Shown here in pieces: positions 1 through 64,000 of a stretch of 64,000 nucleotides of DNA. The notes under the pieces were generated by a model. That model saw nothing but the letters and a program-made list of their open reading frames with translations. It did not search any database and was not told the DNA's origin. Source of the stretch: Gordonia sp. PDNC005 (lineage in GTDB: Bacteria; Actinomycetota; Actinomycetes; Mycobacteriales; Mycobacteriaceae). The translations under genes and the position numbers were made by a program. Every line of letters begins with the position of its first letter. Position 1 is the stretch's first letter. The stretch lies in NCBI RefSeq assembly GCF_016919385.1, contig NZ_CP070351.1, positions 3,038,001 through 3,102,000 of the forward strand, in the 5' to 3' direction.

Positions 1-1133
1 GCGAAACGCAGGCCCTCGTCCATGGCGACCGGCTGGATGAGCACAACGCTCATCTCGGTGTTGTCGCCCGGCATGACCATCTCGGTGCCCTCGGGGAGGG
101 TCACGACGCCGGTCACGTCCGTGGTGCGGAAGTAGAACTGCGGGCGGTAGTTGTTGAAGAACGGGGTGTGGCGGCCACCCTCGTCCTTCGACAGGATGTA
201 CGCCTGGCCCTCGAACTCGGTGTGCGGGGTCGTGGTGCCGGGGGCAACGATGACCTGGCCGCGCTCGACGTCCTCACGCTTCAGACCACGGAGCAGCAGA
301 CCAGCGTTGTCGCCGGCCTGTGCCGAGTCGAGGAGCTTGTGGAACATCTCGATGCCGGTGACGGTGGTCTTCTGCGACTTCTCGCGGATACCAACGATCT
401 CGACCTCAGCGTTGACGTTGATCTCGCCACGCTCGACACGACCGGTGACGACGGTGCCACGACCGGTGATCGTGAAGACGTCCTCGACGGGCATGAGGAA
501 GGGCTTCTCGGTCTCGCGGACGGGGTCCGGAACCGACTCGTCGACAGCAGCCATCAGGTCCTGGATCGACTTGACCCACTTCTCGTCGCCCTCGAGCGCC
601 TTCAGCGCCGAGATCGGAACGACCGGTGCGTCCTCGTCGAACTCCTGAGCGGCCAGCAGTTCGCGGACCTCCATCTCGACGAGTTCCATGATCTCCTCGT
701 CGTCGACCATGTCGGCCTTGTTGAGTGCGACGAGGATGTAGGGAACGCCGACCTGGCGGGCCAGGAGGACGTGCTCACGGGTCTGCGGCATCGGGCCGTC
801 AGTGGCTGCCACGACCAGGATCGCGCCGTCCATCTGGGCAGCACCGGTGATCATGTTCTTGATGTAGTCGGCGTGACCCGGAGCGTCGACGTGAGCGTAG
901 TGACGCTTCTCCGTCTGGTACTCGACGTGGGAGATGTTGATCGTGATACCACGAGCCTTCTCCTCAGGCGCCTTGTCGATCTGATCGAAAGCGAAGCTCT
1001 CGTTCAGGTCCGGGTACTGGTCCGCCAGAACCTTGGTGATGGCAGCCGTGGTGGTGGTCTTGCCGTGGTCGACGTGACCGATGGTGCCGATGTTCACGTG
1101 CGGCTTGGTCCGCTCGAACTTCGCCTTCGCCAC
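1..1133 (-). CDS. tuf: Elongation factor Tu, C-terminus off the window
   Basis: EF-Tu carries aminoacyl-tRNA to the ribosomal A site as a GTP complex. The G-domain motifs are all visible: GHVDHGKTT (G1), DAPGH (G3) and NKAD (G4), followed by the two beta-barrel domains. The start is the GTG at 1133, which gives [14 protein letters not shown] and has a consensus AGGAGG a few bases upstream (about 1141-1146). About 377 codons are inside the window; full EF-Tu is near 396 residues, so only the last 18-20 are missing because the window ends. It is the last gene of the str operon and follows fusA after 175 nt. The gap holds hairpins that could adjust how much tuf is read. Confidence 0.98.
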
Positions 1134-1189
1134 TTTTTGTCCTCCTGGACTGTAAGAGTGCCGGGTGGTTCCCGACAGTCGTATGGGTT

Positions 1190-1282
1190 CTCCGCAGTGT
1201 GCGGAGAGGCTTTACTTGTCCCCCACCGGCGACGACAGGGCGTCGCCGGCGGAGATTTCTAGATCTTTCACGCCGAGGCGTG
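1190..1282 (-). promoter_or_regulatory. Three hairpins between fusA and tuf
   Basis: The 175-nt fusA-tuf gap holds three inverted repeats. They are CTCCGCA/TGCGGAG at 1190-1206 with a 3-nt loop, CCGGCGACG/CGTCGCCGG at 1226-1249 with a 6-nt loop, and CACGCC/GGCGTG at 1269-1282. No gene is present. They may act as partial terminator, processing or RNA-stability elements that set tuf expression apart from fusA. The structures are read directly; their role is inferred. I see no clear separate tuf promoter here. Confidence 0.5.
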
Positions 1283-1308
1283 GTTCCGCCTAGACGGCAG
1301 ACGAGTGA

Positions 1309-3426
1309 CTACTCGCCTGTCGCCTTGGCGATGATCTCCTTCGACACGTTCGCCGGAACTTCAGCGTACGAGTCGAAAACCATGGAGTAGTTTGCACGGC
1401 CCTGAGTCTTCGACCGAAGGTCTCCGATGTAGCCGAACATCTCCGACAGCGGAACCTGAGCCTTGACGACTCGAGCACCGCTGCGCTCCTCCATGGCCTG
1501 GATCTGACCACGGCGGGAGTTCAGGTCGCCGATGACGTCGCCCATGTAGTCCTCCGGAGTCGTGACCTCAACGGCCATGATCGGCTCCAGAATGACGGGC
1601 TGCGCCATGCGTGCGGCTTCTTTCAAAGCCTGCGCACCGGCGATCTTGAAGGCCATCTCAGACGAGTCGACGTCGTGGTACTGACCGTCGATGAGACTGA
1701 ACTTCAGGTTGACCAGCGGGTAGCCGGCGAGAACGCCGTACTGCATCGCGTCCTGCGCACCGGCATCCACCGAAGGGATGTACTCACGCGGAACGCGGCC
1801 ACCGGTGACAGCGTTGTTGAACTCGTAGGTCGCGCCGTCTTCAGCGTCGACCAGCGGCTCAAGCTTGACGATGACCTTGGCGAACTGGCCCGAGCCACCC
1901 GTCTGCTTCTTGTGGGTGTACTCGTGCTTCTCGACGGTCTTGCGGATCGTCTCGCGGTACGCGACCTGCGGCTTGCCGACATTCGCCTCGACCTTGAACT
2001 CGCGCTTCATGCGATCGACGAGGATGTCGAGGTGGAGCTCGCCCATGCCGCCGATGACGGTCTGACCGGTCTCATCGTCGAGCTTGACCGAGAACGTCGG
2101 GTCCTCTTCAGCGAGCTTCTGGATCGCAGTGCCCAGCTTCTCCTGGTCGGCCTTGGTCTTCGGCTCGATCGAGACGTTGATCACCGGGTCCGGGAACGTC
2201 ATGGACTCGAGAACGATCGGGTTCGCCGCATCACACAGGGTGTCGCCGGTCGTGGTGTCCTTGAGGCCGATCATCGCGTAGATGTGGCCGGCCACCGCGT
2301 CGTCGACGGGCATCTCCTTGTTGGCGTGCATCTGGAAGAGCTTGCCGATGCGCTCCTTCTTGCCCTTGGTCGCGTTGAGCACCTGGGTGCCCGGCTCGAG
2401 CTGACCCGAGTAGACGCGGACGAAGGTGAGCTTGCCGAAGAACGGGTGAGCCGCGATCTTGAAGGCAAGAGCCGAGAACGGCTCGTCCTTGCTGGGCTTG
2501 CGGATCAGCTCTTCTTCTTCGTTGTTGACGGCGTGACCGTGGACTTCGCCGATGTCCAGCGGAGTCGGAAGGAAGTCGATCACAGCGTCGAGCATCGGCT
2601 GCACACCGCGGTTCTTGAACGCAGACCCGCACAGCACCGGGTAGAGCTCGGAGTTGACGGTCATCTTGCGGATGGCGCCCTTGATCTCCTCGACCGAGAG
2701 CTCCTCGCCGCCGAAGAACTTCTCCATCAGCGCGTCGTCGGACTCGGCGACGGTCTCAAGCAGCTTCTCGCGGTACTCGGCCGCCTTGTCGGCGAGATCC
2801 GCGGGGATCTCCTGCACCTCGTACGAGGCGCCCATCGTCACGTCACCCTTGGCGTCGCCCGGCCAGACCAGTGCGCGCATCTCGATGAGGTCGACGACGC
2901 CCACGAAGTCGTCCTCGGCACCGATCGGGAGCTGGATGACGAGCGGCTTCGCGCCCAGACGATCGATGATCGTCTGCACGGTGAAGTAGAAGTCCGCGCC
3001 CATCTTGTCCATCTTGTTGACGAAGCAGATGCGGGGGACGTCGTACTTGGCGGCCTGACGCCAGACCTGCTCCGACTGCGGCTCGACGCCTTCCTTGCCG
3101 TCGAAGACTGCGACGGCGCCGTCGAGGACGCGCAGCGAACGCTCGACCTCGACGGTGAAGTCGACGTGGCCGGGGGTGTCGATGATGTTGATCTGGTTCT
3201 TGTTCCAGAAACAGGTGACCGCGGCGGACGTGATCGTGATGCCGCGTTCCTTCTCCTGCTCCATCCAGTCGGTGGTCGACGCACCGTCGTGGGTCTCACC
3301 GATCTTGTAGTTCACACCGGTGTAGAACAGGATTCGCTCGGTGGTGGTCGTCTTACCGGCGTCGATGTGCGCCATGATGCCGATGTTGCGGACCTTGTTG
3401 AGGTCGTTCAGCACTTCCTGTGCCAT
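1309..3426 (-). CDS. fusA: Elongation factor G
   Basis: EF-G is the translational GTPase that drives tRNA-mRNA translocation and, with RRF, ribosome recycling. The product has 705 residues, the usual length. G1 is [15 protein letters not shown] near residue 20, G3 is DTPGHVDF, and G4 is NKMD. The rest matches EF-G domains II to V, including the late [19 protein letters not shown] segment. The start ATG at 3426 follows GAAGGAACCAC, a reasonable ribosome site. It lies 103 nt downstream of rpsG, with a stable hairpin in the gap, and 175 nt upstream of tuf. Nothing looks abnormal. Confidence 0.98.
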
Positions 3427-3483
3427 GTGGTTCCTTCGGAAGAGTTCGGGCTAAAGACTGCTAGTGGTCTCCAGGATGCCCGA

Positions 3484-3511
3484 CCGCCGGAGACAGTGAA
3501 GTCTCCGGCGG
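3484..3511 (-). promoter_or_regulatory. Hairpin between rpsG and fusA
   Basis: An 11-bp perfect stem, CCGCCGGAGAC (3484-3494) and GTCTCCGGCGG (3501-3511), closes a 6-nt loop in the 103-nt gap between rpsG and fusA. It lacks a T-run. It could be an attenuator, a processing site, or a binding site for S7, which is the autogenous regulator of str operons in Escherichia coli. The structure is seen; the role is inference. Confidence 0.45.
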
Positions 3512-3529
3512 GCCGGCCGTCCTAGAAAG

Positions 3530-4000
3530 TCACCAACGGTAGTGAGCGAAGGCGCGGTTGGCTTCGGCCATCTTGTGAGTGTCCTCACGACGCTTCACCG
3601 AAGCGCCGAGACCGTTCGAGGCGTCGAGGAGCTCGTTGGCGAGACGCTCGACCATCGTCTTCTCACGGCGCTGACGGCTGAACGTCACCAGCCAGCGGAG
3701 CGCGAGGGTGTTGGCGCGACCGGGCTTGACCTCGATCGGCACCTGGTAGGTGGCGCCACCGACGCGGCGGCTCTTGACCTCGAGGGTGGGCTTGACGTTG
3801 TCGAGCGCACGCTTGAGGGTGACGACCGGATCGGTGCCGGTCTTCTCGCGAGCCTGCTCGAGGGCTTCGTACACGATGCGCTCGGCGGTCGACTTCTTGC
3901 CGTCCAGCAGGATCTTGTTGACGAGCTGGGTGACCAGGGGCGAACCGTACACCGGGTCGTTGATCAGCGGGCGCTTGGGAGCGGGTCCTTTACGAGGCAT
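3530..4000 (-). CDS. rpsG: 30S ribosomal protein S7
   Basis: S7 nucleates assembly of the 30S head by binding the 3' domain of 16S rRNA and contacts tRNA at the E site. The product is 156 residues, the normal bacterial length. It starts with the typical [10 protein letters not shown] and ends AFAHYRW. The start ATG at 4000 sits only 3 nt after the rpsL stop, preceded by AAGGGAAG, so rpsL and rpsG are co-transcribed and probably translationally coupled. It is the second gene of the str operon. Confidence 0.98.
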
Positions 4001-4003
4001 GAC

Positions 4004-4375
4004 TTAGCTTCCCTTCTTGGCGCCGTAGCGGCTGCGTGCCTGCTTGCGGTCCTTGACACCCTGGGTGTCGAGCGAGCCGCGGATGATGCGGTAACGAACA
4101 CCCGGGAGGTCCTTCACACGACCGCCGCGGACGAGCACCATCGAGTGCTCCTGCAGGTTGTGGCCCTCACCCGGGATGTAGGCGGTGACCTCGACGCCAC
4201 TCGTCAGGCGCACGCGGGCGACCTTACGAAGTGCGGAGTTCGGCTTCTTCGGGGTGGTGGTGTACACGCGAGTGCACACGCCGCGTCGCTGCGGGCTCCC
4301 CTTGAGGGCGGCGGTCTTCTTGATCGACGCCTTGTCCTTGCGGCCCTTACGGACCAGCTGGTTAATCGTTGGCAC
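4004..4375 (-). CDS. rpsL: 30S ribosomal protein S12
   Basis: S12 lies at the decoding centre and affects accuracy; changes in it give streptomycin resistance in many bacteria. The product is 123 residues with the standard [12 protein letters not shown] start and the conserved [18 protein letters not shown] and [12 protein letters not shown] segments. In both segments the lysines that are classically changed in resistant strains are the wild-type residue. The start is GTG at 4375, supported by AAGGAG about 12 nt upstream. It is the first gene of the str operon, driven by a promoter some 270 nt upstream. Confidence 0.98.
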
Positions 4376-4543
4376 TGAGTTCTTTTCTCCTTGTGGGCCG
4401 GCTCCCGCCGGTCCGATGTGTAGTCACGGTTGGTGCTCCGGGCACTTCGGTCGGTGTCGCATTTCTGCACTCCGAGCGATGTCCGCAACTCGCCCCACCG
4501 GCACGTTTGCGCCGGTCAACTATGGAATCACTACCCCGAGGTC

Positions 4544-4616
4544 GGGCGTGTCAGACACGCCCGCGCGGATTCGCGACACCCTCGTTCAGGGCCGTCGTCG
4601 ACGACCTGATCGAGGG
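4544..4616 (-). promoter_or_regulatory. Structured leader of the str operon mRNA
   Basis: The stretch from rpsL (4376) to the next gene (4732) has no gene. Its rpsL-proximal 265 nt would be leader RNA if the promoter at 4649-4677 is used. It contains GGGCGTG/CACGCCC (4544-4562, 5-nt loop) and a longer imperfect hairpin (4579-4616) whose outer arms are CCCTCG and CGAGGG and inner arms CAGG and CCTG. These could be a regulatory fold. I do not recognise a named riboswitch or ribosomal-protein leader family. Confidence 0.4.
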
Positions 4617-4648
4617 CAGCACCTACCGTGGGTAGGCACCGACGAAAT

Positions 4649-4677
4649 ACTTTACCGCCCGGATTTACCGAGGTCAA
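4649..4677 (-). promoter_or_regulatory. Main promoter of the str operon
   Basis: On the minus strand, TTGACC (4677-4672) is followed after exactly 17 nt by TAAAGT (4654-4649), a good match to the housekeeping sigma consensus. Transcription would start near 4641-4642. It is the best vegetative promoter in this gap and points into rpsL. Confidence 0.7.
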
Positions 4678-4731
4678 AATCATTGACACAGCTCACCCAA
4701 CGGCTCGTGAACGTCTGACGACAACGAGTGA

Positions 4732-5397
4732 TCAGTCGAATTCCTCAACCCCGGCGAGCAGGTCACGCGCGGCGTCGCGGGCCGCGTTCTCGTCACCGTC
4801 GACCACCGCGTCGACGACCGCGTCGTGCAGGTCGGTGTACGACGGCCCTCTCGCGACGTCGCGCTGTGCCACCGACTGCCGGAGCGCCGGAAGCAACGAG
4901 TCGTAGAACTCCAGATACACGTCGTTGTGACTGGCCGCGACGATGGCACGGTGCAGTTGCGCGTCGGTGTCGACCGCAACGTCGGGGTCCACCAGACCGG
5001 TCCACGCACGATTGCGCAGTTTCTGCGCCGTTCGCAGGTTCTTGATGTCGGCGTCGTCGCGACGCCGGGCCGCCAGACCCGCCGCCGTCACCTCAAGCGC
5101 CTCCCGTAGTTCCATGAGGTCCTGCCGCCGCGCCGCCGCGAAGAAGTCGGTGAACGCGACCTCCTGCTCATCGGTCGCGATCACGTAGGTGCCCGAGCCC
5201 TGCCGTCGCTCGAGGAGTCCGGCGTGGACCAGCGACTGCACGGCTTCGCGGACGGTGTTGCGAGCCGTTCCCGTCATCTCGCACAGCGCGGGCTCGGTGG
5301 GGATCCGGTCGCCCACCGACCACCGGCCGGACGCTATCTCAGCTCGCAACTGGTCGGTCACCTGGGAGATGAGACTCTGACGCTTGATGGTCTGCAC
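4732..5397 (-). CDS. GntR-family (FCD/FadR-type) transcriptional regulator
   Basis: The protein has an N-terminal winged helix (about residues 1-70, with LRAEIASGRWSVGDRIPTEP and TARNTVREAVQSL) and a C-terminal all-helical FCD ligand-binding domain with the spaced acidic and histidine residues typical of the family. I choose the GTG at 5397 (VQTIKRQSL...), giving 221 residues. An ATG at 5439 is also open, but it would place the coding region over the divergent promoter. A TAnnnT -10 (TACGCT, 5405-5410) lies 8 nt before the GTG, consistent with a leaderless mRNA. It is divergent from a CynX-type transporter, which it probably controls together with itself. The effector is unknown; FCD regulators usually sense organic or fatty acids. 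Confidence 0.9.
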   Translation of the reverse strand: MQTIKRQSLISQVTDQLRAEIASGRWSVGDRIPTEPALCEMTGTARNTVREAVQSLVHAGLLERRQGSGTYVIATDEQEVAFTDFFAAARRQDLMELREALEVTAAGLAARRRDDADIKNLRTAQKLRNRAWTGLVDPDVAVDTDAQLHRAIVAASHNDVYLEFYDSLLPALRQSVAQRDVARGPSYTDLHDAVVDAVVDGDENAARDAARDLLAGVEEFD

Positions 5398-5400
5398 ATT

Positions 5401-5447
5401 CTGTAGCGTAAAACACTTTGCAGGGATTCGACCATTCATCCTATGAT
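5401..5447. promoter_or_regulatory. Divergent GntR/MFS promoters with operator-like dyad
   Basis: For the transporter, TTGCAG (5418-5423), 18 nt and TATGAT (5442-5447) place the start of transcription at or next to the ATG at 5455. For the regulator, TACGCT on the minus strand (5405-5410) lies 8 nt before its GTG. An imperfect 23-bp dyad at 5401-5423 has outer arms CTG/CAG and inner steps GT/AC. It covers the regulator -10 and the transporter -35, the right place for a repressor of both genes. Confidence 0.6.
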
Positions 5448-5454
5448 TTCTGGC

Positions 5455-6702
5455 ATGACTGCGACTGCCTCCACCGTCACCGACGCGTCGACGCCGCTGA
5501 TGGGCGTCTGGCGTGGACGCATCGTCACCCTGATCGCCATCGTGGTGTTCGCGTTCACCCTCCGAACCGCCGTCACGTCGATGACGCCACTTCTCGGGCG
5601 GATCTCTGCCGACCTCGGTTTCAGCGACACCGTCAGCGGCCTGCTCGGCATGCTGCCGACCTTGGCGTTCGGCATCGCCGGAGTCGTCTCCCCCGCGCTC
5701 GGCCGCCGGTTCGGCATCGAGCAGGTGACGCTCGCCGCGGTGGTCATCACCGGCGTCGGCATCGGCACTCGCGCTCTGAGCGGCAGCGTTCCCGTCCTGG
5801 TCCTGCTCTCATGTGTCGCCCTCTTCGGCATGGGCATCGGCAACATTCTGATCCCGCCGCTGGTGAAGCGCTATTTCTCCGACCGGATCGCATCGATCAG
5901 CACCGCATACATCGTGTTCGTGCAGATGGGCACGATGATTCCGGCCGCAGTCGCGATCCCGCTGGCCGACGCGACAGACTGGCGCACGTCGCTAGCCGTC
6001 TGGGCGATCGTTCCGCTCGCCGCGCTCGGCCCGTGGATCTGGGTGGTCCGGGAGCGACGGACTGCCCTGCGCCGCGCCGCAGCGGAGTCCGACGGCGCAC
6101 CGTCGGAGGCCGCGAAGCTGCCCGTGTGGCGCACGCCGATGGCCTGGGGCCTGACCCTGATGTTCGGCATGACGTCCGCCTGCACCTACGCCATGTTCAC
6201 GTGGATGCCGAAGATCGTGACCGACGCAGGCGGAAGCGAGTCGCTCGGCGGTGGAATGGTCGCTACGTTCTCCGCGATCGGCCTCGCGGCGACGCTCATC
6301 GCTCCGTGGCTCTGCACCCGGTTCGCGAACCCATTCGGGTTCACCGTTCTGTTCGCGGCCTCGTGGCTCGCGGGCTTCGCCGGCCTGATGTGGGCACCGC
6401 TCTCGGCGCCGTTGCTGTGGGCTCTGCTCTGCGGTCTCGGACCGACGACCTTCCCGATGGCGTTGACGCTGATCAACGTCCGAACCCGCACGAGTTCCGG
6501 CTCGGCGTCGCTGTCCGGCTTCGGGCAGGGCGTCGGCTATCTGCTCGCCTGCGCCGGCCCGATGCTGTTCGGAGTGCTCCACGATGTCAGCGGCGGGTGG
6601 GGCACGCCGTTCCTGCTTCTCACCGCGATGACCGTTGTCATGCTTGGCGGCGCCTGGGTCATCTGCCGACCGCGGTACCTCGAAGACCAGTTGAAGGCCT
6701 GA
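5455..6702 (+). CDS. MFS transporter, CynX/NimT (cyanate permease-like) family
   Basis: This is a 415-residue integral membrane protein with about twelve hydrophobic segments. The N-terminal pattern (LRTAVTSMTPLLGRISADLG, then LLGMLPTLAFGIAG) is that of the CynX branch of the major facilitator superfamily. Members move small anions or drugs; the substrate here cannot be named. The ATG at 5455 is chosen over one at 5443 because the latter lies inside the -10 hexamer TATGAT. The chosen ATG coincides with the predicted transcript start, so the mRNA is probably leaderless. Its divergent GntR partner is the likely regulator. It converges on rskA with a 13-nt gap and no obvious terminator. Confidence 0.9.
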   Translation: MTATASTVTDASTPLMGVWRGRIVTLIAIVVFAFTLRTAVTSMTPLLGRISADLGFSDTVSGLLGMLPTLAFGIAGVVSPALGRRFGIEQVTLAAVVITGVGIGTRALSGSVPVLVLLSCVALFGMGIGNILIPPLVKRYFSDRIASISTAYIVFVQMGTMIPAAVAIPLADATDWRTSLAVWAIVPLAALGPWIWVVRERRTALRRAAAESDGAPSEAAKLPVWRTPMAWGLTLMFGMTSACTYAMFTWMPKIVTDAGGSESLGGGMVATFSAIGLAATLIAPWLCTRFANPFGFTVLFAASWLAGFAGLMWAPLSAPLLWALLCGLGPTTFPMALTLINVRTRTSSGSASLSGFGQGVGYLLACAGPMLFGVLHDVSGGWGTPFLLLTAMTVVMLGGAWVICRPRYLEDQLKA

Positions 6703-6715
6703 CCGAGCATCGCAC

Positions 6716-7432
6716 CTAGCCGAGCGGCAGACTCGCCACCGGATCGGAGATCATCGTCTCCGGACGCGCCGCATCGCCGACGGTGAACGCGATGGACGTG
6801 GCGTCTCCGAGATCGTCGACGGTGGCGGTCGTCGAAGGTGCTACGTCGTCCGACTTCATCACACCGCCGAGACGAGCCCCGTTCGGACCGACCAGCCACA
6901 GCTGGTAGACGGTGCCTGCGGCGGGTGGCGGGACGTCGTTCATCACGAGGACGCCCGCTCCTGCCGACTCCGAGTATGTGACGGACGCCCGTCCGCTGGC
7001 CAGTGGACCGGTGGTGGTTCGCACGTCGGTCGCACCGAAGACTCGCTCGGCCGTCGTCTGTGTCGGCGGGTCCTGACGTGACGCGGTGTAGCCGATGATC
7101 CCGCCACCGACCGCGACGACAACCGCCGCGGCTGCTGCGGCAGCGATCCAACGCGGCCGCCGGGAATCAACGCGGCGTCCTCTGTCGACTCGAGCCGCCT
7201 CATCGAGGATCTCGTCGCGGAGTCCGACACGAGGCGTCTGTGCAGTGGCCTCGCTGAGGTCGGCCAATACATCGCGGACGGAGGCTACCTCCGTGCGGAA
7301 CGCGTCCCGCACCGAAGCGTCAGCGGCCGCGACCCGTGCCTCGACTCTGGCTCGCCCGAGTTCGTCCAGTGCGTCGAGCGCGTAGGGAACAGCCATGTCG
7401 AGCAGGTCGTCGTGCTCGTTCGACTCCGGCAT
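6716..7432 (-). CDS. rskA: Anti-sigma-K factor RskA
   Basis: RskA holds SigK inactive at the membrane until regulated proteolysis releases it. The protein has a cytosolic N-terminal part of about 90 residues (MAVPYALDALDELGRARVE), one transmembrane segment (about residues 95-117, WIAAAAAAAVVVAVGGG) and an extracytoplasmic RskA domain with the signature GTVYQLWLVGPNGARLGG. The ATG at 7432 has GGGGGA 8 nt upstream; an ATG at 7441 is also possible but abuts that site. Either way the gene starts at the sigK stop, so the two are coupled. The order sigK-rskA is the same as Rv0445c-Rv0444c in M. tuberculosis. Confidence 0.93.
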   Translation of the reverse strand: MPESNEHDDLLDMAVPYALDALDELGRARVEARVAAADASVRDAFRTEVASVRDVLADLSEATAQTPRVGLRDEILDEAARVDRGRRVDSRRPRWIAAAAAAAVVVAVGGGIIGYTASRQDPPTQTTAERVFGATDVRTTTGPLASGRASVTYSESAGAGVLVMNDVPPPAAGTVYQLWLVGPNGARLGGVMKSDDVAPSTTATVDDLGDATSIAFTVGDAARPETMISDPVASLPLG

Positions 7433-7433
7433 G

Positions 7434-7997
7434 TCAGTCATCCCCCAAACACCCCCTCAGACGCTTCAGTCCATCTCTGATCCGACTCTTCACCGCGGGC
7501 AGACCCACGGCGAGCCGTTCGGCGACCTCGCTGTACGAGAGACCTCCGTAATAGGCGAGCCCGACGGCTTCGGCCTGCAGCGCGCTGAGCGTGGACAGGC
7601 AGTGGCGCACCCGCCGTCCCGCTTCCCTCGCCTGGACCTCCTCGCTCACGTCGTCGACGATCGCGGTGATCTCTCGGGCTCCGTAGTCCGATTCGCGGCG
7701 GGATGCCGACGATTCCGATCTGACGCGGTCGACCGCTCGACGGTGCGCGATCGACAGGAGCCAGGAGACGGGCGCGCCTTCGGCAGGGTCGTATGCCGCG
7801 GCGCCTCGCCACACCTGCAGGTACACCTCTTGGGTGGTCTCCTCGGAGTAGCCGGGATCTCGGAGCACACGCAGCACCATCCCGTAGACGCGTGCGCTGG
7901 TCCGGTCGTACAGGTCGGCGAATGCTTCGACATCGCCTGCGGCAGACCGCGACAGCAGGTCGGCGAGGACGGTCGAGTCGGTGTCCGTGCCGGTCAC
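7434..7997 (-). CDS. sigK: ECF RNA polymerase sigma factor SigK
   Basis: This is an ECF sigma factor with region 2 at about residues 25-95 (VYGMVLRVLRDPGYSEETTQ, then SWLLSIAHRRAVDRVR) and region 4 at about 130-185 (helix-turn-helix SYSEVAERLAVGLPAVKSRI). From the GTG at 7997 the product is 187 residues and begins VTGTD, the same length as M. tuberculosis SigK as I recall it. Upstream starts at 8075 or 8072 add 25-26 residues of no family likeness. It is the sixth gene of a run that begins with the fasciclin lipoprotein. SigK-type promoters precede two genes of that run and dipZ, so it likely controls its own synthesis. M. tuberculosis has a DUF1295 gene just before sigK; it is absent here. 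Confidence 0.93.
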   Translation of the reverse strand: MTGTDTDSTVLADLLSRSAAGDVEAFADLYDRTSARVYGMVLRVLRDPGYSEETTQEVYLQVWRGAAAYDPAEGAPVSWLLSIAHRRAVDRVRSESSASRRESDYGAREITAIVDDVSEEVQAREAGRRVRHCLSTLSALQAEAVGLAYYGGLSYSEVAERLAVGLPAVKSRIRDGLKRLRGCLGDD

Positions 7998-8088
7998 GAC
8001 GAGGTTCCAGAAGTCATCAGCGACCAGAGTAGCCCCGCTGCCCGGTCTCCTGTCGACAACCACACCGACCATCACTCACCGCCGCGGG

Positions 8089-9369
8089 TCAGTTCTTGTT
8101 CTTCACGAAACGCAAGTGCACCACGTCCAGATAGCGAGCGGCGAACCCGGCCTCGGAGTAGGCGAGATAGAACGTCCACATCCGCCGGAAGGTCTCGTCG
8201 AAACCGAGATCGGCGATCAGCGGCCACTGTCCCTCGAACCGTTCCCGCCACAACCGCAACGTCCGCGCGTAGTGCATCCCGAACTCCTCGACGGCGTCGA
8301 TCCGCAGGCCCGCGCTCGCCGCGGCATCGCGCATGGCCTCGTCAGAGGGGATCTGCCCGCCGGGAAAGATGTACTTGTGGATCCACGTGTAAGTCCGCGC
8401 AGACGAGAGCATCCGGTCGTGGGGCATCGTGATCGCCTGAATCGCGGCTCGCCCGGCGGGAGCGAGGAGCCTCTCGACCGTCTTGAAATAGGTCGGCCAG
8501 TACGCCATGCCGACGGCCTCGATCATCTCGACGGAGACGACGGCGTCGTACTCGCCGTCGACAGCGCGGTAGTCCAGCAGGTCGACCCGGATGCGGTCGT
8601 CCAGGCCCGCTTCGTGTGCCCGGTGCAGGGCGTGCGCGCGCTGCTCAGCTGAGAGTGTCACCGAGCGGACCGTCGCCCCGCGGGCTGCGGCGCGCAGGGC
8701 GAGTTCACCCCAGCCGGTGCCGATCTCGAGGACGCGGGTTCCCGCCCCGACCTGCGCGTGGTCGAGGAGACGGTCGATCTTGGCGCGCTGCGCGTCGGCG
8801 AGTCCGTCCCATTCGGTGGCTGCGGCCTGCTCGTCCGATCCGAAATGCGCACTCGAGTAGGTGAGCGTCTCGTCGAGGAACAGCGCAAAAAGATCATTCG
8901 ACAGGTCGTAGTGACGCGAGATGTTCGACCGCGTGTTGTCGACGGAGTTCTCCTCGTCGGACGGTTGGGTCGGAAGCAGCAGGCGTCGGAGTCGCTGCAG
9001 GGATCGCGGAACCACTGTCCCGATCCGCTCGGCGAACGGGACGAGCACACCGACGAGGTCGTCTGCGGTCCACTCCCCCGCCATGTACGACTCGCCGAGC
9101 CCGATCAGGCCGTCCGAGCCGATGCGACGGAAGAACGCGTCGGGGTCGGTGATAGTCATGGTCGGAAGGTCCCCATGGGTCCGGGCAGACGACGGCCCGT
9201 ACTCCACGACGATCGGCAGTCGGTGCGCAACACGCTCGAAGAGGACACGTGCCGCGGCGCCCCGCAGCCCGGAGGTCGCCGCGGCAGGCGCATCCGGCAG
9301 AGCGACTGCCGGACGCCTCGTCCGGTCGGTGAGAAGGGTGGACGGGCGGTCGTCTCGGTCGACGGTCAT
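8089..9369 (-). CDS. ufaA1: Cyclopropane-fatty-acyl-phospholipid synthase family methyltransferase (UfaA1-like)
   Basis: The protein has 426 residues. A Rossmann SAM-binding domain (VLEIGTGWGELALRAAARGA) and the Cfa signature SRHYDLSNDLFALFLDETLTYS place it in the CFAS/mycolic-acid-cyclopropane-synthase family, which transfers a methylene or methyl group from SAM to an unsaturated acyl chain of a membrane lipid. Its length and position match UfaA1 (Rv0447c). The start ATG at 9369 overlaps the stop of the DUF1365 gene by 4 nt (ATGA), showing coupling. With the FAD oxidoreductase and DUF1365 protein it forms a three-gene unit seen in many bacteria and thought to modify lipid acyl chains. The exact product here is not known. 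Confidence 0.9.
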   Translation of the reverse strand: MTVDRDDRPSTLLTDRTRRPAVALPDAPAAATSGLRGAAARVLFERVAHRLPIVVEYGPSSARTHGDLPTMTITDPDAFFRRIGSDGLIGLGESYMAGEWTADDLVGVLVPFAERIGTVVPRSLQRLRRLLLPTQPSDEENSVDNTRSNISRHYDLSNDLFALFLDETLTYSSAHFGSDEQAAATEWDGLADAQRAKIDRLLDHAQVGAGTRVLEIGTGWGELALRAAARGATVRSVTLSAEQRAHALHRAHEAGLDDRIRVDLLDYRAVDGEYDAVVSVEMIEAVGMAYWPTYFKTVERLLAPAGRAAIQAITMPHDRMLSSARTYTWIHKYIFPGGQIPSDEAMRDAAASAGLRIDAVEEFGMHYARTLRLWRERFEGQWPLIADLGFDETFRRMWTFYLAYSEAGFAARYLDVVHLRFVKNKN

Positions 9370-10115
9370 CGGGCAGCCTCTCGTTCGGTGGTTCGGGTTC
9401 TGTTTCGGGGGACGATCGGGAGTCCCGCGGCCCACAGGCGGATGCCGTGGATGCGGATGCGCACCGCGACCAGCCATGGCGCGAGCGGAGTCGTCAGATT
9501 CGCCGCGAGCACGGCGGGAACGGTGGCAGGGCGGGCGTGCCCGGTCATCGTGGCGGTGAACGGCGGCATCCCCGGACGCTCCAGCACCACCGCGACCGAC
9601 ACCCGTCCGTCCGCGGTCGGTACGGGCAGGCTCAGACGGTAGACACCGTCCACCTCGTTGAACGGCGAGACGTAGAAGTCTTTGGCGACCCTCGCCCGGC
9701 CCACCTGATCGGTGCGCACCACGTAGCTGTGGCGTCCGCCGTACGTGTTGTGGACCTCCGCCACCACGTATTCGAGGCGGCCCGCCCGATCGTGGCACCA
9801 GTAGACGCTCAGCGGGTTGAACGTGTAGCCGGCCACTCGCGGAGACAGCAGCGCGGTGACCCTTCCAGTCGGCGCGGGCACGCCCTGCGCGCGCACAGCG
9901 TCGTCGAGCTTGGCGCGCAGACTCCGCCCCGTTTCACTCCCGCGGTCGAAATGGTCGTCGGCAGCGAACCGCGCGAATCCGCGCAACCCGAACGGCAACC
10001 GCGGCAGCTCGTCGAGGTCGACGAGCCACTGCAGGCTGCGGTGGGTGAACCGGTGATCCACCGGCGATCGGCGGATGTGCGAGATTCGCACCGGAACGAT
10101 CTGTGCGCGAGTCAT
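9366..10115 (-). CDS. DUF1365 family protein
   Basis: The product has 249 residues and matches the DUF1365 family (SLQWLVDLDELPRLP near the start, then TLLSPRVAGYTFNPLSVYW-like and AEVHNTYGGRHSYVV segments). The biochemical role is not established. It nearly always sits between an FAD-dependent amine-oxidase-like protein and a Cfa-like methyltransferase, as here and in Rv0448c, so it probably takes part in the same lipid modification. Both ends overlap neighbours by 4 nt: its ATG at 10115 lies in the stop of the FAD gene, and its stop overlaps the ufaA1 start. Confidence 0.88.
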   Translation of the reverse strand: MTRAQIVPVRISHIRRSPVDHRFTHRSLQWLVDLDELPRLPFGLRGFARFAADDHFDRGSETGRSLRAKLDDAVRAQGVPAPTGRVTALLSPRVAGYTFNPLSVYWCHDRAGRLEYVVAEVHNTYGGRHSYVVRTDQVGRARVAKDFYVSPFNEVDGVYRLSLPVPTADGRVSVAVVLERPGMPPFTATMTGHARPATVPAVLAANLTTPLAPWLVAVRIRIHGIRLWAAGLPIVPRNRTRTTEREAAR

Positions 10116-11434
10116 CGCACGGCCCCGGCCAGGAGGTCGTCGCCGGCTCGACCCCACCGCCCACCGAACCGGACGGCAGCCGATGCGCCCGCCGCCGCGC
10201 CGTCTTCGTGGAATCCCCACCCGTGGTACGCGCCGGCGAACGCCACCCTCGGCGTGTCCACTTCGGCGAGACGACGCTGCGCCGACACGGACTCGACATC
10301 GTAGATCGGGTGCTCGTACGTCATCTCGGCGACGACGGTGGACGGGTCGACGAGGTCGGTGCGCCCCATTGTGACCAGTGCTCTTTCCGCGGCGTCGGGC
10401 AGCCGCATCAGGCGCGTCAAGTCGTAGGTCACGGCGACCTCGTCGCCGTCGGTCCGGATCTGATAGTTCCAGGATGCGCGGGCCCGTTGTGCTTTCGGGA
10501 GGAGACTCTCGTCGGTGTGCAGCACCGCGTGCTTCGGCGCGTAGCGCATCGCACCGAGGACGGCGCGCTGCGCGTCCGACGGCTGCTCGAGCATCGCGAG
10601 CGCCTGATGGGGATGGGTCGCGACGATCGCCGCGTCGTAGACGTCGGTGGAGGTCGCGGTCCGGACGGCAACACCGTCTGGGTCCTCACGCAGCGCAATG
10701 ACCGGCGACGAAGTGCGCACGGCTCCGCCGGACTCGGTGATGCCGCGAGCGACCGCCCGGACGTAGGTGTCCGAGCCGCCGACGACGGTTCGCCAGGTGG
10801 GGGATCCGAAGACCGTGAGCATGCCGTGGTGATCGAGGAAGGCGAAAAGGTATCTCGCCGGGTAATCGGCCGCGGTCGCCGAGTCGCATGACCAGACCGC
10901 CGCCACCAGTGGGAGCAGGAAGTTGTCGACGAAGTAGTCCGATAGACCCGCCGACCGGACGAAACTGCTGAGCGGGACGTCGTCGGACCGGTGGTCGAGA
11001 ACCTCTCGGGCGAGAGAGTGGAAACGCTTCACCTCCGCGAGCATCCGGATGTGTCGAATGCTCAGCGCGTTGCGAATGCTCGGGAAGAGACCCCCGACGC
11101 CGAGCGCGCCCGCGTACTCCAGGCCGGTGACCGCGGACGACACGGACATCGACATGTCGGTGTCCTGGGTGGACACGCCCAGTTCGTCGAACAGCCGGAG
11201 CAGGGTCGGGTAGGTCCGGTCGTTGTGGACGATGAACCCGGTGTCCACGTTGTGGATGCGACCGTCCGAGGTGGGAAGCTGCTGGGTGTGCGCGTGTCCG
11301 CCGAGCCGTGCGTCCGCCTCGATGAGCGTGACGACGTAGTCGTGCGAGAGGAGATGAGCCGAGGTCAGACCCGCGACGCCGCTGCCGATGACGGCGATGG
11401 AGGATCCTGGCGAGAGTGGTTTCGGAGTGTTCAC
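10112..11434 (-). CDS. FAD-dependent oxidoreductase (amine-oxidase/desaturase-like)
   Basis: The 440-residue protein opens with a dinucleotide-binding motif, AVIGSGVAGLTSAHLL, then an acidic residue and GGHAHTQQ, and ends with a C-terminal FAD contact (RVAFAGAYHGWGFHEDGAAAG). It is the Rv0449c-type NAD(P)-binding flavoprotein. The substrate is not known; phytoene-desaturase-like redox work on a lipid is plausible from the company it keeps. The start is a GTG at 11434. A SigK-type promoter ends 7 nt before it, so the transcript is probably leaderless. In M. tuberculosis the matching gene heads the sigK operon. Confidence 0.88.
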   Translation of the reverse strand: MNTPKPLSPGSSIAVIGSGVAGLTSAHLLSHDYVVTLIEADARLGGHAHTQQLPTSDGRIHNVDTGFIVHNDRTYPTLLRLFDELGVSTQDTDMSMSVSSAVTGLEYAGALGVGGLFPSIRNALSIRHIRMLAEVKRFHSLAREVLDHRSDDVPLSSFVRSAGLSDYFVDNFLLPLVAAVWSCDSATAADYPARYLFAFLDHHGMLTVFGSPTWRTVVGGSDTYVRAVARGITESGGAVRTSSPVIALREDPDGVAVRTATSTDVYDAAIVATHPHQALAMLEQPSDAQRAVLGAMRYAPKHAVLHTDESLLPKAQRARASWNYQIRTDGDEVAVTYDLTRLMRLPDAAERALVTMGRTDLVDPSTVVAEMTYEHPIYDVESVSAQRRLAEVDTPRVAFAGAYHGWGFHEDGAAAGASAAVRFGGRWGRAGDDLLAGAVR

Positions 11435-11441
11435 GCTAGGC

Positions 11442-11468
11442 GTTCGGAGCCGAGCGGGAATCGGATGG
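11442..11468 (-). promoter_or_regulatory. SigK-type promoter of the FAD gene-sigK operon
   Basis: On the minus strand, CCATCC (11468-11463), 15 nt, then CCGAAC (11447-11442). The hexamers match those I recall for M. tuberculosis SigK promoters, with C for T at the last position. The GTG of the FAD gene begins 8 nt after the -10. It gives sigK a positive feedback loop. Confidence 0.75.
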
Positions 11469-11497
11469 GTCCGATGTCCGCCCGGCCCCGAACGCCG

Positions 11498-12841
11498 TCA
11501 CCGTCCGAGTTGGTGCCGCAACGACTCCTCGAGGATGGCGTGCCGGAATCGGTGCCCGACGTCGTTGAGCGCACGACTGTCGACGTGCTGGTCGGCGGCC
11601 GCCAGTTCTCGGACGCCCTGCCGACCCAGCAGCAGTGCGGGCCCGAACTCGGGAACGGGAAGCACCGCCGGACGATGCAGCACCCGCCCGAGCGTCTTCG
11701 CATACTCCCGACCGGTGACCGGTGCCGGCGCGACCGCGTTGACCGGACCGTCGAGACGGTCGTCGAACAGCGCACGCAGGTAGACGTCGACGAGATCGTC
11801 GAGGTCGATCCACGACAGCCATTGGCTGCCGTCGCCGATCGGCCCGCCGAGGCCCGCGGCGAAGATCGGGCGTTGCAGACGGAGCGTTCCGCCGGTCGGA
11901 CTCTGCACGATGCCGGTCCGCACCTGGACGGCGCGCATGCCCGGCACCCGGGCCGCGCGCTCCCAGTCGTCGACGACGTCGGCGAGGAACCCGCCGCCCT
12001 TCGACGACGATTCTGTGAGCACTTCATCCGGACGTGCGTACCCGTAGAAGCCGATCGCGGACGCGCTGACGAAGGTTCGCACGGTGGACGAGGCTGCGGC
12101 GGCCTGCGCGAGCAGCCGCGTCGGCTCCACACGGGAGTCGCGGATCTCGGCCTTGTGCGAGTCGGTGAACCGACCTGCGATCGGCGCGCCCGCCAGATGG
12201 ACCACCGCGTCGACCCCGTCGAACAGGTCGAGTGCCGGTCCGGTCGGATCCCAGATCCGCACATCGTCGCCACGCCCATCGTGTCCATGCCGGTCGAGCC
12301 GGATCACACGGTGACCACCGGTGGTCAGGAAGGCGCACAGCGCCGACCCGACCATCCCGGACGCTCCGGACACCGCGATCACCGACGGCTCGAAACCCCT
12401 CTCTCGCGCCGTACGGTGCGACGCGAGGTCGTCGGCCACCTGCCGGTGCCGGTATTCGAATGTCGACCGCAACAGAGCTTCGGGCACCGCGGTGTGAACG
12501 CGGTCGACCATCACAGTTCGTCCGTCCGGCGCCTCACGGAAATCATGCACGTGGCGCCACGGCCCGGCGAGGGCAGGCGGGATGCTCGTCGGCCCGTCGA
12601 CGACACGCTCGTCGACGAACCGATGCGGCGGTGAGTAGTCGGACCCGACGTGCTGCGCCTGCCAGCGCAGCCCGCCGGGCAGTCCGAGGACCGCACGCCC
12701 GTCCGCGAGCGACCCGGCTTCGCTGATGGCGCGCATCGGCTGCCACGGCGGCAGGAGACGCCGGAGCGCGCCGGGCCTTCCGAACCATTCGAACACCTCA
12801 TCGATCGGTGCGTCGACAGTACTTGTGAACTCGATGCTCAT
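11498..12841 (-). CDS. SRPBCC-SDR fusion protein (TIGR01777 family)
   Basis: The 447-residue protein has two domains. Residues about 1-150 form a START/SRPBCC lipid- or polyketide-binding fold (SIEFTSTVDAPIDEVFEWFG). Residues about 155-447 form an atypical SDR of TIGR01777 type (VSGASGMVGSALCAFL at the nucleotide site; VHLAGAPIAGRF and SASAIGFYG after it). Substrate unknown. The ATG at 12841 begins at the SRPBCC fold; a GTG at 12877 would add 12 residues without likeness. It sits 45 nt after the fasciclin gene and 63 nt before the FAD gene, whose own SigK promoter is in that gap. It is not part of the M. tuberculosis sigK operon, so its inclusion here is an addition. Confidence 0.85.
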   Translation of the reverse strand: MSIEFTSTVDAPIDEVFEWFGRPGALRRLLPPWQPMRAISEAGSLADGRAVLGLPGGLRWQAQHVGSDYSPPHRFVDERVVDGPTSIPPALAGPWRHVHDFREAPDGRTVMVDRVHTAVPEALLRSTFEYRHRQVADDLASHRTARERGFEPSVIAVSGASGMVGSALCAFLTTGGHRVIRLDRHGHDGRGDDVRIWDPTGPALDLFDGVDAVVHLAGAPIAGRFTDSHKAEIRDSRVEPTRLLAQAAAASSTVRTFVSASAIGFYGYARPDEVLTESSSKGGGFLADVVDDWERAARVPGMRAVQVRTGIVQSPTGGTLRLQRPIFAAGLGGPIGDGSQWLSWIDLDDLVDVYLRALFDDRLDGPVNAVAPAPVTGREYAKTLGRVLHRPAVLPVPEFGPALLLGRQGVRELAAADQHVDSRALNDVGHRFRHAILEESLRHQLGR

Positions 12842-12886
12842 GACTCCAGCCTGCTCGTGGAAACGGTGCGGCGCCACCGACGGCGA

Positions 12887-13558
12887 CTACTTCTTTGCCG
12901 GGGGCATGAGCACCTGGTCGATGAGGTAGACGGTCGCATTGGCGGTACGGACGCCACCGCAGATCACGTTCGCGCCGTTCACCTTCAGATCGTTCCCACT
13001 GCCGGTCACCTCGAGGGTGGAGCCTTCAACGGTCTTGTGCTCTCCCGCGACCTTGGACGGTGCGGCCTGCCCGCTGACGACGTGGTAGGTCAGCAGCGAC
13101 TTGAGACCGGCGTCGTCGGTCTTGAGGGCGTCGAGTGTGTCGGCGGGAACCTTCTTGAAGGCGTCGTCGACCGGCGCGAAGACGGTGAACTCGCCGCCGT
13201 TGAGGGTGTCGACGAGGTTGACGTCGGGGTTGAGCTTGCCGGACACCGCCGCCGTCAGAGTGGTCAGCAGCGGGTTGTTCGACGCTGCGACGGCGACCGG
13301 TTCGGTCGACATGCCGGTCACCGATCCCGGACCTGTGGGGACCTTCGCCGCGTATGCGGAGCATCCGGGGCCGACAAGGTCCGCGGCCGGATCCGCCATC
13401 GTCCCCGATGTCGACATCGCTGTGGTCGTCGTAGTGGCGGTGGTCGAGTCGGCCGCGTCGGACGAGTCGTCGCCCGAACACGCTGCCATGGTCGCCGTGA
13501 GTGCGATGGCGAAGCCCATCGCGGCGATCTTCGCTCCGGTCGTCTGCTTGATGCTCAT
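12887..13558 (-). CDS. mpt83: Fasciclin-domain lipoprotein (MPT83/MPT70-like)
   Basis: The product has 223 residues. An N-terminal signal with a lipobox-like TMAAC ending (Cys about residue 27) is followed by a low-complexity Ser/Thr/Ala linker and a single FAS1 domain ([16 protein letters not shown], then [18 protein letters not shown] and [10 protein letters not shown]). Length and layout match MPT83, a SigK-regulated surface lipoprotein in the M. tuberculosis complex; MPT70 is its secreted form. The ATG at 13558 is preceded by AGGGAG. A SigK-type promoter lies 63 nt upstream, giving a 5' leader of about 55 nt. It is divergent from dipZ, whereas mpt83, dipZ and mpt70 lie together in M. tuberculosis. 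FAS1 domains are adhesive; a redox or host role here is unknown. Confidence 0.88.
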
Positions 13559-13620
13559 CGGTTCTCCCTACGTCGTTGATCCACAGCCCGTCGCCGGGAT
13601 CAGTTGGTGTGACAGGAGCC

Positions 13621-13647
13621 ATTCGGAACCGACTGGTGATCGGATGG
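13621..13647 (-). promoter_or_regulatory. SigK-type promoter of the fasciclin lipoprotein gene
   Basis: On the minus strand, CCATCC (13647-13642), 15 nt, then CCGAAT (13626-13621). Both hexamers are identical to those of the divergent dipZ promoter 16 bp away. Predicted start about 13613, leaving a leader of about 55 nt with a Shine-Dalgarno site. Confidence 0.75.
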
Positions 13648-13663
13648 GTGTGGATTCTCCGAC

Positions 13664-13690
13664 CCATCCGCGATGCCGCCCGTGCCGAAT
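13664..13690 (+). promoter_or_regulatory. SigK-type promoter of dipZ
   Basis: On the plus strand, CCATCC (13664-13669), 15 nt, then CCGAAT (13685-13690). The dipZ ATG at 13698 is 8 nt after the -10, the same distance as at the FAD gene, so the mRNA should be leaderless. Confidence 0.75.
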
Positions 13691-13697
13691 GCCGACC

Positions 13698-15434
13698 ATG
13701 TACACAGTCGTGCTCATCGGATTCGTCGGCGGCCTGATCACCGGCATCTCTCCGTGCATCCTCCCCGTCCTGCCCGTGATCTTCTTCTCCGGCGCGCAGA
13801 GCTCCCGCGAGGCCGGAGATGCCGAGACGGCCGCTCCAGACGAACCTCCACGCAAGCGCTTCGCGGAGGCCTCTCGGCCGTACCGAGTGATAGCGGGGTT
13901 GGTGGTCAGCTTCGCGACCGTGACCTTGATCGGGTCGAGCCTGCTGTCACTGCTCCGCCTGCCGCAGGACACGTTCCGGTGGGCAGGCTTGATCGTCCTC
14001 ACGACCATCGGTGTGGGCCTGATATTTCCAGCGGTCGAACGGCTGCTCGAGAAGCCGTTCGCGCGACTGCCGATGCGGCAGGTCGGGGCGAACAGGTCGG
14101 GCTTCGGTCTCGGCCTCGCGCTCGGCGTCCTCTACGTGCCGTGTGCGGGACCGGTCCTGGCGGCCATCGTCGTCGCCGGGGCCACCGGCGAGATCGGACT
14201 GCAGACGGTCGCCTTGACTCTGGCGTTTGCACTCGGCGCCGCCTTGCCACTGCTGATCTTCGCGCTCGCCGGACGGCGGATCGTTGAACGGGTGTCGGCG
14301 TTCCGACGCCGTCAGCGCGGTGTCCGCATCGCGGGCGGCGTGATGATGATCGGGTTGGCCGTCGCGCTCGTGCTCGACGTCCCGGCTGCCTTGCAACGAG
14401 CCATCCCCGACTACGCCGGGACGTTGCAGGACTCGGTCGGGGGCGCCGACGACCTGACGTCACGGCTCCAACTCGGCGGAATCGTCACAGATGAGAATCG
14501 AGAGCTGTCCAAGTGCGATGACGGCGCCGAGCAACTGCAGAACTGCGGCCGGGCGCCCACGCTGTCCGGGATCAGCGAATGGTTCAACACCCCGGACGAT
14601 GCGCCTCTCCGTCTCGACGACCTCCGCGGCAAGGTGGTTCTCATCGATTTCTGGGCGTACTCCTGCATCAACTGCCAGCGATCGATCCCCCACGTCGTCG
14701 ACTGGTACGACAAGTACCGCGCCAAGGGCCTTGAGGTGATCGGCGTCCACACTCCCGAGTACGCGTTCGAGAAGGTCCCGTCGAATGTGTCTGCCGCGGC
14801 GCGCCGCCTCGGCATCTCGTATCCGATTGCACTGGACCCGTCGTTCTCGACGTGGACGGCGTACCGGAACAGTTACTGGCCTGCCCAATATTTGATCGAC
14901 GCTACGGGCACCGTCCGCCACATCGAGTTCGGTGAGGGCGGCTACGGAACCTCTGAGCGTCTCATCCGTGAGCTGCTGGTCCAGGCTCGTCCGGGAGTCG
15001 CCCTTCCGGAGTCGTCCGAGCGGGACGACACCACGCCGACCGCCTCGACTACCCCGGAGACGTATCTCGGAGTCGGCAAGGTGGTCAACTTCGCGGGCGG
15101 CGGGTCGTATGAAGCCGGGACCGGCTCCTTCACGGCACCGGACGACCAGGCGGGCGACTCCTTCGCGTTGAACGGCCGATGGACGCTCGACTATCAGGGT
15201 GCGACCGCGGTGGCCGACTCGTCGATCTCACTGCATTACCGCGCGAAGAACGTGTTCATCGTCGCCGGCGGCACCGGAACCCTGCGCGTGACCCGCGACG
15301 GGGTCACCTCGGCGGTCCGGATCGACGGTCCGCCCACACTCCACCAGATCGTGTCGACCGAGGACAACGGCAGCGGCCGGGTCGACGTGTCCGTACCCGA
15401 CGGACTGCAGGTGTACTCGTTCACCTACGGCTGA
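13698..15434 (+). CDS. dipZ: DipZ: CcdA-type disulfide transporter fused to thioredoxin-like domain
   Basis: DipZ moves reducing power across the membrane to extracytoplasmic proteins. The 578-residue product has an N-terminal CcdA/DsbD membrane domain (residues about 1-225) with the paired cysteines C20 (SPCILPVLP) and C149 (VPCAGP). A thioredoxin-like domain follows (about 285-440, CINC at C323-C326 in [12 protein letters not shown]), then a beta-rich C-terminal domain. The reading frame is open far upstream, but an upstream ATG at 13689 lies in the -10. The ATG at 13698 fits the promoter and begins the first membrane helix. It is divergent from the fasciclin lipoprotein under the same SigK promoter type. 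Its stop is adjacent to the xthA stop. Confidence 0.9.
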
Positions 15435-16319
15435 TCAGTCGGCCACCGTGTGCGGCAGCTTCACCGACCCGGCGGCGACTCTCGCCGGACGCGACGGCGG
15501 CGGGACGACCGGGCCGATGTCGCCGTCGGGTGCGGTGTCGAGGTCGACGAACACGGGTGCGTGGTCACTCGGCTTGGTGCCCTTACGGGCCTTCCGGTCC
15601 ACCCACGACGCCTGGACTCGTTCAGCGATCGGGCCTCCCGCGAGGATCAGGTCGATCCGCATTCCGAGGTCCTTGTGGAACATCCCCGCGCGATAGTCCC
15701 AGTAGGTGTAGATGCGCTCATCCGGCCAACGGTCCCGCATCACGTCGTGCAGGCCGAGCGCCTCGAGCGAGGCGAGCGCGTCCCGTTCGCGTGGAGTCAC
15801 ATGGGTGTGACCGACGAACGCCGAGGGGTCGAACGCGTCGGCGTCGGTCGGGATGATGTTGTAGTCGCCGCAGATCATCGTCGTCTCGGCTTCGCCGGCG
15901 ATACTCGTGCGGAGCGCTTCGAGCCAGTTGAGCTTGTAGTCGTAGTGATCCGAGTCGACCTCGCGGCCGTTAGGCACATACAGGGAGTGGACGCGGACGC
16001 CCGCACACACAGCGGAGATCGCGCGCCCTTCAGGGTCTCCCGCTGGATCGGGGAAGCCCGGCGCACCGGGAAACGCGACCCGCACATCGTCGAGTCCCAC
16101 CCTGCTGAGCAGGGCGACACCGTTCCACTGGCCCTGGCCCGCATGTGCGAATTCGTACCCGCGTGAGGTCAACTCGTCGCCGAGTTCAGCAGTGAACGCG
16201 TCGTCGGACACCTTGGTCTCCTGCAGGCAGACGACGTCGGGCTGCCGCTCGTCGAGCCACGGCAGCAGCCGAGGGACTCGCTGTTTCACCGAGTTCACAT
16301 TCCAGGTCGCAACACGCAT
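15435..16319 (-). CDS. xthA: Exodeoxyribonuclease III
   Basis: ExoIII is an AP endonuclease and 3'-phosphatase of base-excision repair. The 294-residue product is an EEP-family nuclease: it begins MRVATWNVNSVKQR, has the metal-binding Glu in QETKV, the YVPNGREV and GDYNI motifs, and the final SDHAPVFVDL with the catalytic His. The ATG at 16319 is the family start, and a -10 TACGGT lies 8 nt before it, so the mRNA is probably leaderless. A longer reading frame to 16400 has no family likeness. It ends immediately beside the dipZ stop. Confidence 0.95.
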   Translation of the reverse strand: MRVATWNVNSVKQRVPRLLPWLDERQPDVVCLQETKVSDDAFTAELGDELTSRGYEFAHAGQGQWNGVALLSRVGLDDVRVAFPGAPGFPDPAGDPEGRAISAVCAGVRVHSLYVPNGREVDSDHYDYKLNWLEALRTSIAGEAETTMICGDYNIIPTDADAFDPSAFVGHTHVTPRERDALASLEALGLHDVMRDRWPDERIYTYWDYRAGMFHKDLGMRIDLILAGGPIAERVQASWVDRKARKGTKPSDHAPVFVDLDTAPDGDIGPVVPPPSRPARVAAGSVKLPHTVAD

Positions 16320-16326
16320 GCCGACC

Positions 16327-16332
16327 ACCGTA
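16327..16332 (-). promoter_or_regulatory. -10 element of xthA
   Basis: TACGGT on the minus strand (16332-16327) lies 8 nt from the xthA ATG. The same TAnnnT-N7-start pattern is seen at several genes in this window and fits leaderless transcription. No convincing -35 is visible. Confidence 0.45.
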
Positions 16333-16430
16333 GTCGTCGGCCCGGGCGACGCCGGCGCGAGATCGGTCGCGGCGAGGGCCTCGGCAGACGAACCTTCCAC
16401 ACCAGATGTAATTCATGCCACAGTGGACAC

Positions 16431-18038
16431 GTGCCGACCGCCCTGCCACACCGTGATGTGATCGCCGCCTCCTGGCGGCGAGTCCAGTCGTCTGGGCTGC
16501 TCCCCGACGACCGACCCGAGCCCGTCCTGTCGGACATCGCGTCCGCCGACCCACTGCTCGACGCTGCACGTCCGGTACTGGCACGCGCAGCCGAGGTGCT
16601 CAGTGGGACGTCCACGGCGCTACTGCTCGTCGACAGCCAGAGCCGCATGGTAGCCCGCGTGTCGTCGGACTCGACGCTGGAACGGAGCCTGGAGGACATC
16701 GGCGCGATCGACGGCGCCTCCTTCCACGAGGAGGCGATGGGCACCACGGCACTCGGCACCACGGCCGAAGTCCGAGGTGACGTCATCATCAACAGCGGCG
16801 AACACTATCTGGAGCAGTTCCGCTCCCTGAGTTGCTTCGGCAGACCGATCATCCATCCCGCGACCCGGCGCGTGGCCGGCATCATCTGCATGACGGAAGT
16901 CGCTGACCGGATCAATCCGCTGTCGGTCCCGCTGGTGCGCGGGTTGGTCGACGACATCGCCGACCGGCTGCTCAGCCGTTCACACGCCGAGCACCGCACG
17001 GTGATCGCCGCATTCGAGCAGGCCTCGGCCCGCCGCGATTACGCGGTCGCGGCCGTCGGCGACGATCTCCAGCTCACCAACGCCCTGGCCGCCGGCCTGC
17101 TCGCCCCCGCCGACTTCGGGACGCTTCGTCTGCTTCTCCACGACCGCCTCACACCGTCCACGATCACGCTCGTGTCCGGTGCGGTCGCGCAGATAGCGAT
17201 CGACCGGATTCCCGGTGTTGCACACGCAGCCGTGTTCCGCCTGCGCCCCGAGGTCGGCTCGGCGCCCGCGGTGCCACTCACCGTGCCGGTCGCCGTCGGG
17301 GCGACGACGGCGATCTGCGGCGAGCCGGGCACCGGCAGATCCACGCGAGCTCACGCCTGCCTGCCCGACGACCGGGTGACGGTCGTCGACGTCGCCGCGG
17401 CCATACTCGACGGCTCCCCGGTCGACGTGACGGCCGTCCTACGCCAGGCCCGACTGTCGGGCAACGGGGTGATCTTCGACGACGCCGACCTCCTCGACGA
17501 GAGGTCGCTGCGGCTCATGCACTCTGCTGTGGCGTCGAACAGCCCGTCCGATCCGCCGATCGTCGTCGTCACCGGACCTGGAGAATCACTCGCCCCGACT
17601 GTCGCCGCATTGACTGCGTGCTGCGGACGACGCATCGTCCTGACTCCGCTCCGTGAGAGGCTCACTGAGCTCGCGGCGCTCGGGCAGGAGGCCCTCGCCG
17701 GAATCGACCCGCGTCTGGACCTCGGGTCCGACGCCGCCGATGCGCTCGTGTGTCAGGAATGGCCGGGGAATCTCACCGAACTGACCAACGTCCTCCGACG
17801 TGCCGCCGACGCGTCGGCTGCCCGCGGCTCACGCACGGTTGGTTCGGTCGACCTTCCCGTCGGGTACCGGGCGTCGACTCGAGCGTCCAAGCTGATGGGA
17901 CTCGAGCAGGCCGAACGTCAGGCGATCGTGGCGGCGCTGGCCACTGCGGAGGGCAACAAGAGCACCGCGGCCAGGGCTCTGGGCATCAGCAGGACAACGT
18001 TGTACGCCCGCATCCGGGCACTCGGAATCACCGGCTGA
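16431..18038 (+). CDS. GAF/Fis transcriptional regulator (AcoR-like, degenerate AAA domain)
   Basis: The 535-residue protein has a GAF sensor domain (about 45-165), a decayed AAA-like middle domain and a C-terminal Fis helix-turn-helix (about 491-532, GNKSTAARALGISRTTLYAR). In the middle domain the Walker A is GEPGTGRS (297-304) with Arg in place of the usual Lys. A Walker-B-like FDDAD and WPGNLTEL (444-451) remain, but no GAFTGA loop for sigma-54 contact can be seen, fitting actinobacteria that lack RpoN. It starts with a GTG at 16431 with a TGTAAT -10 shortly upstream. It probably activates the aldehyde and alcohol dehydrogenase genes 150 nt downstream, as AcoR-type regulators do for alcohol or acetoin use. 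The ligand is not known. Confidence 0.88.
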   Translation: MPTALPHRDVIAASWRRVQSSGLLPDDRPEPVLSDIASADPLLDAARPVLARAAEVLSGTSTALLLVDSQSRMVARVSSDSTLERSLEDIGAIDGASFHEEAMGTTALGTTAEVRGDVIINSGEHYLEQFRSLSCFGRPIIHPATRRVAGIICMTEVADRINPLSVPLVRGLVDDIADRLLSRSHAEHRTVIAAFEQASARRDYAVAAVGDDLQLTNALAAGLLAPADFGTLRLLLHDRLTPSTITLVSGAVAQIAIDRIPGVAHAAVFRLRPEVGSAPAVPLTVPVAVGATTAICGEPGTGRSTRAHACLPDDRVTVVDVAAAILDGSPVDVTAVLRQARLSGNGVIFDDADLLDERSLRLMHSAVASNSPSDPPIVVVTGPGESLAPTVAALTACCGRRIVLTPLRERLTELAALGQEALAGIDPRLDLGSDAADALVCQEWPGNLTELTNVLRRAADASAARGSRTVGSVDLPVGYRASTRASKLMGLEQAERQAIVAALATAEGNKSTAARALGISRTTLYARIRALGITG

Positions 18039-18070
18039 CCTGCTCCGATGTCCGGCACTGCTTCCCGCCG

Positions 18071-18095
18071 GAACACCTGTCCAGTGGGAGTGTTC
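18071..18095. promoter_or_regulatory. Inverted repeat upstream of the aldehyde dehydrogenase gene
   Basis: GAACAC (18071-18076) and GTGTTC (18090-18095) are perfect arms separated by 13 nt, about 90 nt upstream of the aldehyde dehydrogenase start and just after the AcoR-like gene. This is a likely binding site for that Fis-type activator. The gene itself has AGGAGG just before its ATG. Confidence 0.45.
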
Positions 18096-18186
18096 AGTTT
18101 CCGTACACGGCGGGTCCGCAGCCTCATGCGAGAAATGATGTGCGTCACAGTGGCGCGCTTCACATACTCTCGCCAGGAGGTCTCCG

Positions 18187-19683
18187 ATGACCACGACCAC
18201 AATTCCGGGATTGCTTCCCGCCGTCGCCGACTTCGTCTCCACTGACCGCAAGATGCTGATCGGCGGCCAGTGGGTCGACGCAGCGTCCGGACGCACGTTC
18301 GCCACGAATGACCCGGCCACCGGCCGCGTCATCACCAACGTCGCACAAGGCGAGGCCGCCGACATCGATCGTGCCGTCGCGGCCGCCCGCGCAGCGTATG
18401 AGGGCCCGTGGTCGCGGATGAAGCCGAACGAGCGGGAGCGTCTCATCTGGCGAGTCGGCGACATCCTCTCCGAGCGAGCCGAGATCTTCGGGCAACTCGA
18501 GGCGCTCGACAACGGCAAATCGGTGGCCATCGCCACCGCGGTCGACGTCGGATGGTCGGCCGACGTGTGGCGGTACAACGCCGGTCTGGCCACCAAGATC
18601 ACCGGATCGTCTGTCACACCGTCGATGCCGTTCGCTCCCTACCAGCAGTTCCACGCCTACACCCGACGCGAGTCGATCGGTGTCTGCGGCCAGATCATCC
18701 CGTGGAACTTCCCCATCCTGATGGCGACGTGGAAGCTCGCACCCGCGCTCGCCGCAGGCAACACCGTTGTCCTCAAGCCTGCCGAGCAGACTCCTCTCAG
18801 CGCGCTGATGCTCGGCGAGGTGTTCGAGGAGGCCGGATTCCCGCCCGGTGTTGTCAACATCGTGCCCGGCTTCGGTGATGCGGGCGCCGCGCTGTCCGCA
18901 CACATGGACGTCGACAAGGTGGCGTTCACCGGTTCCACCGAGGTCGGCAAGAAGATCGTTCATGCCGCCACCGGGAACCTCAAGAAGGTCACCCTCGAAC
19001 TCGGCGGCAAGAGCCCGAACATCGTCTACAACGATGCCGATCTGGACGCGGCCGTCGCCGGTTCAGTGGCCGCGTGGATGTTCAACCATGGGCAGTGCTG
19101 CGTGGCAGGCACCCGCATGTTCGTGCAGCGGGACATCTTCGACGACTTCACGCAGGCCGTGGCGAACGCCGCGTCGCAGGCCAAGATCGGCCCGGGACTC
19201 GACCCGACGACCGAGCTCGGACCGCTGGTGTCGCAGGAGCAGTTCGATCGGGTGAGCGGTTACATCCAGCAGGGGCTCGCCGACGGCGCCCGGGCACTGA
19301 CCGGCGGTGGCCGTTGGGGCGACGAGGGCTACTTCGTGGAACCCACCGTGTTCGTCGACGTGAAGCCCGAGTTCTCGATCGTCGAAGAGGAGATCTTCGG
19401 CCCGGTTGTGGTCGCCCTCCCGTTCGACGACGAAGACGACGTCGCTCGCGCCGCCAACGACTCGATCTACGGCCTGGCGGCGGGCATCTGGACCAAGGAC
19501 GTCTCGAAGGCTCACCGCACGGCCGCAAGGCTGCAGGCCGGTTCGGTCTGGGTGAACCAGTACAACGGCTTCGACACCGCGCTCCCGTTCGGCGGGTTCA
19601 AGCAGTCCGGCTGGGGCCGTGAGCTCGGTGACTCCGCAGTCGATCACTACACGCAGACCAAGTCCGTCAACATCGCGCTCTGA
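18187..19683 (+). CDS. NAD-dependent aldehyde dehydrogenase
   Basis: This 498-residue enzyme oxidises an aldehyde to its acid. Visible motifs are the cofactor region IIPWNFPILMATWKLAPAL, LELGGKSPN with the general-base Glu, and FNHGQCCVAGTR with the catalytic Cys. It resembles the class used for acetaldehyde and medium aldehydes. The ATG at 18187 follows AGGAGG. It is 31 nt upstream of an alcohol dehydrogenase and downstream of an AcoR-type regulator, so the pair likely turns a primary alcohol into a carboxylic acid. Confidence 0.93.
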   Translation: MTTTTIPGLLPAVADFVSTDRKMLIGGQWVDAASGRTFATNDPATGRVITNVAQGEAADIDRAVAAARAAYEGPWSRMKPNERERLIWRVGDILSERAEIFGQLEALDNGKSVAIATAVDVGWSADVWRYNAGLATKITGSSVTPSMPFAPYQQFHAYTRRESIGVCGQIIPWNFPILMATWKLAPALAAGNTVVLKPAEQTPLSALMLGEVFEEAGFPPGVVNIVPGFGDAGAALSAHMDVDKVAFTGSTEVGKKIVHAATGNLKKVTLELGGKSPNIVYNDADLDAAVAGSVAAWMFNHGQCCVAGTRMFVQRDIFDDFTQAVANAASQAKIGPGLDPTTELGPLVSQEQFDRVSGYIQQGLADGARALTGGGRWGDEGYFVEPTVFVDVKPEFSIVEEEIFGPVVVALPFDDEDDVARAANDSIYGLAAGIWTKDVSKAHRTAARLQAGSVWVNQYNGFDTALPFGGFKQSGWGRELGDSAVDHYTQTKSVNIAL

Positions 19684-19714
19684 CTCCATCCCCACCATCG
19701 AAGAAGGACACCCC

Positions 19715-20827
19715 ATGAAGACCAAGGCAGCAGTACTCCTCGAAGCAGGCAAGCCGTTCGAGATCATGGAACTCGAACTCGACGGCCCCGGCCCGGGCGA
19801 AGTGCTGATCAAGTACACGGCCGCGGGCCTGTGCCACTCCGATCTTCACCTCACCGACGGCGACCTCCCGCCCCGCTACCCGATCGTCGGAGGTCACGAA
19901 GGCTCCGGAATCATCCAGGAGGTGGGCCCCGGCGTGACGAAGGTCAAGGCGGGCGACCACGTGGTGTGCAGCTTCATCCCGAACTGCGGTACCTGCCGCT
20001 ATTGCTCGACGGGTCGGCAGAATCTCTGTGACATGGGTGCCACAATTCTGGAGGGGTCGATGCCCGACGGAACCTTCCGGTTCCACGGCGACGGCGTCGA
20101 CTTCGGCGCGATGTGCATGCTGGGCACCTTCTCCGAGTACGCGACCATCTCGCAGCACTCGGTGGTCAAGGTGGACGACTGGCTTCCGCTGGAGACTGCG
20201 GTCCTGGTCGGCTGCGGTGTGCCGTCCGGCTGGGGTACCGCGGTCAACGCCGGCAACCTCCGTGCGGGCGACACCGCCGTCATCTACGGCATCGGAGGAC
20301 TCGGCATCAACGCAGTTCAGGGCGCCGTCGCAGCAGGCTGCAAGTACGTCGTCGCCGTCGACCCGATTTCGATGAAGCGTGACCAGGCGCTCAAGTTCGG
20401 CGCGACGCACGCGTTCGCGACGGCAGAAGAAGCGCAGGAGAAGGTCACCGAACTCACCTGGGGTCAGGGCGCCGACGCCGCACTGATCCTCGTCGGAACC
20501 GTCGACGTCCCGGTGGTTCAAGCTGCGACGGCGGTGATCGGCAAGGGCGGGCGCGTCGTGATCACCGGTCTGGCCGACCCGACCAAGCTCACCGTCCAGG
20601 TGTCGGGCACCGATTTGACTCTCAATCAGAAGACGATCATGGGTTCGCTGTTCGGTTCGATGAACCCGCAGTACGACATCGTCCGCCTGCTTCGCCTGTA
20701 CGACGCGGGAGAGCTCAAGCTCGACGAGCTGGTCACCAAGCGCTACTCACTCGAAGACGTCAACCAGGGATACGAGGATCTTCGCAACGGTCTGAACGTC
20801 CGTGGTGTCATCGACCACGCGTCCTAG
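19715..20827 (+). CDS. Zinc-dependent alcohol dehydrogenase (NDMA-dependent-type family)
   Basis: This 370-residue medium-chain dehydrogenase has the catalytic zinc ligands (GLCHSD, then GGHEGSG), the structural-zinc lobe (CGTCRYCSTGRQNLC) and a Rossmann motif GIGGLGINAVQ. It best fits the actinobacterial family often annotated as NDMA-dependent alcohol dehydrogenase, whose cofactor is held tightly in some members. The substrate is likely a primary or short-chain alcohol. The ATG at 19715 is preceded by GAAGGA. It follows the aldehyde dehydrogenase in the same operon and ends at a strong hairpin terminator. Confidence 0.9.
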   Translation: MKTKAAVLLEAGKPFEIMELELDGPGPGEVLIKYTAAGLCHSDLHLTDGDLPPRYPIVGGHEGSGIIQEVGPGVTKVKAGDHVVCSFIPNCGTCRYCSTGRQNLCDMGATILEGSMPDGTFRFHGDGVDFGAMCMLGTFSEYATISQHSVVKVDDWLPLETAVLVGCGVPSGWGTAVNAGNLRAGDTAVIYGIGGLGINAVQGAVAAGCKYVVAVDPISMKRDQALKFGATHAFATAEEAQEKVTELTWGQGADAALILVGTVDVPVVQAATAVIGKGGRVVITGLADPTKLTVQVSGTDLTLNQKTIMGSLFGSMNPQYDIVRLLRLYDAGELKLDELVTKRYSLEDVNQGYEDLRNGLNVRGVIDHAS

Positions 20828-20841
20828 ACCAGGAACCGAGT

Positions 20842-20881
20842 GAGCGGGTGTCGCTGATCATCAGATCGGCGACACCCGCTC
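20842..20881 (+). terminator. Hairpin terminator after the alcohol dehydrogenase gene
   Basis: A 13-bp perfect stem, GAGCGGGTGTCGC (20842-20854) and its complement (20869-20881), continues inward for five further pairs (one G-U) to a 4-nt loop. It begins 14 nt after the stop. There is no T-run, as is common in high-GC actinobacteria. Confidence 0.75.
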
Positions 20882-21323
20882 TCGCGGTTGTGAGTTCAGA
20901 ATCGGTACGACCGACTGACAAACCGGTGAAGGTCGGCGTCCTGCGGCGCATCGCGCAGCCTCTCACTCGCCACGACCATCCGGTCGAACAACGGCAGCCT
21001 CGTCGGCGCCGCGACGACAGGCGTGTTGTCGACACACCGCATCAGCGACGCCGCATCCGAACGCGTCGGTTCGACGATTCCATCGTCGGGACAGTGATCG
21101 GAAGGCTCATGTACTCGACGCTAGCCGCCACAGCCGCCACTGTCGACCGTTTGACCGACAAAGCGTGTCGACACGAGATGCCGAGGGTGCCACTGAGCCT
21201 CGGCCTGTCAGGTCACGGCTTCCCCACGAGCCACAGTCTCGTGCCTCAACTTCACGATCGTGCGTTTCTTGAGATGAAGCACGAACTCCTCTGCCATACG
21301 AGACAGGGCGCCAGGTGCCGAGA
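20882..21323. other. Stretch without a convincing gene
   Basis: This 442-nt stretch lies between the terminator and a small secreted-protein gene. The only frame with coding-like composition is on the minus strand. It is open from about 21112 to the TGA at 20896; from its first in-frame ATG (21042) it would encode 48 residues (ending HRFVSRSYRF), with no ribosome site. It could be the worn-down end of a lost gene. I recognise no family, RNA gene or repeat here. Confidence 0.35.
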
Positions 21324-21791
21324 TCACGCTCCGCATTCCATGGCGTAGCCGAATCGCTGCTGATTGCACCACGTGTTCGCGCCACCGAGGCTCATGAACA
21401 CGGTTCCGTCTCTTGTCGAACGCACGAGCCCACCGGTGTAGATCCGGCCGTTGCGCATCGGAACACCTGTGCCCCAGGTCTGTACCCGCTTGTTGAGTCG
21501 AACGCGGATGCGGTTTCCGTTCGCGTACGTCCCCCACGAGACGAGGTGCTTCGCACCGTTCGACGCGCCGGAGAACAGGGTCATGTAGCCCCAGCCGTTC
21601 TTGTTCAGCGACATCTTTCGCGTGTGACCGACCCATACTCCGGTGAACTTGGCGCCCGCCGGGCCGACGTTCTTCACCTGGTGCTGTCCGATTGGCGCCG
21701 TGGGCGACGCGTCGGCTGTTCCCGGCGCAAGAAGCATCGCAACAGCTGCGACAGAACTCAGCAACGCGGCCGTGAACTTCGTGGACTTCAT
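21324..21791 (-). CDS. Small secreted protein, function unknown
   Basis: The product has 155 residues. It begins with a clear Sec signal peptide (KSTKFTAALLSSVAAVAMLL, cleavage likely after TADA). The mature part of about 125 residues is basic and rich in Gly, Asn, Trp and Tyr (KNGWGYMTLFSGASNGAK, WGTGVPMRNGRIYTGG) with two cysteines near the end. The pattern suggests a small beta-rich secreted protein. I do not recognise the family. The ATG at 21791 has GGAGG upstream. It stands alone between a 440-nt non-coding stretch and a TetR gene on the same strand, so it probably has its own promoter. Confidence 0.75.
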   Translation of the reverse strand: MKSTKFTAALLSSVAAVAMLLAPGTADASPTAPIGQHQVKNVGPAGAKFTGVWVGHTRKMSLNKNGWGYMTLFSGASNGAKHLVSWGTYANGNRIRVRLNKRVQTWGTGVPMRNGRIYTGGLVRSTRDGTVFMSLGGANTWCNQQRFGYAMECGA

Positions 21792-21933
21792 CTGACATAC
21801 CTCCGGCTCGATTGGAAGCTCAGACTAGATCGCCCGACTCGACGCGTGGGCATCTCGATTCCACAGTTCGGACCAACCCCGAGCGAATTGAATCGAACGG
21901 ATCACACGGGTCGGCGTACGCGACGACGCGCGC

Positions 21934-22539
21934 TCAGTCGGTCAACGTCAATGCTGTGGTCAGCTGCTCGGTCCAGGTTTCGATGACTTGGGCGCGGCGT
22001 TTGGAGTCGTCGGTGAGGGTGTCGGCGAGCCCGAGGCCACGCGCGAGGTCGAGCGTGGCCTGAGCGAGCCGGAAGGCGCGCGGATCGGTTCCATCGGGGT
22101 CGAACCCGTTGAGCGTCATCCGGTGCGCGGCACGCGCGAACTTCGCCTCGAGCGGTGTGATCTGTTCCCGGAGAAGTTCGTCGGAGGCCGCGGCAGCCCA
22201 GACCTGAAGAGCAGCCTTGAACTCTCGACCGGTGTAGATGTCGACGGCACGGTCGACGACGAGCCGGATCCGTTCGGGTCCGACCGGCAGTTCGGCACGC
22301 GACTCGGCCATCGACGTCAGCTGCGTGAACATCTCCTCCAGCGCTGCCGTGATCAACGCTTCCTTTGTCGGGAAGTGATGCTGTGCCGCACCGCGCGAGA
22401 CGCCTGCCTCCTCGGCGACGCGAGCGACCGTCGCCGAAGCCCATCCCGCGGCGGCGAGGATGTCGAGCGTCGACGACAGGAGCCGCTCCCGGGTGATCCG
22501 GGAGCGGTCCTGTTGAGGCTCCCGCGACGGCTGGGTCAC
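21934..22539 (-). CDS. TetR-family transcriptional regulator of the acyl-CoA operon
   Basis: The 201-residue protein has an N-terminal TetR DNA-binding domain (about 15-60, ILAAAGWASATVARVAEEAG, then SRGAAQHHFPTKEALI) and a helical C-terminal ligand domain. It starts with a GTG at 22539 that overlaps the echA7 stop (GTGA), so it is the last gene of the operon and is translationally coupled. It most likely represses that operon and responds to a pathway acyl-CoA, as AtuR and LiuR-type regulators do. An imperfect dyad at 32007-32022, in front of the operon's first gene, is a candidate site. Confidence 0.88.
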   Translation of the reverse strand: MTQPSREPQQDRSRITRERLLSSTLDILAAAGWASATVARVAEEAGVSRGAAQHHFPTKEALITAALEEMFTQLTSMAESRAELPVGPERIRLVVDRAVDIYTGREFKAALQVWAAAASDELLREQITPLEAKFARAAHRMTLNGFDPDGTDPRAFRLAQATLDLARGLGLADTLTDDSKRRAQVIETWTEQLTTALTLTD

Positions 22540-23333
22540 GACGCGCTCGCGTCCCAGGCGGCTTTCCGCTTGGTCAGGAACGCCGTCATGCCTTCACGCG
22601 CCTCGTCGGAGGCGAACAACGCCGCCGACTCCGACGCCCGAGCGGATGCACTATCGCGGAAGTCGGAGAGGAGCGCCGACGTCGTGAGACGCTTCGACGC
22701 CGCAAGTCCCTGCGGTGACGCCTTCCGGATGCCTTCGCAGATCGCGTGCAGTTCGTCCGACACGTCGCCGGTTGATTCGAGGGCCCTGCTGACCAGCCCG
22801 AACGATTCGGCCTGCTGCGGGGTGAACGTCTCACCGGTCAGGAAGTAGCGTCCCGCCGCGCGCGACGTCATCTTCGGCAACAGCACTATCGAGATCATCG
22901 ACGGCGCGAGACCCAGCCGCGACTCGGTCAGCGCGAAGGTGGCGGCCGGACCGGCGAGTGCGATGTCGGCCGCCCCGAGGAGACCGAAGCCACCAGCACG
23001 AACGTGTCCGTTCACAACTGCGATGACAGGCTTGGTGATCTCGAGCATCGCGCTCATCAGGCCGATCATCGCCTCGGCGCCCTCAGCGGTCGCCTCCTCG
23101 GGGCTGAGTCCCCTACCGAGCGCTTCGCGTAGGTCGCCTCCAGCGCAGAACGTTCCACCCGTATGCGTGAGCACAACCGCGCGGATGTCGTCGTCTGCGG
23201 CAGCGTCGGCCATGGCCGACCGCAGCTGGGACACGAGCACCGAACTCAGCGCGTTCCGATTGGCAGGCGAGTCGAGGGTGATCACCGCGACCGCGGCATC
23301 GACCTCCGTCGTGACCACAACGTCAGCACTCAT
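22536..23333 (-). CDS. echA7: Enoyl-CoA hydratase EchA7-like
   Basis: This 265-residue crotonase-fold enzyme hydrates a 2-enoyl-CoA. It has the CoA-binding start AVITLDSPANRNALSS and the oxyanion segments HTGGTFCAGGDLREAL and NGHVRAGGFGLLGAADIALA. The start is the ATG at 23333, preceded by GGAG; the frame stays open upstream but is not coding. Order and orientation match Rv0971c (echA7) in M. tuberculosis. In an Atu/Liu-like scheme it would hydrate the carboxylated unsaturated acyl-CoA. It ends in a 4-nt overlap with the TetR gene. Confidence 0.9.
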   Translation of the reverse strand: MSADVVVTTEVDAAVAVITLDSPANRNALSSVLVSQLRSAMADAAADDDIRAVVLTHTGGTFCAGGDLREALGRGLSPEEATAEGAEAMIGLMSAMLEITKPVIAVVNGHVRAGGFGLLGAADIALAGPAATFALTESRLGLAPSMISIVLLPKMTSRAAGRYFLTGETFTPQQAESFGLVSRALESTGDVSDELHAICEGIRKASPQGLAASKRLTTSALLSDFRDSASARASESAALFASDEAREGMTAFLTKRKAAWDASAS

Positions 23334-23374
23334 CGTCTTCTCCTTCTCACTACCAACGCCGATCGCAGTGGAAC

Positions 23375-24532
23375 TCAGTACGACTTCGGGAGACCGAGGC
23401 AGGTCTGCGAGACGAAGTTGAGGATCATCTCGCGGCTCACCGGCGCGATCCGTGTCAGTCGAGACAGCGGGAGCATCGCGGCGAGGCCGTACTCGACGGT
23501 CAGTCCGTTTCCGCCGAGTGTCTGCACGGCCTGATCGACGATCTTCGCGGTCGCCTCGCCTGCGGCGTACTTCGCCATGTTGGCCGGTACCGCCGCACCC
23601 CAGTCGTCGCCCGCGTCGTACAGCGTTGCGGCCTTCTGCATCATCAGCTTCGCCATCTCGAGCTCGATCTTGCCTTGCGCGAGCGGGTGGGCGATCGCCT
23701 GGTGCGCACCGATCGGCGTCTTCCACACGGTCCGCTCGTTGGCGTATGCGACGGCACGTTCGAGGGCGTAGCGGCCCATGCCGACGGCCGACGCCGACGC
23801 CATGATGCGTTCAGGGTTGAGGCCCGCGAACAACTGCGACAGCGCGGCGTCCTCGGAACCGACAAGGGCGTCTGACGGCAGACGGACATCGTCGAGGAAC
23901 AGGGTGAACTGCTTCTCCGGGTTGATGATGTCCATCTCGATCACCTGGGCTTCGAAGCCCGGTGCATCGGTCGGCACGATGAACAGCGCAGGCTTGAGGC
24001 GACCGGTCTTCGAGTCCTCGGTGCGGGCGACGATCAGGACTGCTTCGGCCTGGTCGACACCGGAGATGAACACTTTTCGCCCCGAGAGCAGCCATTCGTC
24101 TCCGTCGCGCCGGGCTGTTGTGGTGATCTGATGCGAGTTGGAGCCCGCATCCGGTTCGGTGATGCCGAACGCCATGGTGATCGAACCGTCCGCCAGGCCC
24201 GGGATCCACTTCTGTTTCTGCTCGTCGGTGCCGAACCGAGCGATGATGTTGCCGCAGATCGCAGGCGATACGACCATCATCAGCAGACCGCTGCCACCGG
24301 CCGCCATCTCCTCCATGACGATCGCGAGCTCGTACATGCCCGCACCGCCGCCGCCGTACTCCTCCGGCAGGTTGACGCCGATGAAGCCGAGCTCACCTGC
24401 CTCCTTCCACAGTTCATCGGTCTTGCGACCGGCGCGCGCGCAGTCGATGAAGTACTGGTGGTCGTATTTCTTGACCAGCCCGGCAACGGCCTCTCGCAGG
24501 GCGGCGCGTTCTTCTGTCTCGATAAAGCTCAT
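23375..24532 (-). CDS. fadE12: Acyl-CoA dehydrogenase FadE12-like
   Basis: This 385-residue FAD enzyme introduces a 2,3 double bond in an acyl-CoA. It has the family signatures FGITEPDAGSNSHQ and a C-terminal NGLTVEYGLAAMLPLSRL segment. The ATG at 24532 starts MSFIETEERAALREAVAG, the normal N-terminus; the open frame upstream is antisense noise. It lies between accA2 and echA7, 20 and 41 nt away, in the same order as Rv0972c. It probably acts on a branched or terpene-derived acyl-CoA, with the substrate unproven. Confidence 0.9.
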   Translation of the reverse strand: MSFIETEERAALREAVAGLVKKYDHQYFIDCARAGRKTDELWKEAGELGFIGVNLPEEYGGGGAGMYELAIVMEEMAAGGSGLLMMVVSPAICGNIIARFGTDEQKQKWIPGLADGSITMAFGITEPDAGSNSHQITTTARRDGDEWLLSGRKVFISGVDQAEAVLIVARTEDSKTGRLKPALFIVPTDAPGFEAQVIEMDIINPEKQFTLFLDDVRLPSDALVGSEDAALSQLFAGLNPERIMASASAVGMGRYALERAVAYANERTVWKTPIGAHQAIAHPLAQGKIELEMAKLMMQKAATLYDAGDDWGAAVPANMAKYAAGEATAKIVDQAVQTLGGNGLTVEYGLAAMLPLSRLTRIAPVSREMILNFVSQTCLGLPKSY

Positions 24533-24552
24533 GGGTGTTGTTCCCCTACTCT

Positions 24553-26550
24553 TCAGTCGTCGGATTCGGACGAGATCACGGCGAGCACGTCGCCGACGGA
24601 CAGTTGGCGGCCAACTTCCACCGCGAGCACCGACACGATGCCGTCGGCGGGTGCGCTGATGGTGTGCTCCATCTTCATGGCCTCGAGCCATAGCAGCGGT
24701 TGTCCCGCGGTGACACGATCGCCCTCGCTGACGGCAACGCGGATCACGGCGCCGGGCATCGGGGCGAGCAGTGATCCCGGGCGCTCCTGCGCCGCCGGGT
24801 CGACATAACGCGGGACACGTGTCAACGACACCGATGCACCAGGCCAGTCGACGTGCACCGCGTCTCCGACAACAGTGACCCGGTACCGGCGCGTCACGCC
24901 CGACGTCGACAGGACCACCTCGTCGGGAGCGATCGACACGACGGCGGTGTCGGTGAGGTCGGGCACCTCTGTTGTGGTCCGCCCCATCCGGTACCGTGCG
25001 ACGATCTCGTCGCCCGCAGCGGTCGTGTAGCTCTTCGACTGGAAGTCGGAGGCGATGTTGCGCCATCCCGACGGGAGCGAGCCGAGCATGCGGGCCGACG
25101 ACCTGTTGGCAGCCGACTGAGCGAGAGCCGCGGCCACGGCGGCGACGTGCGTGTCGTCGTCGGAGGCCAGCGGCGCGGACAGGACGTCGAGTCCGACGGT
25201 GTCGAGGTACGCAGTGTCGGTGTTTCCGGACAGGAACGTCGCATCGCGCAGCGTGTTGACGAGCATGTCCCGGTTGGTGACCAGACCATGGATCGTGGCG
25301 TCCGACAATGCCCTCGCGAGCATGGCCGCCGCACGATCGCGGGTCGGCGCGAACGAGATGACCTTGGCGAGCATCGGGTCGTAGAAGGTCGAGATCTCAC
25401 TGCCGTCGGCGATGCCTGAGTCCACACGCACCCCGGGCCGATCGAGGAGTTCAAAACGGGCGTCTGCGGGGAGGTCGATCGCGGTGATCGTGCCCGACTG
25501 CGGCTGCCAATCGTTCGCCGGATCCTCCGCGTAGAGACGGACCTCGATGGAGTGCCCCGATGTGGTCGGCTCCTGCGCGGGCAGCGCCTCGCCCTCGGCG
25601 ACGCGGATCTGCCATTCGACGAGGTCGGTGCCGGTGGTCAGCTCGGTGACCGGATGCTCCACCTGGAGACGAGTGTTGGTCTCCAGGAAGAAGAACTTCC
25701 CGTTCTCGTCAGCGAGGAACTCCACCGTGCCCGCACCGCGATATCCGATGGACTCGACGGCCGTGCGGGCCGCGGCGTACAGGCGTTCCCGCATGTCGCC
25801 GCCGATGCGTTCGACGAGAGGTGCGGGTGCCTCTTCCACCACTTTCTGGTGACGACGTTGGATGGAGCACTCACGCTCGCCGACCGCCCAGACGGTGCCG
25901 TGGGCGTCGGCCATCACCTGGACTTCGATGTGGTGTCCACGCTCGATGTACGGCTCGCAGAACACTGTCGGGTCGCCGAATGCCGATTCGGCTTCTCGGC
26001 GTGCGCCGGCGACCTGGTCGGCGAGTTCGGACAGGTCGCGGACGACACGCATTCCGCGTCCGCCGCCGCCCGCGGAGGCCTTGATGAGCAGCGGAAGATC
26101 GTCGGCGGTGACGTTCTCCGGGTCGATGTCGGTCAGCACGGGGACTCCCGCGGCCGCCATCAGTTCTTTGGCGTTCACCTTGGACCCCATCGCAGTGATC
26201 GCGCCCGCGGGCGGACCGATCCAGGTGAGCCCGGCGGCGACGACTGCCTCGGCGAACTCGGCGTTCTCCGACAGGAATCCGTAGCCGGGGTGGATCGCGT
26301 CGGCGCCCGCCGCCTGCGCGGCGGCGATGATCTGCTCCGACCGCAGATAGGTCTCGGCCGATGTTGAGCCCGGCAGGTGAACGGCGGCGTCGGCCTGCCG
26401 GACGTGCGGGGCGTCGGCGTCGGGATCGGAGTAGACGGCCACGGTCCGCAGGCCGAGGGCCTTCGCGGTGGTGAACACGCGGCACGCGATCTCACCGCGG
26501 TTCGCGACCAGGACTGACGTGATCGGCGTGGGGGTGATCGGGTTGGTCAT
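24553..26550 (-). CDS. accA2: Biotin-dependent acyl-CoA carboxylase alpha subunit AccA2-like
   Basis: This 665-residue protein joins biotin carboxylase and biotin carboxyl carrier. The N-terminal part (about 1-450) begins VLVANRGEIACRVF and has the ATP-grasp glycine loop KASAGGGGRGMRVV. The carrier domain lies at the end with LEAMKMEHTISAP, in which the second lysine of AMKM is biotinylated. A linker of about 130 residues between them fits the methylcrotonyl/geranyl-CoA carboxylase type. The ATG at 26550 is 8 nt from the accD2 stop. With AccD2 it should carboxylate a 3-methyl-enoyl-CoA or a related acyl-CoA. Confidence 0.93.
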   Translation of the reverse strand: MTNPITPTPITSVLVANRGEIACRVFTTAKALGLRTVAVYSDPDADAPHVRQADAAVHLPGSTSAETYLRSEQIIAAAQAAGADAIHPGYGFLSENAEFAEAVVAAGLTWIGPPAGAITAMGSKVNAKELMAAAGVPVLTDIDPENVTADDLPLLIKASAGGGGRGMRVVRDLSELADQVAGARREAESAFGDPTVFCEPYIERGHHIEVQVMADAHGTVWAVGERECSIQRRHQKVVEEAPAPLVERIGGDMRERLYAAARTAVESIGYRGAGTVEFLADENGKFFFLETNTRLQVEHPVTELTTGTDLVEWQIRVAEGEALPAQEPTTSGHSIEVRLYAEDPANDWQPQSGTITAIDLPADARFELLDRPGVRVDSGIADGSEISTFYDPMLAKVISFAPTRDRAAAMLARALSDATIHGLVTNRDMLVNTLRDATFLSGNTDTAYLDTVGLDVLSAPLASDDDTHVAAVAAALAQSAANRSSARMLGSLPSGWRNIASDFQSKSYTTAAGDEIVARYRMGRTTTEVPDLTDTAVVSIAPDEVVLSTSGVTRRYRVTVVGDAVHVDWPGASVSLTRVPRYVDPAAQERPGSLLAPMPGAVIRVAVSEGDRVTAGQPLLWLEAMKMEHTISAPADGIVSVLAVEVGRQLSVGDVLAVISSESDD

Positions 26551-26558
26551 CTGATTCC

Positions 26559-28154
26559 TCACATCCGGAAGACGCCGAAGTTGCTGGTGCCCTCGACAGG
26601 GGCGGTAGCAATGGCGGACAGGGTCTGGCCGAGAATCGTTCGGGTGTCGCGCGGGTCGATCACACCGTCGTCGTAGAGCATCCCGGACAGGAACGTCGGG
26701 ACCGACTCGATCTCGATCTGAGCTTCGATCATGGCGCGCATGCCTGCGTCCGCCTCTTCGTCGACGACGCCGCCGCGGGCCTCGGTGGCCGCACGGGAGA
26801 CGATCGAGATGACACCCGCGAGCTGTGCCGCGCCCATGACGGCACTCTTGGCGCTCGGCCACGCGAACAGGAACCGCGGATCGTAGGCGCGGCCGCACAT
26901 GCCGTAGTGGCCTGCGCCGTAGCTGGCGCCCATCAGGATCGAGATGTGCGGGACCGTCGAGTTCGACACCGCGTTGATCATCATCGCGCCGTGCTTGATG
27001 ATGCCGCCCTGTTCGTACTCCTTGCCCACCATGTAGCCGGTGGTGTTGTGCAGGAAGAGCAGCGGAGTGTCACTGCGGTTGGCGAGTTGGATGAACTGAG
27101 TCGCCTTCTGAGCTTCCTGGGAGAAGAGGACTCCCTGTGCGTTGGCGAGGATGCCGACCGGGTACCCGTGGACGGTGGCCCACCCGGTCACCAGCGATGT
27201 GCCGTACTCGGGTTTGAACTCGTCGAAGTCGCTTCCGTCGACGATGCGCGCGATCACCTCGTGCGGATCGAACGGGATCTTGAGGTCCGACGGAACGATG
27301 CCCAGGAGGTCCTCGGCGTCGTACTGGGGCTCGACGACCGCTGAGGGCGTCGGTCCCTGCTTGCGCCAATTGAGGCGTGCGACGATCCGACGTCCGATGC
27401 GGACCGCGTCCTGCTCGTCGGCGGCGAGGTAGTCACCGAGACCCGACACCCGAGCGTGCATCTTGGCGCCGCCGAGTTCTTCGTCGTCGCTCTCCTCGCC
27501 GGTTGCCATCTTGACCAGCGGCGGACCGCCGAGGAAAACCTTGGACCGGTCGTCGATCATGACGACGTGATCACTCATGCCGGGGATGTACGCACCGCCG
27601 GCGGTCGAGTTGCCGAAGACGAGGGCGATCGTCGGGATGCCTGCCGCCGACAGGCGGGTGAGGTCGCGGAACATGCGCCCGCCGGGGACGAACACTTCCT
27701 TCTGCGTCGGGAGATCGGCGCCTCCGGACTCGACCATCGAGATCACCGGCAGACGATTCTGCATCGCGATGTCGTTGGCGCGCAATACCTTGCGCAGCGT
27801 CCAGGGATTCGACGTGCCTCCCTTGACCGTCGGATCGTTCGCGACGATCAGGCACTCGACGCCTTCGACCACACCGATGCCGACCACAACGGACGCACCG
27901 ACGGTGAACTGCGAGCCGTGCGCGGCGAGCGCGCACAGTTCGAGGAACGGCGAGTCCTCGTCGATCAGCAGCTCGATGCGCTCGCGCGCCGTCAGCTTCC
28001 CGCGCTTGCGGTGACGCTCCACGTACTTCTCGCCGCCGCCGACGAGGACCTTGCGGAACTCGACGTCGAGTTCGGCCAGCTTGGTGTTCATCGCTTCGAC
28101 GTTCGCGACGAACTCGTCGGACGTCGTGTCGATCTTGCTTCTCAGAACAGTCAT
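26559..28154 (-). CDS. accD2: Acyl-CoA carboxylase carboxyltransferase subunit AccD2-like
   Basis: The 531-residue protein is a carboxyltransferase beta subunit with two crotonase-like halves (RHRKRGKLTARERIELLIDE near the start; GNSTAGGAYIPGMSDHV in the first half; LMGASYGAGHYGMCGRAYDP in the second). This resembles methylcrotonyl-CoA and geranyl-CoA carboxylases more than the propionyl-CoA enzymes. It transfers carboxyl from AccA2-bound biotin to its acyl-CoA. It is 34 nt downstream of fadE13 and 8 nt upstream of accA2, as in Rv0974c-Rv0973c. Confidence 0.93.
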   Translation of the reverse strand: MTVLRSKIDTTSDEFVANVEAMNTKLAELDVEFRKVLVGGGEKYVERHRKRGKLTARERIELLIDEDSPFLELCALAAHGSQFTVGASVVVGIGVVEGVECLIVANDPTVKGGTSNPWTLRKVLRANDIAMQNRLPVISMVESGGADLPTQKEVFVPGGRMFRDLTRLSAAGIPTIALVFGNSTAGGAYIPGMSDHVVMIDDRSKVFLGGPPLVKMATGEESDDEELGGAKMHARVSGLGDYLAADEQDAVRIGRRIVARLNWRKQGPTPSAVVEPQYDAEDLLGIVPSDLKIPFDPHEVIARIVDGSDFDEFKPEYGTSLVTGWATVHGYPVGILANAQGVLFSQEAQKATQFIQLANRSDTPLLFLHNTTGYMVGKEYEQGGIIKHGAMMINAVSNSTVPHISILMGASYGAGHYGMCGRAYDPRFLFAWPSAKSAVMGAAQLAGVISIVSRAATEARGGVVDEEADAGMRAMIEAQIEIESVPTFLSGMLYDDGVIDPRDTRTILGQTLSAIATAPVEGTSNFGVFRM

Positions 28155-28188
28155 CGGGTGCCCTTTCCCTTCGCTCGTGCAGTCGCGC

Positions 28189-29349
28189 TCATCCCTGGTA
28201 CCCCAACACCTTGGCCGCGAGCCCCGTGAGGATCTCGTTGGTGCCGCCGCCGATGCCGATGATGCGGATGTCGCGGTACTGGCGCTCGATCTCCGACTCC
28301 CGCATGTAGCCCATCCCGCCGTGCAGCTGCACGCCCTTGTCGATGACCCATTCGGCGGCTTCGACGGCGGTGTTCTTGGCGAAGCAGATCTCCGCCAGCA
28401 TCGGATCGCCGTTCATCATGTGCCGGTCGACGACGGACCGCGTGTAGGTGCGTGCGACGTCGACCTTGCGGGCCATCTCCGTGACGGTGTCCTGCACCGA
28501 CTGGCGCTTGATCAACGGCTTGCCGAACGTGTCGCGATTGCGGACCCATTCCAAGGTCAGATCCAGCGACCGCTGCGCCTGCGCATAGGCCTGCACTGCG
28601 AGGGCGGCACGCTCTGACACGAATGCCTGCGCGATCTGCGCGAAGCCCGAGTTCTCCGGACCGATGAGGTTCTCCACCGGCACCCGGCAGTCGACGAACG
28701 AGAGTTCGCCGGTGTCCGATGCCAGCCAGCCCATCTTCTCGAGCTTGCGGTCGACGTTGAAGCCCGGGGTGCCCTTCTCGATCACGAGGAGTGAGACGCC
28801 CGCGGCACCGTCTCCGCCGGTGCGGACTGCGGCGACGATGTGGTCGGCACGCACAGCTGAGGTGATGAAGGTCTTGGCGCCGTTGACGATGAAGTGGTCG
28901 CCGTCGCGCTTCGCCGTGGTGCGCAGGTGTCCGACGTCGCTGCCGCCGCTGGGCTCCGTGATCGCGAGACTGCTGATCTTGTCACCGGCGAGTACCGGCG
29001 CGACCCACTTCGCGATCTGCTCCGGTGTCCCGTTGTTCGCGATGTGCGGCGTGGAGATCCCACAGGTGAACAGGCTCGCGAACACACCGCCGGAAACACC
29101 CCGGTAGTGGAGTTCCTCGCAGACGATGAGCGCGTCGATCCCGTCGCCGCCGCTGCCGCCCTTCTCCTCGGGTGTGCCGAGGCCGAGGAGACCGAGTTCA
29201 CCGGCCTGCTTGTGAAGGTCCCGCGGGATCAGGCCATCGCGTTCCCACTGATCCTGAAACGGCAAGATGTGTTTGCTCGCGAAGTCTGCTGCGAGACTGC
29301 GCAGGTCACGACGTTGTTCCGAGTCCCAAATATCACTGGGGATGGGCAT
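28189..29349 (-). CDS. fadE13: Acyl-CoA dehydrogenase FadE13-like
   Basis: This 386-residue acyl-CoA dehydrogenase has LAITEPSGGSDVGHLRTTA in the FAD/substrate region and the C-terminal signature GMGYMRESEIERQYRD followed by IGGGTNEI. It resembles isovaleryl/citronellyl-CoA-type dehydrogenases. It is the second dehydrogenase of the operon and lies immediately before the carboxylase genes, in the same place as Rv0975c. It could supply the unsaturated substrate that AccA2/AccD2 carboxylates. The 90-nt gap upstream of it is filled by a tandem repeat. Confidence 0.92.
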   Translation of the reverse strand: MPIPSDIWDSEQRRDLRSLAADFASKHILPFQDQWERDGLIPRDLHKQAGELGLLGLGTPEEKGGSGGDGIDALIVCEELHYRGVSGGVFASLFTCGISTPHIANNGTPEQIAKWVAPVLAGDKISSLAITEPSGGSDVGHLRTTAKRDGDHFIVNGAKTFITSAVRADHIVAAVRTGGDGAAGVSLLVIEKGTPGFNVDRKLEKMGWLASDTGELSFVDCRVPVENLIGPENSGFAQIAQAFVSERAALAVQAYAQAQRSLDLTLEWVRNRDTFGKPLIKRQSVQDTVTEMARKVDVARTYTRSVVDRHMMNGDPMLAEICFAKNTAVEAAEWVIDKGVQLHGGMGYMRESEIERQYRDIRIIGIGGGTNEILTGLAAKVLGYQG

Positions 29350-29364
29350 GAACTTTCCTCTCCC

Positions 29365-29439
29365 GCTCCAAGAGCGAGTTTCCTGCTCCTTGAGCGAGCT
29401 TCTGTTGTGCTCCTTGAGCGAGCTTGCGAGTCGAAAGGG
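29365..29439. repeat. Three 16-bp tandem-like repeats between the AtuA-like gene and fadE13
   Basis: Copies are GCTCCAAGAGCGAGTT (29365-29380), GCTCCTTGAGCGAGCT (29385-29400) and the same again (29409-29424), followed by TGCGAGTCGAAAGGG. Each can form a small GCTC/GAGC hairpin. The wording (CTTGAGCGAG...GCGAGTCGAAAGG) resembles a dispersed intergenic repeat I associate with actinobacterial genomes. It sits inside an operon and may act on mRNA stability. Confidence 0.65.
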
Positions 29440-31164
29440 TCAGCGACTGAACCGCTCAGGCACGTCGACGACGCGGGAGCGGAGCCATTCACCGAGGCCT
29501 TTGGCCTGCGGGTCGAACCGGACGTTCTCGGCGACGCCGCGTCCGAGGACGCCTTCGATGACGAAGTTGAGGGCGCGGATCTTGGGGAGCCGGTACCGGT
29601 GGACGGTCAGGTCCGCGATCTCGGGGAGCAGTTCCTTGAGCCGGTCGACGGTGAGCGTCTGATCGAGCCAGGCGAACTCGTCGTCCGACGGTTGAGCGGA
29701 GCGAAGGGACTGCCCGCCGACCCAGACGCCGATGTTCGCGCTGCCGCCCTTGTCGCCGCTGCGGGCGCCGACGATGTCGCCGATCGGGGCACGTCGGGTC
29801 GGGCCCCAGTCGCCGATGGGGCCGGAGTCGGGCACGCTCACGTCACGCGTCGGTTCGGTCCGCAGCGGCGACGGTTCGATGAGGACCGAGACTCCGTCCG
29901 GCTGAGTCACCCGATGCTCCACCACACCGGCGTCTACGTATCCGGGCACGAACACGCCGTAGGGCGCACCGTTTCCCGGCGGGGCGGTGAGGGTGAAGCC
30001 GGGGTAGCTCGCCAACGCCAGTTCAACGGCGGTCGCGCTGAATGCGCGGCCGACTGCGTTCGGGTCGGTGTCGCGAGCGACACAGCGGAGCAGGGCACTG
30101 GCCTGCTCTTCGGTGTCCGCGTCCGGCCTGTCCAGGCGAGACAGTTCCCAGGTGAGTTCGGCGGGTGAAGTCGGCAGTGAGGCCTCGAACTGCTCCTGGA
30201 ACAGCGCTGCCTTGTCTTCGATGTCGAGCCCGGTGAGGACCACGTCGATCTGGTTGCGGATGCCCGCGAGGTGATTGAGCGACACCTTCAGGTCCGACGG
30301 CGGGGCTTCGCCACGGATGCCGCTGACACTGACCCGGTCGGGCCCCTCCTGCGTCACCTCGATGGTGTCCAGAAGCGCGGTCGCGTCGGGGTTGTAGTAC
30401 CGCGGTCCTTGGATCTCGTACAGCAACTGCGCGGTGACGGTCCCGACGGTGACTGCTCCGCCGGTTCCTTCATGCTTGGTGATGACCGACGATCCGTCGG
30501 CGGCCACCTCTGCGATCGGGAATCCGAGGCGGCCCATCGGGATCTCCTTGAAGAAGGAGTAGTTGCCGCCGGTGGCCTGCGTTCCGCATTCGATGATGTG
30601 GCCGGCCACGATCGCGCCCGCGATCGCGTCGAGGTCTTTGTACCCCCACCCGAAGGCCGACGCAGCAGTTCCCACGGTGAGAGACGCGTCCGTCACCCGA
30701 CCGGTGACCACTACGTCGGCGCCGCGATCGAGAGCGGCCTTGATGCCGAACCCGCCGAGATAGGCATTGGCCGTGATCGGGTTGCCGAGGCCGAGTTCGG
30801 CTGCGCGCGGCTGCAGGTCGTCACCGTTGACGAACGCGATCTGCGCGTCGACGCTCAGCTTCTCGGACAGTTCACGGAGCGCGACGGCGAGGCCGTGCGG
30901 GTTGAGGCCGCCCGCGTTGACGACGACCTTGACACCCTTGTCGACGGCCAGGCCGAGACTCGTCTCCATCTGACGAAGGAAGGTCTTGGCGTAGCCGCGC
31001 GACGGATCCTTGAGGCGGTCGCGGCCGAGGATCAGCATGGTGAGCTCGGCAAGGTAGTCACCGGTCAGGTAGTCGAGGTGCCCACCTTCGAGCATCTCGT
31101 GCACGGCGGTGAGCCGATCGCCGTAGAAGCCGGACGCGTTGCCGATGCGGACTGCGTTCGTCAT
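29440..31164 (-). CDS. AtuA-like acyclic terpene utilisation family protein (DUF1446)
   Basis: The 574-residue protein belongs to the AtuA/DUF1446 family: SGFYGDRLTAVHEMLEGG, NAGGLNPHGLA, DVVVTGRVTDASL and HIIECGTQATGGN are its conserved blocks. AtuA is required for citronellol/geraniol breakdown in Pseudomonas, but its chemistry is not settled. The ATG at 31164 lies 1 nt after the stop of the TIGR03084 gene. It keeps company with two acyl-CoA dehydrogenases, a biotin carboxylase pair and a hydratase, the same layout as Rv0976c-Rv0971c. This supports an Atu/Liu-like acyl-CoA pathway; the natural substrate in this organism is not shown. Confidence 0.88.
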   Translation of the reverse strand: MTNAVRIGNASGFYGDRLTAVHEMLEGGHLDYLTGDYLAELTMLILGRDRLKDPSRGYAKTFLRQMETSLGLAVDKGVKVVVNAGGLNPHGLAVALRELSEKLSVDAQIAFVNGDDLQPRAAELGLGNPITANAYLGGFGIKAALDRGADVVVTGRVTDASLTVGTAASAFGWGYKDLDAIAGAIVAGHIIECGTQATGGNYSFFKEIPMGRLGFPIAEVAADGSSVITKHEGTGGAVTVGTVTAQLLYEIQGPRYYNPDATALLDTIEVTQEGPDRVSVSGIRGEAPPSDLKVSLNHLAGIRNQIDVVLTGLDIEDKAALFQEQFEASLPTSPAELTWELSRLDRPDADTEEQASALLRCVARDTDPNAVGRAFSATAVELALASYPGFTLTAPPGNGAPYGVFVPGYVDAGVVEHRVTQPDGVSVLIEPSPLRTEPTRDVSVPDSGPIGDWGPTRRAPIGDIVGARSGDKGGSANIGVWVGGQSLRSAQPSDDEFAWLDQTLTVDRLKELLPEIADLTVHRYRLPKIRALNFVIEGVLGRGVAENVRFDPQAKGLGEWLRSRVVDVPERFSR

Positions 31165-31165
31165 G

Positions 31166-31948
31166 TCAGTTCCCTTCCGTCGAGGGTGCGCGGCCCGTTC
31201 CGGGCGGACCCGCGAAGCACTGAGCGATCTGGGACCAGGCCTGCGCGTCGTCGCCGATGAATTCGAGGCCGAGGTCGGCCACGGCGCGCCGCTGCGTGAC
31301 GAGTTCGCAGAAGTCCACGGCGCTGCCGCGGACGATGTTCGACGCGGTCTCCGGGCCCCACGTCCAGGCCGCACCGCTCGGACCGGTCAGCTCGTAGCGG
31401 AACGGTTCGGCGGGTGCCGTCCGCCCGTTCACCATGTAGGCGAAGTCGCGGGTGCGCACACCGATGTGCGCGACGTTCCGTATCCGGTCGGTGGGTGTGC
31501 GCTGGACGCCGAGGGCGTCGGCTACGTCGAGTCCGTGCGCCCAGGTCTCCATGATGCGCGCGGTCATCATCGACGGCGCCGACATCGGCGGACCGAACCA
31601 CGGCAATTTCACTCCGTCTTCGACGGCGGTGAGCGCGAGGAGCAACTGCTCACGCGTGCGTCGCCAGTCGGCGAGGAGTTCGTCAGGCGCCCGCTGCGCC
31701 TCGGTCTCGGCTGCAGCGTCGACGAAGCCGAGCGGATCCTGCCCTGCTTCGGCGAGCTGAGCCGCGAACTCGTCCGGATCGGTGGCCGCCAGCAAGGAGA
31801 CGCGATCGGTCCACACGATGTGCCCGATCTGATGAGCGATGGTCCATCCCTCCGCGGGAGTGAGCGTGGCCCACTGGTCATCGGTCAGCTCGGCGACCAG
31901 ACCGTCCAGCGACTCGTACTCGTCCCGCAGGTCCTCTGCAATCGACAT
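31166..31948 (-). CDS. TIGR03084 family protein (DinB/mycothiol-dependent maleylpyruvate-isomerase fold)
   Basis: The 260-residue protein starts [20 protein letters not shown], then [20 protein letters not shown], and has [15 protein letters not shown]. These are the metal-binding histidines of the DinB/MDMPI four-helix fold in the TIGR03084 subfamily. Members occur in actinobacteria that make mycothiol; the exact role is unknown. The ATG at 31948 is preferred over one at 32005 because it starts at the first helix. It is the promoter-proximal gene of the acyl-CoA operon and is nearly fused to the AtuA-like gene (1 nt apart), so a function in the same pathway is likely. Confidence 0.85.
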
Positions 31949-32006
31949 GCGTCGAGCGTCACACAGCCGCCACAATAAATCAAGCACGCCTGATTGTTTC
32001 TTCACC

Positions 32007-32022
32007 GAGTAAGCGTTCGCTC
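32007..32022. promoter_or_regulatory. Imperfect palindrome in the divergent TIGR03084/thioesterase gap
   Basis: The site GAGTAAGCGTTCGCTC (32007-32022) has outer arms GAG/CTC, a central AnCG-type symmetry and three mismatched pairs. It lies between the two divergent start regions and is a candidate operator for the operon's own TetR protein. A TAAACA -10-like box (32033-32038) precedes the thioesterase ATG closely. Confidence 0.4.
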
Positions 32023-32044
32023 AGGAATGTGCTAAACACGATCC

Positions 32045-32929
32045 ATGACCTTCACGCCTACAGACGCTTTCCACGCCTTCGCCGTCGGGCGTGAAGACAA
32101 CAGTCCGATGATCCAGATGACGCAGGCTCTCGGCACGCGCGTGACCGACCACCGCGGCCTCATCGATCTACCGGCCCTCGCGGTGCTGTTCGACGACCTC
32201 GGGGGCTACCCGTTCTGGGTGGCCGATCAGAGCGCAACCACCATGCAGGCCCGACTGTCCATGTCGATGCTGGACCGCCCCGACGTGACCGAGCGGCTCA
32301 CCGCGGTCGCCGACCTGCGTCTGCACAACAACCTCTACGGATCGACGACCGTCGACATCACCGGCCACGGGGGACGACTCCTGTGCATCGGCAACGCACG
32401 TAACGTGCGCGTTCAGCGAGAACTGGTCGTCGCAGGCGACGGGGTCCCCCACCTTCCGGCACCAGCGACGCCGAACGAGGCAGCGATCGTCGGCGCACCC
32501 GATCCCGAACTGTCCGGTCGGGAGGTGATCAATCGGATCACCGCAGGAGACGCCCCAATCGGCCCGCTCAGCGAGCTGCTCAACGGATCGATCACGACAG
32601 TCGACCATGACGGCCTGACGTTCAGCTGCGTGAGCGAGCCGTGGATGGGCAACGTGATGGGCACCATGCACGGCGGAGTGATCGGCGCGATCGTCGCGCA
32701 GGGCTGCTCGTTCGCCGCCCAGTCGGAGATGCGCCCGGGCGGGCAGTACCAGATCGTCGACTTCACGGTCGCCTTCCTCCGCTCGCCGGAGGTCGACGGA
32801 CGCAGCGTTCACGTCCACGCCACACCGGTCAAGCTCGGCAGGAGGCTCTCGATCTTCGACGCCGAACTCCGCGACGATGAGGGAATGCTCTTGGCCCGCG
32901 CCACTGCGGACGTCCGCTTCGACCTCTGA
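32045..32929 (+). CDS. Double-hotdog acyl-CoA thioesterase (PaaI-like)
   Basis: The 294-residue protein contains two hotdog domains (about 20-140 and 170-290). The second has the PaaI-like GTMHGGVIGAIVAQGCSFAA segment and the first a degenerate counterpart. Such proteins hydrolyse acyl-CoA to free acid and CoA. It is divergent from the acyl-CoA operon and shares its 96-nt upstream region, so it may drain or balance the pathway's CoA pool. It converges on an SDR gene with a 6-nt gap. Confidence 0.83.
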   Translation: MTFTPTDAFHAFAVGREDNSPMIQMTQALGTRVTDHRGLIDLPALAVLFDDLGGYPFWVADQSATTMQARLSMSMLDRPDVTERLTAVADLRLHNNLYGSTTVDITGHGGRLLCIGNARNVRVQRELVVAGDGVPHLPAPATPNEAAIVGAPDPELSGREVINRITAGDAPIGPLSELLNGSITTVDHDGLTFSCVSEPWMGNVMGTMHGGVIGAIVAQGCSFAAQSEMRPGGQYQIVDFTVAFLRSPEVDGRSVHVHATPVKLGRRLSIFDAELRDDEGMLLARATADVRFDL

Positions 32930-32935
32930 GCGAGA

Positions 32936-33739
32936 TCACTCCCCCTGCAGCACCTTCTGGAAGCGGCGCATTCCGCGGATCCAGCGATCGTAGTCCGAGC
33001 CTTTGTGGCGGAACATCTCGAGCACCTCGGGGTGCGGAAGGATCAGGAACCGCTCCTCGTCCATCGCGGAGACCACGGCATCGGCGACGTCGGCGGGTTC
33101 GAGGACCGCGCCGGCCGACGTGACGGCTTTGGCCGCGGTTGTCGACAGCGCGGCGTCGTCGGTCAGAAGTTTCGTGTTGACGCCCATCGGGCACAGGCAG
33201 CTGACCCGGACACCTTGATCGCCGTAGGTGACTGACAGCCATTCGGCGAACCCGACGGCTGCATGCTTGGTGACCGAGTAGGGCGCCGAGCCGATCTGGG
33301 TGAGAAGGCCCGCCGCCGAGGCGGTGCTGACGAAGTACCCCTCGCCGCGCTCCACCCACCCGGGAATGAGGAGTTGCGCCGCGCGGATGTGACCGCGCAG
33401 GTTCACATCGATCACCAGGTCCCACACGGCGTCGTCCTGCTCGAGTCCATCGCCTGCGCCGATGCCCGCATTGGCGAAGTAGAGGTCGACCGGCCCGAAC
33501 CGGGCTTCGGCGCGACCGATGACGTCCGCGATGTCGCCGGCAGCGGAAGCGTCGGCGCGCACGCCGATGGCGGCGCCTGGAGTGTGCGCCTCGATCTCGG
33601 CGACGACCTCGTCCAGACTTGCCTCGTCGAGGTCGGAGAGGACAACACGCGCACCGTCCGCGACGAGCCTGCGGGCGATCGCGGCACCGATTCCGCTGCC
33701 GGCTCCGGTGACGACGGCGACCTTGCCTGAGACCTTCAT
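32936..33739 (-). CDS. Short-chain dehydrogenase/reductase
   Basis: This 267-residue classical SDR has TGAGSGIGAAIARRL for NAD(P) binding, FANAGIGAG, the catalytic Ser in STASAAGLL and YSVTK with the catalytic Tyr and Lys. The ATG at 33739 follows a GGAGGGTCAAGCT stretch. It is divergent from a thiolase gene across a 201-nt region that holds three palindromes, so the two are probably regulated together. The substrate is unknown; a hydroxyacyl or steroid alcohol would fit a thiolase partner. Confidence 0.88.
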   Translation of the reverse strand: MKVSGKVAVVTGAGSGIGAAIARRLVADGARVVLSDLDEASLDEVVAEIEAHTPGAAIGVRADASAAGDIADVIGRAEARFGPVDLYFANAGIGAGDGLEQDDAVWDLVIDVNLRGHIRAAQLLIPGWVERGEGYFVSTASAAGLLTQIGSAPYSVTKHAAVGFAEWLSVTYGDQGVRVSCLCPMGVNTKLLTDDAALSTTAAKAVTSAGAVLEPADVADAVVSAMDEERFLILPHPEVLEMFRHKGSDYDRWIRGMRRFQKVLQGE

Positions 33740-33845
33740 AGCTTGACCCTCCAACGACTGATCCGATGACCGACCGCTCACTCGGCAGTCGTCCTCGCAG
33801 CGTGTCACATCCCATCAGTGCAGGTCAATGCCTTCAAACCAATCC

Positions 33846-33909
33846 TTGACAAAGGTGTCAACCATCTGACTAGATATATGCAAAAGCATAGAAACTATGC
33901 ATCTGCATA
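33846..33909. promoter_or_regulatory. Three palindromes in AT-rich DNA between SDR and thiolase genes
   Basis: TTGACA-4-TGTCAA at 33846-33861 is perfect, and its left arm could also be a -35. TATGC-4-GCATA occurs twice, at 33877-33890 and 33896-33909, with centres 19 bp apart, nearly two helical turns. A TAGATA box (33871-33876) may be the thiolase -10. The local AT content is far above the rest of the window. No regulator gene is adjacent. Confidence 0.6.
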
Positions 33910-33940
33910 TTCCGATAGTCACTCGAGTCCAGGAGGCACC

Positions 33941-35158
33941 ATGCCCGAGGCCGTCATCGTTTCCATCGCCCGATCCCCCATCGGTCGCGCCATGAAGGGA
34001 TCACTGGTCGGCATGCGACCCGACGATCTGGCCGCGCAGATGGTGCAGGCCGCACTCGACAAGGTGCCCTCGCTCGACCCGAACGACGTCAACGACCTCA
34101 TCCTCGGATGCGGCCTCCCCGGCGGCGAACAGGGCTTCAACATGGGCCGCAACGTCGCCATCGAACTGGGCTACGACTCCATTCCTGGAACCACGGTCAC
34201 GCGCTACTGCTCGTCGTCACTCCAGACCACCCGCATGGCGATGCACGCGATCAAGGCGGGCGAAGGCGACGTGTTCATCTCGGCAGGCGTCGAGACGGTG
34301 TCACGATTCGTTAAGGGCAACTCCGACTCGCTCCCCGACACCCAGAATCCGCTCTACGACGACGCACAGGCCCGCACCAAGGAGCTCGCCGCGGGCGGCC
34401 AGGAGTGGACCGACCCCCGCGAGTCGGGCAACGTTCCCGACGCCTACATCGCAATGGGCCAGACCGCGGAGAACGTCGCACAGATCACCGGCATCACCCG
34501 CGAGGAGCAGGACCGCTGGGCGGTTCGATCGCAGAACCGCGCGGAGGAGGCGATCGCCGCAGGTTTCTTCGCACGCGAGATCACGCCCGTCACCCTCCCG
34601 GACGGCACCGTCGTCTCCACCGACGACGGCCCGCGCGCCGGCACGACGTACGAGGGCATCAGCGGACTCAAGCCCGTCTTCCGCCCGGACGGCACAGTCA
34701 CCGCAGGCAACGCCTGCCCGCTGAACGACGGCGCGGCCGCACTCGTGATCATGTCGGACACGAAGGCCAAGGAACTCGGCCTGACTCCATTGGCGCGCAT
34801 CGTGTCGACCGGCGTGTCCGGTCTGTCCCCGGAGATCATGGGACTCGGTCCGATCGAGGCGTCCAAGCGCGCCCTCGCCATCGCCGGCCTCGGCATCGAC
34901 GACATCGACCTGGTCGAGATCAACGAGGCCTTCGCTGTGCAGGTCATCGGCTCCGCACGCGAACTCGAGATCGACGAGGACCGACTGAACGTGTCCGGCG
35001 GCGCGATCGCGCTGGGGCACCCGTTCGGCATGACCGGAGCCCGCATCACCGCGACACTCCTCAACAACCTCCGCACGCACGACAAGCAGTACGGTCTCGA
35101 GACCATGTGCGTCGGCGGCGGCCAGGGCATGGCGATGATCCTGGAGCGACTCAGCTGA
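33941..35158 (+). CDS. Acetyl-CoA acetyltransferase (FadA-type thiolase)
   Basis: This 405-residue thiolase cleaves 3-ketoacyl-CoA or condenses acetyl-CoA. The nucleophilic Cys is in NRYCSSSLQ-like VTRYCSSSLQTTRMA; NEAFAVQV, GGAIALGHPFGMTGAR and the final CVGGGQGMA hold the other active-site residues. The frame is open upstream of 33941, but the ATG there has a perfect AGGAGG and gives the family N-terminus MPEAVIVSIARSPIG. It closely resembles the mycobacterial FadA group of the same length. It shares an operator region with the divergent SDR. Confidence 0.92.
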   Translation: MPEAVIVSIARSPIGRAMKGSLVGMRPDDLAAQMVQAALDKVPSLDPNDVNDLILGCGLPGGEQGFNMGRNVAIELGYDSIPGTTVTRYCSSSLQTTRMAMHAIKAGEGDVFISAGVETVSRFVKGNSDSLPDTQNPLYDDAQARTKELAAGGQEWTDPRESGNVPDAYIAMGQTAENVAQITGITREEQDRWAVRSQNRAEEAIAAGFFAREITPVTLPDGTVVSTDDGPRAGTTYEGISGLKPVFRPDGTVTAGNACPLNDGAAALVIMSDTKAKELGLTPLARIVSTGVSGLSPEIMGLGPIEASKRALAIAGLGIDDIDLVEINEAFAVQVIGSARELEIDEDRLNVSGGAIALGHPFGMTGARITATLLNNLRTHDKQYGLETMCVGGGQGMAMILERLS

Positions 35159-35226
35159 CCTCCAGCAGCTGACGGCCGACGGCCCCGATCCCTTCCTCAG
35201 CACCCGGTCACCCCCACCGGCAACAT

Positions 35227-35245
35227 TTAGGCTAGGCTCACCTTT
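35227..35245 (+). promoter_or_regulatory. IdeR/DtxR iron box with embedded -10 for entA
   Basis: TTAGGCTAGGCTCACCTTT (35227-35245) matches the 19-bp IdeR consensus (TTAGGTTAGGCTAACCTAA) at 15 positions. It abuts the entA GTG. The TAGGCT inside it (35233-35238) is 8 nt from the GTG, so it can be the -10 of a leaderless mRNA. IdeR with iron would directly block RNA polymerase. Confidence 0.8.
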
Positions 35246-35956
35246 GTGAGCAGAACCGTTGTCGTGACCGGAGCCGCAGGAGGGATCGGGGCCGCGTGCG
35301 TCTCCACCCTCAACGACAGAGGCTGGACAGTGATCGGACTAGACGTCGACGATAGCGACACCTCGTGGGCGTGCGATGTGACGTCGCGGGACGACGTGGA
35401 ACGAGTCGCCGCACGCGTCGCCGATCTGGGCGGATGCTCAGCCCTGGTCAATGTCGCGGGCATCCTTCGACCTTCCCGGATCGCCGACATCTCGGCTGAC
35501 GACATCCGCGCCATGCTCGATGTCAACGTGCTCGGAGTCCTTCACACCCTGCAGGGATTCGCCGACCAGCTCGTCGACAACCGAGGTGTCGTGGTGACGG
35601 TCGCGTCCAACGCAGCAGGCACACCGCGCACGTCGCTGGGCGCCTACGGCGCGACAAAGGCGGCGGCCACGATGCTGACCCATGCATTCGCATTGGAGAA
35701 CGCGGCATCGGGCGTCCGAGGCAACGTGGTCCAGCCTGGTTCCACCCGAACGCCGATGCTCGAGAGCCTGTGGTCCTCACCGGCCGACGAGAAAGCAACC
35801 CTGCGCGGCGATCTCGCCGCTCATCGGCTCGGCATCCCACTCGGCCGGATCGCCGAACCGACGGATATCGCAGCCACCGTGGCATTCCTGCTCAGTGACG
35901 ACGCTCGGCACGTCACTCTTCAGGAGCTCTACGTGGATGGGGGCGCGACGCTATGA
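35246..35956 (+). CDS. entA: 2,3-dihydro-2,3-dihydroxybenzoate dehydrogenase (EntA-like SDR)
   Basis: This 236-residue SDR has TGAAGGIGAACV for NAD binding and YGATK with the catalytic Tyr and Lys. Its size and its coupling to an isochorismate synthase identify it as EntA-like, oxidising 2,3-dihydro-DHB to 2,3-dihydroxybenzoate for catechol siderophores. It starts with GTG at 35246 directly after an IdeR box. The stop overlaps the entC start (ATGA). The isochorismatase (EntB) and adenylation (EntE) steps are not encoded nearby, so the assignment leans on the partner gene and the iron box. Confidence 0.78.
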   Translation: MSRTVVVTGAAGGIGAACVSTLNDRGWTVIGLDVDDSDTSWACDVTSRDDVERVAARVADLGGCSALVNVAGILRPSRIADISADDIRAMLDVNVLGVLHTLQGFADQLVDNRGVVVTVASNAAGTPRTSLGAYGATKAAATMLTHAFALENAASGVRGNVVQPGSTRTPMLESLWSSPADEKATLRGDLAAHRLGIPLGRIAEPTDIAATVAFLLSDDARHVTLQELYVDGGATL

Positions 35957-37011
35957 CGGCGACTATGCGATGGCGGTCGCCGGAGGCGGACGTGTCGGCG
36001 AGTGCCCTGCTCCGCGAAGGCCCGGCGGCGGCCGATCACACCCAGTTCGCACGATCCTTGCAGGCCGCGGCCTCAGACGCCCACCGCGGGCGCGTGTTCG
36101 CGGCACTGCCGTTCCACCGCGACGAGGCGTCGACGATTGTTGTCCCGACCGGGCCTGAGCCGGACCGCCGAACCAGCGCGCCGTCGGCATTCCTCGACGG
36201 GGGCGAGTCGTCGCCAGACGACTACCGCGACGGTGTTCGACTCCTGCTGGACGCCTTCGCCGACGGAGACGTCGAGAAGGCGGTGCTCGCTCGGTACCGC
36301 GATCTGTCGTGCACCGAGCCGTGCGATCCACTCGCGATCGCTGCACGTCTGGCCGCCGACCATCCGGCGGCGTACGTCTTCGCACTGCCGGTGGCGGACG
36401 CCCGACACCTCGTCGGTGCCAGTCCCGAACTGTTGATCGCCAAATCTGGAACAAGCGTGCGGTCCCATCCGTTGGCCGGATCGGCGCGGCGCTCTCCCGA
36501 TGCGGCGACCGACCGCGCCCACGCGGACGCACTCAACTCGTCCGAGAAGGACCGCCGCGAACACGCGTACGTGGTCGAGGCGATCTGCGACATCCTCACC
36601 CCGTACTGCGCGCGTCTGACCGTCCCCGAACCGGGGCTGCTCGGCACCGACAGCATGTGGCACCTCGGCACTGAGATCACCGCGGAACTCCGAGATCCAG
36701 ATGTGTCGGTGAGTGAACTCGCCGCGCTCCTACACCCGACTCCCGCCGTCTGCGGCACCCCCAGATCGGCCGCATACGACCTGATCAGCGAGGCCGAATC
36801 GTTCGACCGAGGCTTCTTCGCCGGTGCGGTCGGATGGGCAGACACACGTGGGGACGGTGAGTGGGCGGTCAGCATCCGGTGCGGCGACGTTTGGTCGGAC
36901 CGAATCCGCGCCTACGCCGGCGCCGGGATCGTCGTCGGCTCAGATCCGGAAGCCGAACTCGCCGAGACCTCCGGCAAGCTCTCGACGTTTCTCGCCGCAG
37001 TCTCGGCGTAG
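35953..37011 (+). CDS. entC: Isochorismate synthase (EntC/DhbC-like)
   Basis: This 352-residue chorismate-binding enzyme converts chorismate to isochorismate. It shows EKAVLARYRDL, the magnesium/substrate motifs LHPTPAVCGTPRSAA and FDRGFFAGAVGW, and the C-terminal GAGIVVGSDPEAELAETSGK. The ATG at 35953 overlaps the entA stop by 4 nt. Together with EntA and the iron box, it points to catechol siderophore production under iron limitation. A role in menaquinone (MenF) is less likely given the iron control. Confidence 0.88.
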   Translation: MTATMRWRSPEADVSASALLREGPAAADHTQFARSLQAAASDAHRGRVFAALPFHRDEASTIVVPTGPEPDRRTSAPSAFLDGGESSPDDYRDGVRLLLDAFADGDVEKAVLARYRDLSCTEPCDPLAIAARLAADHPAAYVFALPVADARHLVGASPELLIAKSGTSVRSHPLAGSARRSPDAATDRAHADALNSSEKDRREHAYVVEAICDILTPYCARLTVPEPGLLGTDSMWHLGTEITAELRDPDVSVSELAALLHPTPAVCGTPRSAAYDLISEAESFDRGFFAGAVGWADTRGDGEWAVSIRCGDVWSDRIRAYAGAGIVVGSDPEAELAETSGKLSTFLAAVSA

Positions 37012-37029
37012 TCGGCCCACCGGTCGCCG

Positions 37030-37326
37030 TCAGCCGGGCAGGAATGCCATCTGCACTCCGCCCGTGGCGAAGTTGGCGACATCTGCCCCCGCCGCCCTCC
37101 CCTCGGGCGACCCGAGTCCTGCGGCAGCCGCTTCGCGCGACTCGAACTGCAATTCGGTGATGATGTAGAACGCCGGTGCAGTGCCGTCGAGCGTCTCGCA
37201 CTTCGTGATCGTCGCCCCCTGCAGTCCGGGCATCTTCTGAGCAATCGGCATGTGGGTGTTGTGGTAATACTCGTCGAAGGACGCCGCGTCGGTGGGCTGG
37301 CCGTAGAGGACTGCGACTCGATACAT
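37030..37326 (-). CDS. EthD-domain protein
   Basis: The 98-residue protein matches the EthD family of dimeric alpha-beta barrel (ferredoxin-like) proteins: VAVLYGQPTDAASFDEYYHN near the start, then THMPIAQKMPGLQG and a C-terminal AGADVANFATGGVQMAFL. EthD is needed for ether breakdown by a P450 in some actinobacteria, but most family members have unknown roles. The ATG at 37326 follows AAGGAGC. It stands alone on the minus strand, convergent with entC across 18 nt. The nearest P450 genes start 2.5 kb away, so no link is shown. Confidence 0.85.
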   Translation of the reverse strand: MYRVAVLYGQPTDAASFDEYYHNTHMPIAQKMPGLQGATITKCETLDGTAPAFYIITELQFESREAAAAGLGSPEGRAAGADVANFATGGVQMAFLPG

Positions 37327-37474
37327 GGATGCTCCTTGATTGGCGCGAAGGTGAGGGTTGCCCCCACAATGGACGGTTTCAGAACACTTCGCTGACAGAC
37401 GACGAATCCGAGCATCGCGATACAGCCTGACCGACCTTCGTCGACGTCGCCATGTTACGGAGCCTTGTGGCCAC

Positions 37475-37654
37475 CTAGAAGATGACATCGACCAGCTGAC
37501 CGATAGCGCTGAGGACCGCGAGAAACATGATCAGTGTCAGAAACCGATCCCACCAAGCATGCTTCAGCCTCCAATTCCCGTAGAGCTGGACGAGCTTTGA
37601 CGACGCGGCACCGTCGATCCGGTGACGCCCTACCGAACGGGCGTCTGAATTCAT
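37475..37654 (-). CDS. Small single-pass membrane protein, function unknown
   Basis: A 59-residue protein begins at the ATG 37654, which has GGAGG with 7-nt spacing. A basic, soluble N-terminal half (YGNWRLKHAWWDRF) is followed by one transmembrane segment near the end (LTLIMFLAVLSAIGQLVDVI). Composition and ribosome site support a real gene. I do not recognise a family. The gaps on both sides (37327-37474 and 37655-37762) hold nothing I can identify. Confidence 0.55.
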   Translation of the reverse strand: MNSDARSVGRHRIDGAASSKLVQLYGNWRLKHAWWDRFLTLIMFLAVLSAIGQLVDVIF

Positions 37655-37762
37655 ATCCGACCGAGCCTCCCCTCGTACGCCCGCGGATCGTGCGTAGGCT
37701 AGCAACCTGTCTCGACACGAGCAACCTCTAGGCGAGCGACGCGGGTGAGGAATCTCGCCGAC

Positions 37763-39016
37763 TCAGACGACGGAGAGCGGCAGCGGTCGTGACGGTCCGC
37801 GATCGGTGAAGGTGAACGACGATCCCGCAGAGAAGCGGACGATCGCCACTTCACCGGACTCCCGCTGAGCTTCACCGCGACCGATGCGGACAACAGTCTC
37901 CTCGCCACCGTCGACATCGACTTCGATGGACTCTCCGACCACCCATGTCGGGTCGATCGCCGTCGCAGCGGCCTGGAGCGCCGCGAGTCGTCCGGATACG
38001 AGCAAGCGCATCCAGCCACCGTCCTCGAGTGCCGCCGACGTGTGCGGGATGTGCACCTCGACATGCTCGTCGTCGATCAGTTCAGCGCGGAAGCCGGTGT
38101 ACTGGACCGGCCCGAAGACAGGATTCAGGTCGAGTGCGTCGACGAGCGCCGCCGCGTCGGACCTGCGGCCCAGGACTGCGGCGGCGACCCGCTCGGAGGC
38201 GATCCCCGCAATGCCCGTGAGCTGCTTGTCGAAGATGTCGTCGGCTGTCGCCTCGTCCGTCCGTCGGCGCACCGAGTCGAGGAAGCCCAACGCGAGCAGT
38301 TGATGCTGCAGCGTCACCTCTTCGACGATCCTGATCAGCGCCGACGTCGACCACTCGCCGAATGCGAGATCGTCGACGACGGGTCCGCGGTAGTCGACGA
38401 GCCCGTCCGTGGCGGATCGGTCGATCGGACTGAGGGCAAGGGTCGCCGCTTGCGTCGCAAGCATCGGTTTCGTCACGTCGGGCAGCGGAAGTTCGTCGCG
38501 ATCGGGTTCGATCGAGATGGTCCACTCGCAGTGTGGCGAACGATCCACGGGCATACGGGGAGGCCGATGGACCGGCCTGATCCGAGCACGACGGTTGGTC
38601 GCGATGGCCGTCGCGTCGAACGTCGGATCCTCGATGGTGTGGCACATCGCAGTGACGTACTCGTCGCCCATCGGCTCGACGTCGAGAAGCGCGCCGCAGT
38701 GATCGAGCACAAACGAACCGTGATACTCGTCGTCGATCCGGTAGCGGAAATCCATGAACTGCGGTGGCGCACCGATGTCGAGTTGAAGACACTTGATCAT
38801 GTCGGCCACGCCGTCGCCGTCGATGCCGAGCGCGGTTCGAATGCGGCCGGTGTACACCGGGCTCGCGGCCATCCACTCCTCGATCGCGACGTCGGTCATC
38901 CCCTCACGACCGAACGCCGCGATCAGATGAGCCATGCCGCTGCGGTCGATGAGCTGGCCGGTCAGGAGAAGTTCAGGGACGAGCGTGGCGAGCTGATCGT
39001 GACTGAGACGGTTCAT
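37763..39016 (-). CDS. Uncharacterised protein of the CYP51 operon
   Basis: A 417-residue protein, probably cytosolic, with no signal or membrane segment. Notable conserved-looking blocks are FVLDHCGALLDVEPMGDEY, AMCHTIEDPTFDATA and ARIRPVHRPPR, rich in His, Cys and acidic residues that could bind metal or a small ligand. I cannot place it in a known family. The ATG at 39016 overlaps the stop of the SnoaL-like gene (ATGA), so it is the last gene of the CYP51 operon and its product is made in step with the others. As I recall, M. tuberculosis has an alcohol dehydrogenase gene in this position, so the gene may be a lineage-specific partner in sterol or terpenoid metabolism. Confidence 0.8.
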   Translation of the reverse strand: MNRLSHDQLATLVPELLLTGQLIDRSGMAHLIAAFGREGMTDVAIEEWMAASPVYTGRIRTALGIDGDGVADMIKCLQLDIGAPPQFMDFRYRIDDEYHGSFVLDHCGALLDVEPMGDEYVTAMCHTIEDPTFDATAIATNRRARIRPVHRPPRMPVDRSPHCEWTISIEPDRDELPLPDVTKPMLATQAATLALSPIDRSATDGLVDYRGPVVDDLAFGEWSTSALIRIVEEVTLQHQLLALGFLDSVRRRTDEATADDIFDKQLTGIAGIASERVAAAVLGRRSDAAALVDALDLNPVFGPVQYTGFRAELIDDEHVEVHIPHTSAALEDGGWMRLLVSGRLAALQAAATAIDPTWVVGESIEVDVDGGEETVVRIGRGEAQRESGEVAIVRFSAGSSFTFTDRGPSRPLPLSVV

Positions 39017-39603
39017 CACCGGTCCTGGTCCCACAGCTCGACGGGAGCCTTCCCCAGCGGATACCAGCCCGGCAGGTCACCCGGGGCCGACTTCTCGATC
39101 CGCTTGAGCATCCCGTCGCTGCACGCCTGGTTCGTGAGCATCTCCAAGAACAGAGCGGACACGTTGCCGAAGTCGAAGAAGTCGCGCTGCCAGCGGAACT
39201 GGAAGTTCCCGCCGTACTTGAACCAGCTGCCGCCCAGGCCATGGACAGCGTAGTTCGAGCCATCGGCGCGCGTGCCCTCGTTGACCTGTCGCCACAGACC
39301 GATCATGTCGCCCGTCTGCTCGTCGATCACCCACGCTTGGTACGGGTACTCCCAGCCTTCGAGCCCCTCCATCTCCTGGCCGAGCGCGATCTCCCGGATC
39401 TCGTCGCGGCCGACGGCCATGAAGTCCTTCTCCGGACCGTAGTTCCAGCCGTAGGTGGCGTCCTCGGTGTAGAACTCCGCGAGCGGGCGCCAGTCGCCTG
39501 CCTTCTCCGCCACGATGTTGGCGTCGAGCCAACGCTGCTTCATCTCGTCCAGTTCACTACGCGGGAATCCCCCGTCGCTTCGCGTACTCGGTTCGAACGG
39601 CAT
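39016..39603 (-). CDS. SnoaL/NTF2-like protein
   Basis: The 195-residue protein has a cone-shaped NTF2/SnoaL-type fold signature (RWLDANIVAEKAGDWRPLAE, then FYTEDATYGWNYGP), which serves as a ketosteroid isomerase, polyketide cyclase or simple binding fold. It is 1 nt after the ferredoxin gene and overlaps the next gene. The same position in M. tuberculosis holds Rv0762c, a conserved protein of similar size. A role in handling a sterol or terpenoid intermediate of CYP51 is plausible, not shown. Confidence 0.8.
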   Translation of the reverse strand: MPFEPSTRSDGGFPRSELDEMKQRWLDANIVAEKAGDWRPLAEFYTEDATYGWNYGPEKDFMAVGRDEIREIALGQEMEGLEGWEYPYQAWVIDEQTGDMIGLWRQVNEGTRADGSNYAVHGLGGSWFKYGGNFQFRWQRDFFDFGNVSALFLEMLTNQACSDGMLKRIEKSAPGDLPGWYPLGKAPVELWDQDR

Positions 39604-39604
39604 G

Positions 39605-39796
39605 TCAATCCTCCACGATCTTCAGGGCTTGGGTCGGGCAGTATCGGACGGCGGCCTCGACTTCGGCGCGCCGTGACTCGTCAGGTGTCTCGTCGAGCAG
39701 GTCGACGCTGTCGCGACCGGCCTCGAAGACATCGGGCGCTTCCAGCTCGCACATCCCGTGCCCCTGGCACAGGTCCAGATCCACGACGACGCGCAT
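39605..39796 (-). CDS. [3Fe-4S] ferredoxin, redox partner of CYP51
   Basis: The 63-residue protein is a small P450-type ferredoxin. Cysteines C10, C16 and C53 (LCQGHGMC, then RYCPTQAL) coordinate the cluster, with His13 at the place where 4Fe-4S proteins have a Cys, as in Rv0763c. It passes electrons from a ferredoxin reductase to P450. It starts 3 nt after the cyp51 stop and ends 1 nt before the SnoaL-like gene. The reductase is not encoded in this window. Confidence 0.95.
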   Translation of the reverse strand: MRVVVDLDLCQGHGMCELEAPDVFEAGRDSVDLLDETPDESRRAEVEAAVRYCPTQALKIVED

Positions 39797-39799
39797 CGC

Positions 39800-41167
39800 T
39801 CAGTTCCCTCCGGGTGCGGCGGCGCGACGCTTGTACGCCACGCGGCAGGGTTGTTGGAGTTGGACGACCATCTTCGAGTGGTCGTTCCGGTAGGTGTCCG
39901 GCTCCTGTGCGAGCGAGAACTCGTAGTTGCGAAGAAGCACCGAGAAGATGGCTTTGAGCTGCATCATCGCAAACTGCGCACCCACGCAGCGATGCCGTCC
40001 CGCACCGAACGGGATCCAGGTCCAACGGTTGACGAGGTCTTCCTGACGACCGTCGGCGTAGCGGTCCGGATCGAACACGTCCGGATCCGGGAAGTCGTCG
40101 GGCAGACGATTCGACACCGCGGGAGACACCGCGATGGACTGTCCCTTGGCGACCGTCACCCCGCCGACTTCGAACGCCTCTTGCACCACGCGCATCAAGA
40201 TGATCAGCGGCGGATGCAGACGCAGCGCTTCTTTGAGAGCGCCTTCGAGCTTCGGAATCTGGCGCATCGCTGCGAACGAGTACTCGGTTCCATCGGCGTA
40301 GATGCCGTCCAGCTCGTCGGTCACCTGAGCCAGGTAGTCAGGATTCTTGAGCAGTTCGATCAGCGTCCATGCGGCCGTCCCCGACGTCGTGTGATGACCG
40401 GCGAACATCATAGAGATGAAGATGCCGGTGACAGTGTCGGCGCTGAACATGAACGTTCCGTCGTCGTTCTTCAGCGACACCAGGACATCGAGCAGGTCAC
40501 GATCGTCCTTGTCCGTCGGCGGGTTCGCGATCCGGCGTTCCATCACACCACCGATGAACTCGACCAGTTCGGCACGCGCAGCGTCCCGCCGTCGGAAGCT
40601 CTCGATGTCGGCGTGCATGTCCACGTAGGCGATGGGGTCGGTGCCCTTCTCCAGCTCGTGATAGAGGTGGGCGATGTGGCCGGACAGCTCCTCGCGGAAC
40701 TTCCGTCCTATCAGGCACGACGACGACGTGTACAGGGTCAACTCGGCGAAGAACTCGAGCAGGTCGACCTCACCCTCGTCACCCCAGTCGGCGATGATCC
40801 GCTCCACCTCGTTCGGGATCGTCACCGCATGCTGCTTCATGTGAGCACCCTTGAGCGCCTGATTGTGCAGCATCTCCGACCGACGTTCCGGGCTCGTGTC
40901 GAAGACGACGCCCTCGCCGAAGATCGGTGTCATGAACGGGTACGCGGCCCCCTGGTCGAGAACCTCGTCCGGAGCCCGGAAGAACTCCTCGTTGGCGGCG
41001 GCCCCGCTGACAAGCACCACGTCGCGGTCGGCGAGCTGAAAGTAGCCGACATCGCCGCATTCGGCGACGACCCGCCGGAACAGACCGATCGGATCACTCG
41101 CTAGTTCGTCGAGGTGCCCGTGCTCCCCGGTTCCGCCGGACACACGCTTAGCGGTCACGCTGTTCAT
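39800..41167 (-). CDS. cyp51: Sterol 14-alpha-demethylase, cytochrome P450 CYP51
   Basis: The 455-residue protein is a CYP51 very close to M. tuberculosis Rv0764c. It has Tyr76 (AAYPFMT), the I-helix AGHHTTSGT with His259, the ExxR pair E313/R316 (KEALRLHPP) and the haem ligand Cys394 in FGAGRHRCVG. CYP51 removes the 14-alpha methyl of sterols; most mycolate bacteria do not make sterols, so the natural substrate is uncertain. The ATG at 41167 overlaps the SDR stop (ATGA). It is followed by its ferredoxin. The frame is open further upstream, but only in the antisense of the SDR. Confidence 0.97.
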   Translation of the reverse strand: MNSVTAKRVSGGTGEHGHLDELASDPIGLFRRVVAECGDVGYFQLADRDVVLVSGAAANEEFFRAPDEVLDQGAAYPFMTPIFGEGVVFDTSPERRSEMLHNQALKGAHMKQHAVTIPNEVERIIADWGDEGEVDLLEFFAELTLYTSSSCLIGRKFREELSGHIAHLYHELEKGTDPIAYVDMHADIESFRRRDAARAELVEFIGGVMERRIANPPTDKDDRDLLDVLVSLKNDDGTFMFSADTVTGIFISMMFAGHHTTSGTAAWTLIELLKNPDYLAQVTDELDGIYADGTEYSFAAMRQIPKLEGALKEALRLHPPLIILMRVVQEAFEVGGVTVAKGQSIAVSPAVSNRLPDDFPDPDVFDPDRYADGRQEDLVNRWTWIPFGAGRHRCVGAQFAMMQLKAIFSVLLRNYEFSLAQEPDTYRNDHSKMVVQLQQPCRVAYKRRAAAPGGN

Positions 41168-41952
41168 GAGTTCTCCTTCGGTCGAGTGAGTTTGCCCTCG
41201 GCCTCCACGTCGACAGCCTTCATGTGCGCCCCCGGCGGGAGCGTGACCATGGAGACCACCGCGTGCGCGAGGTTCTCCGGGCTCAGGAAATGTCCGTGGC
41301 GGGCGAGCCCGAACGCGATCCAGTCGTTGAGCATCGCCTCGGTCGCCTGCTGGTCGAGATTCATGCCCATGCCTGTCAGCGTCTGCCCCGGCCGGACGAG
41401 GCCGGCGCGAACTCCGGTGCCCTCGAGTTCCATGTGGGCGGTCGCGACGAGTCCCTCCACACCGAATTTGGCGGCGACATACGCGGATGACCACGGTCGC
41501 GGATGTGAGACGACGTCGGAACTGATGAAAACGAAGTCGCCGCGTCGGCGTTCGATCATCGACGGCACCGCCGCGCGGTAGAGGCGGTAGGCGCCCACGA
41601 GGTGGATGTCGATCTGCGACGCCCACTCGTCGACCGGCATCTCGTGGGCCCGCCCGATCTGCAGGTCTCCGGCGCCGGCGACGACGATCTCGATGTCGCC
41701 GAGAGTCTCGGTCGCCTTGTCCAATGCCCTGACGACGGAATTGTTGTCGGTGACGTCCAATGCAACCGCGATCGCTTCGCCGCCCGCGTCGACGATCTCC
41801 GCAGCGGTCTGCGCGCATTTCTCAACGCGTCGTGCACCGAGCGCCACCGGGTAGCCGAGCGCGCCCAGTGCACGCGCCGTGGCTTCACCGATGCCCGACG
41901 ACGCTCCGGCGATCAGCACCGGGCGACGATCGGGGTGAGGCTTGAATCCCAC
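41164..41952 (-). CDS. SDR oxidoreductase between CYP123 and CYP51
   Basis: The 262-residue SDR has IAGASSGIGEATARAL for cofactor binding and a YVAAK active-site motif with the catalytic Tyr and Lys. It occupies the place of Rv0765c. It probably oxidises or reduces a hydroxyl formed by one of the flanking P450s. It lies 6 nt after the CYP123 stop and overlaps cyp51 by 4 nt. Confidence 0.92.
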   Translation of the reverse strand: MGFKPHPDRRPVLIAGASSGIGEATARALGALGYPVALGARRVEKCAQTAAEIVDAGGEAIAVALDVTDNNSVVRALDKATETLGDIEIVVAGAGDLQIGRAHEMPVDEWASQIDIHLVGAYRLYRAAVPSMIERRRGDFVFISSDVVSHPRPWSSAYVAAKFGVEGLVATAHMELEGTGVRAGLVRPGQTLTGMGMNLDQQATEAMLNDWIAFGLARHGHFLSPENLAHAVVSMVTLPPGAHMKAVDVEAEGKLTRPKENS

Positions 41953-41958
41953 GTCGGG

Positions 41959-43209
41959 TCACCGAGCCTTCACGGTCATCGGCAGATCCGCGAAGCCGCG
42001 GACGTTCACCGAATGGACACGGACTGACCGTTCGACGTCAACGTCGAACGAGCGGACAGTGCGGGCGATCTGAGCCAGTCCGATCTCGGTCTCGAGTCGC
42101 GCCAGATGTGCGCCGAGACAGAAATGGGTGCCGAGGCCGAAGCTGAGGATGGTTCGCGAGCTCTCGCGACCGATCCGATACTGGTCGGCGTCGGGTCCGA
42201 ACACCTCTTCGTCGCGGTTCGCCGAACCGACGAGCAACAGCACACGATCACCCGCGGGGATCGTCTTGCCGCCGTACTCCACATCCTCGAGCACCCTGCG
42301 CAACAGCATCTGCGTTGACGTGTCGTACCGCAGCGTCTCCTGCACCCAGGGTGTGACGGCGTCGAGTGCGTCGTCGTGCGACGTCGACGCGGCGATCACC
42401 GACGCCACCTGGTCGGGGCTCTGCGCACCCCAGAAGATCGAGTTGGCGAGCAGCTTCGTGGTGGTCTCGTTGCCCGCGACCACCATGAGCATCATGAAAC
42501 CGATGATCTCCTGGTCCGTGAGTGCGGTCCGCTCTCCGCCCTCCACCAGTTCGGCGGCGGTGAGGGCGGAGATCAGATCGTCACCGGGGTTCTTCCGTCT
42601 CTCGGCGAGCAACGACGTGTAGAACCCGTGGAGATCGAGGTACGCGTGGATCGCGGCCGGCGGGACGTCGGTGACGCCTTCCTCCCGGTGGATCAACAGG
42701 TCGGACTGCTTGCGGAGATGGGCTCGATCGGCCTCCCCGACGCCGAGAAGCTCGGAGACGACGTCCATCGGAAGCAATCCGGCGAAGTCGTGGACGAAGT
42801 CGAACTCGCCCATCTGCAGGCACCGGTCCCAGTGCTTCGCAGTGAGTTCGGTGATGCGCGGCGCGAGCTCCGACACCCGCCGCGGCGTGAAGCCCTTCGA
42901 CACCAGCTTGCGCAGCCGCAGGTGACGCGGGTCGTCCATCGCGAGGAAGCTCATCGCGTACTCGGCGTTCGAGTTGTACGACGCCGGGTCCATCGACACA
43001 CCCCAGCTGTTCGACAGTCGGACGTTGTCACGGAACGCGTCCGCGACGTCCTCGTGGCGGGCGAGCGCCCAGAAGTCGCCGTCTGTGTTGCGGTAGACGG
43101 GGGCCTCTGCGCGCAGACGCGCATACGTGGGATACGGATCCTCGTGGAAGTCGTAGTCGTACGGGTCGAACGGGATGCGGTGCTGCATCCCCGCAGTCGT
43201 GACAGTCAT
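41959..43209 (-). CDS. Cytochrome P450, CYP123-like
   Basis: A 416-residue bacterial P450 with the I-helix VVAGNETTTKLLAN, ETLRYD for the ExxR motif and the haem-binding FGLGTHFCLGAHLAR. Its place (after the TetR gene and before the SDR) matches cyp123/Rv0766c. The substrate is not known. The ATG at 43209 overlaps the TetR stop by 4 nt. It may use the same ferredoxin as CYP51. Confidence 0.93.
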   Translation of the reverse strand: MTVTTAGMQHRIPFDPYDYDFHEDPYPTYARLRAEAPVYRNTDGDFWALARHEDVADAFRDNVRLSNSWGVSMDPASYNSNAEYAMSFLAMDDPRHLRLRKLVSKGFTPRRVSELAPRITELTAKHWDRCLQMGEFDFVHDFAGLLPMDVVSELLGVGEADRAHLRKQSDLLIHREEGVTDVPPAAIHAYLDLHGFYTSLLAERRKNPGDDLISALTAAELVEGGERTALTDQEIIGFMMLMVVAGNETTTKLLANSIFWGAQSPDQVASVIAASTSHDDALDAVTPWVQETLRYDTSTQMLLRRVLEDVEYGGKTIPAGDRVLLLVGSANRDEEVFGPDADQYRIGRESSRTILSFGLGTHFCLGAHLARLETEIGLAQIARTVRSFDVDVERSVRVHSVNVRGFADLPMTVKAR

Positions 43210-43790
43210 TTCTGTCCCATCAGTAGGTGCGCGGCTGCGACGAGCCGCTCGGAGGTGGCCTCATAGCTGAGATGCCCCATGCCCGCGGTGACCAGACCGC
43301 CCGCGTACAGCATCTGCAGGGCGTCGATCACCTGGGCGGAGTTGTCGAGTTCGTCGCCGACAGCCGCGGCGAGGCGATCGTGGATGAATCCGCCGATGCG
43401 CCAGCGGAGGTGCTCCGACTCCGGGTCTCCGCCCAGGAGCGCAACTGTGACCGCGGCGCCGAGCTGCCCCTCGCCCGCTACGACCATCGCGACGCCGCGG
43501 AGAACCTCGGCGACCCGATCGTGCGGCGATGCGGACGGATCGGGCTCCGGCACGCCCACGGCGAGCCTGCGCCAGAACACCTCGGCGACGAGGTGACTCT
43601 TCGAGCTGAAGTACGTGTAGGCCGTCGCGGGAGCTACGCCCGCACGTTTGGCGACGTCCCGTACTGACAGCTTCTCGTAGCCTTCCGCCGAGAGGATCTC
43701 GACGGCGGCGTCGGCCATTTTTGCGATCTTCTCGGCCTGTTGCGGGGTGAGGCGACGACGGGTTGATTCGCTCTGCACGGATGCGGTCAT
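43206..43790 (-). CDS. TetR-family regulator of the CYP51 and aldA operons
   Basis: The 194-residue protein has a TetR DNA-binding domain (about 15-60, VRDVAKRAGVAPATAYTYFS) and a helical C-terminal domain. I choose the ATG at 43790: TACGGT (43803-43798) is 8 nt upstream and fits a leaderless start; a GTG at 43799 is possible. It matches Rv0767c in position. Two operator-like dyads in the gap to aldA fit autoregulation and control of the divergent operon. It heads the P450 operon with a 4-nt overlap. Confidence 0.9.
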   Translation of the reverse strand: MTASVQSESTRRRLTPQQAEKIAKMADAAVEILSAEGYEKLSVRDVAKRAGVAPATAYTYFSSKSHLVAEVFWRRLAVGVPEPDPSASPHDRVAEVLRGVAMVVAGEGQLGAAVTVALLGGDPESEHLRWRIGGFIHDRLAAAVGDELDNSAQVIDALQMLYAGGLVTAGMGHLSYEATSERLVAAAHLLMGQK

Positions 43791-43822
43791 GTCGATCACC
43801 GTACCCGCAAACTGAAACCACG

Positions 43823-43840
43823 TCTAGACACGTGTCCAGA
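43823..43840. promoter_or_regulatory. Operator-like dyad 1 (TetR side)
   Basis: TCTAGACACGTGTCCAGA is an 18-bp palindrome with one mismatched pair. It covers the expected -35 area of the TetR/P450 operon, placed for repression. Confidence 0.7.
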
Positions 43841-43913
43841 ATGATTTCCACGCCGACGCGCGTCATCGCCGTAGACACGACCGAATCCATGCCGTAGCTT
43901 CACTGGAACAACG

Positions 43914-43931
43914 GTTAGACACCTGTCCAGA
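43914..43931. promoter_or_regulatory. Operator-like dyad 2 (aldA side)
   Basis: GTTAGACACCTGTCCAGA matches dyad 1 at 15 of 18 positions and lies 13 nt before the aldA ATG, 91 bp from dyad 1. Two near-identical sites in one divergent gap support joint control by the TetR protein. Confidence 0.68.
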
Positions 43932-43944
43932 TTGGATTCCAACC

Positions 43945-45408
<1,464 letters not shown>

Positions 45409-45468
45409 ACGCCCCCTCCCCCGGGTGGGCGAAGCGTCTACACCCTCAAACCCAGCTAGGAGAAACAA

Positions 45469-46212
45469 ATGACTGATCGAAACAATCGATTCACCGACAA
45501 GATCGCGATCGTGACCGGCGCGGCGGGCGGCATCGGCGAAGCCTACGCGCGTGCCCTCGCGGCTGAAGGCGCGACGGTGATCATCGCCGACGTGAACGAC
45601 GAGGCAGGCCAGGCAGTCGCCGAGTCGATCGGCGGAACCTACGTGCACACCGATGTGTCCGACCCCGAATCGGCGGCCAATCTCGCGAAGACCGTCGTCG
45701 ACGCACACGGCCGCATCGACGCGCTGGTCAACAACGCCGCCATCTACGGCGGGATGAAACTCGACTTCCTGACCACCGTGCCGTGGGACTACTACAAGAA
45801 GTTCATGAGCGTGAACCTCGACGGGGCACTCAACGTGACTCGCGCCTGCTACCAGCACATGCGGCACGGCGGGGCGATCGTCAACCAGTCGTCGACGGCC
45901 GCATGGGTGTACAGCGGCTTCTACGGGCTCGCGAAGGTCGGCGTCAACGGGCTCACTCAGCAGCTCGCCGTTGAACTCGGCGGCCAGCGTGTTCGGATCA
46001 ACGCGATCGCTCCCGGGCCCATCGACACCGAAGCGACCCGCAACAGCACGCCTGAGGCCATTGTGAAAGACATGGTCTCCAAACTGCCGATCGGACGCAT
46101 GGGAACACCTGACGACCTCGTCGGAATGTGCTTGTTCCTGCTGTCCGACGAGGCGTCGTGGATCACCGGCCAGATCTTCAACGTCGACGGAGGGCAGGTC
46201 ATCCGCTCGTGA
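45469..46212 (+). CDS. SDR oxidoreductase (Rv0769-like)
   Basis: The 247-residue SDR has TGAAGGIGEAYARALA, VNNAAIYGG and YGLAK with the catalytic Tyr and Lys. It follows aldA after 60 nt, with an AGGAG site, and overlaps the next gene. Its place matches Rv0769. Substrate unknown, probably a hydroxyl or ketone of the CYP51-locus substrate. Confidence 0.92.
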   Translation: MTDRNNRFTDKIAIVTGAAGGIGEAYARALAAEGATVIIADVNDEAGQAVAESIGGTYVHTDVSDPESAANLAKTVVDAHGRIDALVNNAAIYGGMKLDFLTTVPWDYYKKFMSVNLDGALNVTRACYQHMRHGGAIVNQSSTAAWVYSGFYGLAKVGVNGLTQQLAVELGGQRVRINAIAPGPIDTEATRNSTPEAIVKDMVSKLPIGRMGTPDDLVGMCLFLLSDEASWITGQIFNVDGGQVIRS

Positions 46213-47093
46213 GCCCCGACGACAAGACTCTCCGGCTCGGCTACGTCGGACTCGGCAACATCGGTCGACCGATGGCGACGCGGTTCGTCGATGCACCGGG
46301 CGGCCTCACCGTGTTCGACGTCGATCATCTCGCCGTCGCCGAGCTCGTCGACGCCGGCGCCTCCGCCGCCGACTCGCTGTCCGCTCTCGGCGGAGCCTGC
46401 GACCTCGTCAGCATCTGTGTACGAGACGACGTGCAGGTGCGCGACGTCGTTGACGGACTGCTCCCAACGATGGCGGCCGGGTCGATGATCGTCGTGCACT
46501 CGACGATCTCGCCCGAGACCGCTACCGACCTCGCGTCCGTGTGCGGAGCATCCGGTGTGACTCTTCTCGACGCGCCGATCTCCGGCGGCGCTGTCGGCGC
46601 GAAGGACGGCAGGCTCGCGATCATGGTCGGCGGCGACCGCACCGCGTACGACCATGCCAAGCCGGCTCTCGCCCTGGCAGGCGACATGATCGTCCACGCA
46701 GGCGACCGCGCGGGCGACGGCACGCGGATGAAGCTCGCTCGCAACCTGCTGCACTTCGTGTCGTTCACCGCGACCACTGAGGCCGCTCGTCTCGCCGAAG
46801 CCGCGGGCATCGACATCGGCAAACTCGGCCGGGTCGTCCGGCACACCGACGCCATCACCGGCGGAGCCGGCGCGATCATGCTACGGGACACGACCGCGCC
46901 GATCGCACCGGACGACTTCTGGTTCGGCGTCTTCACCCACGTCCGCGACCTCGGCGAGAAGGATCTCGGTCTGGCCCTGGCGCTCGCTGACGACCTCGGC
47001 GTCGACCTCCCGCTCGGCCGACTCGCCCTGCGCGACCTCGCCGCCGGGCTCGGCGTACCCACTACCGACTCGTCCGAACAAGGAGAATCATGA
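46209..47093 (+). CDS. Beta-hydroxyacid dehydrogenase family protein (3-hydroxyisobutyrate dehydrogenase-like)
   Basis: The 294-residue NAD-binding enzyme has GYVGLGNIGRPMATRF at its N-terminus and DAPISGGAVGAKDGRLAIMV, the family's substrate motif. A Lys in the KLARNLLHF segment is the likely catalytic base. It begins with GTG at 46209 inside the SDR stop (GTGA). Rv0770 occupies this place in M. tuberculosis. It overlaps the next gene by 4 nt. Confidence 0.9.
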   Translation: MSPDDKTLRLGYVGLGNIGRPMATRFVDAPGGLTVFDVDHLAVAELVDAGASAADSLSALGGACDLVSICVRDDVQVRDVVDGLLPTMAAGSMIVVHSTISPETATDLASVCGASGVTLLDAPISGGAVGAKDGRLAIMVGGDRTAYDHAKPALALAGDMIVHAGDRAGDGTRMKLARNLLHFVSFTATTEAARLAEAAGIDIGKLGRVVRHTDAITGGAGAIMLRDTTAPIAPDDFWFGVFTHVRDLGEKDLGLALALADDLGVDLPLGRLALRDLAAGLGVPTTDSSEQGES

Positions 47094-47476
47094 CTGAACC
47101 GACCGAACTCACCGACCAGCGCCGCAAGGGTCTGGCGATGATGACCGAGGTGTACGGCTGGGAGATGTCCGACGGCCCGGGCGACTTCTTCGCTCACACC
47201 GCCGACCAGGTGTTCGGCGAGGTGTGGAGCCGCGAAGGACTCACCCACCGCGATCGTCGGCTGATCCTCCTCGGGGCACTCGCCGCCAACGGGATGACCG
47301 ACGTCGCCGAGATCCAGGCAGGTGCGGCACTGGGCAATGGCGAACTCTCGCCCGAGGAACTCAATGAGATCGGACTGTTCCTCTGCTACTACGTCGGCTG
47401 GCCGCTCGGAACCAAGATGACCATGATGTTCGGCGAAGTGATCAAGAAGCACCGGCGCTCCCAGCGTTCGGAATAA
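47090..47476 (+). CDS. Carboxymuconolactone-decarboxylase family protein
   Basis: A 128-residue all-helical protein of the CMD/AhpD fold (HRDRRLILLGALAANGMTD, then GNGELSPEELNEIGLFLCYY). Only one Cys is seen in the region where AhpD-type peroxidase members carry CxxC, so it is more likely a CMD-type decarboxylase or isomerase fold. It is in the place of Rv0771 and is the fourth gene in a chain of 4-nt overlaps. Confidence 0.87.
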   Translation: MTEPTELTDQRRKGLAMMTEVYGWEMSDGPGDFFAHTADQVFGEVWSREGLTHRDRRLILLGALAANGMTDVAEIQAGAALGNGELSPEELNEIGLFLCYYVGWPLGTKMTMMFGEVIKKHRRSQRSE

Positions 47477-47486
47477 GGTCAGCCGC

Positions 47487-48152
47487 ATGGACTTTCGCTT
47501 GGAAGACATCGACGACGCCGAGGTGGAACGCCGCCTGTCGATTGTCGAGCCCCTCACCGACGCCGTGCGCGAACTGGTCGACGCCGTCATCCGCACCGAA
47601 GTAGACGATGCCGAGTTGGTCGACGCACGCGAGCAGATCGAGGCGATCGTCGCTCGCCTGCGCGCGCAGCAGAAGGACAAGGGTTACGGCGTCGCATTCA
47701 CCCGTGACTTCACCGGCATGCCGTGGGGCAACGCCGCGACCGGTGCGCGCAACGCCGTCGCGCCGCCGTTGCGCATCAAGAAGGTCGACGGCGTGACCCG
47801 AGCCGACGTTGTGCTCGGCGCAGCGTACGAGGGCCCCGGCGGGCACGTGCACGGCGGCGTTGCGGCACTTCTGCTCGACCAGTTGGTCGGTGAGACCGCT
47901 GCCGCCGACCACATGCCCAGTTTCACCGGCACGTTGACGGTGCGTTACCTGCGTCCGACACCGCTCGGCCCGGTCACCCTCGAAGGGCAGGTCACGGGGA
48001 CCGACGGCCGCAAGACCTTTGTGCACGGCGAACTGTCCGACGCGGACGGCGTCACCGTCGAGGCCGAGGCGATCATGATTGCGCCGAAGAACTTCCCGGC
48101 CCGCGACGCGATCATCTCCACGATCTCCAAGTTGGAGAGCGACAGCGCCTGA
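47487..48152 (+). CDS. PaaI-like thioesterase
   Basis: The 221-residue protein has an N-terminal helical part and a hotdog domain at about 100-215, with GPGGHVHGGVAALLLDQLVGE as the active-site helix. It would hydrolyse an acyl-CoA. It begins 10 nt after the CMD-like gene and is probably the last gene of the aldA operon. Confidence 0.85.
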   Translation: MDFRLEDIDDAEVERRLSIVEPLTDAVRELVDAVIRTEVDDAELVDAREQIEAIVARLRAQQKDKGYGVAFTRDFTGMPWGNAATGARNAVAPPLRIKKVDGVTRADVVLGAAYEGPGGHVHGGVAALLLDQLVGETAAADHMPSFTGTLTVRYLRPTPLGPVTLEGQVTGTDGRKTFVHGELSDADGVTVEAEAIMIAPKNFPARDAIISTISKLESDSA

Positions 48153-48221
48153 CCCTTGAGCAATCGCGTCCACCACCCGTGGTTGTCGTGCCCGCCGCTT
48201 CGTGGACGGGCATGCTATGGG

Positions 48222-48227
48222 TAGCGT
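48222..48227 (+). promoter_or_regulatory. -10 element of the amidohydrolase gene
   Basis: TAGCGT (48222-48227) lies 8 nt before the ATG at 48235. This is the leaderless pattern seen at other genes here. The -35 is weak. Confidence 0.4.
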
Positions 48228-48234
48228 CGATCAC

Positions 48235-49149
48235 ATGTGTGACGACCACGATGTCCAGCCGTTCACGACCGCCGAGGTCGATGCCGTCCGCGAAGCGTGG
48301 CAGAGCATCGGGCTCCCCGGCATCATCGACGTCCACACTCACTTCATGCCGGGCCGTGTCATGGACAAGGTGTGGGCGTACTTCGACTCCGCGGGCCCGA
48401 TGCTCGGACGAGAATGGCCCATCGCCTACCGGGCCGACGAAGAGGTCCGCGTGTCGACCCTGCGTTCGTTCGGAGCTCTCGCGTACTCGTCGATGATCTA
48501 CCCGCACAAGCCGGCGATGGCTCAGTGGCTGAACTCGTGGGGCGTCGAGTTCGCGGCCACTCACCCGGACTGCCTCCAGACCGCGACGTTCTACCCCGAG
48601 CCCGGCGCGGGCGTGTACGTCGGCGAGGCGATCGAGGCCGGCGCCCGAGTCTTCAAGTCGCACATCCAGGTCGGGGCCTACTCCCCGATCGACCCCCTCC
48701 TCGACGATGTGTGGGGTCGCATAGACGATGCACAGGTCCCGGTTGTGATCCACTGCGGCTCCGGTCCCGCTCCGGGCGAGTTCACCGGCCCCGACCGCAT
48801 CAAGACCCTGCTGGCACGGTTCCCGACTCTCCCGCTGATCGTCGCGCACATGGGAACACCGGAGTATGCATCCTTCCTCGATCTCGCCGAGCAGTACGAG
48901 AACGTCCATCTCGACACGACGATGTCGTTCACCGATTTCTCCGAGCAGGGCGCGCCGTACCCGAGGGACCTGATGCCGCGTGTCCAGGCGCTCGGCTCGA
49001 AGATCCTGTTCGGCTCCGACTTCCCGAACATCCCGTACAGCTACCGCCACGCCCTCGACGCCGTCATCCGCCTCGATCTCGGCGACGACTGGGTCCGCGG
49101 CGTCCTGCATGACAACGCCGCCCGGCTCTTTGACGTACAGCCGGTGTGA
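48235..49149 (+). CDS. Amidohydrolase (metal-dependent, ACMSD-like)
   Basis: The 304-residue protein is a TIM-barrel amidohydrolase: DVHTHFM for metal binding, VVIHCGSGPAPGEF, LIVAHMGTPEY and LFGSDFPNIPYS with the last metal Asp. The family includes ACMSD and gamma-resorcylate decarboxylases, so it may hydrolyse or decarboxylate a small ring compound. The frame is open from 48202, but the ATG at 48235 fits a -10 8 nt upstream. It converges with the glycoside hydrolase gene. Confidence 0.85.
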   Translation: MCDDHDVQPFTTAEVDAVREAWQSIGLPGIIDVHTHFMPGRVMDKVWAYFDSAGPMLGREWPIAYRADEEVRVSTLRSFGALAYSSMIYPHKPAMAQWLNSWGVEFAATHPDCLQTATFYPEPGAGVYVGEAIEAGARVFKSHIQVGAYSPIDPLLDDVWGRIDDAQVPVVIHCGSGPAPGEFTGPDRIKTLLARFPTLPLIVAHMGTPEYASFLDLAEQYENVHLDTTMSFTDFSEQGAPYPRDLMPRVQALGSKILFGSDFPNIPYSYRHALDAVIRLDLGDDWVRGVLHDNAARLFDVQPV

Positions 49150-49162
49150 CGCTGTTGTCCAG

Positions 49163-49179
49163 CGACGGGTTCACCGTCG
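49163..49179. terminator. Possible bidirectional terminator
   Basis: CGACGG and CCGTCG form a 6-bp stem with a 5-nt loop in the 46-nt gap between two convergent genes. Short but well placed. Confidence 0.4.
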
Positions 49180-49195
49180 GCGCCGCGGCCGCCTC

Positions 49196-50212
49196 TCAGC
49201 GCGGCGCGAGACGCGAGACGATCGGCTTCGGACTGTAGTCGTAGCGGTACAACCCGAAGTTGAGGTCGGCGATCGACGGGTCGGTACTCCAGTCCTTGGT
49301 GGTGAAGAGGAACATCGGACCCATGGCCCGCTGACGCCGGACGAACGCCATGCTCGCCATGATGATGTCCGCTTGCTTCGACTCGCTGACTGCGATGTCG
49401 CTGGTCCCGGTCGGCTGGCCCCACTCGGTGATCCAGATCTTCTTCCCGCCATCGCCGCGCGAGTTCATCACGGTGCGCACCGCACTGATCGTCGGGTCCG
49501 ATCCTGTCGCGCCCAGGACCTGCGGGAACGTGTACGGGTGCAGCCCGACCGCATCGAACGATCGTCCCGCACCCGCCAGATAGAGACTGGCCAGATAGGC
49601 ACTGACACCGATGCCGCTGACGTCCGGTGACAGCCCGCCGGACACCACCACCGCGTTCTGGTCGGCCGCTTTGATCTTCGGATAGCTCAACTTCAGCAAC
49701 TGCGCGTAGGCCACCGGATCCGGATTGATCCAATACCCGCGCAGGTTGGGTTCGTTCCACAGTTCCCACGCGGCCGCCCGCCCCCGGTACCGCTGGGCCA
49801 ACACTCCCGCGAACGACGCGTAGTCCGCCGCCGACCGTGGCGGCGAACCCTGGACATTCGGGTACACCGCCGCCCAGGCGGGGGCGGGTCCCGCAACGAG
49901 CCCTAGGACCCGGAGACCGTGGTTTCGAGCCGCATCGACGGCAGCGTCGATCCGGTCCCACCGATAGTCGCCCGGCAGCGGCTCGGTTTCGTTCCAGTTC
50001 ACGAAGATGCGTATCCACGATCCTCCCACCGCCGCGATCGCCGCGGCTTCCCGCTCGTAGCCGGCAGGTGTCCGATCAGCGAGAGTCGCGATGCTGGCCA
50101 CGCCGAACTCGGCGGTCACGGCACGCGCAGGCGACACCGTGTCCACATTCGCGGTCGCCGCGGAGAGCGCCACCAACACCACAACGAGCATGGCAGTGAG
50201 TCGTCTGATCAC
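49196..50212 (-). CDS. Secreted glycoside hydrolase of the exopolysaccharide cluster
   Basis: The 338-residue protein starts with a signal peptide (RLTAMLVVVLVALSAATA) and has a clan-A TIM-barrel glycosidase fold: WIRIFVNWNETEP, WELWNEPNLRGYW with the likely acid/base Glu, and WITEWGQP with the likely nucleophile Glu. It may trim the polymer or control chain length after export. It is the last gene of the exopolysaccharide operon, starting with GTG at 50212, 2 nt after the Wzz stop. The GH family number cannot be settled by eye. Confidence 0.83.
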   Translation of the reverse strand: MIRRLTAMLVVVLVALSAATANVDTVSPARAVTAEFGVASIATLADRTPAGYEREAAAIAAVGGSWIRIFVNWNETEPLPGDYRWDRIDAAVDAARNHGLRVLGLVAGPAPAWAAVYPNVQGSPPRSAADYASFAGVLAQRYRGRAAAWELWNEPNLRGYWINPDPVAYAQLLKLSYPKIKAADQNAVVVSGGLSPDVSGIGVSAYLASLYLAGAGRSFDAVGLHPYTFPQVLGATGSDPTISAVRTVMNSRGDGGKKIWITEWGQPTGTSDIAVSESKQADIIMASMAFVRRQRAMGPMFLFTTKDWSTDPSIADLNFGLYRYDYSPKPIVSRLAPR

Positions 50213-50214
50213 CT

Positions 50215-50970
50215 TTACGTCCCATCTCTTCGGTGATGGCGCGCGGTCGACGCAGTCGTCGGCGGCGTCACCACCGGGAACTGTTCGGTGTCAGCGGTGC
50301 CGTCCGACGTCGACGACGCGGTCGCCTCGCCCGCGGCCGGTCGATCCTCAGTGTCCTCCGCCCCACGCGATTCGGCAGCCGAACGACGACGCCGTTGTAG
50401 GGCAAGAGCTGCAAGAACTCCGACAATCGCACCTAGTACGGCACCCGCACCGCCGGTAACCGGGTCGACGAGCGGATCGCGGACTGCGCCCTGAGTGCTC
50501 GGATCGACGATCTGCAAACGCAGCGCGCCCGGTCCACCCGCCTGGGGCGCCTCGAGTTTGTCGACGAGCCCGGTCAGATCCTGCGCGACGGCCAGCGCCA
50601 ACTTCGGCGCATCGGTGGCGTTCTCGGTACGGATGGTGATGTCCATGACCACCGTCTGCGGCGGCACGCTCACCGTCATGTCGGCGATCACCGCGGCCGT
50701 CGACGTCGCCACCCCTGCCGCGTCGATGGCACGACTGACAACGGACGGATCGCTCGCCAGAGTCGCGAAGCTGCGGACACTTGTCTGCGCGGCCTGCGTT
50801 CCCTGATAGGCCTCAAGGAGATCCGCGGTCCCGGACACCACGTACAGACGGACGGTCGCCGAGTACATGCGAGGCTGCATCAGTGAGTAGCCGACCGCTC
50901 CCCCGACACCGAGAACGATGCAGGCGACGATGATCATCCAGCGCTGAGCGATCAGCGACACGAGCTTCAT
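50215..50970 (-). CDS. Wzz-like chain-length regulator (YveK-type)
   Basis: The 251-residue protein has two transmembrane segments (about 12-30 and near 180-200) around an extracytoplasmic helical domain, the topology of Wzz/YveK chain-length proteins. The C-terminal cytosolic tail is rich in Glu, Ala and Thr. It lacks a Wzc-type tyrosine kinase domain, and no separate kinase is encoded here. The ATG at 50970 overlaps the polymerase stop (ATGA). Confidence 0.8.
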   Translation of the reverse strand: MKLVSLIAQRWMIIVACIVLGVGGAVGYSLMQPRMYSATVRLYVVSGTADLLEAYQGTQAAQTSVRSFATLASDPSVVSRAIDAAGVATSTAAVIADMTVSVPPQTVVMDITIRTENATDAPKLALAVAQDLTGLVDKLEAPQAGGPGALRLQIVDPSTQGAVRDPLVDPVTGGAGAVLGAIVGVLAALALQRRRRSAAESRGAEDTEDRPAAGEATASSTSDGTADTEQFPVVTPPTTASTARHHRRDGT

Positions 50971-52214
50971 ACGGGCTCCTTGACGTGAGGCGCGCGGACA
51001 CGCGCACCTCGGTAGACGAAGAACGGGAGGATCGCGGCGAACGGCGCAATGCCGAGGAAGTACGGGACATAAACGGCCTCCATCGACGAGATGCAGAGGA
51101 TCGTGGCGAAGTACACGACCAGCCACCCCCGCTCCCGGTGGGTGACCGACAGGGTCTTCACAACAGCGGCGACGACGATGACGACCGCGCCCCACACACC
51201 GGTCGACAGCAGAATCTCGAACCAGCCGTTGTGTGGGGAGTAGTTCGCGGTGAAGAGGGTCGACCGCCCGGAGTCCACCCAGTACGCGGGGTTGTACCCG
51301 AACATCAGCTGATCGGGAATGAGCCGCCGTGCCTCGTTCCACAGGTACCCCCGCAGGCTGAAGTCCGTCTCCGAGTAGCCGGCGTAGAGCGGGAAGAACG
51401 AGAACACGAGCGAACCCAGGAACAGCACACCGAGCCCGACATCACGTAGACGGCGATGCGGATCCGTCGACAGCAGGAGCGAACCCGCGCAAGCCACGCC
51501 GATTCCGATGAACGCGGTACGACTTCCCGCCAAGAGCCCGACCGCCCCGACTCCGACTACGAGGGCGATCACCCGGAGGGGCTCTGCTCGGTAGGCGACG
51601 AACGGCAGCAATGCGGTGACCATGATCCCGGCGAGGTTGCCGTTGCCCGCGAACGGCGAGGTCAACGCGGCCCCGATGTCGGTGCACTTGTCGATGCGAC
51701 AATCCCCCACGACTGCGGAGGCGTTGAACGTGACCGATGCGAGGACACAGACGACCGACCCGACCAACGCGACTCGAGCCGCGTCGCCGACCTGCGCCAA
51801 CGACACGTCGGACGTCCGGAGCACAAACCCCGCGAAGATCAGGACTGCGATGATCAGGTTCAGATGCTTGTCGGACGAGTCGATGACCATGGCGACGCCC
51901 GCCCCGACAAACAGGGAGGCGAGCATGGCCGCCGCGGGATCGACGACCAGCCGGTCCCTGGCGAGAGCACGGCCGACGGCAGCGAGACTGCAGAGCACCG
52001 CGGGCGCATACAGCAGCACCGTGAACTTCGATCCCGCAGACGGCGCGTCGGACCACAGCAGGGGCGCTATCGCGTAGATGACCACGATCGGCCACCCCGT
52101 GACCGACCCGACCCACAGGCCAGTCGTCGTGTCGAGACGCGCGAGCAGGCCACGGTCCCAGCATCCGATGAGGAGCGCAACCGCCGCCACCGCGAGAACC
52201 GCCGACGATCCCAT
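50967..52214 (-). CDS. O-antigen polymerase/ligase-like membrane protein (Wzy-type)
   Basis: The 415-residue protein has about ten to eleven transmembrane helices and the large extracytoplasmic loop of Wzy/WaaL proteins (FSLRGYLWNEARRLIPDQ, then HNGWFEILLSTGVWG). In Wzx/Wzy systems it joins repeat units on the outer face of the membrane. The ATG at 52214 overlaps the lipoprotein gene's stop by 4 nt, and its own stop overlaps the Wzz start. Confidence 0.85.
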   Translation of the reverse strand: MGSSAVLAVAAVALLIGCWDRGLLARLDTTTGLWVGSVTGWPIVVIYAIAPLLWSDAPSAGSKFTVLLYAPAVLCSLAAVGRALARDRLVVDPAAAMLASLFVGAGVAMVIDSSDKHLNLIIAVLIFAGFVLRTSDVSLAQVGDAARVALVGSVVCVLASVTFNASAVVGDCRIDKCTDIGAALTSPFAGNGNLAGIMVTALLPFVAYRAEPLRVIALVVGVGAVGLLAGSRTAFIGIGVACAGSLLLSTDPHRRLRDVGLGVLFLGSLVFSFFPLYAGYSETDFSLRGYLWNEARRLIPDQLMFGYNPAYWVDSGRSTLFTANYSPHNGWFEILLSTGVWGAVVIVVAAVVKTLSVTHRERGWLVVYFATILCISSMEAVYVPYFLGIAPFAAILPFFVYRGARVRAPHVKEPV

Positions 52215-52951
52215 CAGCCCGCCCAGAGTTCCGCGAATGCTGCGGGCTTCAGGTCGGGGGTCGCCTCGTAGAGCTCCCAGGTCGCGACGGGTCCGCGGTA
52301 CGTACCGATCCGTGGGTCGGTGAGCGTGACCGCGGTGTCGTCCGGGAGCAGCACGGTCACGGTCGAGCCGACGAGTTGCACCTCGAACCGTGCACTCGAC
52401 TTCTCGATCGGCGACCGATACCGTCCCCGCGCCAGCACGTCCTGTGCACGAGTGCCCTCCGGCCAGACGGCATAGCTCCACCCGTCCGGGTCGGCGACGA
52501 AATGGACGGCTGCGCTCGGTGCCGGATCGTCCTCCGACTTCGGCACCGGGTGCGCGCCGACCAGCAGCGCGATCGCCCCGGATGTTCCCCCGTCGGGGAA
52601 GCGGACGGTGGCGCCGATGCGGGTGACTGCATCGGCGGCCACCGACGTCGACGTGTAGAGCGCGGCCCCCGGCGCCTCGGGCGCTCCGTGGACGAGGAGC
52701 CCGTCGTGCACTCGAAAGCTCGGTACCCCGTTACGTCCGCGGTCGATCACGGTGAAACCCCGCAGCGGGGTCGACGGATCGTCGAAGCGGACGTGCACCT
52801 GTGCGGTGCCGGCAGCGGCGGGGGCGTGCGACGTCGGGACCACGGAGTGTGTCGACGTCCCGTCCGCCGGATCCGGGTTGGATGAGCACCCGGACAGCAC
52901 GAGGGCACCGATCGTCACGACGGCCGCCGTCGTTCCGCGCGCAGAAGTCAC
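52214..52951 (-). CDS. Lipoprotein, function unknown
   Basis: From the GTG at 52951 the product is 245 residues, with a signal ending in the lipobox LVLSGC and a Thr/Ser/Pro-rich linker, then a beta-rich domain (GFTVIDRGRNGVPSFRVHDG, IGATVRFPDGGTSGAIALLV) resembling a lectin- or concanavalin-like fold. It may bind the polymer at the cell surface. It overlaps both neighbours by 4 nt (GTGA and ATGA). Confidence 0.75.
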   Translation of the reverse strand: MTSARGTTAAVVTIGALVLSGCSSNPDPADGTSTHSVVPTSHAPAAAGTAQVHVRFDDPSTPLRGFTVIDRGRNGVPSFRVHDGLLVHGAPEAPGAALYTSTSVAADAVTRIGATVRFPDGGTSGAIALLVGAHPVPKSEDDPAPSAAVHFVADPDGWSYAVWPEGTRAQDVLARGRYRSPIEKSSARFEVQLVGSTVTVLLPDDTAVTLTDPRIGTYRGPVATWELYEATPDLKPAAFAELWAG

Positions 52952-53652
52952 AGGTCGCGCACCTCCCGAACCGGTGTGAAGAAACCGTCCCGATGCCACC
53001 AACTGCAGTCGGGAAGGTCCTTGCGCCAGCGTGCGGGCGAGCCGGCGTACAGTCCCTGCGGCAGTTCCTCGTCGGGACGTGCCGCGGTGACCGTCGACCC
53101 TGCGGCAACGATCGAGTAGGCGGGGACGCGAGCGTCTTTCAAGACCAGGCACGCAGTGGCGAGCATGGCGTTCTCGCCGATGCGCACGATGCCGACCGTC
53201 GTCTCATTGGCGACGATGTCGATCTCATGGGATTGCATGACGGTGCGGATGCCGCCGATTCCGGCGCGTCGGTCGAGCTCGATCCGCCCCGACACGTCGA
53301 AGTAGTGGCGATTGGTGATGATCGACTCGTCACCCATCACCAGGACGCCGCACCGGTCGCTGAACTCCTGGTACGCCGGGGCCGCCGTGACCTGGTTGAG
53401 CCTTCCGATGAACACGCCGTCGCCGATCTCGATGCGCGAGGCACTGCGGAACACGTTGAACGGGGACACGATCGACCCCGCACCGACCGTGAAGGTTCCG
53501 CACCCCAGCACCAGGTTGGGTCCGATTCTGGCGGTGTCGGAGATCGTGTGCCCGAGTCTGCGCAACAGCCAGACCTTGATCGGGGTGTGCGGCAGCAACC
53601 ACGCCACCAGGCTGATGAAGGTGTTCGGTCGACTCGACGTCGAACGCGTCAT
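52948..53652 (-). CDS. Hexapeptide-repeat acyltransferase
   Basis: The 234-residue protein is a left-handed beta-helix acyltransferase (repeats such as ARIGPNLVLGCGTFTVGAGS and GENAMLATACLVLKDARVPA). Such enzymes usually acetylate sugars from acetyl-CoA. It is coupled by 4-nt overlaps to the Wzz-like gene before it and the lipoprotein gene after it. The acceptor sugar is unknown. Confidence 0.82.
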   Translation of the reverse strand: MTRSTSSRPNTFISLVAWLLPHTPIKVWLLRRLGHTISDTARIGPNLVLGCGTFTVGAGSIVSPFNVFRSASRIEIGDGVFIGRLNQVTAAPAYQEFSDRCGVLVMGDESIITNRHYFDVSGRIELDRRAGIGGIRTVMQSHEIDIVANETTVGIVRIGENAMLATACLVLKDARVPAYSIVAAGSTVTAARPDEELPQGLYAGSPARWRKDLPDCSWWHRDGFFTPVREVRDL

Positions 53653-54281
53653 GGTGTCTCTCCAATCGGTTCCGGTCCCCGACGGACATACGACGACGCC
53701 GCGGCGCGACGTCGGAGGTACAGGGTGATCCCGACCGCGGTCACCGCGGCGATGATCGACAACGCTCCGGTTCGCTGAATCGAGCGGTCGAAAGCCGCCG
53801 TCGCAGGCGCCGCGTCGATCACATGAACGGTGATCGGTGTCGGCGCTTCCAGTTCGGGAACCACCACCGCGAACTCTTCTGCGACGGCGGTCGCCGCCCT
53901 CGTCGAGACGTCCGGGTCGTCGGTCCGCACCTCGAAGTCGACGATTGTCGTCGTATGCGGCGACGTCACCCGGATCGCGGCCCGAAGCCGGTCGCTGGTC
54001 AGATCCAAGTGCTGCCGATCGATGACGCGACGCAGGAAGCTCTCGCTGTAAACCAGCACCGCGTACGACTCGATCGCGACCGAGAACATCGCGGGGACCC
54101 CGGCGTCGTATCCGATGTTCGGTCGGCCCTTCATCGGCGAGGCGAGGAGCACCGCGCGCGAGGTCGCCTGGTAGACGCCGCTCTGCGCGATCACAGTTGC
54201 CGTCGCCCCGGCCAGCACGACGATCACCGCGACCGCGGCGACGACCGTGGCGCCGATTCTGCTGCTCACCACCCGAGTCAT
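53649..54281 (-). CDS. Second Wzz-like membrane protein
   Basis: The 210-residue protein has an N-terminal membrane helix (SSRIGATVVAAVAVIVVLAG), an extracytoplasmic domain with VTSPHTTTIVDFEVRTDDPD, and a C-terminal helix before a basic end, the Wzz/polysaccharide co-polymerase pattern in a short form. It probably works with the longer Wzz at 50215-50970. ATG at 54281 overlaps the flippase-SGNH stop. Confidence 0.75.
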   Translation of the reverse strand: MTRVVSSRIGATVVAAVAVIVVLAGATATVIAQSGVYQATSRAVLLASPMKGRPNIGYDAGVPAMFSVAIESYAVLVYSESFLRRVIDRQHLDLTSDRLRAAIRVTSPHTTTIVDFEVRTDDPDVSTRAATAVAEEFAVVVPELEAPTPITVHVIDAAPATAAFDRSIQRTGALSIIAAVTAVGITLYLRRRAAASSYVRRGPEPIGETP

Positions 54282-56245
54282 GTCGTGCACTTCCCCGATC
54301 GAGCAGCCGACGCGAGGATCGGCGCCATGCCGTCGGCGATCATCTGGTGTCCCAGATCGGTCGGATGCCTGCCGTCTCCGCCCAGCACGGTGGCGACGGT
54401 GCCGCGAGCGAACCAATTCAATGTGTTCGGATCGACGAATGTCACCTTCTCGACGGCGGCGACCTTCTGCAAGGACGCTCGGACTGCCCCGGCACCTGGC
54501 GGGCGGCGCGCGCCCGGCACACGCAACGCCGAGGTGATCACGATCTGGACTCGCGGATTCACGGCGCGGGCCGCGGCGATCACGTGTTTCACGTGAATCC
54601 GATAGTTCGCACCGTTCCGGTACGCGGGCGACGAGTCGTTGTTGCTGCCTGCGAGAACCAGAACAGAGACGTCATCGGTCATCTGTGCTCGCACCTGATC
54701 GAGGAAGGTCGTGTGTCGGAGGCCGGAAGTCACGTAGCCTGCACCACCGCGGCCGGACACCCGAAGGACAACCGGGCAGGCCGCGGGTGATCGTCTCGCC
54801 AGCCGCGCCTGCGCGATGCGGGTCCAATTGTTGTCGCCGCGTCCGCCGAACACCGTCCCCTCGACCAGGGAGTCGCCGACCAGCAGGATTCGAACCGCCG
54901 GTCCGTCTGCCGGGGTCGTGATCAGGTGCGCGGCAGGAGCTATGCCACTGGTGGACGCAGGGCGGTCGACTATGGGGACGGCGACTGCGATGAGCGCCGC
55001 CACCACGGCTGCACCGACCAGCGCGACGCGTTCGAGGTTCGCGGTGACACGCGCCGCCAGCGGCCGCTCCCGCAGTCCGTCGACCAGGACCGCGAGAACA
55101 GCGGCCTGACCCGCGACGGGTGCAGCCCACACGAGGCCGGTCGCGTCGGCGTGCCCGCACACCGCCAACAACACGATGGTGACGCTGCCTCCGATCACGA
55201 TCGCAGCCGTGACCCGTCCCGGACGTCCACGGGCGATGTACGACGCGCTGACCGACTGCGACACCGACGACACACCTGCGGCGACGATGAGCCCGGCGAG
55301 CATCGACTGTGCAGGCGAGTACTTGTCGCCGACCACCCGGACGACCAACCAGGCTCCGGGGATCGCGCCGAGGACGACGATGACGAGATACCCGACTGTC
55401 ACCGCGAGATAGCGGCGGAAGATGCGGTCGAAGTCGTCGGTGTCGCCCACGCGGCGAGAGAGTTCGGGGATCAGGACCGTCGACATCGCCGCTGCGACGA
55501 GTGTCAACGGCCCGGTGACACGGGTTGCGAGCGCAAACCAGCCCACCGTCGTCGCCGTTGCGAAGACCGCGAACGCAGGCACCTGGAGTTGGGCGAGCAC
55601 CCCCGACATAGACAGGGTCCAGTACCCACCGCCCACCTCGGAGGCGCGGCCGACTCGCCGTGCGCGCCCTCGGGCGTGTTGCACCGGCGCAGCCAGACCG
55701 AGGACGGCCGTCGCGGCGAAGGCGACGATCAAGACGGCGGGCGTGGACGATGTGCCGGCCTGATGTGCGGCGATGATCGCGGCGAGTGGGACGGCTCGCT
55801 GCGCAATGCCGAGCGCACTCGCGGACGAGTGACGCCCCAGCCCGGCCAAGTGCGACTGCGCATAGTTCTGCACCGTGTCGCTGTACGCGAACACGGCCCC
55901 CGCCACGAGCACAGCCACAGCGCCCGACAGTGTGAGCCCGACCAACGCGATTCCGAACGCCACCGCGGTCGCCGCCGTGTGGACCGTGAACTGCCACGAA
56001 GCTGCGCCGTCCGGGTTGTTGAGCGCGTTGACGCGCAGTACACGCATCGGCGCGCCCAACCCAGCGACGAGGCCGACGGCCATGCCCACCGTGTAGGCGA
56101 GGATGAAACGGCCGAAGTCGTCGACGGACATGGTGTTCGCCAACAGGAGAAGCGTCACGCCGAGGATCACCGAGCCTGCGGCGCGCGCACTGATACGCAG
56201 TGTCGCGTCGCGAAGTATCCGTCGTCCTCGAGCGTGGTCAGCCAT
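54278..56245 (-). CDS. Polysaccharide flippase fused to an SGNH hydrolase
   Basis: The 655-residue protein has two parts. Residues about 1-390 are a Wzx/MATE-type polysaccharide exporter with roughly a dozen membrane helices; a further helix lies at 406-426. Residues about 450-650 are an SGNH/GDSL hydrolase: GDSL with Ser459, the Gly of block II (GRGGAG), GSNND at 533-537, and Asp624/His627 in DGRHPTD. The last membrane helix should put the SGNH domain outside. It could add or remove acetyl groups on the exported repeat unit. The ATG at 56245 overlaps the GT2 stop by 8 nt. An intact reading frame across both domains makes a sequencing error unlikely. Confidence 0.88.
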   Translation of the reverse strand: MADHARGRRILRDATLRISARAAGSVILGVTLLLLANTMSVDDFGRFILAYTVGMAVGLVAGLGAPMRVLRVNALNNPDGAASWQFTVHTAATAVAFGIALVGLTLSGAVAVLVAGAVFAYSDTVQNYAQSHLAGLGRHSSASALGIAQRAVPLAAIIAAHQAGTSSTPAVLIVAFAATAVLGLAAPVQHARGRARRVGRASEVGGGYWTLSMSGVLAQLQVPAFAVFATATTVGWFALATRVTGPLTLVAAAMSTVLIPELSRRVGDTDDFDRIFRRYLAVTVGYLVIVVLGAIPGAWLVVRVVGDKYSPAQSMLAGLIVAAGVSSVSQSVSASYIARGRPGRVTAAIVIGGSVTIVLLAVCGHADATGLVWAAPVAGQAAVLAVLVDGLRERPLAARVTANLERVALVGAAVVAALIAVAVPIVDRPASTSGIAPAAHLITTPADGPAVRILLVGDSLVEGTVFGGRGDNNWTRIAQARLARRSPAACPVVLRVSGRGGAGYVTSGLRHTTFLDQVRAQMTDDVSVLVLAGSNNDSSPAYRNGANYRIHVKHVIAAARAVNPRVQIVITSALRVPGARRPPGAGAVRASLQKVAAVEKVTFVDPNTLNWFARGTVATVLGGDGRHPTDLGHQMIADGMAPILASAARSGKCTT

Positions 56246-57086
56246 CGCTGCTATGACCTGAACCGATCCCGCTGATCTTGCTCCGCAGAATGCGATACCC
56301 CCGAGTCTGGCGGAGGCCGAACACCACGAACGATGCAGCTTGTTCGCCTGTGCCGACAACTCCGAGAAGACGCTCACGCGGCGAGTTCGCGTATCGCATC
56401 CGCAACCCGTGCGCTTCGGTGATGAACGTGCGCCACAGGGTGGCGGTCTTCGATCCGTCGTGCAGTCGCAGGGCTCCGATCTGCGCTCGCACGGCCACTT
56501 GCCGCGGCTGCGCCTCCGCGATCCGGAACTGGAGTTCGTAGTCCATCGTGGCGTGCAAGGTGTCGTCGAAGCCGCCGAGGTCGCGTAGGAATTCTGAGCG
56601 GATGGCCACCGAACCGGAGAATGACGCGCACGTCGATCTGCGCAGCAGCGTGGTGAGCTCGATCGGGCGGCCGTGGAAGTCGTCGATCGTCTCGCCGTTC
56701 GCTCTGATCAACCGATGGTCCCCGGTGACGACGTCGACGTCGGGGTGCTCTGCGACTGCCGTCCGAACGGCGTCCAGGGCACCGGGCGACAGCACGTCGT
56801 CGGCGTTGAGCCACACGATCCAGTCGCCGACCGCGCGCCCGAGGGCCCGATTGAGGGCGTCGGACTGTCCGCCGTCCTTCTCGAACACCGGTCGCACGCG
56901 GGAGTCGGAAGCCGCCAGCTCGTCCAGCAGGTCTCGACTGCCGTCGGTCGAGCACGCGTCTTGCACGACGATCTCGTCAGCCGGACCGAGCTCGGCCAAG
57001 GCCGACGCGAGCGCTTCGGCCAGATAGGGGCCGGGGTTGTACGACGGGACCAGCACCGAGACGGTGACGTCCTGCGGCTCGTTCAT
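56238..57086 (-). CDS. GT2-family glycosyltransferase
   Basis: The 282-residue enzyme has the GT-A fold: VSVLVPSYNPGPYLAEAL, DACSTDGSRD, and WIVWLNADDVLSPGAL with the metal-binding acidic pair. It adds one sugar of the repeat unit on the cytosolic face. The ATG at 57086 overlaps the GT4 stop (ATGA). Confidence 0.9.
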   Translation of the reverse strand: MNEPQDVTVSVLVPSYNPGPYLAEALASALAELGPADEIVVQDACSTDGSRDLLDELAASDSRVRPVFEKDGGQSDALNRALGRAVGDWIVWLNADDVLSPGALDAVRTAVAEHPDVDVVTGDHRLIRANGETIDDFHGRPIELTTLLRRSTCASFSGSVAIRSEFLRDLGGFDDTLHATMDYELQFRIAEAQPRQVAVRAQIGALRLHDGSKTATLWRTFITEAHGLRMRYANSPRERLLGVVGTGEQAASFVVFGLRQTRGYRILRSKISGIGSGHSSDG

Positions 57087-58225
57087 GTCCACTCCTCGTC
57101 GTTGATCTCATCGCCCGCGTATCGGTCCGCGAGACGCTGTGCGACGGTCCGCGCGCCCCAGAACTCGACGACCGCGCGGCGTGCCCTGCGCCCTCGATCG
57201 CGCGCCAGCTCCAAGTCATCGAGCATCTCGGCGATCGCCGAGGTCAGCGTCGTCAGATCCTCGTCGACGACCGTGCCCGCGTCGGCCTCGGCGATCACCC
57301 GCGCCGCGCCGCAGCTGTCGGTGACGATCACCGGCACGCCGACCGACATGGCTTCGAGTACGGAGACGCCGAGCGGCTCACGCCGCGCGGGAAGGACGTA
57401 GACCTCGGCACGCGACATCCGGTCGAGGACGTCGACGGCATCAACGGCGGGTTCCCGGGACACGGTGCCAACGCGGTCGACCCCGTCGGCACGAGCCGCG
57501 TCGAGAAGCCCGTCGACAACCGAGGCCTCCCCTTCGTCCGGTCCGACGACGGTGAAGCTCGCACGGTGATCCCTCGCCAGGTCGAGTGCGGCCTCGACGA
57601 ACGCTGCGGGCCGCTTGCGCTCGTGCAGTCGTGCCAAGAAGAGGACCTCGGGCGGCGTGAACGTCGAACGGTCTGTCTCCTCGACCTCGGGCACGCCGTT
57701 GGTGAGCCGGCGGAACGTCGGATCGTCGCCGACGGCTGCGCACAGAGTGGAACGTTCAGCGGCATTGAGGCAGAACACCGTGCGGGCGTTGTGCAGTACC
57801 GGCCGCGTGATCACAGCGTCGAGCACGCGGTGCACGGGCGAGTTCTTCGGTTTCACCATGCCGTGGGTCTGCACATGTGTCGCGACACGCCCCACCAGTA
57901 TTCGCGCGGCCGGCCCCGACACGAGGTCGCGGCCCATGTGGACGTGCGCGACGTCGAACTCCCCACCGTGTGCGGCCAGCCAGCGGAGCATCGTCGGCGC
58001 GCAGATCCGGGTGAACGAGCGACCCGGCCCCAACGTCGTCACGGGGAACGTCCGCAGGTCGACGCCCACGACCGCCGGTGGCCGGTATCCGCCGCGCACA
58101 CCGGCCACCAGGGTCACATCGTGTCCGAGTTCCACGAGCGCCCGGACCTGATTGACCGCAACAGTCGCGGGGCCGCCGTACTCGCCGCCGGGCGCGAGCA
58201 GGGTCACCACCTGCAGGATCCTCAT
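57083..58225 (-). CDS. GT4-family glycosyltransferase
   Basis: The 380-residue GT-B enzyme begins MRILQVVTLLAPGGEYGGPA and has the GT4 nucleotide-sugar site REPLGVSVLEAMSVGVPVIV with the spaced Glu pair. It is probably retaining and uses a nucleotide sugar, perhaps GDP-linked. It overlaps both neighbours by 4 nt. Confidence 0.9.
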   Translation of the reverse strand: MRILQVVTLLAPGGEYGGPATVAVNQVRALVELGHDVTLVAGVRGGYRPPAVVGVDLRTFPVTTLGPGRSFTRICAPTMLRWLAAHGGEFDVAHVHMGRDLVSGPAARILVGRVATHVQTHGMVKPKNSPVHRVLDAVITRPVLHNARTVFCLNAAERSTLCAAVGDDPTFRRLTNGVPEVEETDRSTFTPPEVLFLARLHERKRPAAFVEAALDLARDHRASFTVVGPDEGEASVVDGLLDAARADGVDRVGTVSREPAVDAVDVLDRMSRAEVYVLPARREPLGVSVLEAMSVGVPVIVTDSCGAARVIAEADAGTVVDEDLTTLTSAIAEMLDDLELARDRGRRARRAVVEFWGARTVAQRLADRYAGDEINDEEWT

Positions 58226-59928
58226 GTGATCACCGCACCCGCGGGCACCTGGACTCCGTCACCGAGCCGCACTCCCTTCAGGAGGATCGCGCCGTCGCCG
58301 ATCGAGCAGGCTGAACCGATCCACACCGGTTCGCTGGTCCGGTCGAATGTCGGCGACCGGTGATCGTGACCGCCGGAGCAGATGACGACCTCGTCACCGA
58401 TCGTGCAGTCGGATCCGATCGTCACGGGTTCGGGATCGATCACCCAGACGTCTCGGCCGATGGCACTCCTCGCTCCGACGGTCAGCTTCCACGGGAAGTG
58501 CACACGGAACGACCGGTGAATCCTGGCGTCCTCGGCGATTGCCGCACCGAACGCCCGGAGCACCGCGCGCCTCGCCGCTGATCCACCGACACCGCTGCGC
58601 AGGACCGCTGCGGCAGCGATCCACAGAACCATCCACACGCGGTTTCGTCCACGGTCGCGCTTGTCGACGACGTAGTCGGCCAGACGCCGATCGTCGTCGA
58701 GTTCCTCCCCGAAGGACGGTGCATCGAGTCCGTCGTCCGCCAGCGCCGCCAGCCAAGATTGGAAACGCTCGACCGCCGCCTCGGCCGACAGTTCCTCGCG
58801 GGCGTATCTGACACCCGCATCGCCGAGCAGCGCAGCGCGCCGTGGGTCGGCCGCGACCGAGACGACTGCGTCGAGCAGCGCGCACCCGTCTCCCGCGGCG
58901 ACGACGACGCCTGCACCCGACCGCTCCACTTCGCCCGCGGTGATACCCCCGCGCTCGACCGCCGCGACCACCGGACGCCCCGCGCCGAAGTAGGTGGTGA
59001 GCTTCGACGGAATGCTCATCTCGGCGACGCCGGGTTTCTCATTGACGATCAGCACGTCGGCGGCCGCCAACATGAGGTGGAACTCGTCGTCGGGCAGCGG
59101 GTCGACGAACGTCACGGCGCCGCAGCCGAGAGCCGCGCATTCGAGCGCACGCCTCTGGTTGCCGTCTCCCACCAGGTAGAACTGAACGCCCAGCGCCGCG
59201 CTCTCGGCCATACGAGCAGCGGCGACGACCGTCTCCAGGCCCTGTTTGACACCCATGTTTCCGGCGTGGACCGCGACGACCGTCGACGACGGGATACGCA
59301 GGCGCGCTCGCGCGGCTTGCTGATCGCCCCGGGCAGGTGGCCGAGACTGGTTCCAGTTCCGCATTTCCACGACACGACGTGCGTCGACCCGATGCTCGTC
59401 GACCACGGTCCGCGTGAACCTCTCGTGCACCACGGCGACCGAATCCACCGACCGGAGCACCGACGATTCGAGAGCACGAACGGCCTTAACCGTGAGCCCG
59501 CGGCGGCCGGCCGCCTCGACGACGGCCTGGGAGTAGAGGTCCTGAACCCACATCCCGACCGGGGTGGCCTGCCGCCGGAACCGCATGGCGGCGACGATCA
59601 GCCCGACGGCGATCAACGGCGGACTGGCGATCACCACAACCGCGTCCGATCGGACGCCACGCTGCAGTGCACGGACTCCGAACTCGAGCTCCATTCGCAC
59701 CCGGCCCGCCATGCTCGGCGTCGCCGGGATGCTGTGCCGAACCCGTTCGACCTGCACACCGTCGTCGGCCACCGACGGCAGTTCCATCGGTCGCCACTGC
59801 GGGTAGTGAGGACGCCCCGTGACCACTCGGACATCCCACCCGGCTGCGGCGAGTCTTTGTGCGAGGTCCGTCGTGTAGGGCCCGATGCCGGTGACCTCCG
59901 GCGCGTAGTTGATCGCGACGATGTCCAC
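58222..59928 (-). CDS. GT4 glycosyltransferase fused to a WcaF-like acyltransferase
   Basis: The 568-residue protein joins two enzymes. Residues about 1-410 are a WcaI/WbuB-type GT4 (IVAINYAPEVTGIGPYTTDL at the start; GVAEMSIPSKLTTYFGAGRP in the donor region). Residues about 440-568 are a full colanic-acid-type acetyltransferase (RNRVWMVLWIAAAAVLRSG linker, then hexapeptide repeats and the SGGHDHRSP active-site loop). In Escherichia coli, WcaI and WcaF are separate. The start is taken as the GTG at 59928; the frame stays open to 59994 over the start of the divergent gene. Confidence 0.85.
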   Translation of the reverse strand: MDIVAINYAPEVTGIGPYTTDLAQRLAAAGWDVRVVTGRPHYPQWRPMELPSVADDGVQVERVRHSIPATPSMAGRVRMELEFGVRALQRGVRSDAVVVIASPPLIAVGLIVAAMRFRRQATPVGMWVQDLYSQAVVEAAGRRGLTVKAVRALESSVLRSVDSVAVVHERFTRTVVDEHRVDARRVVEMRNWNQSRPPARGDQQAARARLRIPSSTVVAVHAGNMGVKQGLETVVAAARMAESAALGVQFYLVGDGNQRRALECAALGCGAVTFVDPLPDDEFHLMLAAADVLIVNEKPGVAEMSIPSKLTTYFGAGRPVVAAVERGGITAGEVERSGAGVVVAAGDGCALLDAVVSVAADPRRAALLGDAGVRYAREELSAEAAVERFQSWLAALADDGLDAPSFGEELDDDRRLADYVVDKRDRGRNRVWMVLWIAAAAVLRSGVGGSAARRAVLRAFGAAIAEDARIHRSFRVHFPWKLTVGARSAIGRDVWVIDPEPVTIGSDCTIGDEVVICSGGHDHRSPTFDRTSEPVWIGSACSIGDGAILLKGVRLGDGVQVPAGAVIT

Positions 59929-59962
59929 TCGCCGAACTCTCGTCGCCGCCGCGGCACTCGGA

Positions 59963-59968
59963 TACCGT
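59963..59968 (+). promoter_or_regulatory. -10 element of the plus-strand acyltransferase gene
   Basis: TACCGT (59963-59968) is 8 nt before the GTG at 59976, the leaderless pattern seen elsewhere in the window. Confidence 0.4.
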
Positions 59969-59975
59969 CGAAGGG

Positions 59976-60449
59976 GTGAACCGCTACTCATCACTCGCCT
60001 GGCCCTCGGTGTCGCGTCTCACGGCGTTGGCGTTTGTCCCGAACCGAGTGCGAGTGGCGGCGCTGCGAGCGTTCGGCGCGCAGATCGAGCGAGGTGTGCT
60101 CATCCGGCCACGGGTCCGGGTGCACGCACCGGACCGCCTGCGCATCGGCGCGGATTCGTGGATCGGCGAGAACGTGACAGTCGCCAACAGCGAGGGCGAT
60201 GTGCGGATCGGCTCCAACGTCGTGCTGTCGCAGTCGGCGTCTCTGATCACGCACGCCGCGACGGGCGAACCGATGGTGATCGACGACGGCGCGTGGATCG
60301 CGTTGCGCGCCACCGTGGTGGGGCCCGTCCACATCGGACGCCGGGCGGTCATCGGGGCCGCGGCGACGGCGGAGCACAACGTCGCGCCGGGCTCGGTGGT
60401 CCTGAGTCCGACGACGATTCGGGTCGATTCACTCACGCAGCGCCCCTGA
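59976..60449 (+). CDS. WcaF-like hexapeptide acyltransferase, opposite orientation
   Basis: The 157-residue protein is a short left-handed beta-helix acyltransferase (RVRVAALRAFGAQIERGVLI, then hexapeptide repeats ending GRRAVIGAAATAEHNVAPGS). It resembles the C-terminal half of the neighbouring GT fusion. It is the only plus-strand gene in the exopolysaccharide cluster. It starts with GTG at 59976 and its last 21 nt overlap the end of fcl. It may acetylate another position of the repeat unit, or be an inverted insertion. Confidence 0.82.
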   Translation: MNRYSSLAWPSVSRLTALAFVPNRVRVAALRAFGAQIERGVLIRPRVRVHAPDRLRIGADSWIGENVTVANSEGDVRIGSNVVLSQSASLITHAATGEPMVIDDGAWIALRATVVGPVHIGRRAVIGAAATAEHNVAPGSVVLSPTTIRVDSLTQRP

Positions 60450-61379
60450 CTGCGCCCGAAACCAGTCGATGGTCTCTGCGATACCGTCGGCCAGGGGGAT
60501 GCGCGCAGACCATCCGAGCGACGCCAGCCTCGACACGTCGAGAACCTTGCGCGGAGTCCCGTCGGACCGGTCGGTGTCCCAGTGGACTTCGCCGTTGAAA
60601 CCCGAGCGGTCGGCGACGAGTCCGGCGATCTCCGCGATCGTGTGGTCGACTCCGGTGCCCACGTTGACGTGCTCGTCGCCGTCGTACGCGTCGAGGAGCG
60701 TCAAACAAGCATCGGCCATGTCGTCTACGTGCATCATCTCGCGCCGCGGTCTTCCCGTCCCCCAGTTCGTCACCGACCCGGCACCGCAGGCGACGGCATG
60801 CTCGTACCGTCTGATCAACGCAGGCAACAGGTGACTGGTCTCGGCGGCGAAGTTGTCGTTCGGCCCGTAGAGATTAGTCGGCATGGCCGAGATCCACGAC
60901 AGTCCGTACTGCCTGCGAACTGCCTTGACCTGCATGATTCCGGCGATCTTGGCGATCGCGTACGCGTCGTTCGTCGGCTCGAGCGGCCCGGTCAGCAGCG
61001 CGTCCTCGGTGATCGGCTGGGGCGCGAACTTCGGATAGATGCACGACGATCCGAGGAACAGCAGCCGTGGCACACGCAGAGCGGCGGCCGCGTCCATCAC
61101 GTTGCACTGGATTCGCAGGTTGTCCGACAGGAAGTCGACGGGGTACGACGAATTGGCGGCGATGCCGCCGACCCTCGCCGCCGCGAGGATCACCACGTCC
61201 GGGTCCGACTGTTCGAGGTGGGCGAATGTCGCCGCCCGGTCGCGGAGATCGAGGTCGGCGCTGGTTGCGCCGTCGATCCTCCGGCACCCCCGCGCGGTGA
61301 GGGCTCGGACGAACGCAGATCCCGCCAGTCCTCGCCGTCCCGCGACGTAGATCCGGGTCGACGGCCCCAGCGGCTCCAT
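60429..61379 (-). CDS. fcl: GDP-L-fucose synthase
   Basis: The 316-residue epimerase-reductase makes GDP-L-fucose from the Gmd product. It shows the Rossmann motif VAGRRGLAGSAFVRAL, LGSSCIYPKFAPQPITE with catalytic Ser/Cys, and YAIAKIAG with the Tyr and Lys. The start at 61379 shares a TGATG with the gmd stop; an ATG at 61391 is also possible. Confidence 0.94.
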   Translation of the reverse strand: MEPLGPSTRIYVAGRRGLAGSAFVRALTARGCRRIDGATSADLDLRDRAATFAHLEQSDPDVVILAAARVGGIAANSSYPVDFLSDNLRIQCNVMDAAAALRVPRLLFLGSSCIYPKFAPQPITEDALLTGPLEPTNDAYAIAKIAGIMQVKAVRRQYGLSWISAMPTNLYGPNDNFAAETSHLLPALIRRYEHAVACGAGSVTNWGTGRPRREMMHVDDMADACLTLLDAYDGDEHVNVGTGVDHTIAEIAGLVADRSGFNGEVHWDTDRSDGTPRKVLDVSRLASLGWSARIPLADGIAETIDWFRAQSGALRE

Positions 61380-62404
61380 CAGCTCGCCCATGCGGTCAGG
61401 GACGGACTGTCGATCCACTTGCGCCCTTCGCAGGCCAGCGCCCGAATGTCCGCGTCGACCATGATCCGTGCCAATGACGGGGCGTCGACCGTGGCGCTCC
61501 ACCCGAGGTGTTCCCGGGCGCGTGTCGCGTCCCCGATCAGGCTGTCGACCTCGGTCGGGCGGAGGTAACGCTCATCGAACTCGACGTGATCGCGCCAATC
61601 GAGGTCCGCGTGTTCGAAGGCCGCCGACAGGAAGTCCCGCACTGAGCAGGCACGGCCCGTCGCCAGGACGTAGTCGTCCGGTTCGTCCGCCTGAAGCATC
61701 CGCCACATGCCCTCGACGTACTCCGGCGCATACCCCCAGTCTCGGACCGCGTCCAGATTGCCCATGTACAACGAGTCCTCGAGACCGGCCTTGATTCTGG
61801 CGACGGCTCGGGTGATCTTGCGAGTCACAAACGTCTCGCCACGACGTGGCGACTCGTGGTTGAACAGGATTCCGTTGACCGCGAACAGTCCGTAGGCTTC
61901 TCGGTAGTTTCGGGTGACCCAGTAGGAGTAGACCTTCGCCGCGCCGTAGGGCGACCGGGGGTAGAAGAGGGTCGACTCGTTCTGCGGCGGCGGCGACGCG
62001 CCGAACATCTCCGAGCTCGACGCCTGGTAGTACCGGCATTCGATACCCGCCTGGCGGACGGCTTCGAGGAGCCGGATCGATCCCATCCCGGTCGTGTCGC
62101 CCGTGTGCTCGGGTTCGTCGAAGCTGACTCGCACATGCGATTGGGCCGCCAGGTTGTACACCTCGTCCGGGTCGATCTTCGAGATCAACGTGACCAGTCG
62201 GGCCCCGTCGCTCAGGTCCCCGTAGTGCAGGAACAGCCTGGCGTCAGGGTCGTGTGGGTCCCGGTAGAGGTGGTCGATTCGGCCGGTGTTGAAGGTCGAC
62301 GCCCGACGGGTCAGGCCGTGAACCTCGTAGCCTTTCGCGAGCAGGAGCTCGGCGAGGTATGAGCCGTCCTGTCCGGTGATTCCGGTGATCAGTGCCTTCT
62401 TCAT
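61379..62404 (-). CDS. gmd: GDP-mannose 4,6-dehydratase
   Basis: The 341-residue enzyme converts GDP-mannose to the 4-keto-6-deoxy intermediate. Motifs are [36 protein letters not shown] and [10 protein letters not shown] with the catalytic Tyr and Lys. It is coupled to fcl, so the polymer contains fucose or a derivative. ATG at 62404 follows GAAAGG. Confidence 0.96.
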
Positions 62405-62437
62405 GACGGCCTTTCGGTTCGGTAGCGGGGCAGGACA

Positions 62438-63949
62438 TCAGTACGCACCGTCCTTGGAGAGCACCGCGTGTGCGGTGCGGCGGAGAATGATCAGATCACC
62501 GGTCAGTGACCAGTTCTCTACATACGACAGGTCGAGTTGCGCCGATTCCTCCCACGAGAGGTCGCTGCGTCCTGACACCTGCCACAGTCCTGTGATGCCG
62601 GGCCGGACGAGCTGACGCCGGACCACCATGCGGTTGTACGTCTGGACTTCGTCGCGCAGCGGCGGGCGTGGCCCGACGAGGCTCATCGTCCCGCTCATCA
62701 CGTTGAAGAGCTGGGGAAGCTCATCGAGGCTGTGTCGCCGCAGAAAGCGCCCTACGCGGGTCACCCGCGGATCGTCGTGGATCTTGAACAGGACACCGTT
62801 GCCGTCGTCGTGTTGAGCGAGGTCGGCGACCATCCTGTCGGCGCCGTCGACCATCGTCCGGAACTTCCACATGTAGAACGGAACGTTCTTCGCCCCGATC
62901 CGCTCACCGAGATAGAACACCGGACCACGGCTGTCGAGTTTGATCGCGATCGCGCACACCACCATGACCGGCGCGAAGACAACGATCGCGCACAGGCTGA
63001 CAGCTTTGTCGAAGGCGACCTTCATGATCCGATTCGCGGCGTGGTGCCGCGGGCGGTCGACGTGCAGGAGAGGCAGTCCGGGTTCGATGCGGACGGTGAT
63101 CCGGGGGCCCGCGACACCGGCGAGGCCGGGTGCGACCAGCAGGTCGATTCCCTGGTCGTCGAGTTCCCACATCAGATCGTGCAGCGCGTCGTGCCCGAGC
63201 ACCTCTGCATCAGTGACGGCAGCGACCGCCGCTCCGGTCTCGGCGAGCGCGGAGTGCACGTCGGAGTAACCGGCGTACACGCTGATTCCCGCGTCGACGA
63301 GTTGTCGATCACTGCGAATGCGCAACGCGGCCTCGGCCGACGGCACACACACTCCGACCACCGTGTACCCGAGCGCAGCATTGTCGAGGAGCCTGCGAGC
63401 AAGAGCCGCCGCCGTCGTCGCATCGCCGATCACGAGCACAGCCTGGAGGTACCGTCCACGCGACCGCCCGCGGGCCACACGACGACGCCAGAGCCACCGC
63501 GACACCAGGAGCATCAAGGTTCCGAGCGGAAAGACGACGGCGAGATATCCGCGAGCGACGGACAGGTTCAATGCGAGGTCGACGATGGCGAGGGCCCCGA
63601 ACAGGCAGAAACTCGCGGAGATCACGCGGTTGTACTCAGTCGCACCGCTGCACAGCACCCGCCGGTCCCTCGCCTGGGCGAGTCCGAGCGCCACCGTCCA
63701 CCCGAAGACCAGACCGACCTCCCGCCACACCATCGGAGTTCCGAGAAGCCCCGCGGGCGCCGTCAGATCGGCATCGGCTCCGAAACGGACGAGATGTCCC
63801 GCCGCCACCGCTGCCGCGACGACGACGAAGTCGGAGAACCGGAGCCGACGGCTCAAGATGTCGAGCCACGGATGCGACCGTGCGATCCGGTGAACGACGG
63901 GATCGCGCGTTGTGCCCCATCCGATCTCCGCGTCGTACGGAACGCTCAT
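62438..63949 (-). CDS. Polyprenyl-phosphate sugar-1-phosphate transferase (WcaJ-like)
   Basis: The 503-residue protein begins repeat-unit synthesis by loading a hexose-1-phosphate onto undecaprenyl phosphate. It has four to five N-terminal membrane helices, a central CoA-binding-like domain ([20 protein letters not shown]), another membrane helix, then the transferase domain with [34 protein letters not shown] and [14 protein letters not shown]. It is the first visible gene of the minus-strand exopolysaccharide operon. The ATG at 63949 has GGGAG about 10 nt upstream. Confidence 0.92.
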
Positions 63950-63967
63950 GTGTCGTCTGCTCCCACT

Positions 63968-63983
63968 CCGAGACGCGTCTCGG
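63968..63983. promoter_or_regulatory. Perfect palindrome upstream of the exopolysaccharide operon
   Basis: CCGAGACGCGTCTCGG is a perfect 16-bp palindrome 19 bp before the sugar transferase ATG. It may be an operator for the operon or a terminator of a gene beyond the window edge. Confidence 0.35.
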
Positions 63984-64000
63984 CTTCCGGCGCAAGGACT

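Follow-up and report, generated by a model that had tools for sequence, protein, structure and literature searches.

A compact SigK-RskA locus in Gordonia sp. PDNC005 and its proposed link to photo-oxidative defence

The SigK-RskA locus of Gordonia sp. PDNC005, studied within a 64-kb window (the whole stretch of DNA analysed here), is in our judgement, by a narrow balance of probability, a compact autoregulated regulon that most probably protects the cell against photo-oxidative damage (singlet oxygen or lipid oxidation). On the basis of linkage and the literature, we propose that SigK-RskA runs a photo-oxidative defence of the membrane and envelope. The regulon model draws on observed gene content, motif, promoter geometry, linkage and homology.

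Genes and domains of the locus

The initial annotation had described a minus-strand run of fasciclin, SRPBCC-SDR, FAD, DUF1365, CFA, SigK and RskA genes with a divergent dipZ, and we recovered all of them in place (Table 1). In a profile search of the window, every named gene product passed its Pfam cut-offs except for the SRPBCC part of the fusion protein, which stayed below (PF10604, 21.8 bits versus a cut-off of 27.4). The sigma and anti-sigma pair belongs to the SigK-RskA (ECF18-type) systems. The gene adjoining sigK contained both the N- and C-terminal RskA domains and is overlapped by sigK, whose open frame extends to 8075. The closest solved structure to SigK was 4nqw (E 2e-56), and its nearest named relative was the SigK of G. 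sihwensis (71%). The fasciclin gene of the locus is the single one of the genome; Cys66 and Cys200 of its product align with both MPT70 cysteines, while Cys27 falls within a lipobox-like stretch (judged by inspection only). DipZ combines in one protein a CcdA-type membrane domain (Cys20, Cys149), a thioredoxin CxxC (Cys323, Cys326) and a C-terminal domain, and its closest solved structure was M. tuberculosis DipZ (2hyx, E 5e-135). We found this C-terminal domain in 10 of 31 genera of Mycobacteriaceae, which corrects its known distribution: it extends far past the pathogens to which a citing paper confines it. Finally, a second sigK-like/dipZ pair is present elsewhere in this genome.

Table 1. 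Genes and SigK-type sites of the locus, in window positions.
Feature	Position	Strand	Evidence or remark
rskA, membrane anti-sigma-K factor	6716..7441	-	RskA_N 58.5 bits and RskA_C 62.8 bits, both above cut-off
sigK, ECF sigma factor	7434..7997	-	NCBIfam SigK, 271.6 bits (cut-off 226)
CFA/UfaA1-type SAM methyltransferase, UfaM-like position	8089..9369	-	PF02353
DUF1365 protein, UfaO-like	9366..10115	-	PF07103, 213.7 bits
FAD amine-oxidase-type oxidoreductase, UfaD-like	10112..11434	-	PF01593
Third SigK-type site, one mismatch	11441..11468	-	6 nt before FAD start codon, leaderless geometry
SRPBCC-SDR fusion, TIGR01777 family	11498..12841	-	PF01370 and PF08338; TIGR01777 255 bits, above cut-off
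MPT83/MPT70-like fasciclin lipoprotein	12887..13558	-	Closest solved structure MPT70 (1nyo, E 5e-67)
Exact SigK-type site facing fasciclin	13620-13647	-	16-nt spacer
Exact SigK-type site facing dipZ	13664-13691	+	16-nt spacer; ends 6 nt before dipZ ATG at 13698
dipZ	13698..15434	+	PF02683, PF00578, PF17991 (scored on the longer frame from 13101)

SigK-type promoter sites

We searched with what is reportedly the SigK promoter consensus. CCATCC-N15-20-CGAATG matched twice in the 64 kb (0.05 expected), and the two exact sites point toward fasciclin and toward dipZ, as had been claimed for both sides. In the whole 4.26-Mb genome, these were the only occurrences of CCATCC-N16-CGAATG among the matches listed, and the backwards control gave 0. 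With up to one mismatch there were four sites in the window, three at the locus and one at 52211; with up to two there were 34, and therefore weak matches alone carry little meaning. A generic sigma-70 scan was uninformative: it found no site, with only 0.5 predicted by shuffled sequence. The third site of the locus had been absent from the initial annotation. Since it precedes the FAD gene, the minus-strand run need not form a single transcript.

Across genomes, sites with up to two mismatches were located ahead of fasciclin at 92 of 114 loci, ahead of fad at 41 of 53 and ahead of dipZ at 11 of 20 (reversed controls 1, 0 and 0, respectively), and a spacing of 6 nt between site and start was seen in 35 of 53 fad and 12 of 20 dipZ genes; both sets of counts include a few genomes twice. 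In a de novo motif search, with near-identical upstreams merged, CCATCC-N16-CCGAAT ranked top upstream of fasciclin (48 of 97 distinct upstreams) and fad (18 of 44), and the top pair upstream of dipZ was the facing fasciclin site, not the dipZ-facing one. Exact sites numbered at least 150 across genomes. Among the 150 listed, at least 29 fell less than 900 bp upstream of a fasciclin gene (about 0.01 expected), 9 of them where fasciclin is unlinked from the best sigK, and at least 6 further ones preceded the FAD cassette, 4 of them unlinked from sigK; these are lower bounds, taken from 37 fasciclin and 15 DUF1365 positions, and a seventh cassette site (in G181), being the fasciclin site itself, was excluded.

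Conservation of the arrangement

The adjacency is not confined to one strain. A fasciclin gene lay within 15 kb of the best listed SigK match in 70 of 102 genomes, from 19 genera, so that linkage is the commoner state among the genomes examined; a second count over 113 loci gave the same picture. In that second count, the chosen locus was not the best SigK match in 8 genomes: four lay beside fasciclin (G268, G216, G257, G232), two beside dipZ or the cassette (G169, G224), and in two fasciclin was not adjacent (G060, G021). Among 46 genomes of other families, 26 had fasciclin and a SigK-like gene at most 8 kb apart, counting SigK matches down to about 4e-40 and omitting weaker ones, including families f5, f8, f9 and f16. 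The linkages are far above chance, by figures that presuppose 5-Mb genomes and an even spread and from counts that are not phylogenetically independent.

The other parts of the gathering were much less constant. Of the 113 loci, 26 (10 genera) had the lipid cassette near sigK and 87 did not; dipZ was near it in 7 (6 genera). Several Mycobacterium species had dipZ beside sigK, and M. septicum had both fasciclin and dipZ there. On the SigK tree, parsimony gave the root state "absent" for cassette and dipZ, with 13 and 9 changes, respectively. The root state of fasciclin is biased, as the outgroup loci L203-L220 were selected for fasciclin adjacency, and the root side also contained 8 rows from Mycobacteriaceae; the fairer figure for linkage outside this family is the 26 of 46 above. 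Thus, of the suggestion that the gathered locus may be the ancestral state, one part held: the fasciclin-sigK link looks ancestral. The full set is not clearly so; parsimony rejects it for the cassette and dipZ, whose links to sigK are patchy and recurrent. The number of loci with fasciclin near sigK was 0 of 6 in Mycobacterium, 0 of 8 in genus g4, 0 of 6 in genus g82 and 1 of 8 in other Gordonia; the separation of fasciclin and sigK is not peculiar to Mycobacterium.

Such patchiness, together with a fad-DUF1365-cfa-sigK-rskA set on a Tsukamurella plasmid, is what would be expected if the genes had come together by chance or had moved horizontally as a cluster without common function. We consider this very improbable, since linkages go far beyond chance, promoter-start spacing is often fixed and SigK-type sites remain where the genes are unlinked from sigK.

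The lipid cassette

The order FAD-DUF1365-CFA equals that of R. palustris RPA2571-2570-2569, i.e. UfaD-UfaO-UfaM, and UfaO carries DUF1365 (PMC7380195). Homology was assessed against a Rhizobium cassette rather than the proteins of Rhodobacter or Rhodopseudomonas: identity was 38% over 421 aa for FAD, 32% for DUF1365 and 42% over 338 aa for CFA, the Rhizobium CFA gene lying beside an ECF sigma factor and ChrR. In R. sphaeroides, UfaM lies apart from the ufaD-ufaO operon, and RSP1089, the third gene of this operon, is dispensable for furan acid (PMC7380195); the third cassette gene of the window may therefore not be a UfaM. In the seven plasmid loci that we opened, the cassette had a ChrR-type (singlet-oxygen) regulator as its neighbour in two, and MerR with photolyase in one. 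In particular, it accompanied an ECF sigma factor and a ChrR cupin in Azospirillum and Rhizobium, MerR and photolyase on a Salinivibrio plasmid, and an ECF factor with an RskA_C anti-sigma in Burkholderia.

In vitro, UfaA1 reportedly produces 10-methylstearate (PMC5660069), and the locus could accordingly be a constitutive lipid operon for tuberculostearic (10-methyl) acid with incidental neighbours. This is improbable, and we set it aside: a different CMAS gene of this genome overlaps an FAD_binding_4 gene at about 4.165 Mb, in the arrangement of BfaA-BfaB, whereas the CMAS gene of the locus has no FAD_binding_4 partner next to it (the locus FAD protein is PF01593), and the locus CFA is nearer to the Rhizobium cassette than to this other CMAS (33%). 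Moreover, BfaA and BfaB were reported as sufficient in E. coli with no DUF1365 gene present (PMC5660069).

Links to light and to redox

In Mycobacteriaceae, 24 of 108 genomes, from 9 genera, had a photolyase no more than 15 kb from fasciclin, DUF1365 or SigK (about 2 expected); in the other 84, none of the three had one within this distance. The photolyase of G. sihwensis is inside the sigK locus; that of the present genome (3,497,191) is not near it. At locus L120, fasciclin and a photolyase match are co-oriented and about 100 bp apart. For L121, an operon of fasciclin and photolyase, as considered for Mycobacterium-like genomes, was rejected, since an opposite-strand SnoaL-like gene intervenes. 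Taken together, the UfaD-UfaO-UfaM-type lipid genes and the repeated photolyase linkage point towards photo-oxidative stress.

According to the parts of published work used here, mpk83 and mpk70 of M. kansasii are light-induced, by a small 6- and 3-fold, light left dipZ unchanged, and the sigK operon is not named there among the light-induced loci. RskA reportedly decreases under UV in an actinobacterium, and RpoE-ChrR of R. capsulatus is reported to be closer to SigK-RskA than is that of R. sphaeroides.

The same genes could also serve general envelope or thiol redox stress independently of light, SigK sensing redox through Cys133-Cys183, DipZ and fasciclin forming a disulfide core and the lipid genes adjusting membranes. 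The two cysteines of SigK did not vary across an alignment of 12 SigKs; PMC7509140 describes a SigK-RskA redox switch; and 9 of 22 dipZ copies, including both of this genome, have a SigK-like gene no more than 10 kb away. The same paper reports SigK activity following macrophage contact that depends on the SigK cysteines, which speaks against the photo-oxidative reading. We nevertheless hold this explanation to be rather unlikely: it accounts neither for photolyase linkage in 9 genera nor for the same cassette beside ChrR, or beside MerR and photolyase, elsewhere, and 106 of 113 loci have no dipZ near sigK.

A model for the regulon

In the photo-oxidative model, a membrane signal would inactivate RskA and free SigK, which would then transcribe the fasciclin lipoprotein and SRPBCC-SDR genes, a leaderless dipZ and a leaderless fad-DUF1365-cfa-sigK-rskA unit; since this unit contains sigK, SigK would amplify itself. 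The cfa, fad and DUF1365 products may, like UfaM, UfaD and UfaO, methylate, desaturate and oxygenate the acyl chains of phospholipids, giving a scavenging lipid of the furan or a related type. DipZ would move cytoplasmic reductant outward, from Cys20/Cys149 to Cys323/Cys326, and probably keeps envelope disulfides, including that of fasciclin, in the right state. The purpose named earlier, one response shared by lipid modification, surface adhesion and disulfide exchange, was too vague.

More tentatively, at slightly less than even confidence, we suggest that SigK-RskA is, across Mycobacteriales, the counterpart of sigma-E-ChrR, sensing photo-oxidative damage and switching on furan-type lipids, fasciclin, DipZ and, in some species, photolyase. 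If so, MPT83 and MPT70 would be relics of a light-stress regulon reused in the host, with oxidants replacing light as the trigger. Major antigens of the tuberculosis complex are among the SigK targets, and the Discussion of PMC7509140 describes the SigK signal as still unknown; a photo-oxidative role, if true, would bear on this question. The gathering of apparent SigK targets and the ties of the cassette to singlet-oxygen and light regulators elsewhere make a concrete test possible in environmental strains.

Comparison with known systems

In M. tuberculosis, sigK-rskA-ufaA1 (Rv0444c-Rv0449c) lies far from mpt83-dipZ-mpt70 (Rv2873-Rv2875). The two regulons have in common SigK, RskA, DUF1365, a UfaA1-type gene, a fasciclin lipoprotein, dipZ and the SigK-type promoter, but the present genome has a single locus where M. 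tuberculosis has two, a single fasciclin in place of MPT83 and MPT70, a divergent dipZ and an SRPBCC-SDR gene within the run. BfaA-BfaB, for 10-methylstearate synthesis, likewise pairs an FAD protein with a CMAS methyltransferase, whereas the locus has an FAD protein of a different family and an added DUF1365, and a separate Bfa-like pair is present elsewhere in the genome. The Salinivibrio cassette shares FAD-DUF1365-CFA with an SDR, and photolyase is also linked in several relatives of the window, but a MerR-type regulator stands where the window has SigK-RskA. Finally, the sigma-E-ChrR (ECF11) singlet-oxygen regulon of Rhodobacter and Rhodopseudomonas shares an ECF sigma factor with its anti-sigma and, in R. 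palustris, the cassette order; the anti-sigma of the window is instead RskA_N/RskA_C without the ChrR cupin, fasciclin and DipZ are added, and the furan product is putative.

The SigK locus and its genes

In the 4.26-Mb genome, whose positions 3,038,001-3,102,000 make up the window, the gathering of sigK, rskA and ufaA1 with MPT83- and DipZ-like genes proposed in the initial annotation was confirmed and extended. The fasciclin lipoprotein, the sole fasciclin in the genome, matched MPT70 (E 5e-67) over 162 aligned residues, both cysteines included, and DipZ matched its M. tuberculosis counterpart (E 5e-135). SigK matched structure 4nqw (E 2e-56; second match R. sphaeroides RpoE, 2q1z, E 1e-15), and its nearest named relative was that of Gordonia sihwensis. 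The genes at the two borders showed no evident tie to the locus.

Genes of the SigK locus, its borders, and SnoaL-like genes of other loci (bare coordinates are window positions; those after L numbers, which denote fetched loci, count within that locus)
Feature	Coordinates	Strand	Remark
MFS transporter	5443-6702		border
RskA	6716-7441	-	family cut-off passed
SigK	7434-7997	-	family cut-off passed
CFA/UfaA1-type methyltransferase (cfa)	8089-9369	-	family cut-off passed
DUF1365	9366-10115	-	family cut-off passed
FAD amine-oxidase-type protein (fad)	10112-11434	-	family cut-off passed
SRPBCC-SDR	11498-12841	-	cut-off passed except SRPBCC part
Fasciclin lipoprotein (fas)	12887-13558	-	family cut-off passed
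dipZ	13698-15434	+ (opposite to run)	family cut-off passed
Endonuclease/exonuclease/phosphatase-family gene	15435-16400		border
SnoaL-like gene	L121 9854-10261		
SnoaL-like gene	L225 9576-10034		
SnoaL-like gene	L228 4535-4972		

SigK-type promoter sites

The SigK promoter consensus reportedly goes back to Veyrier 2008. The pattern CCATCC-N15-20-CGAATG occurred twice in the window (0.05 expected), both times inside the 139-bp gap between fas and dipZ, and SigK-type sites face both sides, for which promoters of this type had been suggested earlier. With a fixed N16 spacer, the same two sites were the only ones genome-wide (backwards control 0). A third site, with one mismatch, lay upstream of fad. 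One more single-mismatch site, with a 17-nt spacer, was located outside the locus at window 52211 (+).

When the consensus was not supplied, CATCC-N15-CCGAA ranked first among gapped pairs in the upstream regions of fas (48 of 97 distinct ones) and fad (18/44). For dipZ the top pair was the reverse complement, i.e. the facing fasciclin site (6/17), and cfa upstreams gave a pair unrelated to the SigK motif (26/46). Sites with at most two mismatches preceded fas in 92 of 114 loci (reversed control 1), fad in 41/53 (0), dipZ in 11/20 (0), DUF1365 in 22/71 (0), sigK in 65/210 (2), the SDR gene in 8/22 (2), rskA in 18/151 (4) and cfa in 4/52 (0). In 35 of 53 fad genes and 12 of 20 dipZ genes, an in-frame start followed the end of the -10 element after exactly 6 nt, the spacing also seen in both window genes; the fad and dipZ mRNAs are therefore probably leaderless.

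Exact sites were present in 90 of the 131 genomes of the family Mycobacteriaceae. Gene positions were entered in part for site-to-gene matching, which makes the counts lower bounds: at least 29 of 150 listed exact sites lay <900 bp upstream of a fasciclin gene (~0.01 expected), nine of them with the fasciclin unlinked from the best sigK, and at least six others preceded a FAD/DUF1365 pair, four of these unlinked from the best sigK.

Distribution of the arrangement

Fasciclin was detected in 105 of the 131 family genomes, SigK (at E 1e-25) in 118 and DUF1365 in 80. The best listed SigK match had fasciclin within 15 kb in 70 of the 102 genomes possessing both genes (19 genera; 0.7 expected), and DUF1365 at that distance in 32 of 79 (9 genera; 0.5 expected). 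Among 113 fetched loci, which exclude the window's own and of which eight are not the best SigK match, 73 (21 of 27 genera) had fasciclin within 8 kb of sigK, 26 (10 genera) had the whole lipid cassette (fad, DUF1365, cfa) nearby, and seven (6 genera) had dipZ nearby. Fasciclin was near sigK in 0/6 Mycobacterium-like (genus code g2), 0/8 g4, 0/6 g82 and 1/8 other Gordonia loci; thus, the window layout is a minority even within its genus. Across the wider order Mycobacteriales, counting strong SigK-like matches and leaving out weak ones, fasciclin lay within 8 kb in 28 of the 61 genomes that carry both genes (0.4 expected); outside the family the figure was 26 of 46. One genome outside the family (locus L204) carried sigK-rskA-fas-dipZ together.

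Adjacency extends beyond this strain: the G. sihwensis locus is arranged as in the window, except that a photolyase gene, encoded on the opposite strand, sits between fas and fad and that no match to the SDR gene was obtained. The order dipZ-fad-DUF1365-cfa-sigK-rskA occurs in M. montefiorense and Mycobacterium sp. 1245805.9; in M. septicum a fasciclin gene is divergent to dipZ-sigK-rskA, and M. rhizamassiliense carries dipZ-sigK-rskA. In M. tuberculosis the fas/dipZ group and the sigK cassette are separate. A similar layout is seen in genome G052, in which fas-dipZ-fas and the sigK cassette are ~1 Mb apart; the DipZ tree places its genus code with named Mycobacterium. This Mycobacterium-like genome also holds a DUF1365 match with one internal TGA (G052:C1:3942536-3943261), possibly a broken copy.

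The family set contains 22 dipZ copies, nine of which read as lying no more than 10 kb from a SigK-like gene; both copies of the window's genome (G000) are among the nine. In L202 (G000:C1:910000-929900), at 7869-11000, a further SigK-like sigma factor (47% to SigK) is followed by an ORF without Pfam match and then by the second DipZ copy (45% to DipZ), and a similar pair was seen in another genome, G224 (L097). A citing paper, in the part available, describes full-length dipZ in Actinobacteria as exclusive to listed pathogens, whereas here 20 of 131 genomes, spread over 10 of 31 genera, had the DipZ C-terminal domain; the G. sihwensis DipZ aligned over 580 aa.

Evolution of the arrangement

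On a quickly built tree of 143 SigK sequences, compared with 500 shuffles, adjacency to sigK required 16 changes for fasciclin (shuffles: mean 40, least 33), 13 for the cassette (mean 29, least 22) and nine for dipZ (mean 15, least 12). The root states were fasciclin present, cassette absent and dipZ absent, the first being biased because outgroup loci were picked for adjacency; the order-level count is fairer evidence. The suggestion of an ancestral gathering holds best for fasciclin-sigK and is not supported for the whole set, the cassette and dipZ being absent from the parsimony root. In the DipZ tree, the window grouped with G. sihwensis (100/100), and genera g78 and g66 joined next. Mycobacterium fell in a different set; support was moderate, and the fork separating the two sets was left open.

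Lipid cassette

According to the available text of PMC7380195, the consecutively numbered R. palustris genes RPA2571-2570-2569 are UfaD, UfaO (DUF1365) and UfaM, the three are necessary and sufficient for a furan fatty acid, and such a fatty acid shields R. sphaeroides from singlet oxygen. Seven of the 81 plasmid records matching DUF1365 were opened, and each of them carried FAD-DUF1365-CFA in this order. The cassette stood beside SigK-RskA in Tsukamurella, an ECF sigma factor and ChrR cupin anti-sigma in Azospirillum and Rhizobium, ECF and RskA_C anti-sigma in Burkholderia, MerR in Streptomyces, and MerR, photolyase and SDR in Salinivibrio; no sigma factor was annotated in the R. erythropolis stretch. 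Window and Rhizobium proteins were 38% (FAD), 32% (DUF1365) and 42% (CFA) identical. On the conjugative plasmid of the betaproteobacterium Burkholderia anthina, the RskA_C-type anti-sigma (L227 2141-2872) and its ECF sigma neighbour stand alongside the cassette together with a GTP cyclohydrolase.

Elsewhere in the window's genome, an FAD_binding_4 gene overlaps a CMAS gene (L229, G000:C1:4161500-4168500, at 3180-5857), the BfaA-BfaB arrangement for 10-methylstearate, so tuberculostearate need not stem from the SigK locus.

Possible link to light and proposed mechanism

Photolyase (PF03441) was present in 108 of 131 family genomes, and lay within 15 kb of fasciclin in 17/99, of DUF1365 in 15/73 and of the best sigK in 15/102 genomes. 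It was that close to any of the three in 24 of 108 genomes from 9 genera (~2 expected); seven of the 24 belong to one genus, g80, and linkage events are therefore fewer than genomes. The photolyase of the window's genome lies elsewhere, away from the SigK locus. SnoaL-like genes recurred by photolyase, fasciclin or furan-type cassettes in distant bacteria, in the three loci looked at.

The analysis establishes motif, geometry, linkage and homology. In the mechanism that we infer, RskA would hold SigK back at the membrane, and a photo-oxidative signal would release it to transcribe the three units and amplify itself. The cassette would make a protective lipid, DipZ would hand reductant outward, and the fasciclin lipoprotein would work at the surface. 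The main rival is a redox-only role of SigK. Published passages, as far as available, agree in part with a link to light: mpk83 and mpk70 of M. kansasii were light-induced and dipZ was not (PMC9861118); RskA went down under UV in a soil actinobacterium, with SigK put forward by the authors as a possible coordinator of the response (PMC8965627); and R. capsulatus RpoE and ChrR were closer to SigK and RskA than to their R. sphaeroides namesakes (PMC7074977). Among the matches listed, in a search mostly outside the subscription literature, none tied a mycobacterial SigK to a furan cassette.

Comparison with known systems

The window order FAD-DUF1365-CFA is the same as that of UfaD-UfaO-UfaM in R. 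palustris, and unlike that of R. sphaeroides, where, in the accessible part of the source, UfaM lies away from the operon, whose third gene is dispensable (PMC7380195). The locus is a variant of the already known SigK regulon, and its value is that the SigK signal becomes testable through it.
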